IMG/VR virus record: IMGVR_UViG_3300042516_001592 | Location: 1 to 41,777 of that record | Strand: one strand, 5' to 3' | Source: a virus | DNA: 41,777 nucleotides | Shown here: positions 1 through 41,777 of the stretch, one piece after another | Layout of the letters: each line of letters begins with the position of its first letter | Position numbering within the stretch: the first letter of the stretch is position 1 | Position numbers and translations under genes: made by a program | The notes under the pieces: model-generated | Seen by the model: the letters and a program-made list of their open reading frames with translations, nothing else | The model's database searches: none | Told to the model about the DNA's origin: nothing

Positions 1-182
1 GCCTGCAATACGGTTGCCTTCCTAAGAAGCCCGCTAGACAGAACAGAAATCTGAAGCAAGCTAGGATCGACATTAGCACCAAGGTCAACTTGATCTGATA
101 TAGAACCCGGCAACAGCGTCGCATTGTTTACATGCGCGTTTAGGTTTGTTACAGAAACCGTTGAATTGGTCGTTGAATAAGT
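1..182. repeat. Terminal direct repeat, left copy
   Basis: Bases 1-182 are repeated at 41596-41777. The only difference seen is TT at 128-129 against CC at 41723-41724. Since a fibre gene reads in frame across the joint, this is best read as the overlap of a circular or circularly permuted genome assembled as a linear contig, with about 41,595 unique bp. A genuine short terminal repeat is possible but less likely, because the repeat lies inside a gene. Confidence 0.93.
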
Positions 183-206
183 TGTACCACCGTTGATCTG
201 AGCCAT
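1..206 (-). CDS. Tail fibre protein 3, N-terminal part (continues at 41595)
   Basis: This is the start of the tail fibre gene whose remainder lies at 40317-41595. The ATG is at 206, preceded by AGGAG five bases upstream, one of the few clear Shine-Dalgarno sites here. The encoded protein begins MAQINGGTTYSTTNSTV. Joined across the circular point the product is 494 aa. The N-terminus is Thr/Ser/Asn-rich, as is common where phage fibres attach to the tail. It lies 2 bp downstream (in transcription order) of nothing else on its strand until the nozzle-like gene at 209-2116, which is transcribed before it only if the operon is read through the lysis genes; the gene order is nozzle at 209-2116, then this fibre. 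Confidence 0.85.
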   Translation of the reverse strand, partial: MAQINGGTTYSTTNSTVSVTNLNAHVNNATLLPGSISDQVDLGANVDPSLLQISVLSSGLLRKATVLQ

Positions 207-208
207 AA

Positions 209-2116
209 TTACTCCTGACTAACCATTGGCCGATTTGCGCCAATACCATAAATTGTTACACCTTTTAACGCAGGTCTGCCAGAAGAAAATTGTATTGTGA
301 AGTCAATCCCCGATCCACGCATCGCTACACGAGGCCGCAATGTGCCGTCTGAGTTGCCGGAAAACTGATACCCAAGGATTTCTTGAGTAGCGTCTGGATC
401 ATGCGCGCTAGCAAAGATAGCAACTGCGTCCTGCTGCACATTGTTGAACTGAAACTCTCCACGGCTAAATCTCTTTTCAGACAGCGATTCCATCGTAAAC
501 TCGCGAGTGCGTACAAATGAGTTAATCGGAATAAGCTGACTCCCCACGTTTAGGTCTACTGGTAATGCAAACGGCAGCGTCACGCCTGCGGCAGCGTTGG
601 TGTAGAAGTCTCCATCTTCAAGCTCTTCAGTCAAAAAGACGCCGCCAAACTGCAATGCGCCAGTAAAGTTGGTGAGGATAAATAGCCTTTTTTGAAACTG
701 GTACGAAGCAACAATAAGATTGTCTGCGTTAAGACCTGCTGGATAAACATCTATGCTTTCCCAGTTTTTGTTTAGGTTATTGTAAATTATAACTCTATTA
801 TTTCTTGCTGTCGGATTAGCAAGATCATCAATTGGAAGTGCTATAAAAAACCTATTGTCGTAGTACGTTGCAACTGAGTTGCTGACAATTGAGTAATCTA
901 AACCTTCAAAAAAGTCAGAAATTGGCTCAGACAATGGCATTGTGTTGCCGATGACTTTAAGGTCTAACTGCGGAGTAAGTAGGTAAATTCCCTTGCTCGA
1001 AAGGAACATGACGTACTGCCCGGCATTTACGATTGTCCTTCTAGCTAAGCAACCCAGCTCTGTGGTAATTACCGTTACTTCACTTGTGTCATCGGCTGTA
1101 ATGTCAAATCTTGGATCAAGAAACGCCATGTATATGGAGTTTCGCATAAACACCAAAAACTTGTTTTCAATCCATGGCAGGCATCCAACAATAATATCAT
1201 TGCCGCCTTGATTTATTGTAAAAGCATTAAAACGAACATCTGTCTGAAACTTAAGAATATCACTTACAACCAATGCATGATTTGTGTACTTTGAAACCAC
1301 TCTATTCTGGTAGTAAAACCCAAACTCAGCAGGCGGAAGCGAATTTGTAATTTGAGTCAACTCAGTGCCGCTACTTGGATCAAGATACCTTTGGTCTGCT
1401 GCGGTAAACTGAGTTGTTGCAGAGTCCCAGATTAACGGCGGGTTGCCGCGCACTGTGGTGAACCCAGTAAGAGCTGCATTGGCTGTAATTAAAACACCAG
1501 TCGTATTTGTAAATTGGTATGTAAAAGTGCTTGGCCCTGTTACTGTGATAACATAACTGCCATCAATTGCTGATTGTGCCCTAAACGTAGTCGATCGTGT
1601 AGTAACCTCGTTGCCAGTAGAGTAGCCGTGCGGGGCGGTCGTTGTGACTGTAATTGTTCCAGTAGCGCCAATTGCAATGTCTGCGTTAGTAACACTTGCT
1701 GTAAAAGTTACATCATCGTACTGCCCTCGAAAGATGATAATCTTGTCTAAAGCCTGTATAGGCTCCACAATTATGCTGGCGGACACAAATCGTCCTGTGG
1801 GATAAGTGTATGGGCCAAGAGTTGCCTCTGGATAGCCGATCTGTGCAGGCCGATATAGGTGCATCCTATCGGAAAAAACCAGCACTATGTTGTCACGGCC
1901 AAGTGAGTCAATCCACACTCCTGAACCGACCATTGTTAGGTTATTTAGAGTGGCGTCTGTAAGCCGCTGACAGCCCTTTCTAGGCTGTGCAATGCCTCTC
2001 TGTAGCCTTACGTTCTGAGCAGCCTGAAGGATGCCCGGAGGCAAATTAGCAGGATCAAGCCTACTAGCAAAGCCAGTGTAGCTATTGTCTGATTCAGCTT
2101 GCTGCTGTGAAGGCAT
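209..2116 (-). CDS. Probable tail nozzle / P22 gp10-like tail protein
   Basis: A 635-aa protein, probably a structural component of the short tail. The N-terminal stretch around residues 20-50 (LPPGILQAAQNVRLQRG, then a Arg/Lys-Gly segment) follows the pattern 'gene product lists its default values, then a rule N-V-x-x-x-x-G' seen in podoviral tail nozzle and tail stabilisation proteins, which are beta-propeller-like. The rest is beta-rich with many aromatic and Asn/Thr residues and no catalytic motif. Position, after the lysis genes and directly before a tail fibre gene, supports a tail role. The stop is 2 bp from the fibre ATG at 206, and the ATG at 2116 overlaps the stop of the preceding small gene by one base. 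Family assignment is by pattern only. Confidence 0.6.
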   Translation of the reverse strand: MPSQQQAESDNSYTGFASRLDPANLPPGILQAAQNVRLQRGIAQPRKGCQRLTDATLNNLTMVGSGVWIDSLGRDNIVLVFSDRMHLYRPAQIGYPEATLGPYTYPTGRFVSASIIVEPIQALDKIIIFRGQYDDVTFTASVTNADIAIGATGTITVTTTAPHGYSTGNEVTTRSTTFRAQSAIDGSYVITVTGPSTFTYQFTNTTGVLITANAALTGFTTVRGNPPLIWDSATTQFTAADQRYLDPSSGTELTQITNSLPPAEFGFYYQNRVVSKYTNHALVVSDILKFQTDVRFNAFTINQGGNDIIVGCLPWIENKFLVFMRNSIYMAFLDPRFDITADDTSEVTVITTELGCLARRTIVNAGQYVMFLSSKGIYLLTPQLDLKVIGNTMPLSEPISDFFEGLDYSIVSNSVATYYDNRFFIALPIDDLANPTARNNRVIIYNNLNKNWESIDVYPAGLNADNLIVASYQFQKRLFILTNFTGALQFGGVFLTEELEDGDFYTNAAAGVTLPFALPVDLNVGSQLIPINSFVRTREFTMESLSEKRFSRGEFQFNNVQQDAVAIFASAHDPDATQEILGYQFSGNSDGTLRPRVAMRGSGIDFTIQFSSGRPALKGVTIYGIGANRPMVSQE

Positions 2117-2379
2117 TAAGAGATGAGCTTACTGAGCTTGTCTACAACTCGCTGAAGATCGTCGCGAAGCTCGATCATGCGCTCATTGTGCATATCTTCG
2201 CCACCTTCTTCTTCTGAGTACTCTCCCTCTTCCATGTCTTCTTCTTCCCCGTACCCGCACTCAGAACAGCAGCCGTCAGACTCAAGTGGAGACTCGCATT
2301 CAGGGCAGGACTTTCCTCTCTTTCCGCCCATGGGGCTTCCAAGAATCATCAGTAAGGTTTTAGCGTCGGTCTTAGGCAT
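2116..2379 (-). CDS. Small zinc-ribbon-like acidic protein
   Basis: An 87-aa protein of unknown function. Two Cys pairs are visible, C25-x2-C28 and C38-x2-C41 (CPEC and CSEC), the spacing of a treble-clef or zinc-ribbon knuckle. They are followed by a strongly acidic stretch (residues 45-62, mostly Glu/Asp/Gly) and a helical C-terminus of about 25 residues that could form a coiled coil. It sits between the endolysin (stop at 2384, 4 bp away) and the nozzle-like gene, which it overlaps by one base, so it is translated within the late operon. It might be a small virion or assembly factor; nothing shows a definite job. Confidence 0.65.
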   Translation of the reverse strand: MPKTDAKTLLMILGSPMGGKRGKSCPECESPLESDGCCSECGYGEEEDMEEGEYSEEEGGEDMHNERMIELRDDLQRVVDKLSKLIS

Positions 2380-2383
2380 ATAG

Positions 2384-2860
2384 TTAGGCGATTAAAGATT
2401 GTCCTTTTCCCCTGCGAACACACAGATCAGCAAGAGCGTAAGGAGTATTGTACTCAAAATGAGGCGCATCGTAAATAGACTTAAAGTTCCCACCCCACCG
2501 CAACTTGTGCTTTGCTGCGAGTGTTGAAGCTTGCTTGTGCATCATGTCTGCAATTTTCTTGTCAGCAGGAGTGCTGTCATCCATGTACACCTTGCCCTTA
2601 AACACGCCACAGTCGATAGCTAACCCAAAGTTGTGCATGCTTGAGCCAGGCTTGGCATTGGTGACTTTTGGCCCAGGTGCAGTGCGCCCCTTGGCGTATA
2701 GCGCCTCCTGTTGCTCCCAAGAACGAGTGCCACAGATAATCTTGTAGTCTAACCCTTCCTTGGCTACCAGCTCCTTGGCCTCAATCAAAAAGTCAGCAAA
2801 AGCATCTCGTACTTCAGGAAGTAGCGAGTCCAAGTGTTTAGCTGACCGTTCGTCAATCAT
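2384..2860 (-). CDS. Endolysin, M15-family D,D-/L,D-carboxypeptidase-like
   Basis: A 158-aa peptidase expected to cut peptidoglycan cross-links or stem peptides at lysis. It carries the M15 (VanY / phage T5 endolysin type) zinc site: S-x-H-x2-G-x-A-x-D at residues 74-83 (H76, D83), and the D-x2-H-F-E motif at 131-136 (D131 as likely general base, H134 as third zinc ligand). The RSWEQQ segment near residue 46 is also typical. Length matches single-domain phage M15 endolysins, and no separate wall-binding domain is visible. There is no signal peptide, so export needs a holin. Its ATG at 2860 overlaps the stop of a 51-aa membrane protein as ATGA, giving translational coupling within a lysis cassette. 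Confidence 0.9.
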   Translation of the reverse strand: MIDERSAKHLDSLLPEVRDAFADFLIEAKELVAKEGLDYKIICGTRSWEQQEALYAKGRTAPGPKVTNAKPGSSMHNFGLAIDCGVFKGKVYMDDSTPADKKIADMMHKQASTLAAKHKLRWGGNFKSIYDAPHFEYNTPYALADLCVRRGKGQSLIA

Positions 2861-3012
2861 CGCTTTTCGCTGCGAATCACGTCGATGGTTCCAAGGATTG
2901 TCAATGCTGCTGCGCCTACAGCGTCAACGTGGCCAGTCTTCACTCCAAATCCGGCCAGAACCCACTTAAGAAGCCCGAGCCAAGTCGATGGTTGTTTGAG
3001 GTAGTCTTTCAT
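2857..3012 (-). CDS. Small membrane protein, candidate holin
   Basis: A 51-aa protein starting MKDYLKQPSTWLGLLKW. It has one hydrophobic stretch at about residues 11-24 and a second, Ala/Gly/Leu-rich, at about 31-46, ending in the charged tail RSEKR. Small size, two possible membrane segments, charged C-terminus and the ATGA overlap with the endolysin gene all fit a holin. A motif like SxWLGL near the N-terminus is common in small phage holins, but I cannot place it in a named family. It may work with the next upstream small membrane protein (3016-3195). Confidence 0.65.
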   Translation of the reverse strand: MKDYLKQPSTWLGLLKWVLAGFGVKTGHVDAVGAAALTILGTIDVIRSEKR

Positions 3013-3015
3013 AAT

Positions 3016-3195
3016 TCAGTCGTGTAGTTGAGCAATTCGCTCCCAAAGTTTAAGCCGATCGTTTTCGCATTCAGAAATCTTAACTTCCAGCTTATTAAGT
3101 TTACTGTGAAGGTAATAAAGCGCAAGTGCTAGTAGGGATACTGTAAGACCTTGCTCCAAAATATGGGTAAGAACCTTGGCAATAAACTCGTCCAT
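3016..3195 (-). CDS. Small membrane protein with coiled-coil tail (holin or spanin-like)
   Basis: A 59-aa protein beginning MDEFIAKVLTHILEQG. One hydrophobic segment covers about residues 15-30 (TVSLLALALYYL), followed by a charged heptad-like helix at 31-57. The ATG at 3195 is preferred to an upstream extension because the upstream gene stops at 3197. The topology (short cytoplasmic or periplasmic N-terminus, one membrane helix, coiled coil) fits a second holin, antiholin or spanin-like component. It lies 3 bp before the candidate holin at 2857-3012 and so belongs to the lysis cassette. Confidence 0.65.
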   Translation of the reverse strand: MDEFIAKVLTHILEQGLTVSLLALALYYLHSKLNKLEVKISECENDRLKLWERIAQLHD

Positions 3196-3196
3196 G

Positions 3197-3343
3197 TTAC
3201 TTCTTTTTAGCTGTTTTGGCCGATTGTTTAAACGCTTTTGCCGTTGGGGCACCCTTAGTTCCCGGCTTACGCATCTTCTCCTTGCTGCCAGCAGCGATAC
3301 GCTCGCGTTTGGCGTGGATGTTTGAGTACAGTCCTTTTTTCAT
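3197..3343 (-). CDS. Conserved small basic phage protein
   Basis: A 48-aa very basic protein (MKKGLYSNIHAKRERI at its N-terminus, a Lys-rich C-terminus). Short proteins with this 'MKKGLY-NIHAKR-RIAAGS-EKMRKPG' pattern recur in phage genomes, usually next to structural genes; their function is not known to me. The ATG at 3343 is chosen because the longer reading extends over the preceding gene. It starts 4 bp after the stop of the DUF6321-like gene, so the two are likely translated together. High charge suggests nucleic-acid or capsid-interior contact, but that is inference. Confidence 0.7.
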   Translation of the reverse strand: MKKGLYSNIHAKRERIAAGSKEKMRKPGTKGAPTAKAFKQSAKTAKKK

Positions 3344-3347
3344 AAGA

Positions 3348-3608
3348 TTAGCACTTCCAGCGTTTAAGACTTGCCTTGGCTCGTTCTGCCGGGCCTTTGG
3401 CTTTAGCAACTACGCCTGCCATTCTAGCGCAGAAGCTCTTCTTGCGTCCAGCGTCAGCCTTTGTCTTGGGATTGGGTGCAGGAGCTTTGAGGTTGCTGCC
3501 TGTGGCCTTGTTGTACTTGGCTCGACCTTTGGCTGTAAGTCCTGCGCCTTTAGACACAGGCAACTTTTCACCGCGACCAACAGATAGGGAGGTAGATTTA
3601 CGAGGCAT
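3348..3608 (-). CDS. DUF6321-like conserved phage protein
   Basis: An 86-aa basic protein with the pattern LSVGRGEKLPVSKGAGLT near residues 8-25 and a C-terminus with SFCARM, then KAKGPAERAKASLKRW. This combination is characteristic of a widespread small phage protein family annotated as DUF6321, of unknown function. It lies 2 bp after the stop of tail fibre 2 and just before another small basic protein, in the late operon. Its two conserved Cys (in SFCARM and at the final residue) and high Lys/Arg content could fit DNA contact inside the virion; this is not established. Confidence 0.75.
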   Translation of the reverse strand: MPRKSTSLSVGRGEKLPVSKGAGLTAKGRAKYNKATGSNLKAPAPNPKTKADAGRKKSFCARMAGVVAKAKGPAERAKASLKRWKC

Positions 3609-3610
3609 GG

Positions 3611-6600
3611 TTAGAATGTGGCAAGTAGCACTCGTTTCCAGACGTTGGTTGCCGTGCAGACGTATAGCCAGTTGTTGGCGTTATCCACGGCAACTTGCCC
3701 CACAAGGCCAGCAGAAGTTGAAGTAGCCGGGATGGCAACGTGCGTTGTGTTGGTTGTGCGAACTCCTGCTGCGGTCGTCAGATACATCTGGTCGCCAAAC
3801 CACTCAACGGCATTTCCTATCGGCGTTCCCATTAACGCAACGCCAGATTGAAAGATGAGCGGACAATTCTGTGCTCCGCTACCATTTGCGCGTAGTGTTT
3901 GCGGCCCAGTAAATACATTGCTGCTAAGACTCGCAGGCGACGCTCTTAGATTAACGCGAACCATCGTAATGTTGGTTGTCCCAACAGTGATTTCAGTGGT
4001 TCCTGTTCCGGTCGGCCCCACAAATGTTTGAACAAACCCGTTTTGGGATGAACCAAAGCGAGACATGTACATCGAATTTCTGACCACGCCAGTGTACCAA
4101 GATGGGCGAGTGAAAACAGCCTGCACCCCCACAGCCCCCACAGTTGTCACTTCCCAAAATCCGTTTTGTGTTGTTGTGGTTTGTAGTGCAAACGCAATAA
4201 TGTCGCCCAGTACTGGAGTGTAACCGTCTGTTGCAAACACCCCTGTTGCCGTCACAGTAAACGTGTTTGGAGACACGCCAGTGTTCATTGTACCAACAAT
4301 GTTCGCGGTGGTCTGCGCCTCGACCATCCTCATCCCAATACCTAAACTTGAAATGGCAGCTTGGGTACTTATCGCTCCCGTTCCACCTTTATCTATTGCC
4401 AGTGGAGCAGCCGAAGTAAGTGCAATCTGTGCGCCAATTCCAGTTGCGCTAATCGCTTGATTGCTTGCCGCAGTCAACCTGCCGTAAGCGTCTACCGTAA
4501 ACGCAGCAATCTGTGTAGAAGAGCCGTAAGACAACGCAGACACGCCAGTGGTCGTCAGTGCCAACGTGCGACTAGTTGAAAGGTCGCCTCCACCAGTTAA
4601 TCCATCGCCACTTAGCACGCTCACCTGAGACATTGCCACCTTGCTTAATGCAATTGCAGCGTTGGTAGCCACATCAGCATTTACTAGCAATGAAGCAGGC
4701 GATTGAAACACACCATCAACTACCTTTACCAAACCACTGCCACCAACAGATGGGACCGTAGTGTGGACGTGCGAAGGTTGTGTTGCTCCAAAGTTAAACG
4801 TGATCGTCTTGTTGTTCTGCGTCGCTTTCCCTAAGAACTGGATGTACAGACGGTCACTTGTTGAAACAGTAGTCTGCGGAATCACTACAGACGCGATGTA
4901 CTGTGCAGTCACCGCTGGATCGTAGATCGAGATGTCATCTGATGTGGAAAGCAGTGTTGCAGTCGTGCCGTCATATTTGAACACCTTAAGCTGGACGATT
5001 GTCTCATTTGACGTAGTTCCAGTTGAGGACGCCCAGAAGTTAAAGTCAAACAGCCCGGCTGGGATGGCTGTGATATTTGGGTCTAAGACATCAGTAATAA
5101 AGTGGACTACTAAGTCGTATCCAGTTGTAGACAGATCACCAGATGTATAGCTTGTGCCAGTTGTGTCGGCTGTGCGGCCAAGTTCTTTAACAATGGTTGG
5201 CGTTGTTGGTAGCCCGGTTGTTGGGGCATCTGCTGCCGTATTGTAGTTGAAGAAGAACACTTGTCCTCCACCGCCAGACCCGCCACTAGGAATTTCGCCC
5301 GGAACCCATGCAGTTCCATTCCATTGAAGCACCTGTCCATTGCTTGGAGCAGTTTCAGACACTGCATTTCCTTGGATTTTAGCCACCGTTGGGCTTGGCA
5401 GGTTACCACTCAAGTCTCCTCCAGCAGCCTGCGTTGCTGACATAGCCCCAAGGGCCGTAAGAGCTGCCGCTGCGCTAGTTGATCCTGTACCGCCGTTTGT
5501 GATGGCAATAACGTCGCTAGTAGCTACCGCACCAATTGATCCTGGCGTAATAGCGGAGATCTGGGCTGATGCCAGCGACTGCACCTGTGCGCTATTGGTA
5601 AATGCTGACAACTGCGATGTAAACGCTATACCTTGAATGTCCGTCGTAGTTGCGTAACCAGAAAGCTGTGCGCTAGAAAATGCTCCAGCAGCACTTGTTT
5701 GAATGGAGCCGTCACCAAACTTAATACCGCCGGAATCTACAGCAAGGGCAGTCACTGCATCTGGAGTTGCTCCAATCCCCACTCGGCCAGAAGCAGAAAT
5801 AACAAATGCAGTTGCGTCTGGGCTAGTGTCATCTTCAACTCGAAACGCCTCACCTGCGCCAGTCTGTAAGATTGAAACCGCGGCAGAAGTAGAAGCAGCC
5901 GTAAACGTAGCAGCGCGACCTGTGCCGTTATTGCTAACTGTAAGCGCGTTTACTGCTCCACCCACGCCAATGGTTTGCGTCTGGTTAAAAGTGTTTGCTT
6001 GATTTAGCCCAGCAACTCCAACATTCACTCCAGTGCTTGGAGAAAATGTAAGTTTGCTCTGATTACTAACCCACACATCCCCAGCCACAATAGTTGATGG
6101 AGAAGCCGCGCCAATAAATCCTCCAATGTTGGCTTTAGCCTGAGCCGTGGTTGCCGCCATGATAAGGCGACCGTCCATCGTAGACCCAGCCTTCAGCACA
6201 TAAGCAGACAACTGGGCCGTGTCTAAAGCTGGCACTTGAGCTGAAGTGATCCCGCCCAATGCAGCAAGTGCGCTAGGTGCGTCTGTGGCTCCAGTTCCAC
6301 CATTGCCAATTCCGATGATTGCACTTGTAGCAAAAGCTCCAATGCTTGCTGGCGTGATAGCCGCAACCTGAGCGGAGGCAATTGCGCTTACTTGTGCCGT
6401 GTTGGTAAACCCGCTGATTTGTTCAGTTGTGGCAAAGCCAGACAACTGTGAAGTAAACGCAATGCCTACAATCTGCTGAGTAGTGGCAAATCCAGATGCC
6501 GCATCGGTTGAAAGCGCACCAATAGTGGCAGGCGTAATGGCTGCAATCTGATCTGACGTCAGTGCTTGAACCTGTGCGCTGTTAAGGCCACCAATCTGGT

Positions 6601-6733
6601 CGGTGGTAGCAAGCCCAGCAATCACCAACGACTTAGAGGCTGTTTTGGTTATCCCTCCTTGATTGAGGACAAAGATGTCAGCGGTGCCAACTGCGGTTGC
6701 TGATGGAAGTGCAGAGATTTTTACGTCAGGCAT
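3611..6733 (-). CDS. Tail fibre protein 2 (large, repeat-rich)
   Basis: A 1040-aa receptor-binding fibre. The N-terminal third carries repeats of about 11-15 residues of the type S-A-Q-V-x-A-[IL] and T-P-x-S-I-G-A, typical of trimeric beta-helical fibre shafts. Later blocks have the motif T-V-D-A-Y-G-R-[IL]-T and a region with many Thr/Ser/Asn. A Gly/Ser linker (GGSGGGG) near residue 485 precedes a different, globular-looking domain. The C-terminal end has N-W-L-Y-V-C-T, a pattern common in fibres of aquatic phages. It shares repeat words with the fibres at 7937-9928 and 40317-206 but has no Gly-rich partner directly downstream. Its start is 4 bp from the stop of the 112-aa gene. Confidence 0.85.
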   Translation of the reverse strand: MPDVKISALPSATAVGTADIFVLNQGGITKTASKSLVIAGLATTDQIGGLNSAQVQALTSDQIAAITPATIGALSTDAASGFATTQQIVGIAFTSQLSGFATTEQISGFTNTAQVSAIASAQVAAITPASIGAFATSAIIGIGNGGTGATDAPSALAALGGITSAQVPALDTAQLSAYVLKAGSTMDGRLIMAATTAQAKANIGGFIGAASPSTIVAGDVWVSNQSKLTFSPSTGVNVGVAGLNQANTFNQTQTIGVGGAVNALTVSNNGTGRAATFTAASTSAAVSILQTGAGEAFRVEDDTSPDATAFVISASGRVGIGATPDAVTALAVDSGGIKFGDGSIQTSAAGAFSSAQLSGYATTTDIQGIAFTSQLSAFTNSAQVQSLASAQISAITPGSIGAVATSDVIAITNGGTGSTSAAAALTALGAMSATQAAGGDLSGNLPSPTVAKIQGNAVSETAPSNGQVLQWNGTAWVPGEIPSGGSGGGGQVFFFNYNTAADAPTTGLPTTPTIVKELGRTADTTGTSYTSGDLSTTGYDLVVHFITDVLDPNITAIPAGLFDFNFWASSTGTTSNETIVQLKVFKYDGTTATLLSTSDDISIYDPAVTAQYIASVVIPQTTVSTSDRLYIQFLGKATQNNKTITFNFGATQPSHVHTTVPSVGGSGLVKVVDGVFQSPASLLVNADVATNAAIALSKVAMSQVSVLSGDGLTGGGDLSTSRTLALTTTGVSALSYGSSTQIAAFTVDAYGRLTAASNQAISATGIGAQIALTSAAPLAIDKGGTGAISTQAAISSLGIGMRMVEAQTTANIVGTMNTGVSPNTFTVTATGVFATDGYTPVLGDIIAFALQTTTTQNGFWEVTTVGAVGVQAVFTRPSWYTGVVRNSMYMSRFGSSQNGFVQTFVGPTGTGTTEITVGTTNITMVRVNLRASPASLSSNVFTGPQTLRANGSGAQNCPLIFQSGVALMGTPIGNAVEWFGDQMYLTTAAGVRTTNTTHVAIPATSTSAGLVGQVAVDNANNWLYVCTATNVWKRVLLATF

Positions 6734-6737
6734 ACGA

Positions 6738-7076
6738 TTAACTAATTAAAACCCAAGAAAGAGAAGGCTCATCCCAATTGTACCTATTGCCGTCAGACGG
6801 ATATGCCACAGGAGCTTCCCAGATGCAAGTCTCTTCATCTAAGATCCATGACGGATATGGTTGTTGAGCGTAAAAAGCATCGCGCACCTCATCGTACACA
6901 AAGCCAATTCCAGCATAATTCTTCCGCAACGGACGCCCTTCTGGATGTTGTCCAGCGTGCGTGTTGTAGCTTGTCTGCACCCATGTTCCAGACAAAACAC
7001 CAGAGTCAATAAAGTCCTGTTCAGCAACAATTACTCGTTGAACGATTCCGTCTTTAATTTCAGCAAAGTGAGCCAT
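6738..7076 (-). CDS. Conserved tail-fibre-associated phage protein
   Basis: A 112-aa protein with the conserved pattern G-x-x-Y-D-x-x-R-D-A-F-Y and Q-P-Y-P-S-W, then C-x-W-x-A-P and Y-x-W-D-E. Proteins of this type are frequent in cyanophage and other marine or freshwater phage genomes, close to fibre genes, and are sometimes annotated as fibre assembly or structural proteins. The exact role is unknown. Here it lies between the Gly-rich tip protein (stop at 7078, 1 bp away) and fibre 2 (ATG at 6733), which fits a role in fibre assembly or attachment. Confidence 0.7.
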   Translation of the reverse strand: MAHFAEIKDGIVQRVIVAEQDFIDSGVLSGTWVQTSYNTHAGQHPEGRPLRKNYAGIGFVYDEVRDAFYAQQPYPSWILDEETCIWEAPVAYPSDGNRYNWDEPSLSWVLIS

Positions 7077-7077
7077 T

Positions 7078-7935
7078 TTAATTAATTACAAATGTTCCTG
7101 AAGTTGTAAATGTGTGGTAAACAAAACCGCCGCTTTGAGTAATTGTTCCGCCTCTAGCTAAAATTGTAGGACTAGTGTATCGAATAATTACAATTCCAGA
7201 TCCGCCGGATATTGGAGTTTGAAATGCAAGGTCGTTTCCGCCGCCGCCTCCAGTGTTAATGCTGCCACTTTGAGCAACTGTAAACGAACCTCCTGAACTT
7301 CTAAAGTCACTTGTTCCATCGCCGCCACCGCCTGTCCCTCCTAGTCCCTTAGTAAAGTTTACTCCATCATACCAATATCCACCTCCGCCGCCTGCCCTAA
7401 CAACATTATCAGTTGCAGCGCATGCTAGCCCTGCACCTCCACCACCTCCACCTGTTCCGTTTGCAAAAATTCCAGCAGATCCAGCTCCGCCACCGCCGCC
7501 GCTATGTACGTTAGTTGAAGCTCCAGCCCCGTTGTTACCTTGCCCGGCAGTTCCAAGTCCGCCAGTTGTTCCGTTGGCTCCTCCACCAGATCCGCCATTC
7601 TGAACACTTCCTCCTCCACCTAACGCAACAACATTTAAGCCGTAGCCATTATATAGAGTAGTTTTAGATCCATTTTGGCCTACAAGGTTACGAGAAATTG
7701 CAGCTCCTCCGGCTCCTACAACTACAGTTGCTAATCTATCTATTACAACAGATGTTGCTTCCAGCAAACCGCCAGCTCCCCCAGCACCAAAACCAAAAGA
7801 TTGGCCAATTTGCCCACTTCCGCCTGCGCCACCTCCGCCAATTACAGTGTAATTTACAGTTAAACTTCCAGATCCAATCCTGAAGTTTCTAAACGGCCTA
7901 GATGAAACGGCTGAAAATGTACTTAAAAGTGCCAT
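7078..7935 (-). CDS. Glycine-rich tail tip / adhesin-like protein 1
   Basis: A 285-aa protein dominated by runs of 3-6 glycines separated by short segments from about residue 40 to 240, the arrangement known from polyglycine-II sandwich adhesins (such as T-even gp38 types) and from putative fibre tips of aquatic phages. The N-terminus is MALLSTFSAV; the C-terminus carries the beta-type motif Y-H-T-F-T-T-S-G-T-F seen in this class. The ATG at 7935 is preferred over a longer upstream reading because it leaves 1 bp to the stop of fibre 1. The pairing 'fibre then Gly-rich tip' recurs at 40317/39427-40314, so the two proteins probably form one receptor-binding unit. Confidence 0.75.
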   Translation of the reverse strand: MALLSTFSAVSSRPFRNFRIGSGSLTVNYTVIGGGGAGGSGQIGQSFGFGAGGAGGLLEATSVVIDRLATVVVGAGGAAISRNLVGQNGSKTTLYNGYGLNVVALGGGGSVQNGGSGGGANGTTGGLGTAGQGNNGAGASTNVHSGGGGGAGSAGIFANGTGGGGGGAGLACAATDNVVRAGGGGGYWYDGVNFTKGLGGTGGGGDGTSDFRSSGGSFTVAQSGSINTGGGGGNDLAFQTPISGGSGIVIIRYTSPTILARGGTITQSGGFVYHTFTTSGTFVIN

Positions 7936-7936
7936 A

Positions 7937-9928
7937 TTACGCAAAGCTCGATAAACTACCAAGCACGCTAAACACGTTATCTGCTGTTTTTACAATAGTA
8001 AAAGACCAAGCATCTATTGAGTTTGATGAGGCAACTGGCAGTGCTGCATTTAGCCATCTAAGCGTTCTGTTTGCCGTTGATCCATCAATCGTAAAGCTGG
8101 TATTTCCTATTAGTCCAAACCCGGTTGTTCCTGTAGTATTCAAGAACACTATCGTCACTGACTGCCCTACAGCCAAAAATGAGTTTAGTGTAGTAGTTGA
8201 ATTTCCGCGTACATTTAAAGGAAATGCTGCTGTTGCATTTAATGTGTAATACAACACGCCTTGAGTTGATGCATCGAACTGAATTGTAGTTGCACTTGCA
8301 GCCGTTGCACTTGTGGTAATTGTTTCTTTAAGCGCAGACACTACAGTTACACCTCCACCACCAGAAGCAGCAACATTTGAAACTGCTGTAATTCTGCCTT
8401 TTGCGTCAACGGTAAGTGCGGCAATTTGAGTAGAGCTTCCGTATGATCCGGCAGTTGCGCCGGAGGCTGGCAAAGCAGCGGATGAAATTGACGAAAGTTG
8501 CGCGGATGTTAATCCTGCTCCAACCTGTGCAGCAGACAAGCCAGTAATCTGCGCTGATGTAATTCCAGCTCCAATTTGCGAAGCAGATAATCCAGTTACT
8601 TGAGCAGAAGTAATCCCAGTACCAACACGAGCAGATGCTAGAGTGCCTGTTGTAATGTTCGAGGCATTTGTTGTGTCAGTTGTTGCTGACGCTGCTAAAC
8701 CACTTATTTTTGAAGTTGGAAGCGTATTGATTTGATCTGAAGTAATCCCGGCTCCTACTTGAGCGGCAGACAAACCTGTTATTTGCGCGGATGTTAGCCC
8801 TGCTAGCACTTGGCTTGCAGCAATAGATAAAACTTGTTCTGTCGCGCCAGTTAAAACGCCGTTTGAATTTACAGCAAATATTCCAACAGAACTTGCAGAT
8901 CCATATGTTCCAGCAACTACTCCACTTGGAGAAAGCCCCGCAATTGTTGCGGTTTCCAAGTTGGTTACTCGGCCATAAGCATCTACCGTTATAACCGCCG
9001 ACTGTGCGCTAGATCCTGCTGTAATTGCAGCAACGCCAGTAGTTGCAAGATCAATTTGAAGCGCCCCAGAAAAGATTATCGGGCTGTTCGAAATAGCCAA
9101 CGTGCTGGATGTGGCCCCTACAGAAGTCACAGTTCCGCCAGCAGTACTAGACACACCAACGCTAGTAGCTCCCGTAATCCGGCCAAATTCATCTACGCTA
9201 ATAATTGGAATTGTAGAGTTGCTGCCGTAAACATCCGATATAACACCAGAAGTCTGAAGCGCAATCGTGCGGCTTGTGTCAATTGTTCCGCCGCCAGTTA
9301 GCCCACTGCCAGAGTTAATGCTGATTGCATTAAGTTGAGCTGTAGTCAACGCTCTAACCTGTGCGCTGTTTTGAAGCGCAGCCAACTGCGCAGTGTTGGC
9401 AATACCAGAAATCTGAGTAGTCGTAGCAAAACCAGAGGCTGCGCTAGTTGCTATTGCTCCAATGCTATCCGGTGTAATTGCAGCGATTTGTGTGGATGCT
9501 AACGCCAAGACTTGTGCGCTATTCTGAAAAGCAGCAGACGTGGTCAACAATGTGTACGCAGACAACTGCGCAGTCACAAGAGCGGGCACATTTGCAGACG
9601 TAACACCACCGAGATTGGACAGCGCGGCAACGGCTGTAGTTGCCCCGGTTCCTCCTCCTGAAATAGCCAGTGGAGAAGCAGAGGTTAGAGCAGGCTGTGC
9701 GTTAAGTGCCGCTAAAGCAGCCGTCGCGCTGGTCGATCCAGTTCCGCCACTAGCCACAGGCACAACAGGCAACCGAGCAGTACCTAGCGTTCCGCTAGTA
9801 AGCTCTGCTGCATTGAGTGTCTTTACCTGCGATACATCGCATTTTTTAGTAGTCCCACTCTGAACAAGGACAAGCGTATCGGTGAGCGCGACCGTTGACG
9901 CTGAAGTTAAATCTGTGATTCTAGGCAT
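7937..9928 (-). CDS. Tail fibre protein 1
   Basis: A 663-aa tail fibre. It shows many copies of the short repeat T-S-A-Q-[VI]-x-G-L-S-A and G-x-G-I-T-S-A-Q, two or more blocks ending V-D-[AE]-[YFK]-G-R-[IV]-T, and one block G-T-V-T-S-V-G that is shared with fibre 3. These features are typical of trimeric beta-helical fibre shafts. The C-terminal 120 residues are a different globular domain ending in a motif W-S-F-T-I-V-K. The Gly-rich protein at 7078-7935 follows 1 bp downstream. Start at 9928 lacks an SD; the leader is AGTTAATT. Role in host attachment is inferred. Confidence 0.85.
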   Translation of the reverse strand: MPRITDLTSASTVALTDTLVLVQSGTTKKCDVSQVKTLNAAELTSGTLGTARLPVVPVASGGTGSTSATAALAALNAQPALTSASPLAISGGGTGATTAVAALSNLGGVTSANVPALVTAQLSAYTLLTTSAAFQNSAQVLALASTQIAAITPDSIGAIATSAASGFATTTQISGIANTAQLAALQNSAQVRALTTAQLNAISINSGSGLTGGGTIDTSRTIALQTSGVISDVYGSNSTIPIISVDEFGRITGATSVGVSSTAGGTVTSVGATSSTLAISNSPIIFSGALQIDLATTGVAAITAGSSAQSAVITVDAYGRVTNLETATIAGLSPSGVVAGTYGSASSVGIFAVNSNGVLTGATEQVLSIAASQVLAGLTSAQITGLSAAQVGAGITSDQINTLPTSKISGLAASATTDTTNASNITTGTLASARVGTGITSAQVTGLSASQIGAGITSAQITGLSAAQVGAGLTSAQLSSISSAALPASGATAGSYGSSTQIAALTVDAKGRITAVSNVAASGGGGVTVVSALKETITTSATAASATTIQFDASTQGVLYYTLNATAAFPLNVRGNSTTTLNSFLAVGQSVTIVFLNTTGTTGFGLIGNTSFTIDGSTANRTLRWLNAALPVASSNSIDAWSFTIVKTADNVFSVLGSLSSFA

Positions 9929-9930
9929 AA

Positions 9931-10146
9931 TTAACTTGTGGTAATGCGATAACTAAACTCATTATTAAGGTAGTCTCCTGCTTCAGTCAATATCTGATAT
10001 TCAGTAACAGGAGGAGTTGGCGGAACATACGCTTGTTTGCGAAACTTAAATGTCTCTTTGTCTCCTTTAATTCCAATCCGCGCAACAATCTTTGCGCCTG
10101 GAGCTGCTGGCGTACCATTCTTCTTGATAAGAAATTTTCCAATCAT
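9931..10146 (-). CDS. Small protein upstream of fibre 1, function unknown
   Basis: A 71-aa protein, basic at the N-terminus (MIGKFLIKKNGTP) with several Lys in a beta-type pattern, a Pro-rich turn (VPPTPPV) near residue 41 and a short C-terminal segment. I do not recognise the family. It lies 2 bp from the adaptor-like gene and 2 bp from fibre 1, so it is part of the tail gene block and could be a small structural or adaptor subunit. Confidence 0.6.
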   Translation of the reverse strand: MIGKFLIKKNGTPAAPGAKIVARIGIKGDKETFKFRKQAYVPPTPPVTEYQILTEAGDYLNNEFSYRITTS

Positions 10147-10148
10147 AC

Positions 10149-11357
10149 TTAGTATGTGTAGGCCATGTTCATTTTCTGAACTTGTCCTTGCTGACGAATC
10201 AAGACATCAATCTGCTGCTGAACTGCCATCTCGGCAATCTGATCAAAGACAACTGCCTCATCAGTTCTTCCTTCTGACTTCAGGAAGTCTGAGCTAACTC
10301 CGTTTACCAAAAAATCTTTAAATCTGTACGGAATTGCAACAACTTCCCAATATTGGTTAGGCGGATCTGCTGGAGCAACTGAACTTGAAGCTACCACAGA
10401 GTTCCAGAAATTGGCCTTAGTCCCGCGTCCTGCATTTGTTGGCTCGTATGCTGAAGACAACTGAAGCGTGTCGTAATACACTTGCGAGCCAACCGCGTAT
10501 GCAGTGGCGTTTTCAAACTGGTTGCCAGTCAACCTTGGAGCATCGAGCCTATACTGTATGTGCTTTTCTCCGTTCTGTAAAAAGCGAAGGTAAGTGACAT
10601 CTACAGTCTTTGTGGTGGCCGGAATATCATCTATATCCTCCACTGTAAAATCTACAGGCACAACTCGTGTCGTTAATCGCGGATCCCGCTGCCATGCTGC
10701 AAGTCCCTGTAAAGATCCAGTTGGCATTTGAACAAGCCGCTGTGGATTCTTGTCAAACAACACAGTAGTTGTCAGATTTCCGTTTGGGCCTTGATAAGTT
10801 GGAAAAGTAATAGACGACTCGTAAGGCAAGTTGATCGTAATGTCCGAGATATATGCGCCATTTGCGTCTGTAGCCGCCGTGTAGGTGAACGTGTACTTTT
10901 TGTCTGAAAGACTTACAAGCTCGCTATTGTAACTGTAATAAAACGGATTCTCAAACGCCACTTCCGTTTGCGTGATAGTTCCAAGCCTATAAGCATCTTC
11001 AAAAAAATCAGCCAAGTAAACCCTTGGAAAGTTGGAATCCAAAGTCAACTTTAGTCCGATTGTATTTTCTTCAAATTGCTGGAAAAGAGGCAGCAGATCT
11101 TGAGTTGTTAAATCCAGCAAAGACTCTGTTTGCAAAACAGGCGGATTGACAAATGCAGCGGCACTAACTGGGTTGCCCGTGAATGTCTTAATGAACCTGT
11201 TGATATCAGGCCATTCTTCACGATCCCATATTGTTCCTATTCTACGGGAAGTAAAGTCGCGTATAGAAGCAAAGCTCTTGTCATTTAGCGTCGATCTGTC
11301 CAACCCAATGAGTTGGCAAACTTCAGACAAGATGTCGCTAAATGGAACAGCTTTCAT
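10149..11357 (-). CDS. Probable head-to-tail adaptor / tail structural protein
   Basis: A 402-aa protein between the capsid genes and the first fibre. The N-terminal 60 residues are helical (MKAVPFSDILSEVCQLIGLD, then Trp/Asp/Arg-rich) as in podoviral head-tail adaptors, and the C-terminal 60 residues are again helical (from R-T-D-E-A to QKMNMAYTY). The middle is beta-rich. Residues about 285-345 contain Y-A-V-G-S-Q-V-Y-Y followed by Y-W-E-V, similar to carbohydrate-binding modules of the CBM5/12 kind, so a sugar-binding insert is possible. Its ATG overlaps the stop of the 115-aa gene (ATGA). The adaptor role rests on position and shape. Confidence 0.55.
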   Translation of the reverse strand: MKAVPFSDILSEVCQLIGLDRSTLNDKSFASIRDFTSRRIGTIWDREEWPDINRFIKTFTGNPVSAAAFVNPPVLQTESLLDLTTQDLLPLFQQFEENTIGLKLTLDSNFPRVYLADFFEDAYRLGTITQTEVAFENPFYYSYNSELVSLSDKKYTFTYTAATDANGAYISDITINLPYESSITFPTYQGPNGNLTTTVLFDKNPQRLVQMPTGSLQGLAAWQRDPRLTTRVVPVDFTVEDIDDIPATTKTVDVTYLRFLQNGEKHIQYRLDAPRLTGNQFENATAYAVGSQVYYDTLQLSSAYEPTNAGRGTKANFWNSVVASSSVAPADPPNQYWEVVAIPYRFKDFLVNGVSSDFLKSEGRTDEAVVFDQIAEMAVQQQIDVLIRQQGQVQKMNMAYTY

Positions 11358-11701
11358 GCGTAAACAGTGCGGGATCTTACGTTAGTGGATGGAACCCAAC
11401 CTACACTAATTTCTTTTGTACCGCCAGAATTAACTTTGCATTGAGGGTTATCTCTCCAGAATTCAGCAAGAAACTTTTCATCATCCCAACATTGATACCC
11501 GAGCTTATGCCCCCAGAAGTGGTACGCTTGTCCGGGAATGCTGCCAACTTTTTGCCCAATCCCGTCAATCGACTTGTGGCGCATCTTTGTAAACTTGGCA
11601 GAGTTCTTGGAGTCAATCTCCGCTTGAATACGGTTCATCTGCCAGCCGCGACGGAATTCTGCTTCCATTGCGGGGATTAAACTAGGGTCGATATCAATCA
11701 T
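11354..11701 (-). CDS. Hypothetical virion-region protein
   Basis: A 115-aa protein starting MIDIDPSLIPAMEAEFRRG. It has a helical, charged N-terminal half, then a patch rich in Trp, His and Gly (Y-H-F-W-G-H-K-L-G-Y-Q-C-W) and a second W-R-D-N near residue 80. No family recognised. A GTG at 11731 could extend it by ten codons, but the ATG at 11701 is preferred; the extension would fall in the structured element described at 11685-11896. It overlaps the adaptor-like gene by four bases (ATGA), so the two are probably coupled. Placed between capsid and adaptor genes it may be a head-completion factor; this is inference. Confidence 0.6.
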   Translation of the reverse strand: MIDIDPSLIPAMEAEFRRGWQMNRIQAEIDSKNSAKFTKMRHKSIDGIGQKVGSIPGQAYHFWGHKLGYQCWDDEKFLAEFWRDNPQCKVNSGGTKEISVGWVPSTNVRSRTVYA

Positions 11702-11896
11702 AAAATTGTCTCTGTCTCTCCAGAGTGTCACGCCTAGCGGGCTTCCGGCGTTCGATCCGTCCTAGTATACTGCGGGAACGGTCACATGCCGTCTCTCCGG
11801 CTGTCACGCCACTAAGAGGTGCGTTCCCCACAACGATTCATGGCCGTTGCCGACAGTTGTCTCTCCAGCTAGTCACACCACTTCTAGAAACGCAAC
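11685..11896 (+). ncRNA. Three tandem hairpin elements with shared TCTCTC loop and GTCAC
   Basis: This gap after the capsid gene holds three related elements, read on the plus strand. Each has an inner stem, a loop TCTCTC, the second stem arm, exactly one base, then GTCAC. Inner stems: CTCTG/CAGAG at 710-725 (11710-11725), GCCG/CGGC at 11788-11801, AGTTG/CAGCT at 11855-11870. GTCAC follows at 11727, 11803 and 11872. Possible outer stems: GGGTCGA/TCGATCC (11685-11691 with 11752-11758), GGGAACG/CGTTCCC (11774-11780 with 11822-11828) and GTTGC/GCAAC (11846-11850 with 11892-11896). Stem sequences differ while pairing is kept, and two stems need G-U pairs that form only in plus-strand RNA. This suggests a structured RNA antisense to the capsid operon, though a folded DNA or protein-binding site is possible. 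I cannot match it to a known RNA family. Confidence 0.5.
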
Positions 11897-11934
11897 CTTG
11901 ATCGCGTACTGGCAGGTGTCGCTCAGAAGTAAGC

Positions 11935-12987
11935 CTACGAGCTGAAGTCAAACTTGCCAAGACCCAATGGGTTCCCGACAACCAGACCGCAGACAGCTTC
12001 CACGACGCGAGCAGGACCGCCACCGAAATCAGGCAGCGACTGAACAGCAGCGACGTTTCCGCCGTAACGAACTTCGATCAAGTCCATGTTTAGGACAAGA
12101 CCTTTGTACGGGGTAACCGTCCAGACGTTAGAGGCAACCGTGCCAAGAAACACCGTTGGGTGCAATTTTACAGTGCCAAAGTCACCTTGAAACACATCGA
12201 CCGACTGAACATATGTTTCAGCCGCAGCGTCGCGTTGGAAGGTTTGCACCTTGGTTGCGCCAGCGCCAAGAACTCCAGCAGTGGAAGTCGTGGTCAACTG
12301 AGTTGTCCCAAGCAGGCTGGTGAATGCACGCTTCAGATCGGTGCCAACAATGGCGTCGAACGAGCGGTACTGACCGGTCTGATCGTAGATGCTCTTAAGC
12401 ATTCCCTGCACAGCAACGTCGGTCAATGCGCTGGATGCACCAGTCAAGATCGAGGCTGAAGGAGTGCGAAACTGTGAAGGAATATCGCCAACAGTCGGCG
12501 TTCCAGTTCCAGCGGTGCTGATCCATGTCTGAATCCCTGCCGTGAGGTAAGGAACAGACCCGTTGTCCTGCTGTGCAGTTTGGTTCGAGCAGAGAGTCGT
12601 CTCAATCGAACGCTTGCACTGAAGGATGGACTTGCTGACGTTGTATGCCAACTCATCACGCACACCGGCCACCTGGGCGATGTCAGTGGAGAGCTTGGAT
12701 ACACGGACAGCAGGCATACGAAACACCTGAGCGTAGTTCGCAAGTTCCGCACGATAGCCCACATCCCAGTTGGTGTACGAGCTAACGTCCGTGCCGTCAA
12801 CCGTGCCGCCTACTTGAGGAGCAGGATTGCTATCAGCCTGCCAGCGGAAAAACATATTTCCGGGCTTGCTGCCTTTACGAGCCATAGACGTGAACGGCGT
12901 GTCTTTTGCATCGACAAGCGCAATCATGTCCATGAGGTCTTCGCGTTTACCGCGACCGCTAAGATTAGGTTCAGTTAGAAGTGCCAT
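11935..12987 (-). CDS. Major capsid protein (SU10-like, DUF5309 type)
   Basis: A 350-aa protein that builds the icosahedral shell, expected to have the HK97 fold. The N-terminal half shows the signature of the SU10-like major capsid family (DUF5309): R-E-D-L-x-D-M-I near residue 15, D-T-P-F-T-S-M near 30, R-W-Q-A-D-S around 48, then a Tyr-rich segment and R-D-E-L-A-Y-N-V near 108. A helix with R-x-I-E-T-T-L follows. The length is typical of the family. It lies between a scaffold-like gene and the adaptor region. Its stop (TAG at 11935-11937) is followed by the unusual hairpin gap rather than directly by another gene. The start at 12987 has no SD; the leader is TTTAGTATT. Confidence 0.88.
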   Translation of the reverse strand: MALLTEPNLSGRGKREDLMDMIALVDAKDTPFTSMARKGSKPGNMFFRWQADSNPAPQVGGTVDGTDVSSYTNWDVGYRAELANYAQVFRMPAVRVSKLSTDIAQVAGVRDELAYNVSKSILQCKRSIETTLCSNQTAQQDNGSVPYLTAGIQTWISTAGTGTPTVGDIPSQFRTPSASILTGASSALTDVAVQGMLKSIYDQTGQYRSFDAIVGTDLKRAFTSLLGTTQLTTTSTAGVLGAGATKVQTFQRDAAAETYVQSVDVFQGDFGTVKLHPTVFLGTVASNVWTVTPYKGLVLNMDLIEVRYGGNVAAVQSLPDFGGGPARVVEAVCGLVVGNPLGLGKFDFSS

Positions 12988-13032
12988 AATACTAAATAAG
13001 TTGAGTTTGGGTTACTGAGTTAAATTTGGGGC

Positions 13033-14031
13033 TTACACAAACCCCATTGCTTTTACTAGGTCACTCAATCCATCTCTGCTTGAAGTATCCTTAAGAAAGG
13101 ACTTCTGTGCGCGAGAAGATTCATCCTTATCAACTTTAGGAGGAGCTTTGACGCTTGGCTGTGCTGGCGCGCGCTTAATTGGTGCGACTTTAGTCTTTCC
13201 AGAATCTCGTTCTGCAAATACCTTTAGTCCCTCAATCAATGCGGCAACCAGATGCATATGATCCGGGCGGCGCTTTACTTCAGGGAAATCACGCAATACT
13301 TGCTGTGCTACCCTGTATTCTTCGCTTTCCGGCTTACGCATCCAAGGATGTTTGGTTGCTAAAACTGGCTCAATTTGAGACTTTTGGTTCAAATATTGAA
13401 GCCTAGCTGGCAACTCAACTTCCTTTCTCCGCCTTGCTAGCTTCTTCATGGCGCGAACCTGTTGAACGTCTAGTTCAACTTCAGCTCCATTTGGATCGGT
13501 AATTACACCGCCATCTGGATTATCTTCACACCAATCCAATACAAATAACGCACGCTGATATTCGGCATTTATTTCTTCTGGAGAACTAAGTGCTTCAACA
13601 GCATCCGATATTGTTGGCGCAGTAGTTTGTGGAACAGACTTTAACGCCTGTATCTCACGCTCCATTTGCGCTAGTCTAGCTTCTCTCTCTTCAAGTTGTG
13701 CCTGAGCGGCTTTCTTCGCAGCAACTAACTTGTTGATACGCTTCTGTACGCCTCGGCTCAAAGAGCTTTCTTCAGCATCACCTTCTTCATTGGTGGACTG
13801 ATCGGCTTCATCTTCAGCTTCAACTTCAGGCTCCGTAATTGGATCTTCAGTCTCTACCTCAGGTTCTGCCTGCTGCTCCTCTGTGGCTGGAGCCGCCCCT
13901 TCCTCGTTAAGGAAATTTGATTTAACAAAATCAGCTAGGCTGTTTTCATCAAGTCTTCCGAGGTTATTTGCAACGGGTGTACTGCCTGCCTCCTGACTCC
14001 CGGCGTCAGGCTGTGAGTTTGTGTTATTCAT
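13033..14031 (-). CDS. Scaffolding-like protein
   Basis: A 332-aa acidic protein directly upstream of the major capsid gene. Residues 1-95 are low-complexity and very Glu/Asp/Ala/Pro-rich. Residues 100-140 form a strong predicted coiled coil (KKAAQAQLEEREARLAQMER), and the C-terminus is Lys-rich (KRAPAQPSVKAPPKVDKDE). An acidic head, central coiled coil and basic C-terminus placed before the capsid gene is the classic layout of a tailed-phage scaffold, whose basic C-terminus binds the shell from inside. There is no sequence motif to prove it. The gap of about 45 bp to the capsid ATG shows no feature. Confidence 0.75.
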   Translation of the reverse strand: MNNTNSQPDAGSQEAGSTPVANNLGRLDENSLADFVKSNFLNEEGAAPATEEQQAEPEVETEDPITEPEVEAEDEADQSTNEEGDAEESSLSRGVQKRINKLVAAKKAAQAQLEEREARLAQMEREIQALKSVPQTTAPTISDAVEALSSPEEINAEYQRALFVLDWCEDNPDGGVITDPNGAEVELDVQQVRAMKKLARRRKEVELPARLQYLNQKSQIEPVLATKHPWMRKPESEEYRVAQQVLRDFPEVKRRPDHMHLVAALIEGLKVFAERDSGKTKVAPIKRAPAQPSVKAPPKVDKDESSRAQKSFLKDTSSRDGLSDLVKAMGFV

Positions 14032-14064
14032 GCTATAACGGTAGCAAGCCCTTTATTTAATCAA

Positions 14065-14079
14065 TCCAGTAACGCTGGA
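14065..14079. other. Small hairpin upstream of the scaffold gene
   Basis: TCCAG and CTGGA form a perfect 5-bp stem around the loop TAACG in the 64-bp gap between the 83-aa gene and the scaffold gene. There is no T-run after it on either strand, so it is not a convincing terminator. It could affect processing or start-site access of the scaffold mRNA, or be chance. Confidence 0.3.
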
Positions 14080-14095
14080 AGGCCCGTTAGTGGCT

Positions 14096-14347
14096 TTATG
14101 CCAAATCTTCTTCAGGAGTCAAGCCATTTAATTCTCTTGCTTGTCTTCTTAATTCAATAAGTGCGCTTAAAACTAAATTAATCCCATCAGCTTGCCCTGC
14201 TGTATGTATTCTATCTTCTCCTTTGCAGTCTTTACTTATAGCAAGCATCCAATGCTGCTCTTGTAGCTGCTCAATAAGTTGGCAGATTTCTGACCAAATA
14301 ATGTTTTTTCCTGAAAAGCCAAAGGCGTTCTTTTGATTATCCGTCAT
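14096..14347 (-). CDS. Hypothetical protein between portal and scaffold
   Basis: An 83-aa helical protein (MTDNQKNAFGFSGKN at the start). It has an aliphatic central segment ending in L-I-E-L-R-R-Q-A-R and a Pro-Glu-Glu-Asp C-terminus. No family recognised and no motif seen. It starts 1 bp after the portal stop, so it is translated with the portal. A role in head assembly is possible from position only. Confidence 0.6.
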   Translation of the reverse strand: MTDNQKNAFGFSGKNIIWSEICQLIEQLQEQHWMLAISKDCKGEDRIHTAGQADGINLVLSALIELRRQARELNGLTPEEDLA

Positions 14348-14348
14348 A

Positions 14349-16466
14349 TTACTGTTGCGCCTGTTGAGCCACTGGAGTTACGCCAATTCGGCCAATCTGA
14401 GCGTTCTGCTGCTGCATAATCGACATCTGCAAGCTCTTAACGTAGTTCTCAAACAGCGCCTTAAAGTTCTCATCTTGTTGCAGCGCAGCTTGGGCCTTTG
14501 GATTGGCCTGCAAGATCTGCTGTGCGTACTGTAACTTAGTCTGTGCCGTCGGATCGTTTTCTTGATACAGCGCCTCATTGCCAAGCAGCATGTTGCCAAT
14601 GTCTGACTGCACCTCTTTAAACATCTGTTTACTTGCATCCTGAGGATTCAAGATCAACTCATTGGCAATCTCAGGCGCAATAGCCTGAATCATCATCTCA
14701 GTAAGCTTGTTCCTGTTCAGTACTCCACCTGTGTCCATCTGTGCAACCTTAGTAAGGAAGTCGATCTTCTGAGCAATGTAGTCCTTGTCTAGGTCGTTGA
14801 TGTCAAATTTGACGGTAATATCAAACTCGTTGTGAATTTCAGACAAGTTTTGCGGCAACTGTCCGCCTGTGATGCGCTGGATCTCTTGCGGAGACATGTA
14901 CTGACAGCAAAGGCTAAACATTTGCTTAAAAATAGCTCTCCATGTCAGTAGCCAAGTGTTTACCAACATCTGTTGAGACAACTGTGTCTTGCGAGGGTCA
15001 ACTCCTACATTGATTGTCCCAAAGTATGCCGCATGACTTGCTTCTACACGCTGGATCAAGTTGAACGCAACTCCCGGCTCACGGGCTGGTGGTTCCATGA
15101 AGCTGTAGTCACTTTGATTGACAACTGGCAAAGATACTCCGGGGCCAATTCGGTTGATGGCTCCAATTCGTTTGACAACTTTAATGGGAGGAAGAGTCGC
15201 GAAGGCAGTATAATCCCTGATGGAATCGTGTTGAGCCTTGATTTCATCCTGATCCGTGTGAGCAAGCTCAGGGACGCCACGAGTATCAGTAATGGCACGG
15301 CGAATGCACTCACGACGGAACTCCACAAACGGATACTCTCCGTGCGCGTAATCGAGTCTTTCATGGATAGCGTAAGAGATTTTTTCTTTAGGATGATCAA
15401 CGGCTGCTTGTGGGCAAATAACGGTGTAGTAAATACACGGAGCTTTGCCATCTAAACTCTTGGTGTAACAGTACACGATCTCAATCATGTTCTGGTAGTT
15501 TAGCCCGTTGTACACCAGCAGTTCCGTGCTAGGCAGAATATTTGTGTTGTACATCGTGCTGCTCTTGCCAGCCATCTGCACGGCCAACTCTACCCAGTCT
15601 GCGTTCCAGCCTTCTGTAGTAATCTTTTCGCGAATCTCCACTTCAGACATCCATGTGCGACGGAAAATTACCCGTGAACGCTGTAAGTCCGCTGTTTCAG
15701 GCGGAACAAGAACTTCATCCCAAGGCTTAAGAGCAATAATCTCAGGAAGGTTTTTGCTAACGTATTCTTCATCTCTAGTCGTAGCTCCAGTTTCGGCCAA
15801 TTCCTTGACCATTCGCTTTGCGTCAGTGGCAGTTAAATTCGGGATAGTTGCTTCAAGAATAGCCGCAGCCTCATCAGACTGCTGCATGATCAAGTCTGGC
15901 AACTGCATGAGCGTTGGACTTTGCGACTGCTGGGCTAACCCAACAATCTCATTCATCGTTACTGGCTGCTCGCGCTTGCTGATATTTTGTCTCCAGCCGA
16001 TAAAAAACGCAGACCAACCGTATTGAAAAGCGTACTGGGCACCTAACTCAGCTTCCCTACGAAGCTCAAGTGGCATCTTGTTATCACGAACCCAGTGCAG
16101 TAGCGTTGAAGCGATTGAGCCAATCGTCATGTCAGCCATCTCTACACCACTGCCACGAATGTTAGACCGCTCAAAAGCTGTCACAAGCATCGCAGACAGC
16201 TCGTTACAAGTTGAGTCAATCAAACGATTGCGAACATCGCTAGCACCTTCAAATGGCCAAGCTGGATCACCTTCATTGCGAAGATTGCTGTGCTTCTTTC
16301 CGTCATCACTTTGACCAGCCCACCGAGCAAAACGTACATCATCAAACTTTGTCGTCAGGTTACCCTGAGTCGAGTTAATCATGGCGCGATTGTATTCACT
16401 CAACAAGTCCCCAACGTCAGGGATTGCTGTTGCTATTGCCAGAGGATCAGAAGAAGCTGAATACAT
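14349..16466 (-). CDS. Portal protein
   Basis: A 705-aa protein, expected to form the dodecameric ring at the packaging vertex. Support: position directly after the large terminase and before scaffold and capsid genes, a length close to P22-like and other podoviral portals, an early W-P-F-E-G-A-S-D-V-R motif around residue 71 (typical of this portal group), a clip/stem region rich in charged helices in the middle, and a Gln-rich C-terminal helical tail (residues 640-705, many Gln/Ala) like the barrel of large portals. The C-terminal 'QQQNAQ' stretch may reach into the capsid. The start at 16466 follows the terminase stop by 13 bp. Confidence 0.85.
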   Translation of the reverse strand: MYSASSDPLAIATAIPDVGDLLSEYNRAMINSTQGNLTTKFDDVRFARWAGQSDDGKKHSNLRNEGDPAWPFEGASDVRNRLIDSTCNELSAMLVTAFERSNIRGSGVEMADMTIGSIASTLLHWVRDNKMPLELRREAELGAQYAFQYGWSAFFIGWRQNISKREQPVTMNEIVGLAQQSQSPTLMQLPDLIMQQSDEAAAILEATIPNLTATDAKRMVKELAETGATTRDEEYVSKNLPEIIALKPWDEVLVPPETADLQRSRVIFRRTWMSEVEIREKITTEGWNADWVELAVQMAGKSSTMYNTNILPSTELLVYNGLNYQNMIEIVYCYTKSLDGKAPCIYYTVICPQAAVDHPKEKISYAIHERLDYAHGEYPFVEFRRECIRRAITDTRGVPELAHTDQDEIKAQHDSIRDYTAFATLPPIKVVKRIGAINRIGPGVSLPVVNQSDYSFMEPPAREPGVAFNLIQRVEASHAAYFGTINVGVDPRKTQLSQQMLVNTWLLTWRAIFKQMFSLCCQYMSPQEIQRITGGQLPQNLSEIHNEFDITVKFDINDLDKDYIAQKIDFLTKVAQMDTGGVLNRNKLTEMMIQAIAPEIANELILNPQDASKQMFKEVQSDIGNMLLGNEALYQENDPTAQTKLQYAQQILQANPKAQAALQQDENFKALFENYVKSLQMSIMQQQNAQIGRIGVTPVAQQAQQ

Positions 16467-16479
16467 AGATAATCAAGGT

Positions 16480-18207
16480 TCAATAGGAGCCGCATTTAGC
16501 CATTTGCTTCATCTGCTTTTCCCATTGTTCGCCGCCATAGTGTTTGGGTTGCATGACAACAAGGTAGCCTAAAGCATCAATAGGATCTTTACTGGCACCT
16601 TTTTGACCATCAGCCCCAGTCCATTCCCTTAAACTATAAATTAAGTTTTGACAAGATTCATGTACCATTATTTTAGGGTGATTACGTCCTTTAACCAACG
16701 GTTGCTCTCTATCATAAGACAGCATATCGTTAATTAAAATAACCCGCTCCTCAACTGGAACCGCAGCAGATGCTTGCAAGTACAAGGGAACCGTAGCTTC
16801 TGCAAAAAGATCTATAATTGTAGTACCCCCTTCTTTTGTAATAGTTTCCGTTCCGGCAGTGCGAGGATCCATGTATCTTTCTGCTATCTCTTCCTTAATA
16901 TCTCCCTGAGATTCTAAACCCCAGATAAGCTCACTATACTCGTTTACTCCTCTTCCAGCTCCACTTCTCTGTGCAGGGCCGGGTCTGCCGTCAGGTTTAT
17001 CACTTGGCAACGCCCATTCACCGTAACTTTGGTCAGGCCATTCACGGTAAATCCACAAGATGTTATCATCATCTACCCTGCCCCACAACATAAACCAGTT
17101 TCGCGCTCCAGCAGGATCAACTGCCATGTAGTTTGTCCCTTCAGGCACAAGTTCCATAATATCTTGCTTAAAGATGTTTACCTCGCCAAAATACGGAAAC
17201 TCCGTACCGGCAGTTTGGTCTGCCCAACCATAGGCACGAATTTTAAGCTCATTGGAACTTCTCCCCTTAAGCTCCTGCTTCATGCGCTCCCAGTTGTTGT
17301 AGGGATTTAACTTGGAATGAAACCAGATACAGGCGTGTCTTCCGTAGATGTTCTCAGCCTTGTACGGCATGTGCCCAGCAGGCACACTTAACACATTACT
17401 ATTTGGAAGTAGTTCACTTTCTTTCCAGTGTGTAATTTTTGCTGAATTAATGTAATCCTTAACGGTCTGGGTATAGCCTTGTACCGGGGTAAAGGTAACA
17501 ATCAACTTGCCATTCCGGGTAACCAAACGGTACCTGAGCGTATCCAGCCAGTCTTTTGGCACCATTTCATCACACCAGATAAAGTCCACTTCGCCACCCT
17601 CAACCACTTTAATATCTTGAGAGTAGTTTAAGAACCAAATCTGGTTCTGCATGTAAACAGCCGTATTATCACTAAAGCCGTTCTTTTGGGTAAAGCTTAC
17701 ATGTATGTTGTTATTACGCTTGGCACTCTTAAGTTCCTTCGGCAGGTACTTGTAAAAAACCATCTGCTGCATTGAAATGCTAGTCTGATTAGACGTATGC
17801 AGGCACCAAATGCGCAAGCCTCTCTGGTGGATACGTTCGCCAATCCAATGCGGTACTGCCCCGGACAAATCCGCCCCTACAAACGCCTGTGCCATCCGTT
17901 TCGCTGCCCACTCAGTCTTCCCTGCCCGGTTACCGCCAAGTGCTACTACCTCGTTAAACTTAGTCAGTAGATCATCAGCATCTTTCCACGGCTCTAAGTC
18001 TGCCCCGTACCTGTGCGGATCTTCTGCCTCTGCCTTGGCCCTATTCTCCCTAATGATGAACAACTCCATCACCTTCTCGGGGCCAACATTCTCGATCATT
18101 GCCCTTCTCTGTTCCTCGTCTGGACTTGGCAAGGTAGGATGATCCGTCAATTTATACCTTAAAATTTTCTCTATCAGCTTATTTTTTTGTTGGTCTGTCA
18201 TTGACAT
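16480..18207 (-). CDS. terL: Terminase large subunit
   Basis: A 575-aa packaging motor with ATPase and nuclease domains (from ATG 18207). Visible motifs: Walker A G-G-N-R-A-G-K-T at residues 91-98, Walker B V-D-F-I-W-C-D-E at 207-214 with the catalytic Glu, coupling motif T-F-T-P at about 238-241. The RNase-H-like nuclease part has M-A-V-D-P-A-G at about 361-367 (first acidic residue D364) and D-P-I-D-A-L near 541 (last acidic residue). Size fits podoviral large subunits. The reading can be extended to a TTG at 18243, but ATG 18207 or 18201 is more likely. The small-subunit-like gene is not next to it but at 21912-22451, beyond the plus-strand island. Confidence 0.92.
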   Translation of the reverse strand: MSMTDQQKNKLIEKILRYKLTDHPTLPSPDEEQRRAMIENVGPEKVMELFIIRENRAKAEAEDPHRYGADLEPWKDADDLLTKFNEVVALGGNRAGKTEWAAKRMAQAFVGADLSGAVPHWIGERIHQRGLRIWCLHTSNQTSISMQQMVFYKYLPKELKSAKRNNNIHVSFTQKNGFSDNTAVYMQNQIWFLNYSQDIKVVEGGEVDFIWCDEMVPKDWLDTLRYRLVTRNGKLIVTFTPVQGYTQTVKDYINSAKITHWKESELLPNSNVLSVPAGHMPYKAENIYGRHACIWFHSKLNPYNNWERMKQELKGRSSNELKIRAYGWADQTAGTEFPYFGEVNIFKQDIMELVPEGTNYMAVDPAGARNWFMLWGRVDDDNILWIYREWPDQSYGEWALPSDKPDGRPGPAQRSGAGRGVNEYSELIWGLESQGDIKEEIAERYMDPRTAGTETITKEGGTTIIDLFAEATVPLYLQASAAVPVEERVILINDMLSYDREQPLVKGRNHPKIMVHESCQNLIYSLREWTGADGQKGASKDPIDALGYLVVMQPKHYGGEQWEKQMKQMAKCGSY

Positions 18208-18664
18208 GGACTCTGGTTTAGCTATGTTTGGCTCGCAGGTCAAAATAGATCTGCCGTGTAGCCTCTGGATAGTCGCGTAAGGCGAGCCACAGGTGAAGGA
18301 GAGGTTCCCCTTGCATGAAAACCGGGGGGGATTAATAACTCGGGAGCTGGGAGCCCGATACTTCCAAGTAGTCCACGAAAGAAGACTAGCGTAGGTTGAC
18401 TCGGGTACCCTCTGCGCGTGACTTGGTAAAAGCGAAACGAAAGGCGACGGTGACGGTGAGTCATCTTACTTTGAGTTGAGCTAAGTAACTTCCTAAAAAG
18501 ATTTTCTTTTTTAATGTCACTTTTGACAGGGTTACTTATGCTCACTCAGGTCTCTGGTTCTGGTGATTCTTTCTTAAGTAAATAACTAAGATGTGAGCGG
18601 CGCGACGGTGCCGCGAGAGCGAGCAAGGCGAGCGGCTAGAAGAAGATAAGAAGAAGATGAAAGG
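18208..18664. other. Long non-coding gap upstream of terminase, with inverted repeats
   Basis: About 450 bp without a convincing gene. A 101-codon ORF on the minus strand (to 18545) has Arg/Ser/Pro-rich composition unlike a real protein. Several inverted repeats are seen on the plus strand: TCGGG (18340-18344) with CCCGA (18354-18358), TAGTC (18369-18373) with GACTA (18384-18388), and an enclosing CCAAGT (18364-18369) with ACTTGG (18421-18426). A further GC-rich hairpin lies near 18600 (GCGGC and GCCGC). Next to terL, this could be a packaging start (pac/cos) site, an untranslated leader, or a small RNA. Confidence 0.4.
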
Positions 18665-18684
18665 AAAGCTAGAGTCCTAGCTTT
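18665..18684 (-). terminator. Hairpin at the end of the 136-aa gene, possible terminator
   Basis: AAAGCTAG (18665-18672), loop AGTC, CTAGCTTT (18677-18684) is a perfect 8-bp inverted repeat spanning the stop codon of the gene at 18677-19087. On the minus strand it is followed by a pyrimidine-rich tract (CTTTCC, then several CTTCTT units) rather than a pure T-run. A weak or partial terminator, or mRNA 3' end stabiliser, between this gene and terL is likely. Confidence 0.5.
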
Positions 18685-19087
18685 GCGCTTTACCTAGAAA
18701 CAAGGTTGTTCCCTTGTAGTTTATCTTCTGTCCCCTTCTCATTATGTTGCCTTTTGCACCAACATAAATTGTCTTACCACTTTTTACCCGCACATATCTT
18801 GAGTTTGGAAAGATGTTCTCCACTTCTTCTGTGAAGACAACGTCATCTTGTTGATCTAACTTGGCAGGAGCTACATCCAACTTAACTTCATCTTGCTCCA
18901 AACCCACTTTTTTCTCCAAAGTATCAAGAAGATCAGCCCGGTAAACTCGTTTAAAGCCAGCCAAACAGCGTTTATCTTTCAACTTGATGTAGTCAACCTT
19001 TTCCACAAGTAGGGCCAACTTGTCCTCAAACTTGTCGCCGTAGACTTCTTTTACCTTCTTCTCACTTAACTCGTACTTTTGTGTCAT
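18677..19087 (-). CDS. Basic hypothetical protein at the head of the late region
   Basis: A 136-aa protein. The N-terminal 65 residues are charged and helical (KYELSEKKVKEVYGDKFEDK), the middle (70-90) is acidic, and the C-terminal 40 residues are basic and beta-like (Y-V-R-V-K-S-G-K-T-I-Y-V-G-A-K-G, then M-R-R-G-Q-K). No family recognised. The basic C-terminus resembles small RNA- or DNA-binding beta barrels, but this is only an impression. It is the first late gene after the candidate promoter and terminator at 19097-19166 and precedes a structured gap and terL, so a regulatory or packaging role is possible. Confidence 0.65.
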   Translation of the reverse strand: MTQKYELSEKKVKEVYGDKFEDKLALLVEKVDYIKLKDKRCLAGFKRVYRADLLDTLEKKVGLEQDEVKLDVAPAKLDQQDDVVFTEEVENIFPNSRYVRVKSGKTIYVGAKGNIMRRGQKINYKGTTLFLGKAQS

Positions 19088-19096
19088 CTTTCCTGC

Positions 19097-19123
19097 ACTA
19101 TACGCTCAAAACTCATACGTCAA
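19097..19123 (-). promoter_or_regulatory. Candidate sigma70-type late promoter
   Basis: On the minus strand, TTGACG (19123-19118) and TATAGT (19102-19097) match -35 and -10 consensus well, but the spacer is 15 bases, 2 short of ideal. It stands 10 bp upstream of the start of the first late gene and just downstream of a minus-strand terminator. That arrangement would start late transcription independently of antisense transcripts from the replication region. Confidence 0.45.
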
Positions 19124-19134
19124 CATCAGGGCAC

Positions 19135-19166
19135 AAAAAAAGACGCCCAGCCTTCCACAGGAAGGC
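19135..19166 (-). terminator. Minus-strand rho-independent terminator candidate
   Basis: GCCTTCC (19150-19156), loop ACA, GGAAGGC (19160-19166) is a perfect 7-bp stem. Reading the minus strand, it is followed eight bases later by seven T (complement of the A-run at 19135-19141). It would stop leftward transcripts that cross the plus-strand island before they enter the late genes. Confidence 0.55.
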
Positions 19167-19172
19167 CAGCTT

Positions 19173-19738
19173 AATCATTGCCTAGATTCACCCCTACACC
19201 CCTGTAAAGGCTACCTAAACACGTTAAGGAGCAATAGTGCTCGCGTCATTTCTTACACAGCCCGAACAGCAAGTCTCTACAGAGTAAAAGCGGCAGTCAA
19301 GTGCATGTGGGCCCATTTGTAAAAATAAAATCTGAGGGGGTGGATGCGTCGCAGCTTTGACAGGAAAGTACAGTCGAACCCCCTCCCCCCCCTTACTGCT
19401 ACAGACACAGAGACAAAAGCCCGGCTGCTTTGCCTTCCATCATGTTGCATGGTGCACTGCTTCAATGACTTGCGTATGCTTATGTTGCTTGGCTTGTGTA
19501 AGTGCATGAAGGTGCGTGCTTTGCTTGGCTTGCGTTTGCTTTGCGCCGTCTTCACGTCAACGCATCTAGTGAGCACCGCTCTACATCCTTCACCCTTCGC
19601 TTGTATCTCGCCCGCTTTTCACCCTACCCAAGCAAACTTTTTCACCCTTTTCTTTTCTTTATTGTTGCAAGTCCCTTTGCTTCGGATAGATTCGCTTTCG
19701 TTGGCAATGTTGCTAACTTAAACAAAAGAAAGAAAACG
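19173..19738. other. Non-coding gap before the plus-strand island
   Basis: About 560 bp with no convincing gene; ORFs on both strands lack protein-like composition. Contents: an 8-bp inverted repeat GAGGGGGT (19334-19341) and ACCCCCTC (19378-19385) enclosing 36 bases and followed by a C-run, and two copies of TTGCTTGGCTTG at 19485-19496 and 19521-19532 in a stretch full of GCTTTG-like words. Possible roles are replication origin, early promoter region or regulator binding. The TTGACA at about 19356 has no matching -10 box. Confidence 0.4.
19334..19385. repeat. Inverted repeat GAGGGGGT / ACCCCCTC
   Basis: Perfect 8-bp inverted repeat with a 36-base spacer; the right arm runs into a C-tract of eight. 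The G and C tracts are unusual for this genome. Could be an origin or protein-binding structure. Chance or assembly trouble in homopolymers is not excluded. Confidence 0.45.
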
Positions 19739-19909
19739 ATGAATACACTCGAAACACTGGAAGCAGAATTGAAAGAAGCTCACGACGCTTTGCTTGCTAT
19801 AACCAAGGGCGGAATCTTTGGAAAACCCCGCTTGCAAGCTTGTGGGAGGGTTATTGAAGCCATGACAGCCATCCTTGCATTCAAACGCGCCAAACTCGCA
19901 ACCAAGTAA
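19739..19909 (+). CDS. Small hypothetical protein, first gene of the plus-strand island
   Basis: A 56-aa protein starting MNTLETLEAELKEAHD, with a helical coiled-coil-like N-terminus and a Lys/Ala-rich helical C-terminus. The ATG at 19739 follows an A-rich leader (AAACAAAAGAAAGAAAACG) and no upstream start is plausible, since the region before it is not protein-like. It is followed after 6 bp by the next gene, so it heads a rightward operon of six genes. No family recognised; small early phage proteins of this type often modify host functions. Confidence 0.65.
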   Translation: MNTLETLEAELKEAHDALLAITKGGIFGKPRLQACGRVIEAMTAILAFKRAKLATK

Positions 19910-19915
19910 AACACT

Positions 19916-20167
19916 ATGAAAAGAGAAAAACCTTACATTTGGTCGTTTGAGCTTACAGACACGTTCGGAGGAGAGGCGAATTACGCTTGGGTAAAGCGTG
20001 GCACAATCAAAGCCAGTACGCCTAGTGGTGCAATCAGAGCGGCTAAAAGAGCCCTTGGAATCACGGCACGACACACTGCCGATATTTATTCCGACCTGCT
20101 TTCCCTTCGCTTTAGGGATGCTTGTATCGTTCTATTCTTAACACCTTCTGACACTCTTAACTTCTAA
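19916..20167 (+). CDS. Conserved small hypothetical protein
   Basis: An 83-aa protein with the pattern P-Y-I-W-x-F-E-L-T-D-T-F-G-G-E-A-N-Y-x-W-V near the N-terminus, then a basic helical segment (A-I-R-A-A-K-R-A-L-G). Short proteins with this start occur in phages and plasmids of diverse bacteria; the function is unknown to me. It sits in the rightward island, likely expressed early with its neighbours. Its leader is AAGTAAAACACT, without a Shine-Dalgarno. Confidence 0.7.
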   Translation: MKREKPYIWSFELTDTFGGEANYAWVKRGTIKASTPSGAIRAAKRALGITARHTADIYSDLLSLRFRDACIVLFLTPSDTLNF

Positions 20168-20180
20168 CAAACTAAACATC

Positions 20181-20498
20181 ATGGAAAACAACACTTACAA
20201 CGGCTGGCGCAATCGTGAAACTTGGCTTGTACCGCTTTGGTGGGAGCAATGCCCTATTGAATCGATTGAAGCCGATACAAAGGAGGGGGCTGTAGAAGCC
20301 TTAGCGGAACAACTTGAAAGCCTTTTTGATGAGCTTTTAGATCAATGCAACATTCCTTCCTGTTCTTTGATTGCTGACCTATTGGGTGGGGCAACATCAA
20401 GAATTGATTGGCGTGAAGTAGCCGAACATTGGATTGATGATATTGATGTTAAATTGAACGAAGAAGAAGAAGAAGAAGAGGAGGAAGTTGAATCATGA
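20181..20498 (+). CDS. Conserved 'NGWRNRETW' protein (DUF7249-like)
   Basis: A 105-aa protein with N-G-W-R-N-R-E-T-W near the start, a motif shared by a widespread small phage and plasmid family (N-G-W-x-N-x-E-T-W-x-V-x-L-W, annotated as DUF7249-like). The rest is helical and acidic, ending in ten consecutive Glu codons, mostly GAA, which make the gene end a simple repeat. It overlaps the next gene as ATGA. Leader: ACAAACTAAACATC, nearly the same as upstream of 20752. Function unknown. Confidence 0.7.
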   Translation: MENNTYNGWRNRETWLVPLWWEQCPIESIEADTKEGAVEALAEQLESLFDELLDQCNIPSCSLIADLLGGATSRIDWREVAEHWIDDIDVKLNEEEEEEEEEVES

Positions 20499-20659
20499 GA
20501 ACCTCCCTTTTTCTTGGCACCCTTGGCTTGGCTTTGTTTGACTTAGGCGCTCTAAAGGCTTTTGAGCTTCGTTGGGAGGCTTATGTTTTTGGTAGCCTTT
20601 TAATGGCCAGCCTTGGCCTATTGTATGCACTAGCAAAGCCTTTGTTCCCGAAGGCTTAA
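20495..20659 (+). CDS. Small two-helix membrane protein
   Basis: A 54-aa protein (MRTSLFLGTLGLALFD at its start) with two hydrophobic segments at about residues 4-20 and 29-49, separated by a short charged loop (K-A-F-E-L-R-W-E), and a basic end. The ATG overlaps the stop of the preceding gene (ATGA), supporting translation. It fits a small inner-membrane protein of an early operon, for example one that alters the host membrane or excludes other phages. No homology was recognised. Confidence 0.6.
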   Translation: MRTSLFLGTLGLALFDLGALKAFELRWEAYVFGSLLMASLGLLYALAKPLFPKA

Positions 20660-20751
20660 GCTTAAGTTTAGAGTGTTTCCATTCCCATTCTTTGCAATTG
20701 CAAGGGGTGGGAAGGAAGCATTTTCATGCTTCAACTAAACAAACTAAAACC

Positions 20752-21072
20752 ATGACAAAAATCAACTATACGTACCCTTGGGGAATAATCCGACGTAACG
20801 GAAACCGATTGCTTTGCGCCGACGGTGTTATTCGTGCCGCTGAACTAGCACAAACTCCCGATACATTCTTTTCCATCCCGGCGCATATTCGCATCAAAGG
20901 GAAGCGCATAGAGGGTTACGCAAGCTCAGACGAAAGCAAAGGCGAAAGGGTTTGGACCTTCCGTCCAATGAATAGCGAAAAGGAAGCCTTTCCTTTTTTA
21001 ACTTGGCCCGATAGGAGTACGAAAGAAAACCAAAAGGCTTTGGACGCTATTCTTGAAAGGGGGGTAAACTAA
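20752..21072 (+). CDS. Hypothetical protein of the plus-strand island
   Basis: A 106-aa protein starting MTKINYTYPWGIIRRNG, mainly beta-like, with R-L-L-C-A-D-G-V-I-R-A-A-E-L-A and a conserved-looking W-T-F-R-P-M segment. The ATG at 20752 has the leader ACAAACTAAAACC, like that of the gene at 20181, and is preferred to an extension to 20692. It overlaps the next gene by one base (stop TAA / start ATG). I do not recognise it. Confidence 0.65.
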   Translation: MTKINYTYPWGIIRRNGNRLLCADGVIRAAELAQTPDTFFSIPAHIRIKGKRIEGYASSDESKGERVWTFRPMNSEKEAFPFLTWPDRSTKENQKALDAILERGVN

Positions 21073-21569
21073 TGAAAAAGCTTTCTGACTTAGTAGTAAA
21101 CCCCAGCGGGATGGATTCACTTGCCAATTATATGGGAGAAATCCCGGAGGCGTGTTGGTATGTAGTTTTGACAACCAATAGGGATGCCGATGTTTTGACT
21201 CGTGTTAACTTCGAATCTGCACAGGAAGCCTTGGAAGGCTTTGACTCTGACTCGTGGGAAGTGTTTCGCTTTGGACATTGGGCGTGCGGGTGGTGGGAAG
21301 CTCTATGCGTAAAGGAAGGCACCGAAGCCTTTAAGGAAGGCCAAAGCCTTTCCGATTCGCTTGAAGGTTATCCTGTGCTTGACGATGAAGCATTTTCAGA
21401 AGCTGAACAAAGCGAAGCGCAGGAAGTTTGGGAAAGCTATAGGGTGAAGGATCGCATTGAATACATCAGAGAGCATCGCAACCAGTTTGAATTCAGATCC
21501 TTTGCTGATCTGTTGGCTTGTGTACGTGGAAAGTATTTTTGTGGATGGGCATCTGAGCTTCTCTACTAG
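21072..21569 (+). CDS. Conserved hypothetical protein, last gene of the island
   Basis: A 165-aa acidic protein. Conserved-looking motifs: F-R-F-G-H-W-A-C-G-W-W-E around residues 65-76, G-T-E-A-F-K-E-G-Q near 83, and F-E-F-R-S-F-A-D-L-L-A-C-V-R-G near the C-terminus. Proteins with this W-A-C-G-W-W-E pattern occur in phages, plasmids and bacterial genomes and are annotated as hypothetical. It is followed by a strong rightward terminator at 21601, closing the operon. Function unknown. Confidence 0.7.
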   Translation: MKKLSDLVVNPSGMDSLANYMGEIPEACWYVVLTTNRDADVLTRVNFESAQEALEGFDSDSWEVFRFGHWACGWWEALCVKEGTEAFKEGQSLSDSLEGYPVLDDEAFSEAEQSEAQEVWESYRVKDRIEYIREHRNQFEFRSFADLLACVRGKYFCGWASELLY

Positions 21570-21600
21570 CCTTTGTAAGTCAGCTTAAATCAAAAGACTG

Positions 21601-21627
21601 GGGAGCCAGAAGGCTCCCTTTTCTTTT
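21601..21627 (+). terminator. Rho-independent terminator of the plus-strand island
   Basis: GGGAGCC (21601-21607), loop AGAA, GGCTCCC (21612-21618), then TTTTCTTTT. This is a textbook rightward terminator placed 31 bp after the stop of the last island gene and just before the converging gene at 21632. On the opposite strand the T-run is poor, so it acts mainly on the plus strand. Confidence 0.85.
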
Positions 21628-21631
21628 CCGT

Positions 21632-21946
21632 TCAACCTTTTAAAGAAGCTCTTAAGGCTTTCCAACGCTCCTTACTGTCCTCTTCTTTAATTGGAGTAAA
21701 AACGTCCTCGACATTGCCTTGGAACGTTGCTAGCGCGACGGCCAGCCGCCTGGCGTCTATGCACTCTGCGTCTTTTACAAATCCTCCATCATGAGCCTTT
21801 TGCAGTTCAGTTGCGATACGCTTTGCCTCATCCAGGAGCTGCGTGTACTCCAAAGAGTGCCCAAGTGTAGGGCAATAGATTGATTTCGATTTCAAATTTG
21901 AAATTCCATTTTCATTTTGGTTTTGAAGCCTGACTAAACAAGTCAC
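21632..21946 (-). CDS. Hypothetical protein, end of the leftward early operon
   Basis: A 104-aa protein, helical in the middle (LLDEAKRIATELQKAHD) with C-terminal P-I-K-E-E-D-S-K-E-R-W-K-A. No family recognised. It overlaps the terminase-small-subunit-like gene by 35 bp, suggesting the true start may be internal, but no other ATG is available in the overlap. Last gene of the leftward operon, converging with the island. Confidence 0.55.
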   Translation of the reverse strand: MTCLVRLQNQNENGISNLKSKSIYCPTLGHSLEYTQLLDEAKRIATELQKAHDGGFVKDAECIDARRLAVALATFQGNVEDVFTPIKEEDSKERWKALRASLKG

Positions 21947-22451
21947 CTATCTCACCGTGAGCGTGAAGGTGTACATGCTGGTGAAGCTGTTCTGGTGCCT
22001 TATTCTTCTCTAGGGCCATGTACTTATCCAGAGTCACGCCCAAGGTCAGCACAGCGTCTTTAGAGGCCATCTCTGGCAGGGTATCTTCTACCCTCTTCAT
22101 TGCTCCGTCGATCAGGGTCTGCATTCTGCCCTTCAGGTTTGCCGAGAAATATGAATTTCGAAATTGAGAATCGTAATCCAAATAGTATTGGCGAATCTCG
22201 TTAACGGTGTTGTAAGAGACTCCAACTCTATCAGCAATGAAGTTGCAGCCATGTCCTTGGCAGTACAGCTCTATGATCTCCTTACGCTGCTCTTCGGATA
22301 CTCCGGCAAACAGTCCTTTCCCGTTGATCTTCTCGATCTGTACGCCCATGACATGATCCTCGATCTTGACATTGGCTAACCCGGCAAGCTGCCTTGCTCT
22401 AGTTTCGGCTGACTTATACTGTCGCTTTTTCTTTGGCTTTGGCTTTTGCAT
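21912..22451 (-). CDS. HTH protein, candidate terminase small subunit
   Basis: A 179-aa protein (from ATG 22451; a longer reading from 22505 would overlap the upstream gene by 92 bp). The N-terminus is basic (KPKPKKKRQYK). A helix-turn-helix is visible at about residues 53-92 (E-E-Q-R-K-E-I-I-E-L-Y, then F-I-A-D-R-V-G-V-S-Y-N-T-V). A helical C-terminal half follows, ending H-Q-H-V-H-L-H-A-H-G. The layout of N-terminal HTH plus helical oligomerisation region matches small terminase subunits, and the C-terminal pattern M-A-S-K-D-A-V-L-T-L-G-V-T-L-D-K resembles that family. However it is 3.7 kb from terL, on the far side of the plus-strand island, so a transcription regulator is also possible. 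Confidence 0.55.
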   Translation of the reverse strand: MQKPKPKKKRQYKSAETRARQLAGLANVKIEDHVMGVQIEKINGKGLFAGVSEEQRKEIIELYCQGHGCNFIADRVGVSYNTVNEIRQYYLDYDSQFRNSYFSANLKGRMQTLIDGAMKRVEDTLPEMASKDAVLTLGVTLDKYMALEKNKAPEQLHQHVHLHAHGEIGDLFSQASKPK

Positions 22452-22707
22452 CGAGTCTCTTTTGCTTGCGTTTGTAGTACCTTTCGCGGGATTCAATCTC
22501 GCCACAAGGCTGGCAAAACTTCTGGATGGTTACGTTCTTCTCGTAGTTGATACCACACTTATAGCAAACTGCTGCGATCTTTTTGTAAGTATGTCCTTTA
22601 TGTTCCCCAATATCTTTAGGGAACACGACGATGTTACGCCTAAGTGCATCTAGCACAATACGATTGGCCTGACGATAGAAGTCTTCTGTTAGGCGTTGCG
22701 CAGACAT
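22414..22707 (-). CDS. Zinc-ribbon protein, unknown role
   Basis: A 97-aa protein. Four Cys (C48-x2-C51 and C65-x2-C68) with a spacing of 13 residues form a zinc ribbon in the middle. The N-terminal half is helical and Arg-rich, and the C-terminus is strongly basic (KRKQKRLDAKAKAKEK), suggesting nucleic-acid binding. It overlaps the next gene at both ends, as do its neighbours. Transcription regulator or DNA-replication accessory factor are both possible. Confidence 0.65.
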   Translation of the reverse strand: MSAQRLTEDFYRQANRIVLDALRRNIVVFPKDIGEHKGHTYKKIAAVCYKCGINYEKNVTIQKFCQPCGEIESRERYYKRKQKRLDAKAKAKEKATV

Positions 22708-22898
22708 TGGAAGGAGATGGCTTGAATGATCCTTTCAGCCTTCTTGGGCGCTGACTGTTTTGAGTAACCAAACTCCATGATCTCTTCAATAAATGCCTTG
22801 CGGTGTTTGTTTAAGAAGAATGCCGTGACATCTAAGTCATAGAAGTCTAGGTCAAGGATTGGGTTCTTTTTGATTTTCTTTAATGTATTCGATTCCAT
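22689..22898 (-). CDS. Small hypothetical protein
   Basis: A 69-aa helical protein (MESNTLKKIKKNPILD at its start) with F-I-E-E-I-M-E-F-G-Y-S-K-Q-S-A near the middle, which could be a helix-turn-helix, and A-E-R-I-I-Q-A after it. It overlaps the upstream gene by 47 bp and the downstream gene by 19 bp; such long overlaps leave the start uncertain. No family recognised. Confidence 0.5.
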   Translation of the reverse strand: MESNTLKKIKKNPILDLDFYDLDVTAFFLNKHRKAFIEEIMEFGYSKQSAPKKAERIIQAISFQCLRNA

Positions 22899-23172
22899 GT
22901 TGTTCTAGTAGTTTATAGAGGCGTTGTGCCTCTGATTTCCATGAAGGCTTCCTAATCTTGACTGGTAAGCCAACCAAGGCCTTCAGCTTGTTCATGGTGC
23001 CTTCACCTATAGTAATGAGTAGCTTGGTCTGTAAAGCTTCTATTAACTCATCCCTGCTTTTTATGCTGTAGGCTTCGATGTACCGCGCCATACGGAAGTC
23101 GAGTGGGGCTACACCACACTGTCGTTCTATACGATACAGCCACAACTTGCGCCTATTTGCGAACGCTCCCAT
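22852..23172 (-). CDS. Hypothetical protein
   Basis: A 106-aa basic protein (MGAFANRRKLWLYRIERQ at its N-terminus). The central region has a helix, then I-G-E-G-T-M-N-K-L-K-A-L-V-G-L, which looks like a helix-hairpin-helix or small HTH, and the C-terminus is again basic. I do not recognise it; DNA binding is an inference. It starts 35 bp after the 120-aa gene. Confidence 0.55.
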   Translation of the reverse strand: MGAFANRRKLWLYRIERQCGVAPLDFRMARYIEAYSIKSRDELIEALQTKLLITIGEGTMNKLKALVGLPVKIRKPSWKSEAQRLYKLLEQHGIEYIKENQKEPNP

Positions 23173-23207
23173 AAAGACACGCCATTATTTCGTGTTTAAT
23201 TCTGTGT

Positions 23208-23570
23208 TTAATTCGGTGTGTAATTGTCCTCCCAATTACCTAGCGTCCGCAGAAACGCCTCTGCTCTGTAGCGAGCGGTTGCGCTGTACGGCATCCATCT
23301 GCCGCATGTGTTCTGAATTTCGCACGCCATGTCATACATGTAGATTTGGTATTCGCGAACTTGCTCTTTAGTCAGCACCTTTTCCGCCTCATGCATTGCG
23401 TTGAGGTCGTTGCAAAAATCTAGGCACCAAGGCTGCTTGTTTGCACCTTTCCAGTTTTTGGGGTAATCCCAAAATCGAAATTTTGCGCCGTCTTTATCCA
23501 CTTGAAATTCATCCAAACAAATAAACCCACACGCCTCCGCAATTGCCGCGTTGATTTGTTCGTCGGTCAT
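23208..23570 (-). CDS. Conserved phage hypothetical protein (ATA-RAEAFLRTLG type)
   Basis: A 120-aa protein that begins MTDEQINAAIAEACGF and ends with A-T-A-R-Y-R-A-E-A-F-L-R-T-L-G. The middle has D-L-N-A-M-H-E-A-E-K. These three patterns mark a family of small phage proteins seen in many phages, always annotated as hypothetical. The ATG at 23570 overlaps the upstream stop as ATGA, which decides the start over a longer reading to 23666. Function unknown. Confidence 0.7.
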   Translation of the reverse strand: MTDEQINAAIAEACGFICLDEFQVDKDGAKFRFWDYPKNWKGANKQPWCLDFCNDLNAMHEAEKVLTKEQVREYQIYMYDMACEIQNTCGRWMPYSATARYRAEAFLRTLGNWEDNYTPN

Positions 23571-23818
23571 ACTTCGTAAGTCTCCCACTCTTCGGACAAA
23601 AGTTCGTCTGCGCCTAAGCGTGGATTCAGATCGGCAGGATCGCTTGTGTAATAGAGCTTCTCCCATGTCTTCCCGTTCTTATCGAGCTTACGCTCAAGCC
23701 TAAGCAGCCCAACATACGCGCCCCTCCACATAGGCAACCTAATGCCAATCTTGTGCGGCAATCTAAGCATAACGCCAAATGCCTCACAGAATCGCAATCT
23801 GTTTTGGATGAGTTTCAT
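23567..23818 (-). CDS. Small hypothetical protein
   Basis: An 83-aa basic protein (MKLIQNRLRFCEAFGV at the start), beta-like, with R-L-P-M-W-R-G-A-Y-V-G-L-L-R-L and a terminal acidic segment. Start at 23818 is chosen because its ATG overlaps the stop of the next upstream gene (ATGA) and because the longer reading adds only an unlikely Glu-rich tail from the other frame. No family recognised. Confidence 0.55.
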   Translation of the reverse strand: MKLIQNRLRFCEAFGVMLRLPHKIGIRLPMWRGAYVGLLRLERKLDKNGKTWEKLYYTSDPADLNPRLGADELLSEEWETYEV

Positions 23819-24054
23819 TTCTTCCCTTTCTTCATTAGCTTCCCAAGCGGAACACACGGCCCATACTTTATTTCGCGATGCAATTTCTCGTTCTCTACCA
23901 GTAGTTCAATGGTAAGCTCTAGTGCCATAATCATTTTTGTTTTGATGCTTTCAGAAAAAGGGGCGTTCTCAATTTCTTGCATGAAGTTCTCTGTGCGAGC
24001 AGAGGCCTTTTCCCATTCTGACTCCATTTGTTCGATGATGTAATCTGGTATCAT
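23815..24054 (-). CDS. Small helical hypothetical protein
   Basis: A 79-aa mostly helical, acidic protein (MIPDYIIEQMESEWEKAS at its N-terminus) with heptad-like Leu/Ile spacing in residues 35-60 and a basic end (KLMKKGKK). Overlaps neighbours as ATGA on both sides, so it is part of a chain of coupled genes between 23.2 and 25.3 kb. Possibly a coiled-coil accessory subunit. Confidence 0.55.
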   Translation of the reverse strand: MIPDYIIEQMESEWEKASARTENFMQEIENAPFSESIKTKMIMALELTIELLVENEKLHREIKYGPCVPLGKLMKKGKK

Positions 24055-24368
24055 TTCCCCTCCCTTGCTGCTGCAATGAGCATGTCTGCCTGCTCAATCC
24101 ACCATCCGTAGTCTCTTGCGTTAAAATCGGCGTCACGATTAGCAAACCAACCTGCCTTAAGCATCGCCGCAATCTCAAGCCGAGACGGTTCTGGTCTGAC
24201 CATTTCGGTGACTTCACCAATATGGCGCTTCCGCTCAAGCAATGCCGCCTGTCCGCTGTTCTCCAGCCTTGCATCGTGTAGGGCTTGCTTGAGTTGCTCC
24301 ACTTCGGCGCGAGCTTCGTCGCGTTCTCTCGTCACCCTGCCAATTCGTTCAAATATAGATTCATCCAT
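24051..24368 (-). CDS. Coiled-coil hypothetical protein
   Basis: A 105-aa protein starting MDESIFERIGRVTRERDEA. Residues 10-45 form a clear coiled coil (R-D-E-A-R-A-E-V-E-Q-L-K-Q-A-L). The second half is small and Trp/Asp-rich (Y-G-W-W-I-E-Q-A). The ATG at 24368 lies 1 bp downstream of the preceding stop. Function unknown; a similar second half with W-I-E-Q-A-D is seen in some phage early proteins. Confidence 0.6.
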   Translation of the reverse strand: MDESIFERIGRVTRERDEARAEVEQLKQALHDARLENSGQAALLERKRHIGEVTEMVRPEPSRLEIAAMLKAGWFANRDADFNARDYGWWIEQADMLIAAAREGK

Positions 24369-24369
24369 A

Positions 24370-24735
24370 TTAAGCCTGCTCCGCTTGGAAGGTTTTGTAG
24401 ATCTGAGCCAGAACCATGTCTGCATCCAGAAGTGCTGCTCGGTCACCGGGAAACGAGGACATATCGTCTGGTGTGCGGTTGCGTACCCGTTGCACCAGTT
24501 GCTCGATGCACTCCTGTGACTTCAAGGCTAAGTGCCTGTACATGATTAAGGTGGATCGCAGATCAGCGATTACCTGCGCTTGTCTGTTGTGCGCTTCAAC
24601 ATACTGATTGATTTGGGTTTCCATATATTTGATTTCGTTTGTTAATTTACTGACAGTTTCACCTATATCTATCTGCTGTTGCAGTCGCAAGGATTTTATT
24701 TGCTCCATCAAGTTGTCGATGATTTGTGCGCTCAT
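24370..24735 (-). CDS. Coiled-coil protein downstream of the helicase C-half
   Basis: A 121-aa protein starting MSAQIIDNLMEQIKSLRLQQ; residues 1-70 are a long coiled coil. The C-terminal third has D-D-M-S-S-F-P-G-D-R-A-A-L-L-D-A-D. The ATG overlaps the stop of the helicase C-half gene (ATGA), so the two are translationally coupled. It could be a partner of the split helicase or its loader, but no motif shows this. Confidence 0.55.
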   Translation of the reverse strand: MSAQIIDNLMEQIKSLRLQQQIDIGETVSKLTNEIKYMETQINQYVEAHNRQAQVIADLRSTLIMYRHLALKSQECIEQLVQRVRNRTPDDMSSFPGDRAALLDADMVLAQIYKTFQAEQA

Positions 24736-25328
24736 TTGCCTCGTGAGTTGAACTTTGCATACTTGCCCGAAAATCCCAACTTGGCACTCACGCCACACGG
24801 CCCTGAGCGTTGAATGGGAATACTGATCTCTCGTTCAGTTGGATCTTCCGTAAGTTTAACGATGATGACTGCTGTTGCATCCTGCCCGATTGCTCGGCTT
24901 TCGCGTGCCCTGCCCTGCTCGTTAAGTTGCGTAATAGCAAACACCACGCACCCAAGCTCAAGGCCCAGCAAGCGCAACCTGCGGCTAACCTCAGCCACCT
25001 CACGCTCACGGGTAATATCCTTGTGTGTAGTTAAGTCGCACCTGACAAGTTGGATGTAATCGACGAACAGGATCTTTAAGCCCTCTGGCGATTTTGCCAT
25101 CGCTCGGGCTGCTGCTACTATGGACGCAATGTCATGCAGATCATCACGGATCACAAGTGGCACTTTATTCAAAGCCGTCATAGCCTTGAACACTCCCTTC
25201 ATCTCACCCTCGCTTTTTACGCCCTCTGCTAGAGAGCGCAGCGACACCTCACCTAAGTTGGCTACAAGTCGATCAATGATCTGCTGAGCAGACATTTCCA
25301 GACTCACTATCATTATTCCTTTTTTCAT
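24732..25328 (-). CDS. DnaB-type replicative helicase, C-terminal half
   Basis: A 198-aa protein that is the second half of the RecA-like core of a DnaB helicase. Visible motifs: S-L-E-M-S-A at residues 9-14 (catalytic Glu region, E11), Walker B I-L-F-V-D-Y-I-Q at 86-93, H3 A-I-T-Q-L-N at 131-136, D-A-T-A-V-I at about 150, and a C-terminal R-S-G-P-C-G segment (about 174-179) equivalent to the arginine-finger region. Walker A is absent: it lies on the separate gene at 26635-27366. The start MKKGIMIVSLEM is exactly where a DnaB continues after Walker A and its first helix. The two halves would have to fold together in trans. Confidence 0.85.
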   Translation of the reverse strand: MKKGIMIVSLEMSAQQIIDRLVANLGEVSLRSLAEGVKSEGEMKGVFKAMTALNKVPLVIRDDLHDIASIVAAARAMAKSPEGLKILFVDYIQLVRCDLTTHKDITREREVAEVSRRLRLLGLELGCVVFAITQLNEQGRARESRAIGQDATAVIIVKLTEDPTEREISIPIQRSGPCGVSAKLGFSGKYAKFNSRGK

Positions 25329-25334
25329 TTTTTA
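25323..25334. repeat. Short direct repeat at the left border of the helicase insert
   Basis: TTTCATTTTTTA here and TTTCATTTTTA at 26664-26674 lie in the same orientation, at the points where the helicase reading is broken. The two copies differ by one T. Consistent with insertion or recombination between short A/T tracts; low complexity means chance is not excluded. Confidence 0.45.
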
Positions 25335-25336
25335 GT

Positions 25337-25582
25337 TTATCGTTTTCCATTTCCGGGTCTTGCTGATGTGTTTGACTTCTGTCCATCGTACTTGACCACC
25401 TTAAGATCCACTTGAATCACATCACTCGACTGATTCTGTGGCAGCTTCTCGATCTCTTCGAGATGCTTATATGCCTCCTCCTTTGTTCCACGGAAGACAA
25501 CGTCATTACAAATCTTCGGCCTTGGCAGCTTTACATCTGCAATGACAGTCGTCTTGCGGAAGACGATGTAGTCTAGTCCCAT
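25337..25582 (-). CDS. Hypothetical protein within the helicase insert
   Basis: An 81-aa protein (MGLDYIVFRKTTVIAD at its start) with E-E-A-Y-K-H-L-E-E-I-E helical middle and a basic C-terminus. The ATG at 25582 overlaps the stop of the exonuclease gene by ten bases; a longer reading to 25642 is less likely. It ends 8 bp before the helicase C-half. Function unknown. Confidence 0.6.
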   Translation of the reverse strand: MGLDYIVFRKTTVIADVKLPRPKICNDVVFRGTKEEAYKHLEEIEKLPQNQSSDVIQVDLKVVKYDGQKSNTSARPGNGKR

Positions 25583-26349
25583 TTCCGTAGCCCAATAGTT
25601 CTGATGGTTGGAAGCCCCGGCCATGTGTCCGTCTCGATGCAATGCTTTAAGCCTGCAACTGCCTCGTCTAGCTTCAGGTCTGCCTTGTACAGCACTTCAT
25701 CATCTGGCTTAACCCACTGAGCCAAGAACGGCTCTTCGGTATCCACAACAAGGAAGTAGAAATCTACTGCATCTAGCCCATGAATTTGTTTCAGCCCATA
25801 AGCATACCAAGCTGCTTGCCTGTCGTACTTGAGGCTAAAGAACTTTGAATCAAAGCGCATGATGTCGCTTGTGGTTTTCAAGTCCACAATTGCTGGTCTG
25901 CCCTTGATCTCGGTAATGACATCTGGACGTCCCTTGCACTGCATCCCGCCTCGCTCCCAGAACATACTGCCTTCGATGATCTTCTTTGCAGAGATCATGT
26001 TAAGCAGTGGCTCACAGGCCTTAACTGCACCTTCAATGCGAGCGGCTTCCTCGGCGTTTACGACGATCTTGCCTTGGTTCTCAAAACAGAAGTCATGCCA
26101 CTCTTCCCTCCCGGCTTTAGTCTTGCGATTGATTTCCTCTGGTGCCTGCACATAATCCACGCGCCCCTCAAGGGCGAGCGAGTGAATGCAAGTTCCAAGT
26201 TCCATCTCCTTTGATGGTTTCCATTCTTGGGTCCCACGCCATTTGTAATAGGCTGGACAAACGCTAAAGGCATCGAGTTGATGCTTAGAAAGCCCATCAA
26301 GCTTTCTGTACTGGTTCATTTCTAAATCAAGGATTAGTTCTGTTTTCAT
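25573..26349 (-). CDS. RecE-like / PDDEXK exonuclease
   Basis: A 258-aa protein with the PD-(D/E)XK fold signature of the phage RecE / lambda-exonuclease-like group (DUF3799-type): G-T-C-I-H at 52-56 (H56), E127 in I-I-E-G-S-M, K-G-R-P-D-V at 139-144 (D143), V-D-L-K-T at 155-159 (D156, K158), and Q-A-A-W-Y at 178-182. It probably degrades duplex ends to give single-stranded tails for annealing recombination. In this genome it lies inside the insert that splits the helicase gene, and overlaps the upstream gene by ATGA. A recombinase such as RecT/Erf was not recognised nearby; the SSB-like gene at 29059-29721 may cooperate. Confidence 0.85.
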   Translation of the reverse strand: MKTELILDLEMNQYRKLDGLSKHQLDAFSVCPAYYKWRGTQEWKPSKEMELGTCIHSLALEGRVDYVQAPEEINRKTKAGREEWHDFCFENQGKIVVNAEEAARIEGAVKACEPLLNMISAKKIIEGSMFWERGGMQCKGRPDVITEIKGRPAIVDLKTTSDIMRFDSKFFSLKYDRQAAWYAYGLKQIHGLDAVDFYFLVVDTEEPFLAQWVKPDDEVLYKADLKLDEAVAGLKHCIETDTWPGLPTIRTIGLRKWD

Positions 26350-26669
26350 TTCTTATAGCTGTTGTTGGCTTGTAATGCTCCGCAACCGATGATGTTACCA
26401 CCCTGATCGCGAATCAGTTTTGACGGACTAAGCAGGTCTGCTCGTTCCGGCAGGCATTCACGGATATACGAACTCACAACGTATAGCACGCCTTTTTTTT
26501 CAGGAGGCATATTTGATACGTCTCCCTGTGTTGCGAGCATGATCGGTATGCCTTCCACAGAGTCTACCTGCGATAGGTACGAGTGGCTGCGTGGGATTGT
26601 GCCTGACGGCTCAATGTCGCCGTACCCAGTGATGTTAATTTTGTGCGGTGTTAAGTTTACTAATTTCAT
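26346..26669 (-). CDS. Conserved 'NLTPHxI' phage protein
   Basis: A 107-aa protein with N-L-T-P-H-K-I-N-I near the N-terminus, then G-I-P-I-M and a C-terminal R-D-Q-G-G-N-I-I-G-C-G segment. Small proteins of this type are common in phages of actinobacteria and others; their function is not known to me. Its start lies inside the final codons of the helicase N-half: the N-half tail is the other-frame reading of this gene's 5' end. It is the first gene of the insert that separates the helicase halves. Confidence 0.7.
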   Translation of the reverse strand: MKLVNLTPHKINITGYGDIEPSGTIPRSHSYLSQVDSVEGIPIMLATQGDVSNMPPEKKGVLYVVSSYIRECLPERADLLSPSKLIRDQGGNIIGCGALQANNSYKK

Positions 26670-27366
26670 TTTTAATCATTTCTACCATTACATTTACGAT
26701 TACGTTTAGTACCCAAGTTGTTTTCCCTGATTTTGTTTCGCCACCAACTACGATCAAGTCTGATTCGCGCATCGGTGTGATGTTATCAATCTCTGGAAAC
26801 CCGGTTCTGATTCTGGTGCTGTTGTCATCACCAGTCTCGTACCGATTAGTTGCCTCCATTAATTGAGCCCTAGTGTCAAGCACTTTAGGAGGAGCAATCT
26901 CATTTTGCACTCCTTCAGACACTGCCACTAGCCCTGTAAGGAACTCGTTTAAGTCCCCAGACCTGATATCCGTCTGCGCGTTGTGCAACACTATCTGCAT
27001 AGTCCTGCGCTTTGCGGCTGTACGGGTTAGCTCAATGAACTCGCTAGCGAGCGACAAGATCGGACAGGCCGTGTACAAGTCACTCAACTGATAAAACTCC
27101 AGATGAGTATCCTTCCGTGCCAACTCATAGATGACGCGAATGTCAGTCGCCTTACCTTGAGCCGCCTGCTGTAGGGTGATCTCTGCAATGTTTCGGAGTT
27201 GGATGTCGAAGATGTCAGCAACGCTAAAGGCTGCTTCGGTGATCTTTAGCAACGCCTCGTCCGGGTTGTTCAGGATGATGCTGATAAGTCCTTTCTCGGC
27301 CTCCTCTGCACGGCAGAACTCAAGCTCTGGCGTTGGGCTACCACCCTTCTGTTTGCGTGTTTGCAT
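26635..27366 (-). CDS. DnaB-type replicative helicase, N-terminal half
   Basis: A 243-aa protein that carries the DnaB N-terminal helical domain (residues about 15-110, with E-K-G-L-I-S-I-I-L and the linker), the start of the RecA-like core with G-F-P-E-I-D around 190, and Walker A G-E-T-K-S-G-K-T at 209-216. It then stops about 27 residues after Walker A. The last residues (N-E-I-S-K-L-N-T-A-Q-N) are the out-of-frame reading of the next gene. In the family the core would continue to S-L-E-M some 21 residues after G-K-T; here that segment begins the gene at 24732-25328. Start ATG 27366 overlaps the upstream gene by 29 bp. Confidence 0.85.
   Translation of the reverse strand: MQTRKQKGGSPTPELEFCRAEEAEKGLISIILNNPDEALLKITEAAFSVADIFDIQLRNIAEITLQQAAQGKATDIRVIYELARKDTHLEFYQLSDLYTACPILSLASEFIELTRTAAKRRTMQIVLHNAQTDIRSGDLNEFLTGLVAVSEGVQNEIAPPKVLDTRAQLMEATNRYETGDDNSTRIRTGFPEIDNITPMRESDLIVVGGETKSGKTTWVLNVIVNVMVEMIKNEISKLNTAQN
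26664..26674. repeat. Short direct repeat at the right border of the helicase insert
   Basis: TTTCATTTTTA, same orientation as TTTCATTTTTTA at 25323-25334. It covers the point where the helicase N-half leaves its ancestral frame. Confidence 0.45.
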
Positions 27367-28093
27367 TGCTCAGTAAATTATCTGCTTTTTGGAAAACGCG
27401 AACTGGTTGTGCTGCCAACTTGCGGGCTTCCTCCTCACGGAACTTTCGTGAACGCCTAAGCCATCCCGAAAGATACTTGCCAGTGCCATTCTCGGTTTTG
27501 ATTTTCTGTGGATTTGTGATGAGCCAGTTCTGCGCCTCACGGTACTCCTCGATCACGAACTGCTCGCCGTAAGTTGCAATATGGTTTTTCACAAGTTGAG
27601 TAGGAGGATTGTATGTTCCACCTTTGCATGTGAACTGAAAGTTGAAGGCTTCAGACTGCTCGGGTTTCCCCTTTTCCCCATCTTCCTTCCTTTCCCCCAC
27701 ACCCCCTATCCTACCATCTTCCCCCTTTTCCCCTTCCCCTTGCTGTAGACTTTGGATAAAAGTTTCTAGGATTTCAGGGCAAGTATCCTCAATCATCGCC
27801 TCAACTGAGGTGTACCGTTTTCCGGTAGACTTAAGATCTTGGTTCGACGGGAAGGTTGGAGACACTTGATACTTCCTCATTGCTTGCTCAAGGTCAGTAG
27901 CTGCCTGCACAGGTGTTGGCACATTGAATAAACGAACTACCGCGTCCTGCGTTTCTGTGGGTGTTTCTACTGGGGTTACAGGCTCCGGCTGATAAGGTAC
28001 AGCGGACTCAATGGAAGCTGGCGTAGAATCGTCGATTGGAATATCGAGTTCAATCTTGGTGCCGCCTGCGGTTGTGATGCGAAGTTTAATCAT
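27338..28093 (-). CDS. Replisome organiser / helicase loader-like protein
   Basis: A 251-aa protein. The N-terminal 80 residues are Pro/Thr/Glu-rich, the middle contains a run of Gly/Glu/Lys residues (E-K-G-E-D-G-R-I-G-G), and the C-terminal 60 residues carry W-L-I-T-N-P-Q-K-I-K-T-E-N-G-T-G-K-Y-L-S-G-W-L, the signature at the end of many phage replication initiator/replisome-organiser proteins (N-P-x-x-x-x-T-x-x-G, then a W-L). It lies directly before the helicase N-half with an overlap, as helicase loaders often do. A role in loading the helicase is therefore likely but not proved. Confidence 0.65.
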   Translation of the reverse strand: MIKLRITTAGGTKIELDIPIDDSTPASIESAVPYQPEPVTPVETPTETQDAVVRLFNVPTPVQAATDLEQAMRKYQVSPTFPSNQDLKSTGKRYTSVEAMIEDTCPEILETFIQSLQQGEGEKGEDGRIGGVGERKEDGEKGKPEQSEAFNFQFTCKGGTYNPPTQLVKNHIATYGEQFVIEEYREAQNWLITNPQKIKTENGTGKYLSGWLRRSRKFREEEARKLAAQPVRVFQKADNLLSNANTQTEGW

Positions 28094-28391
28094 TGCTTTC
28101 TCCCTTCATGTCTTGCTCAACCAAGACGGCAATTTTCACAAGTTGATCTAGGATTGCCTCAAGACTTGAGTCTGCGAATGCTTCACGCACAAGCACCATC
28201 TCCTTGATGCCTTGTTCCTCTGCACCCTGCATAAAGGAAACGAACACCCCGAAGGCTAACGCCATAACCTCCATCATACCCGGCTCGCCCTTTGCTGATA
28301 CCAATCCTACTTGCCCGTTCTTTTGCCGTACAATCGTTACGGCAGTCACAACATCCTCTGGAATTTCTACTAAGTGTCTTTGTTTTTTCAT
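28086..28391 (-). CDS. Hypothetical protein at the head of the replication operon
   Basis: A 101-aa protein (MKKQRHLVEIPEDVVTAV at its start) with a beta-like N-terminus, a hydrophobic middle (M-A-L-A-F-G-V-F-V-S-F-M) and an acidic helical end. It overlaps the replisome-organiser-like gene by eight bp. Leader is A-rich (AAAGAAAAAACA) without SD. A small hairpin (28412-28428) lies just upstream. No family recognised. Confidence 0.6.
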   Translation of the reverse strand: MKKQRHLVEIPEDVVTAVTIVRQKNGQVGLVSAKGEPGMMEVMALAFGVFVSFMQGAEEQGIKEMVLVREAFADSSLEAILDQLVKIAVLVEQDMKGESND

Positions 28392-28411
28392 TGTTTTTTC
28401 TTTGTTAAAGT

Positions 28412-28428
28412 GTGCGTTACAGTCGCAC
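28412..28428. promoter_or_regulatory. Hairpin/operator-like inverted repeat before the replication genes
   Basis: GTGCG (28412-28416) and CGCAC (28424-28428) around a 7-base loop, 21 bp upstream of the start at 28391 in the largest gap of the early operon (about 150 bp). A repressor site or leader hairpin is possible. No clear -35/-10 pair was found beside it. Confidence 0.35.
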
Positions 28429-28543
28429 CCCTGTCTGATTACTAAGGCACTTGGCGATACCTTAACGCCTACAGATGGCTTTTTGCTTTCACCTATGGAA
28501 CGGGCCCCCGCGTCAACAGAAACCGCTAGTTGTCAGCAAAGTC

Positions 28544-28900
28544 TTATGGCTTGGTTAGCCACTCACCTTTCAAGCACTCCATGCCATCACGGAGCAAGGC
28601 AAAAAATAAACTGGCATCCATTGTCACTTTCCAATCACTGCGATTTCTTTTGTGAGCAACAATGTAAGGTTTAACACCACGGTCACGGTCAGCCTGTTCA
28701 CAAGCCTGCTCAAGGTTGAGTCGCTCAACAAACTTAACTTCCATGTGAAGTGACTTCAGCTCATCGCAGATAACATCAGGTGACTCTGTGCCACCTGAAA
28801 ACTGCTGGCCTCGACGGGCAGTGAAGCCCTCCTCGCGGAGGACATCACGCCACAGTCGTTCGCCTCTACACCCCTTCTGTCGGGAGTTGATTTTTGGCAT
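28544..28900 (-). CDS. PD-(D/E)XK nuclease, Holliday-junction-resolvase-like
   Basis: A 118-aa nuclease. Motifs: G-C-R-G-E-R (E14), P-D-V-I (D42), E-V-K (E54 and K56) and a downstream Q-A-C-E-Q-A-D (residues 65-71). This is the PD-(D/E)XK core with spacing like phage VRR-NUC or Hjc-type resolvases, whose role is to cut branched DNA before packaging or recombination. A longer start at 28924 is possible. It overlaps the end of the HTH gene by 35 bp. Confidence 0.8.
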   Translation of the reverse strand: MPKINSRQKGCRGERLWRDVLREEGFTARRGQQFSGGTESPDVICDELKSLHMEVKFVERLNLEQACEQADRDRGVKPYIVAHKRNRSDWKVTMDASLFFALLRDGMECLKGEWLTKP

Positions 28901-29057
28901 TGGCTTGATATTTCGCAACCTCATCTGGCTTGAACCTCAAGGTTCTTGGGCCATATCTGAAGTGTGGAAGTTTTTTCTCGCGAGCTAACTTGAGTACAGC
29001 GTGCGTACTTATGCTCAATTTAAGAGCAACCTCTGCTGTTTTGAGTAAGCGTTCCAT
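28866..29057 (-). CDS. Small HTH protein (MerR/excisionase-like)
   Basis: A 63-aa DNA-binding protein. A winged helix-turn-helix of the HTH_17 / excisionase type is visible: T-A-E-V-A-L-K-L-S-I-S-T-H-A-V at residues 7-21, then L-P-H-F-R-Y-G-P-R-T-L-R-F as the wing at 30-42. It lies between the SSB-like gene (2 bp) and the resolvase-like gene (overlap). With no integrase present, a role as early-gene regulator is more likely than excision. Confidence 0.75.
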   Translation of the reverse strand: MERLLKTAEVALKLSISTHAVLKLAREKKLPHFRYGPRTLRFKPDEVAKYQANAKNQLPTEGV

Positions 29058-29058
29058 A

Positions 29059-29721
29059 TTACCAGCCTAGATCGTCCTCATCTTTCTTCGCTGGAGCAGC
29101 AGGAGCAACTTCCTTCTTCTCAGATTGAGGAAACTGCCGCGCCATGCCTGCGCGTTCTGCGCTGATGTACAGCGAAGATGCAATTGCCTGAAGATGATCT
29201 GGTGTGATCGCCTCAACTTGCTTGGCAACCCAACTTGCAGCATTGATGGCCTCGACCATCAATTGAGCATTCTGGAAAATGAACGCCTTGGGAGCAATTG
29301 CTGAAGCATTATAAGGCGCAACCCCACTGCCGCCATTCGGGCCTGCAATCGGACTCTTGCTGGTTACAGCAGGACTTGGCCCTGCGCTTCCACCCTGTAA
29401 CTGTAACTCAGCATCATTAAAGATTTGCCCAGTCTTGCCAAGTTTCAGCTCAAACTTTTGATTGTGGTCACTGTAAACCACATTCAGCCCATCAAGTCCT
29501 CTCTTGCCTGCGGTTGAACGCACCGTAATACGTTGGCCGCGATAGTCAGAGAGATCAACGTCACTCCAGACTGCTAACCGGGTTTCTCCTGTCGTATCAA
29601 AAACGATCAGGTTGTATGGGGCTTTAGGGGATTTTGGTCTGTAGACCGTTTTAACCCCAAGTACCATCTCTGCGATTGCAGAGTTGAGCGGTAAATGTTC
29701 TAAGTCTTTGATTTGAGTCAT
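29059..29721 (-). CDS. SSB-like OB-fold protein
   Basis: A 220-aa protein that probably binds single-stranded DNA. Residues 20-100 look like an OB-fold beta barrel with Y-N-L-I-V-F-D-T-T-G, W-S-D-V-D-L and Y-R-G-Q-R-I-T-V-R-S. The middle is Gly/Pro/Ala-rich and disordered, and the C-terminus ends in acidic D-E-D-D-L-G-W. An acidic tail with a final aromatic is the hallmark of SSB-type proteins, which use it to recruit replication and recombination partners. It heads the early operon beside nuclease and helicase genes. A recombination annealase is the alternative. Confidence 0.7.
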   Translation of the reverse strand: MTQIKDLEHLPLNSAIAEMVLGVKTVYRPKSPKAPYNLIVFDTTGETRLAVWSDVDLSDYRGQRITVRSTAGKRGLDGLNVVYSDHNQKFELKLGKTGQIFNDAELQLQGGSAGPSPAVTSKSPIAGPNGGSGVAPYNASAIAPKAFIFQNAQLMVEAINAASWVAKQVEAITPDHLQAIASSLYISAERAGMARQFPQSEKKEVAPAAPAKKDEDDLGW

Positions 29722-29808
29722 TTTGTTGTTTTCTAGTTTACATCCTCACCATGAAGATGTGGAGCAAACGTAGCCTCAACAAAAAGACCTGCAAGCCTTT
29801 TTTGGCAA
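29722..29808. other. Junction between virion and early operons
   Basis: A short non-coding gap. It holds an imperfect inverted repeat with AAAAAG and CTTTTT arms around TGCA (about 29779-29804), which could be a weak terminator after the virion genes. An early promoter probably lies here or just upstream, but no clear -35/-10 pair stands out. Confidence 0.35.
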
Positions 29809-29967
29809 TTATCTGCGTTTTGCAGACTTTGCCTGTTGTTGACGTGCAGCTTGTTTTTGCACTGAGTAAGCAACGGCGACTGCCTGCTTCTGTGGTTTGC
29901 CTGCACCAAGTTCCTGTCGGAGGTTGTGCGTGAATGCTTTGTCGGATGCGGATTTAACGAGTGGCAT
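29809..29967 (-). CDS. Small basic protein, DUF6496-like
   Basis: A 52-aa basic protein starting MPLVKSASDKAFTHNLR and continuing G-A-G-K-P-Q-K-Q-A-V-A-V-A-Y. The pattern M-P-L-x-K-[SG]-x-S-x-x-A-x-x-x-N-[IL] ... G-[KR]-P-Q-K-Q-A-V-A marks a widespread small phage family annotated as DUF6496. The ATG at 29967 overlaps the end of the 1547-aa gene by 14 bp. Function unknown; its charge suggests DNA contact in the virion. Confidence 0.75.
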   Translation of the reverse strand: MPLVKSASDKAFTHNLRQELGAGKPQKQAVAVAYSVQKQAARQQQAKSAKRR

Positions 29968-32900
29968 ATTGCTTCTTTTTGTTAAAGTGCTTGGCTTGAG
30001 CCTTTTTAATGGCGTCTTTGTAATTGTTAATGACAGCTTCTTGACTGAGCTTGCCTGCACTTGTGGCAACCCAGACCTTAAAGTTCCCTTGCGGAGTCTT
30101 AGTGATGATCATGTTAGACGGCAAGCGCGGCTCGTCAATCGGAGTAATGATCTCAACTGAGGGCTCAGGTAATGGCGCGGCTGTATCAAGTGGTGCTGGC
30201 TCTCGCTTTGGTTGATCTGCTGCCTTCTTTGCAAGTTCCCGCAAGATGTCATTCATTGACTTCTTTGGATCTGTTCCAAGCAAGTTAACTACACGTTCAG
30301 ATATTCTAGTCTGCTGCGGAGCTTGCTCTCTTGGTAGGCCAACATCACTTAGAGCCTCAAAACCTTGATACATTCCGGGCTTTGTTGGTTGCGGTACAGG
30401 GCCAAGATCTCGTCGAGTAAACGCTGGAGTAACTTCTTTCATTGCCATTGCCTCAAGCTCTTGAGTAGGCATCTTCTGGCGAACCTTTGAGCGGATCTTC
30501 CTTACAGTCTCTTCTTCAAGAATAGGAGCATCACGCTTTGCAAGCTCACGCTCCACATCAGCTCTAAACATTGCGCTTTCACGAGGAGTGAGATTGCCTG
30601 TAGCTTCCGCCCTTCTTGTGGCGGGGCCACCAACACCCTCTTGCTGGCTCTTCGCTATCTTCGCAAGTGCCCGTGCCGCTATGCTGTTTTCAGAAGCGGA
30701 TAAGTCTTTTAGGAACTGAGTCCTTTGGTTCTCAGTAATCTGTGAGTAACCGGGGAACTGCTCTGCCCTTTGATTAAGCTCTGTCTGCTGACGGACTGCT
30801 GCCTGCTCTACAATGGAAGGTTTAATTTTACCCTTGGCTCTTTGTGGTTGTGCTGGCTGTGTTGCGGCCAACTTGGCCTCTTGCTTTGCTTGTCCAGCCG
30901 CAGACATCCACTCACTCATTATCCTAGATGGAGCTTCATCTTCCATCCGTCCACGCAGTGCCTTTGCTTGCTCTGCCTTTCTTGCTATTGCAGCAGGACT
31001 TTTTGGCGAAAAGCGAATATCAGACTTATTTAAGCTCGTCTGCGCTTGTTGGAAGTCCTCGTAAACACCAATTAGCTTTCCAGCTTCATCGTAAACTTTA
31101 GTGCGACCAGTTGGTAAAATGTATGCCTTCCGTCCAGTGCCTTGATCTGTCAGCACCTTATCATTTCCTATAGACTCTGATGTGGTTGTCCGAGGAGAGA
31201 AGTTGGCTCGTTGTGTGTCCTTGAACTTCTGAATGTCTAGCTTAACACCAACAGGAAGGCCATCTCTTCCAGCATAAAGCTGTACATTACGAATAGCATC
31301 TAGCCGGATGTTTTGAATAACATTGCGGTCGCGATACAGCTTTGATTGTGCGACTTCCTTGCCATAGATATCGTAGCCTTGGAACTTCTGTCCGGGTGCC
31401 TGTGGAAGCTCAGTAGCAAATGGCTGGTTCTTTAATCTATCAATACTCTTGTATGGCTCTGTCTTCCTTGGCTCAATCCCATTAGAAAGAAACATCAAGT
31501 CACGCATTACTTGTGCGCTCTTCTTTGGGTTCCTTGCAGTTGCAGGAGCGAGTTGCTCAAACAGCTTTGCTCCCGGAATACTTGAAGGATTTGAGTAGTT
31601 CTCAATGTGAGCCTTAACTAGCGGGACAAAATCATCAACTGATCTGATGTTGAAGTCCTTCAAGGCAGCATCAACCATCTCCATCCCCGGCAGCGTTCTT
31701 GTGTGGTTCGCTATATCATTAAGCAGCGTAACATTATAAACAGCACCCATTGGGCCTCCTGTCTCAGTCTGCTGCATCCCAACGCCCATTAGCATTTGCT
31801 GGCCTCTTACTGCATACACCCTATCCTTTGCACTGGTCGTCTTACCAAGAGCAATATCATGGTCAACCAACATTAGTTGTCCGTACTTTGCGGCTTCGTT
31901 AAACCGAGCAACTGCCTCTTGGTTCTCTGGCAAAATCAACGGCTCACCATGATGAGTCTTAATTTGGAATAAAGAGTTTAACTGCTGATTATCTAGTCCC
32001 CTAGTAAAAATGACAGGAGTACCTTCGGATATATTTCCAAGGGCATCTGCCCCAGAGGAAACCTTAGGAGACTCAATCTGGGAAAACTGACTAAAGATGT
32101 TCCTATGGTAATCATCTTGTCCCAGCTCATCGCGTTTCCCTTGTTTTTTTCTGCCGCCAAGTTTTGTGGTTGGATCACCGGGTTGCGCTTTGCTCTCTTG
32201 TGGTTGAGAGTGCGTATCCTCGTACCTCTTTAAAGGCACAAGTCCAATCACGGTAGTGCCATCTGGCATCTTGTCGCCAACATTTACACCGGGCATTGGC
32301 TCGGTTACTGGCGGCTTTGTGCCCCTTGTTTGCGGAAGTGGGGACTCGCCAAATAGGTTTTGCCCATTCCTGATACTGCGCTTGAGTGTGTCTGCTGTCT
32401 TCTCAAGAACTGGATCTTTAATCAACTTGCCATCTTTGTAGAAGAACCCAGTAATAGGATCTAAAGTTGGCGCTGTAGGGGCAGACGTCAGCCCAGCAAA
32501 CATGTCCGTAAGAACCTTTGTCACTCCAAGGCCATAACCTCTCGCCGTAGCAAGCGCAGATGGATCTTCGTTCTTTAACAGTTGAGCAACACCATTTGCC
32601 GCCCATTCATGGGCTAATTGCAATGCTGCACGTTGTCTGTCAGATGCTGGCCTTGAGGCGTCCTTAGCAATATCCAAGTCTCGCTTGAATAGTTCTGCTG
32701 CCTGCGGATTACTTTGAGCCTGTACATCGTAGTATTGCTGCCCAAGTTGAATCAATGGATCTAGTGCGTACTGTAGGCCACCATTCTGCTGAACAAGATC
32801 GCCAATGATCTTATTCGCGGCCTTATCACTCATAAAAGAATGAGTAACTTCCTCGATGGCAGAAGGCACATTGATCTGATCTGCGTTAATTAAGATGGTT

Positions 32901-34597
32901 GACCTGCCAGACCTAGTGTCGTTAGCCACCCTAACGCCCTTACCCATGTTGTCGCCTGTACCGCCAAGGTAGTCTGGAAGTGTTGTCTCGTTGTTTACAA
33001 ACAAAACTTGATTGCCAGCAAACTCGGCACTCTTGAGGATAGAAAAAAGTCTAGCTTTATCCGTAGTGGACATGCCTTCCCTGTTAAGAACACTCATCCT
33101 AGCGGCCAAGTCCGCAGAGGAGATCTCTTGATCGTTAAGGATAACACTTTTATTTTCTGGCCGCTGAACTAGATCCCTAGCCATTTCCCTAACAAATGCA
33201 CGATTGCGAGCAGCAGGAGTAAGTTCAATAAGTCCTCCAACTGTACCTAGAGTGGCACCAGCAGCCATACCTCCAATGCCGCCTAAAAGCATCTGTGCTG
33301 CCACATCAGTTCCTGTATTGAACGGATCAGCCATTGCCTGCGCCCCAGAAAAGCTAGCACCTATCGCGCCCCCAGTAATGCTAGCGTCTACCACCTGCCC
33401 AATCCCTCTAGTAATAGAATCAGGCGGCAGGAATGTAGCAATGCCTCTAAGCATTGTATCTGACTTACCTTGAGTCGCAGCAGCCTTTAGCCCTTCGGCA
33501 ATTACTTCACTAGCAGAGTCAGCGCCTATAGCTTCAGCAGCCCACTTGGCAGCTTTAGATATCTTTGCGGTTGCTTTAAGCCCAACAGGGCCAATGGCTC
33601 TGGCTCCCAAAAGAGTTGCAATGATTGGATGTTCTTCGTATGTAAGCGCAGCTCCGATTCCAGATCCAACAGGCCCTAGTGGCAGCTTCCCGGCTTGCTC
33701 AAGAGCATACTCAGCTCCCCTTTCAATTCCTCCAGCAATGGCTGACGTAGCCGCTGACACCCCCTGCCTGACTGCTCCAACGCTACTTTCCTTTGCTACA
33801 CTTTCAATAGTTTGCTCTGCGACTTTTCTTCCAAAAGATCCAGCAAGTTTAGAGACACCGGGAAAAAGGACAGTAACATCCAAGACATTCTTGATCTTGT
33901 TTGCGTTTTCAGCAGCCCAAGGGTCGAGAGGAAGATTACTTTCCCCAGCAGCGTAAGCTGCCTCCTGCTTCTGCATGTCTTTCAATGCAAGGTAAGCCTT
34001 GTACTTGCCATCTTTAGATCCAAGCATTGGGATTATCATTCCGGCAGTTTCGCCAAGAACTTCAGTCCCACGGATTCCACCTTCAACAATCGAGCCTAAA
34101 GCGTTAATCTGTTGCCTTGGCGAGTATCCCGCATTCAAAGCCACTCCGGCAGCAGTGTTGAGCCCCTTAACGCCTTCCCATAAGTTACCGATAACTTCTG
34201 GCCCAATCTCAACTACCTTCTTTAAGAGTCCGGGTTCCCCCTTTGCTCGTTCCGCCCTTGCCTCTTGAGCGGCATTAGCCGAGTTCATCACAAGATTAAA
34301 GTCCTCAAGACTTACCTTGTCGCCAGCGTTATCCATCATCTGCAATGCAATGTTCTGCACTGTCTTTGGAAACTGCTGAGAAAGCCCTTTCTCAAGATCC
34401 CCTTCAGCTACAGCCTCCTCAAGCATGATACGGATAGGCTTCCCATCTTCGCCTCTATGATACGGAAGTTCAATAACAGTGCCAGCAGGCACCATCTTTG
34501 TGCTGCCTACAGATGCGTACTGAGGTTCTTCCGAGTATCCGCCTTGCGCTGGATAAAAGTCCTTCGATACTTCAGGCTGGGAAACTGGATCTGCCAT
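29954..34597 (-). CDS. Very large internal virion / ejection-type protein
   Basis: A 1547-aa protein, the largest gene. Residues about 260-470 are rich in Gly/Ala with hydrophobic helices (G-A-A-L, G-G-I-G-G-M-A-A-G), like internal proteins that form an ejection channel. Around 582-586 it has E-E-V-T-H, with H663-E664 downstream, which resembles a zincin HExxH site in which the first His is Glu, so a protease domain may be inactive. Further on are long helical, charged regions. At the C-terminus are Lys-rich segments. It follows two other internal-virion-type genes, and the podoviral layout (large proteins ejected with the DNA) fits. No lytic transglycosylase motif was seen. Confidence 0.6.
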   Translation of the reverse strand: MADPVSQPEVSKDFYPAQGGYSEEPQYASVGSTKMVPAGTVIELPYHRGEDGKPIRIMLEEAVAEGDLEKGLSQQFPKTVQNIALQMMDNAGDKVSLEDFNLVMNSANAAQEARAERAKGEPGLLKKVVEIGPEVIGNLWEGVKGLNTAAGVALNAGYSPRQQINALGSIVEGGIRGTEVLGETAGMIIPMLGSKDGKYKAYLALKDMQKQEAAYAAGESNLPLDPWAAENANKIKNVLDVTVLFPGVSKLAGSFGRKVAEQTIESVAKESSVGAVRQGVSAATSAIAGGIERGAEYALEQAGKLPLGPVGSGIGAALTYEEHPIIATLLGARAIGPVGLKATAKISKAAKWAAEAIGADSASEVIAEGLKAAATQGKSDTMLRGIATFLPPDSITRGIGQVVDASITGGAIGASFSGAQAMADPFNTGTDVAAQMLLGGIGGMAAGATLGTVGGLIELTPAARNRAFVREMARDLVQRPENKSVILNDQEISSADLAARMSVLNREGMSTTDKARLFSILKSAEFAGNQVLFVNNETTLPDYLGGTGDNMGKGVRVANDTRSGRSTILINADQINVPSAIEEVTHSFMSDKAANKIIGDLVQQNGGLQYALDPLIQLGQQYYDVQAQSNPQAAELFKRDLDIAKDASRPASDRQRAALQLAHEWAANGVAQLLKNEDPSALATARGYGLGVTKVLTDMFAGLTSAPTAPTLDPITGFFYKDGKLIKDPVLEKTADTLKRSIRNGQNLFGESPLPQTRGTKPPVTEPMPGVNVGDKMPDGTTVIGLVPLKRYEDTHSQPQESKAQPGDPTTKLGGRKKQGKRDELGQDDYHRNIFSQFSQIESPKVSSGADALGNISEGTPVIFTRGLDNQQLNSLFQIKTHHGEPLILPENQEAVARFNEAAKYGQLMLVDHDIALGKTTSAKDRVYAVRGQQMLMGVGMQQTETGGPMGAVYNVTLLNDIANHTRTLPGMEMVDAALKDFNIRSVDDFVPLVKAHIENYSNPSSIPGAKLFEQLAPATARNPKKSAQVMRDLMFLSNGIEPRKTEPYKSIDRLKNQPFATELPQAPGQKFQGYDIYGKEVAQSKLYRDRNVIQNIRLDAIRNVQLYAGRDGLPVGVKLDIQKFKDTQRANFSPRTTTSESIGNDKVLTDQGTGRKAYILPTGRTKVYDEAGKLIGVYEDFQQAQTSLNKSDIRFSPKSPAAIARKAEQAKALRGRMEDEAPSRIMSEWMSAAGQAKQEAKLAATQPAQPQRAKGKIKPSIVEQAAVRQQTELNQRAEQFPGYSQITENQRTQFLKDLSASENSIAARALAKIAKSQQEGVGGPATRRAEATGNLTPRESAMFRADVERELAKRDAPILEEETVRKIRSKVRQKMPTQELEAMAMKEVTPAFTRRDLGPVPQPTKPGMYQGFEALSDVGLPREQAPQQTRISERVVNLLGTDPKKSMNDILRELAKKAADQPKREPAPLDTAAPLPEPSVEIITPIDEPRLPSNMIITKTPQGNFKVWVATSAGKLSQEAVINNYKDAIKKAQAKHFNKKKQYATR

Positions 34598-34599
34598 GA

Positions 34600-35736
34600 T
34601 TATGGGGTTGTTACGTATCTAAATTTGATAGGCGAAGTAGATGTTGGCAACGCTTGTCGGGACGGTGCCATTCCGGCAGAACCTGAAAATACAGGAGTAG
34701 ATCCCATTTCTCCAGTAGATACTGATTGCACCCCACCATACATTGGAGGGACTGCCGCTGGAATATTCTCAACTTCAGCAAGCGGATCTTTAAATTGCAT
34801 TTGCTTTAGGCCCATTTTTGAAGCGTGCCAAGGGCCAACTGTGTCAACAATAGTTTTTTTTGCATCGTTCTCAGTCTTAGTATAGGCTTCAATTGCTGTT
34901 CGGGTACTCTTATACCATGCTTCTGGGTCCGAGCTGATTGCCTGTTTAACATTGTCAACAAAAGCAGAAACAGAACTTTCTCGCTCTGGAGAACCCGGCT
35001 TTGATTTCATTATCCTGTCGATAACACCAGCCGTCACAGCGCCAAACTTTGCCCCCTGCTGGTACTGCTTAAATGGACTCATTAAAGCGTCAGCTTTTCT
35101 AAGCACTTCATTTAACTGCTCTGCGTTTGCGGTTATTGCGCCCTGTAGTGTTTGCGTTATATTTTGAAGCGCATACTGAGATGTCTGATCTCTTATAAAC
35201 CTAGCCTGTTTAATATTCTCCTCTCCGCCTTGGTTTTCTAGTAGTTTTGCGCGAGCAAGATCCTTGCCTACAACTCCGACTTGATCCCTAAGGATATTAA
35301 CAACTTTAAAGTCGTCTTCTATTTTTACCTTTCTAGCCAGCGCAGCCTTGTACTCGTCGGTAGACTCATATGGCTTTGCTAATTGCTCTGGATTATACGT
35401 AGCCTTAAGTATTGAAATTCTTTGCTCTGCTCCTTTTTCAGCAGGATCAATCCTGCTCAGTGCACCTTGAAACTTTATCCAGTTTTTTGCGTTTTGAGTG
35501 TCATACACAACGCCCCTGCCGTTTCTTGCAAACTCTGGCAAACTTTCGAGGTTCTTATCAATTTTAGTTAGCGCATCATTTTCACTTTTTTGAATAGCCA
35601 GCTCGCGATCTTGAGCCTGTTGAAGCAACATCTGCTGTCTGCGCTGAGACTCAAGGTCACGTTGGCTTGCAAGATCTTGTGCAAATTTAACATACTCTTG
35701 GGCAGCCTGAGATTGAAGTGGATAAGATTGCTCCAT
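34600..35736 (-). CDS. Internal virion-type helical protein
   Basis: A 378-aa protein. The first 60 residues are a Gln/Arg/Glu-rich helix (L-E-S-Q-R-R-Q-Q-M-L-L-Q-Q), followed by a long charged helical region and a beta-like, Pro/Ser-rich C-terminus ending in T-S-P-I-K-F-R-Y. No enzymatic motif. Position between two other large virion-type genes, 2 bp before the 1547-aa gene, suggests a virion core component. Assignment by composition and context only. Confidence 0.55.
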   Translation of the reverse strand: MEQSYPLQSQAAQEYVKFAQDLASQRDLESQRRQQMLLQQAQDRELAIQKSENDALTKIDKNLESLPEFARNGRGVVYDTQNAKNWIKFQGALSRIDPAEKGAEQRISILKATYNPEQLAKPYESTDEYKAALARKVKIEDDFKVVNILRDQVGVVGKDLARAKLLENQGGEENIKQARFIRDQTSQYALQNITQTLQGAITANAEQLNEVLRKADALMSPFKQYQQGAKFGAVTAGVIDRIMKSKPGSPERESSVSAFVDNVKQAISSDPEAWYKSTRTAIEAYTKTENDAKKTIVDTVGPWHASKMGLKQMQFKDPLAEVENIPAAVPPMYGGVQSVSTGEMGSTPVFSGSAGMAPSRQALPTSTSPIKFRYVTTP

Positions 35737-35766
35737 ATATAAGATTTAATTTATCCCCCCACACTT

Positions 35767-36837
35767 CTATCGGACTGGACGAACTGGATGGAATGCGTCT
35801 GGCTGCCACTCATCAACCCCGCCTGAGCTATAGTCTGGCAGGCCTCCGGGGAGGGTAAAGTCTACAGCCCCATAAGATCCTCTTGGAATAACTGGAGCCG
35901 CTGCGCCGGAAGCTTTGGGTTTACTCATAATCATTCCAGCCATGCCTTTTGCGTAGTCTGCTTCATTTCTTCTTGATTGCAACTGCATCTGTCTGTCAAA
36001 CTCTACATTGCCAGTAGCAGTTTTAGACAGCAGCGGCATTGCAGTTTGCAAGAACCTTGCCCCATCAATTGCGCCAAGTGTGTCTTTGTACTTTAAGATA
36101 GCATCAGTCTGATTTTGGTCTATCCCCGGAAAAAGCGCACTGCGAGCCGCTGGATCTTTTAACATCCCTTCCATCACGCGAGACGATTTGTTGGCTCCCT
36201 GTACTTCTTGCATGTACGAGCCAAGTGCGCCCATAGCGGCATCACCGACATCCATGTTGCCTCCGCTGCCACCTCTTGACATTCCACTTCCACTCATGCC
36301 TCCACCGCCGCTAGTCAACATACTTGTTCCGATTTGGCCGAGCATACCGCCAGCCGCGTTTAATCCACCAGCAAATCCACCTGCTCCAGTAGCTGCGGTT
36401 GGAGCGCCAGTGAATGCGCTCAATGCTCCTTTACCAAAAGTTCCCAAGCCAGCTAAAAATCCACCACTGCTTGCTGCCCCGGCTGCGCCTGCTCCAGTTG
36501 CCGCTGCTGTGCCAGCTCCGGCTGCCGCTGCTGTTCCTGCTGCACCCGCTGCTCCAGCGCCTGCTGCTCCTCCTGCTGCGGCTGCTCCGCCCGCAACTCC
36601 TGCTGCTGCTGGGGCTGCTGCTAATGCAGCGCCACCAGTTGCAAGTGCAGCCGCGCCAAGGATAACGCCCATTACGATCTTTCTCTTCTTTTCTTCTTTT
36701 TTGCGGCGCTCCTCCTCTTCGCGCTTGTATTCAATTTCAGCCTGCGCTCCACCCATTCGGGAATATGCGCTGGCAATTTGATTGGCAGTTTCCTGTGGAA
36801 AGTAGTTTTGCCGATTAGCTTCTGAGAATCCTTGCAT
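35767..36837 (-). CDS. Ala/Gly-rich virion-type protein with a hydrophobic segment
   Basis: A 356-aa protein. A charged helix at residues 34-53 (K-R-E-E-E-E-R-R-K-K-E-E-K-K-R-K) is followed at 54-135 by a long Ala/Gly-rich, hydrophobic stretch (A-A-A-L-A-T-G-G-A-A and many A-A-G repeats), which may insert in the membrane or form a flexible core. The C-terminal part is Gly/Met/Ser-rich. It is preceded by the 852-aa gene and followed by the 378-aa gene. Such 'charged helix then glycine-alanine' proteins occur among internal virion proteins of short-tailed phages. No motif proves it. Confidence 0.55.
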   Translation of the reverse strand: MQGFSEANRQNYFPQETANQIASAYSRMGGAQAEIEYKREEEERRKKEEKKRKIVMGVILGAAALATGGAALAAAPAAAGVAGGAAAAGGAAGAGAAGAAGTAAAAGAGTAAATGAGAAGAASSGGFLAGLGTFGKGALSAFTGAPTAATGAGGFAGGLNAAGGMLGQIGTSMLTSGGGGMSGSGMSRGGSGGNMDVGDAAMGALGSYMQEVQGANKSSRVMEGMLKDPAARSALFPGIDQNQTDAILKYKDTLGAIDGARFLQTAMPLLSKTATGNVEFDRQMQLQSRRNEADYAKGMAGMIMSKPKASGAAAPVIPRGSYGAVDFTLPGGLPDYSSGGVDEWQPDAFHPVRPVR

Positions 36838-36849
36838 ATAAATAACAGG

Positions 36850-39408
36850 TTAAACAACTTCGCCGTTTTCGCGGATGAACGGCACATCTTCGCCAAGCAA
36901 ATTGAATATCTTCATCCAGAATGCCTGAACTGGCTTAAATAACCAACCATGTTTATTTTGCCCGTAATGCCACTTGGCATACGACACAGCCGGATCTGCA
37001 AACAGCTTAGACACTGCAAACTTAAACAATTTAGACTTGCGCATCAAGGGAACAAATACTTCAGCCAGTTTGTAGTACCCACGACGATTGCGTGGCGTAA
37101 CATGCTCGTCCCTGTAGCGACGAACAGCCTCATCCATCACACCGTTGCCGTACCGGGCCTCTAGCATAATAAAGCAGCACAATCCGCCGCCCCCGCCGCC
37201 TGAAGGCTGGCTTGCCTTGCCTTGCAAGTACGACGCAGCAAAGTTTGCTTGGTTGGCGTACTGGCTCATCGTGTTTTGATAAGGCAACATGTTTAGCCCG
37301 GTAATCACAGGATTAGTTGGGTTGGCAATGTTAAGCCCAGCTTGAGCGTATTGATTTTGTGCTTGGTTTGCGGATGTGCCGTAGGCCCCTTGAGTTGGGG
37401 GCACATTAAAGTACGCAGACATTGCTGGCCCCATTGCTTGCTGTTGTGTTCCAAGAACACTTGCGGCAATCTGGGCTTGATTTGCTTGCAATGTATTTGC
37501 CGCCTGCATCCTGCCAGATTCAGCCTCACCTCTAGCAAGAGCTTGATTGAACTGCTGGCCTTGAATCGCAGCAGCCTGTTGTTCTCTTGTAGCAGCTTGT
37601 CCAAATTGTTGGGCCTGCGTACTAAGGCCAAGTTGTTCTTTACCCAAAGCCTGTTGGTATTGCTGCCCCTGAACTGCGGCCTGTTGCTGCTCTTTAGTTG
37701 CCGCTTGCCCAAACTGCTGCGCCTGAGTTGACAGCCCAAGCTGCTCTTGCCCCAGTGCCTGCTGATACTGCTGTGCCTGAAGGCCAAGGCCAAACTGCTG
37801 TAATCCGAGCCGCTGCTGGTACTCTTGAGCTTGAGCAGTTCTTTGTAAGTCTTCCTGAGCCATACCTTGCCCAAACATCTGAGCTTGCGCTCCAAGACCG
37901 TACTGCTCGGATCCCACCTGTCTAGCGTATGTCTGCGCCAATGCTGGCTGATACAAGCTAGAAATGGTTCCCATAGCCTGCTGGGCAGCAGCCTGCCGCT
38001 CGCGATATCTTCGCTCTGAAAGCTCTTCGCGACCTAGCACCTCTGCCGTAATAGCCTGTGGCCCAAGTGCCATTCCTCTGTCAGCGTAAGCCTGACGAGC
38101 AGCCTGAGTTGCCATTCGCTCTTGCTCTGGAGTTAGCGATCTTCCAAGGGATAGGTCTAGGTTAATCTGTTCTCCAAGACGCCGCGCTCCCTCTTCAACT
38201 CCGGGCATTACGCCCATGTATTGAGATACAAGATTTTGATCAATATTACCAAGAGCAGATTGCAGTTCAGGGCCAGCAACGCTTGAAGTGTATTCGCCGG
38301 GCCTGTACGCCTGCATCCCGCCAAGGGACATGTCTGCGGTTGGCCCCGCAACTTGAGACAAGTATTGACCAGAGACTGGACCTTGCACTTGCCCTAACTC
38401 TTGTCCGTAAACTGGACCTTGAACCTGTGCAAGTGCTTGTCCTGCCGTTGGGCCTGCAATGTCGCCAAGTTCCTGTCCATAAGTTGGCCCACCAACCTGC
38501 TGCTCAAATGCTGTAAGCTCTGGAGCTTGATTTGCCCTTGCGGCCATCTGTGCGCCAAGAGATCCAAGAGATCCAAGTGTTTGCTCGGCCCCCGGCATCT
38601 GATCTAAGTACTGCTGTTGATACTGAGGCATCAACTCTTTGTACTGATCAAGCTTGCCGCGCTGAATAGCCTGGTTAAATAGCGTGTCTGTACGAGCGGC
38701 TAGTTCGGCTGTTGGGATGTTTGCAAACTGCGCGTCGTAAGCGGATAGCTTTTGCTGCTCTTCAGCAGTTAAATCTGTCTTACTGCGCAGTGCGCTAATT
38801 TCAGGCGTGTCTGTAGCAGCCTGAATGTTCTTGAGCATCTGTTCGCGTTGAGCTTGCCCGGTAACTTCAGCCAGCATTGGAGCATACTGAAGCTCAAGAT
38901 TTGCCGCCTCTCCCAAGACGGCCTTCATTGCATCTACGTTTTCCTGTAGAACGGCTTTGGTATCTGGAGGCTGCTGTGACTTAGCGTAGATTGCCAGCTT
39001 CCCAATAGTGTCAGCGTCTTTTTCTTTTGGGGACTTCCCTAAAGCTGCATACGCCGTTTTGCTTCCAGTTGCATATTTAGCTTCTAAACCTTTAAGTAAC
39101 GCAGCAGCTTCGTTTCTGGCCGTCTTTGAGTAAGTTCCAGAATCGGCAATAATGGCATTAAGCCTATTCTTTTTGTTGATGTACGAATTGTTCCAATCCG
39201 TTAAAAATGCGCCATCTCTTGCGTCTTCAGAGCTTAATGTATCTAGTCTTAACTGACTAAATTCTTCTTTGAGCTTACGGCTAGATTCATCTGCGTTAAG
39301 TGCAGCTTGTCTGGCGGCGTATTCTTTTTTGGCAACAAATCTAGTACCATCGTAAATATACTGACCATCATAAGATACGTCGCCCTCTTCGGGATTATAA
39401 TAAGCCAT
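36850..39408 (-). CDS. Gln-rich repeat virion-type protein
   Basis: An 852-aa protein with three parts. Residues 1-300 are charged and helical. Residues 310-380 have four to five repeats of G-P-x-x-G-Q-x-L-x-x-[VI]-x-G. Residues about 500-630 have tandem Gln/Ala repeats of the type L-G-L-x-x-Q-A-Q-Q-[FY]-x-Q-A. The C-terminal 120 residues (C-C-F-I-M-L-E-A-R-Y-G-N-G and R-N-R-R-G-Y-Y-K-L) are a different, conserved domain often found at the end of large aquatic-phage proteins. Position near the other internal-virion genes suggests a structural role; the C-terminal domain function is unknown. Confidence 0.6.
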   Translation of the reverse strand: MAYYNPEEGDVSYDGQYIYDGTRFVAKKEYAARQAALNADESSRKLKEEFSQLRLDTLSSEDARDGAFLTDWNNSYINKKNRLNAIIADSGTYSKTARNEAAALLKGLEAKYATGSKTAYAALGKSPKEKDADTIGKLAIYAKSQQPPDTKAVLQENVDAMKAVLGEAANLELQYAPMLAEVTGQAQREQMLKNIQAATDTPEISALRSKTDLTAEEQQKLSAYDAQFANIPTAELAARTDTLFNQAIQRGKLDQYKELMPQYQQQYLDQMPGAEQTLGSLGSLGAQMAARANQAPELTAFEQQVGGPTYGQELGDIAGPTAGQALAQVQGPVYGQELGQVQGPVSGQYLSQVAGPTADMSLGGMQAYRPGEYTSSVAGPELQSALGNIDQNLVSQYMGVMPGVEEGARRLGEQINLDLSLGRSLTPEQERMATQAARQAYADRGMALGPQAITAEVLGREELSERRYRERQAAAQQAMGTISSLYQPALAQTYARQVGSEQYGLGAQAQMFGQGMAQEDLQRTAQAQEYQQRLGLQQFGLGLQAQQYQQALGQEQLGLSTQAQQFGQAATKEQQQAAVQGQQYQQALGKEQLGLSTQAQQFGQAATREQQAAAIQGQQFNQALARGEAESGRMQAANTLQANQAQIAASVLGTQQQAMGPAMSAYFNVPPTQGAYGTSANQAQNQYAQAGLNIANPTNPVITGLNMLPYQNTMSQYANQANFAASYLQGKASQPSGGGGGGLCCFIMLEARYGNGVMDEAVRRYRDEHVTPRNRRGYYKLAEVFVPLMRKSKLFKFAVSKLFADPAVSYAKWHYGQNKHGWLFKPVQAFWMKIFNLLGEDVPFIRENGEVV

Positions 39409-39426
39409 ATGCTGTGTCGGTTAAAT

Positions 39427-40314
39427 TTAAGCAGTGAACGTAATCGTTCCAGAATTAATAAATGTGTGGACAGTAAACGCGCCACTAGGTGCCGTTGTGT
39501 TGCCAGTGCCAGTGATTGTAGCTCGAGATGGAGATGCGTACCAGATCTTTACCACACCAGAGCCGCCATTTCCTCCAAGAGATAAAAGTCCTGCACCACC
39601 GCCTCCGCCACCAAGATTTACGGTTCCATTTACTCCAGTCCCAGTTCCTCCGGGGCCACCATATCCACCTCCACCTCCGCCCCCTGTTCCGCCAGCAGCG
39701 CGGCCAGCCACGGTTGTATTTCTCCCGCCTCCTCCTCCTCCTGAGTAAACCACAGAAACTCCAGCAACAGTGGCGGATCTTCCAGCTCCTCCAGTTCCAC
39801 CTACGGTGGATGTAGCATTTCCTCCAACAGCCCCAGCTCCTCCACCTCCGCCGCCTAAAAAGTTAGGGCTAGCAAAAAATCCAATGCCACCATTGTAGCC
39901 TTGAATTGAAGCTAAAAATGGAACATTTCCAATCCCAGCACTTCCAGCAATGCCAGCGTCTGACACTCCTCCACCACCGCCACACCCACCGTTTGAGCCA
40001 TTTGCCCCCGCTTGCGGTCGATTAGATGTGCCCCCACCACCTCCGCCAGAAGATGAATATCCGTTAACCTCAGAATCTGTTCCATTTTCTCCTTGCGCTG
40101 GGCCTCCGCTTCCAGCTCCCCCAGATCCAACAGTCACAGGATATGGAAATCCAATGTCAAATTGAACTCCAGTTTGCGAGACAAGTCCACCTCCACCTCC
40201 GCCACCATCGCCATAAAATCCTCCGCCTCCGCCTCCACCTGCTACAAGTAAAATGTTAACAGCTCCACTTAACGAGGAGGATGTAGAGAGAAAGTTTAAG
40301 GTTTTAGAAAACAT
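39427..40314 (-). CDS. Glycine-rich tail tip / adhesin-like protein 2
   Basis: A 295-aa protein like the one at 7078-7935: an N-terminus of about 20 residues, then from residue 25 to 250 runs of up to seven glycines interrupted by short polar segments, and a C-terminus with V-H-T-F-I-N-S-G-T-I-T-F. It lies 2 bp after tail fibre 3, mirroring the fibre 1 pair. A receptor-contacting tip with a polyglycine fold is the best guess. The two copies probably arose by duplication of a fibre plus tip module and then diverged. Confidence 0.75.
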   Translation of the reverse strand: MFSKTLNFLSTSSSLSGAVNILLVAGGGGGGGFYGDGGGGGGGLVSQTGVQFDIGFPYPVTVGSGGAGSGGPAQGENGTDSEVNGYSSSGGGGGGTSNRPQAGANGSNGGCGGGGGVSDAGIAGSAGIGNVPFLASIQGYNGGIGFFASPNFLGGGGGGAGAVGGNATSTVGGTGGAGRSATVAGVSVVYSGGGGGGRNTTVAGRAAGGTGGGGGGGYGGPGGTGTGVNGTVNLGGGGGGAGLLSLGGNGGSGVVKIWYASPSRATITGTGNTTAPSGAFTVHTFINSGTITFTA

Positions 40315-40316
40315 TA

Positions 40317-41777
40317 CTAGACGTAATTTTTAGACACATTTCCGTACCACTTTGTGCCGTCAGACACAAAAGAGAATATGTCAGTCCTAGAATTAGTTTG
40401 AGTTATAACTGGAGCAACTCCAGATGGCCAAGAAACACTTGTAAATGTAGCTGAGGGAGCTGGGCCACCAGCAGAAGGCTGCTTGAGGTACAGCGTAAAT
40501 GATTTGCCAGCAGCCACAGTTGGCATGGTGAACGTACAGGAAATGGAAGGTGTTAGTGTTGCAACAATCACGGTCGAACTACTGATGTCTAGCGTTTGCG
40601 CTGATCCAGCAGCAGCTATCGTCTGCACCCCTTCAGTGTACCCATTGATTGTTGGGTCTTGCTGGAATACAGCTAGCCCAGTGCCAGTCTTGTCAGTAAG
40701 TGCATTTCTTAAATTTGCACTAGATGGCGTCTGTAAAAAGCCAGCCACATTAGAAGCTAGGCCGCTAATCTTGGTTACACTTAAAGTAGTAATTTGACTA
40801 TCGGCAATCCCCACTCCAACTTGTGCAGCAGCAATTCCAGTAATTTGACCCGCTGTAATTCCAGAGCTAATTTGATTGGCAGACAAGCCAACAACTTGAG
40901 CCGATGTAATTCCTGACAAGATTTGATTTGCCCCAATCAAAACAGGCTGGCTACTTGCCCCAGTAACAACTCCATTTGCATTTACAGCCACTACAGGCAC
41001 CGAGGCTGCGCCCCCGTAAGTCCCGGCAGTCACACCGGAAGCCTGCAAGTTTACGCCTATTTGGCCGTTGCTAGTAATTGGACTATTCGTGACAGCAAGT
41101 GTGGTTGAAGCTACTCCAACTGAAGTAACCGTGCCACCTGCGGCTCCAGAAATGCCAACATTAGTTACTGAGGTGATCCGGCCAAGAGCATCAACCGTAA
41201 TTTGCGGGATTAAAGCATTGCTGCCGTAAGTACCACCAGAAGCACCAGAAGCTGGCAGAGCAGTAGAAGCAATGCTGGATACCTGCGCAGACGTAATACC
41301 TGGGCCAATCTGAGATGCTGACAGGCCAGTAATCTGTGCAGACGTTAATCCGGGCAGTACGTTTGCCGCGCTAACAGTGCCGCCTCCTGCTGCTGGCGTA
41401 TACCCAAGAGCTGCGGTTACGTTTGCGGCAGACAGCGACGTAAGGTTTGCGCTGGTTATCTCGGATCGGATGGCGGCAGAAGACTTGTTTTCTACGTTGC
41501 TAAGGCCAATATTAGTGCGAGCTGCTGTTGTGTCTGTAAGATCAGACAAGTTGTTGGCCTTAACAAGCAAACTTGACGTGTTAATGCCACCAAGCGCCTG
41601 CAATACGGTTGCCTTCCTAAGAAGCCCGCTAGACAGAACAGAAATCTGAAGCAAGCTAGGATCGACATTAGCACCAAGGTCAACTTGATCTGATATAGAA
41701 CCCGGCAACAGCGTCGCATTGTCCACATGCGCGTTTAGGTTTGTTACAGAAACCGTTGAATTGGTCGTTGAATAAGT
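40317..41777 (-). CDS. Tail fibre protein 3, C-terminal part (starts at 206)
   Basis: The body of the fibre gene that crosses the circular joint; the real start is at 206 and the product is 494 aa. Shaft features: repeats T-S-A-Q-[IV]-x-G-L-S-A, G-x-G-I-T-S-A-Q, and the block G-T-V-T-S-V-G followed by L-A-V-T-N-S-P-I, very close to fibre 1, as are the V-D-A-L-G-R-I-T and V-N-A-N-G-V-V-T-G segments. The C-terminal domain ends S-D-G-T-K-W-Y-G-N-V-S-K-N-Y, common in aquatic-phage fibres. It precedes the Gly-rich tip protein by 2 bp. Codons 26-27 differ between the terminal copies (Val-Asn at 126-131, Val-Asp at 41721-41726). Confidence 0.88.
   Translation of the reverse strand, partial: TYSTTNSTVSVTNLNAHVDNATLLPGSISDQVDLGANVDPSLLQISVLSSGLLRKATVLQALGGINTSSLLVKANNLSDLTDTTAARTNIGLSNVENKSSAAIRSEITSANLTSLSAANVTAALGYTPAAGGGTVSAANVLPGLTSAQITGLSASQIGPGITSAQVSSIASTALPASGASGGTYGSNALIPQITVDALGRITSVTNVGISGAAGGTVTSVGVASTTLAVTNSPITSNGQIGVNLQASGVTAGTYGGAASVPVVAVNANGVVTGASSQPVLIGANQILSGITSAQVVGLSANQISSGITAGQITGIAAAQVGVGIADSQITTLSVTKISGLASNVAGFLQTPSSANLRNALTDKTGTGLAVFQQDPTINGYTEGVQTIAAAGSAQTLDISSSTVIVATLTPSISCTFTMPTVAAGKSFTLYLKQPSAGGPAPSATFTSVSWPSGVAPVITQTNSRTDIFSFVSDGTKWYGNVSKNYV
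41596..41777. repeat. Terminal direct repeat, right copy
   Basis: Right-hand copy of the 182-base terminal overlap. The CC at 41723-41724, against TT in the left copy, changes the minus-strand codons from GTA AAC (Val-Asn) to GTG GAC (Val-Asp) in the tail fibre N-terminus. This could be true variation in the phage population or an assembly artefact. Confidence 0.93.

What the first reader, a model, noticed from the sequence alone, without database searches (positions are those of the whole stretch)
24732..27366. DnaB-type helicase split into two genes between Walker A and the next strand
The gene at 26635-27366 has the DnaB N-terminal domain and Walker A and stops about 27 residues later; the gene at 24732-25328 starts at the next core strand and holds SLEM, Walker B, the glutamine motif and the C-terminal Arg region. 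Joining ...VMVEMIK to KGIMIVSLEM gives a normal core with about 22 residues between GKT and SLEM, close to textbook DnaB spacing. Nothing of the core seems lost. The split is not an intein (no Cys/Ser intein start, no splicing motifs). A naturally two-subunit hexameric helicase, with the ATP site shared between chains, would be very unusual.
Basis: partly seen in the sequence, partly recalled or inferred. Interest (0 to 1): 0.8.

Follow-up and report, generated by a model that had tools for sequence, protein, structure and literature searches.

The report
Phage DnaB helicase in two chains
A whole lineage of uncultivated phages encodes its ring-shaped DNA-unwinding motor (DnaB helicase) as two separate proteins, cut through the ATP-binding core, and has kept it that way through deep divergence, which suggests that such a motor can work when each subunit is built from two non-covalent pieces.

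Summary
Confirmed, and larger than first reported. The window is a near-complete phage genome (41,777 b; 182-b redundant ends). Its only DnaB matches are a 243-aa N-chain (N-terminal domain, linker, Walker A) and a 198-aa C-chain (catalytic Glu, Walker B, Gln motif, Arg finger). They align to consecutive stretches of solved DnaB (residues 41-230 and 234-441). Between them lie p107, a RecE-type exonuclease gene and p101. It is neither an assembly error nor decay: the same split, in the same loop, with the same genes between, occurs in 89 further IMG/VR contigs; none of the 33 records searched holds an intact DnaB; dN/dS is about 0.05 in both halves. A tree gives one origin (support 100/99); intact sisters (L118, L287, L288) join both parts in one ORF. 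The N-chain can end 11 residues after GKT and the C-chain starts about 8 before SLEM, so there is no room for inteins; no intron RNA is found. Best explanation: an ancient gene fission whose two chains fold together non-covalently into each ring subunit. Reassembly is inferred; models of the separate halves were poor. Known genes-in-pieces (Aeh1 NrdA, T4 gp39/60, Aeromonas phage gp43) are other enzymes; I found no report of a split DnaB-type ring.

The parts
26635..27366 (-). N-chain of the split DnaB helicase (243 aa): N-terminal domain, linker, first core strand, Walker A and its helix
   Evidence: phrog_19 E=1e-16, Pfam DnaB_C profile 2-46; matches 2r6a_A residues 41-230; dN/dS 0.02-0.14
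26719..26742 (-). Walker A, GETKSGKT (residues 209-216 of the N-chain)
   Evidence: invariant in alignment A2; GK invariant also across clades and in intact L118
26635..26669 (-). Overlap of the N-chain tail (KNEISKLNTAQN) with the start of gene p107; the tail is variable among relatives
   Evidence: overlap of 4-82 nt in most relatives, minimum N-chain ends 11 aa after GKT
26346..26669 (-). p107, 107-aa gene of unknown function lying directly after the N-chain in all split relatives
   Evidence: phrog_30542 E=1.5e-17; conserved place
25573..26349 (-). RecE-type (exonuclease VIII-like) PD-(D/E)XK nuclease, 258 aa
   Evidence: phrog_412 E=2.5e-52, Pfam DUF3799 and PDDEXK_1
25337..25582 (-). p101 region, small gene of unknown function between the nuclease and the C-chain (ORF listed as 25337-25642; likely ATG start at 25582)
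   Evidence: no family match; conserved in relatives
24732..25328 (-). C-chain of the split DnaB helicase (198 aa): rest of the RecA-type core
   Evidence: Pfam DnaB_C E=8e-32, profile 49-254; matches 2r6a-type DnaB residues 234-441; dN/dS 0.01-0.07
25293..25304 (-). SLEM motif with the catalytic Glu (residues 9-12 of the C-chain)
   Evidence: invariant in A1, A5, A7
25056..25073 (-). Walker B, ILFVDY (residues 86-91 of the C-chain)
   Evidence: D90 and Y91 invariant
24921..24935 (-). Gln motif, ITQLN (residues 132-136 of the C-chain)
   Evidence: Q134 and L135 invariant
24807..24809 (-). Putative trans-acting Arg finger, R174 of the C-chain (IQRSGP; KQRNGP in bacterial DnaB)
   Evidence: Arg kept in all split members and in intact L118; the neighbouring Lys is not
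27338..28093 (-). p251, gene directly upstream of the N-chain; C-terminal part resembles phage replication initiators of the O/DnaD kind (from memory, no family match)
   Evidence: conserved neighbour; no Pfam or PHROG match

Best explanation
This is the phage's replicative DnaB-type helicase, encoded as two chains since one ancient gene fission in the loop between the Walker A helix and the next core strand. The chains are translated separately from one replication operon. They most likely dock non-covalently to rebuild each RecA-fold subunit, and six such pairs form the helicase ring. Each ATP site would use the P-loop of the N-chain, the catalytic Glu and Walker B of its partner C-chain, and the Arg finger of a C-chain in the neighbouring subunit. 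Shown: the split, its conservation, selection on both halves, single origin, catalytic residues kept, no intact copy in the records searched. Inferred: reassembly, ring formation, activity.
For: Halves match consecutive parts of one solved DnaB. Same split in 89 further contigs, with p107, RecE and p101 between. Two DnaB_C pieces and never an intact gene in 21 of 21 contigs of 38-44 kb, in the window, and in first-clade contigs. dN/dS about 0.05 in both halves. Walker A, SLEM, Walker B, Gln motif and Arg finger invariant. All 39 split rows on one side of a branch, support 100/99. The C-chain start is kept while the gene before it changes. Other split phage enzymes are known to work in pieces (PMC2988022).
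Against: No direct evidence that the chains bind each other. AlphaFold models of the separate halves have mean pLDDT 45 and 42, though from shallow alignments. The Lys next to the Arg finger of bacterial DnaB is missing (but also in intact L118). No protein-level data.
Confidence: 0.85

Rival explanations
1. The two halves are joined into one polypeptide after expression: by a split intein, by trans-splicing of a split intron, or by ribosome bypassing.
For: Split inteins in phage helicase genes are known ('fractured genes', from memory; titles).
Against: N-chains as short as 11 residues past GKT and C-chains starting about 8 residues before SLEM leave no room for intein halves. Known DnaB intein sites are the P-loop and motif H4, not this loop (PMC6195587). 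No Rfam match in the window, nor at E<=1 in 24500-27600. The segment between varies in content and holds several genes.
Confidence: 0.03
2. The helicase is broken or an assembly artefact, and the phage uses the host DnaB.
For: The record comes from a metagenome; one relative (L011) has a frameshift inside its N-half near a contig end.
Against: Same arrangement in 89 further contigs from many samples; dN/dS about 0.05; N-halves diverged to about 45% identity with motifs intact.
Confidence: 0.01
3. The two chains have separate jobs and do not form one helicase, for example the N-chain acts on the host helicase as a loader or adaptor and the C-chain is a structural or regulatory ring.
For: They are separate genes, and synonymous divergence suggests the halves have recombined as separate units. 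No test of association was possible.
Against: The C-chain lacks a P-loop yet keeps catalytic Glu, Walker B, Gln motif and Arg finger; the N-chain keeps Walker A and its helix but nothing after it. The parts complement each other exactly, and every long contig carries both.
Confidence: 0.1

Closest known systems
DnaB replicative helicase (Pfam PF00772 + PF03796; e.g. Geobacillus DnaB, PDB 2r6a)
   Same: Same domain order and motifs when the two chains are laid end to end.
   Different: Two genes instead of one, cut between the Walker A helix and the SLEM strand; shorter H4 loop and Arg-finger hairpin; no Lys beside the Arg finger.
Genes-in-pieces phage enzymes: Aeh1 NrdA, T4 topoisomerase gp39/gp60, Aeromonas phage 25/44RR gp43 (PMC2988022)
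   Same: A phage replication or nucleotide enzyme encoded by two genes with other genes between; for NrdA and gp43 the pieces work together.
   Different: Here a ring helicase; the inserted segment has no recognisable homing endonuclease; fixed in a large lineage rather than in single phages (as far as the review says).
Fractured helicase genes with split inteins (gp41-type, from memory)
   Same: A phage replicative helicase in two genes.
   Different: Those carry split inteins that rejoin the chain; none here.
Intact phage DnaB proteins L118, L287, L288
   Same: Nearest intact relatives found: about 43% identity to the split C-chains, same short H4 loop.
   Different: Both parts in one ORF; no p107-RecE-p101 segment inside.

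Membership tests
DnaB-type replicative helicase (superfamily 4) | RecA-type core matching DnaB_C with Walker A, catalytic Glu, Walker B, Gln motif and Arg finger | tested here: met
   Split over the two chains; all motifs present and invariant
DnaB-type replicative helicase (superfamily 4) | N-terminal DnaB domain and linker | tested here: met
   phrog_19 over residues 20-227; Pfam DnaB domain below cut-off in the window but above it in relative L334
DnaB-type replicative helicase (superfamily 4) | Core in a single polypeptide | tested here: not met
   Two ORFs in 90 records
DnaB-type replicative helicase (superfamily 4) | Hexamer, 5'-3' unwinding, ssDNA-stimulated ATPase | not testable with these tools
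   Needs purified proteins
Genes-in-pieces by homing endonuclease insertion | Gene broken into two ORFs whose products together equal the whole enzyme | tested here: met
Genes-in-pieces by homing endonuclease insertion | Homing endonuclease gene in the break | tested here: not met
   The three genes between match no such family; the nuclease is RecE-type
Split-intein fractured gene | Intein halves at the ends of the two ORFs | tested here: not met
   No room: tails of 11-37 aa after GKT, heads of about 8 aa before SLEM
Trans-spliced split intron | Intron RNA parts flanking the break | tested here: not met
   No Rfam match at gathering in the window or at E<=1 in 24500-27600; an unknown intron type cannot be excluded

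The most novel reading that the evidence does not exclude
A ring helicase of twelve chains (six N and six C) in which every ATP site is built from three polypeptides, and whose non-covalent seam has been kept because it does something, for example letting the ring open or assemble on DNA without a loader, or be controlled by the ratio of the two chains.
Probability: 0.15. Interest if true: 0.88.

Novelty: new variant of a known kind. Interest (0 to 1): 0.7.

Why it matters
DnaB-type ring helicases couple ATP use to movement within one polypeptide per subunit. A natural lineage that cut this core between the P-loop and the catalytic Glu, and kept it cut through deep divergence, would show that covalent continuity there is not needed. 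It offers a ready-made split motor for assembly studies and a test of whether gene fission in a replisome motor is adaptive or merely tolerated.

Tried and rejected
AlphaFold of the separate halves gave low confidence, so the models were not used and no fold search was run. Intein, intron and bypass explanations were rejected. A second intact DnaB was sought in the window and relatives and not found. Cultivated phages: the N-half matches nothing in 50,697 phage records, and C-half hits there are all under 60% identity. A short A-rich similarity (AATGAA) at the two break points was not taken as evidence of an insertion mechanism: the two sites are in different frames and both are A-rich start sites. 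Literature searches for a split DnaB found no report, but only open-access text was searched. A search with the DnaB N-domain alone in 13 relatives was too insensitive to be useful (4 of 13).

Full report
WHAT WAS CHECKED. On the minus strand the window holds a 243-aa ORF (26635-27366) and a 198-aa ORF (24732-25328), with three ORFs between them. The first matches the DnaB-like helicase family phrog_19 (residues 20-227, E=1e-16) and Pfam DnaB_C profile positions 2-46. The second matches DnaB_C positions 49-254 (E=8e-32). Profiles made from their relatives hit the same solved DnaB chain, 2r6a_A, at residues 41-230 and 234-441. So the two chains are consecutive parts of one helicase, cut in the short connection after the Walker A helix. 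In 130 of 149 intact DnaB proteins collected here, 20-21 residues separate GK[ST] from the SLEM-type motif; the split proteins supply 11-13 plus about 8, so nothing is missing at the seam.

COMPLETENESS OF THE GENOME. The first and last 182 bases of the record agree at 180 positions, as expected of a near-complete genome with redundant ends. The only DnaB_C matches in it are the two halves.

CONSERVATION. Relatives at 73-98% (N) and 88-93% (C) carry the same split. Wider searches brought in further clades, with C-chains at about 67-75% and N-chains at about 45-60% identity to the nearest query used; these are also split at the same place, with p107, RecE and p101 between. Counting each contig once, 89 contigs besides the window show both halves (loci of one contig merged with the list). 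In 21 contigs of 38-44 kb there are exactly two DnaB_C pieces each, never an intact one. Among 11 first-clade contigs nine show both pieces, and two, which are fragments, show one each. All other hits, about 190 viral and bacterial proteins, are intact, apart from a few cut by a contig end.

THE BREAK ITSELF. Across the lineage the N-chain ends 11 to 37 residues after GKT. The shortest form is GKTMLALNIIANLL followed by a stop that overlaps the start of p107; longer tails are mostly read-through of that start in another frame and are not conserved. The window's tail ISKLNTAQN is of this kind. The C-chain starts with M-x-x-G-[IV] about 8 residues before SLEM in most members, while the gene before it changes: p101 directly, a 134-aa gene, or a cytosine methyltransferase-like ORF. 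It is therefore a free-standing gene. It lacks a Shine-Dalgarno sequence, but so do 28 of 31 genes examined in this genome.

SELECTION AND HISTORY. dN/dS is 0.02-0.14 for the N-half and 0.01-0.07 for the C-half. A maximum-likelihood tree of the C-region (65 rows) puts all 39 split sequences on one side of a branch with support 100/99, with intact L118, L287 and L288 among the nearest intact rows. Those intact proteins join the two parts in one ORF (for example GGKSTLALSYASNVAREGGNVLILSLEM in L118). L118 shares the compact H4 loop and the missing Lys before the Arg finger, so these features predate the fission. Between the window and L003/L006/L008/L009, synonymous divergence is about 0.25-0.30 in the N-half but 1.0-1.3 in the C-half. 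This suggests that recombination has brought together halves of different descent, so the halves of related phages are probably interchangeable (inference).

MECHANISM. Inteins are excluded by lack of space, and the known DnaB intein sites are elsewhere (PMC6195587). No RNA family is detected in the region even at E<=1. The simplest account is fragment complementation: two separately made chains fold together into one RecA-type subunit, and six pairs make the ring. Retention of Walker A on one chain and of the catalytic Glu, Walker B, Gln motif and Arg finger on the other, across deep divergence, is hard to explain otherwise. Shown: split, conservation, selection, single origin. Inferred: association, ring, activity. 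AlphaFold of each half alone gave mean pLDDT 45 and 42; with nine near-identical sequences this says little either way. How the split arose is open: p107-RecE-p101 may have been inserted into an intact gene, since no such segment lies inside the intact relatives, but no transitional form was found.

COMPARISON. Phage enzymes cut in two by insertions are known: NrdA of Aeh1, T4 topoisomerase gp39/60 and gp43 of Aeromonas phages, reviewed in PMC2988022, which states that the Aeh1 pieces give a functional enzyme and that the split gp43 pieces co-purify and have polymerase activity. Here the enzyme is the replicative ring helicase, the inserted segment has no recognisable homing endonuclease, and the state is fixed in a large uncultivated lineage. 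Searches of open-access papers found no earlier report; subscription literature could not be searched. I file it as a new variant of a known kind.

Noticed in passing
window 1-182 and 41596-41777: The first and last 182 bases are identical at 180 positions: the record is probably a complete genome with redundant ends, two variants apart.
   Followed up: yes
window, minus-strand genes: Only 3 of 31 genes examined have a Shine-Dalgarno-like motif within 20 bases of the start; the host may be a lineage that uses little SD-led initiation.
   Followed up: no
window 24732-27366 versus L003, L006, L008, L009: Synonymous divergence is about 0.25-0.30 in the N-half and p107 but about 1.0-1.3 in the C-half, a sign of recombination between the two halves of the helicase.
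   Followed up: partly
L008:4196-5056, L111:4010-5044, L113:4019-5032: A cytosine methyltransferase-like ORF sits between p101 and the C-chain in many relatives, in different clades, and overlaps a second long ORF in another frame: an apparent gene-swap slot inside the split helicase.
   Followed up: partly
window 26635-26730 and L020: The Walker A helix end of the window and of L020 carries four extra residues (VMVE) not seen in other relatives.
   Followed up: no
L011:350-362: The N-half of contig 3300025872_000304 has a frameshift relative to L010; near a contig end, so perhaps an assembly error.
   Followed up: no
L062, DnaB ORF (826 aa): A Rokuibacteriota DnaB appears to carry an intein in its P-loop (...VTHNTAFALN).
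   Followed up: no
window 7078-7962 and 39427-40314: Two proteins of the same family (phrog_2295, unknown function) lie far apart in the genome, perhaps tail-related paralogues.
   Followed up: no
window 29954-34597: A 1547-aa ORF with no PHROG match, beside other large unmatched ORFs at 34600-39408.
   Followed up: no
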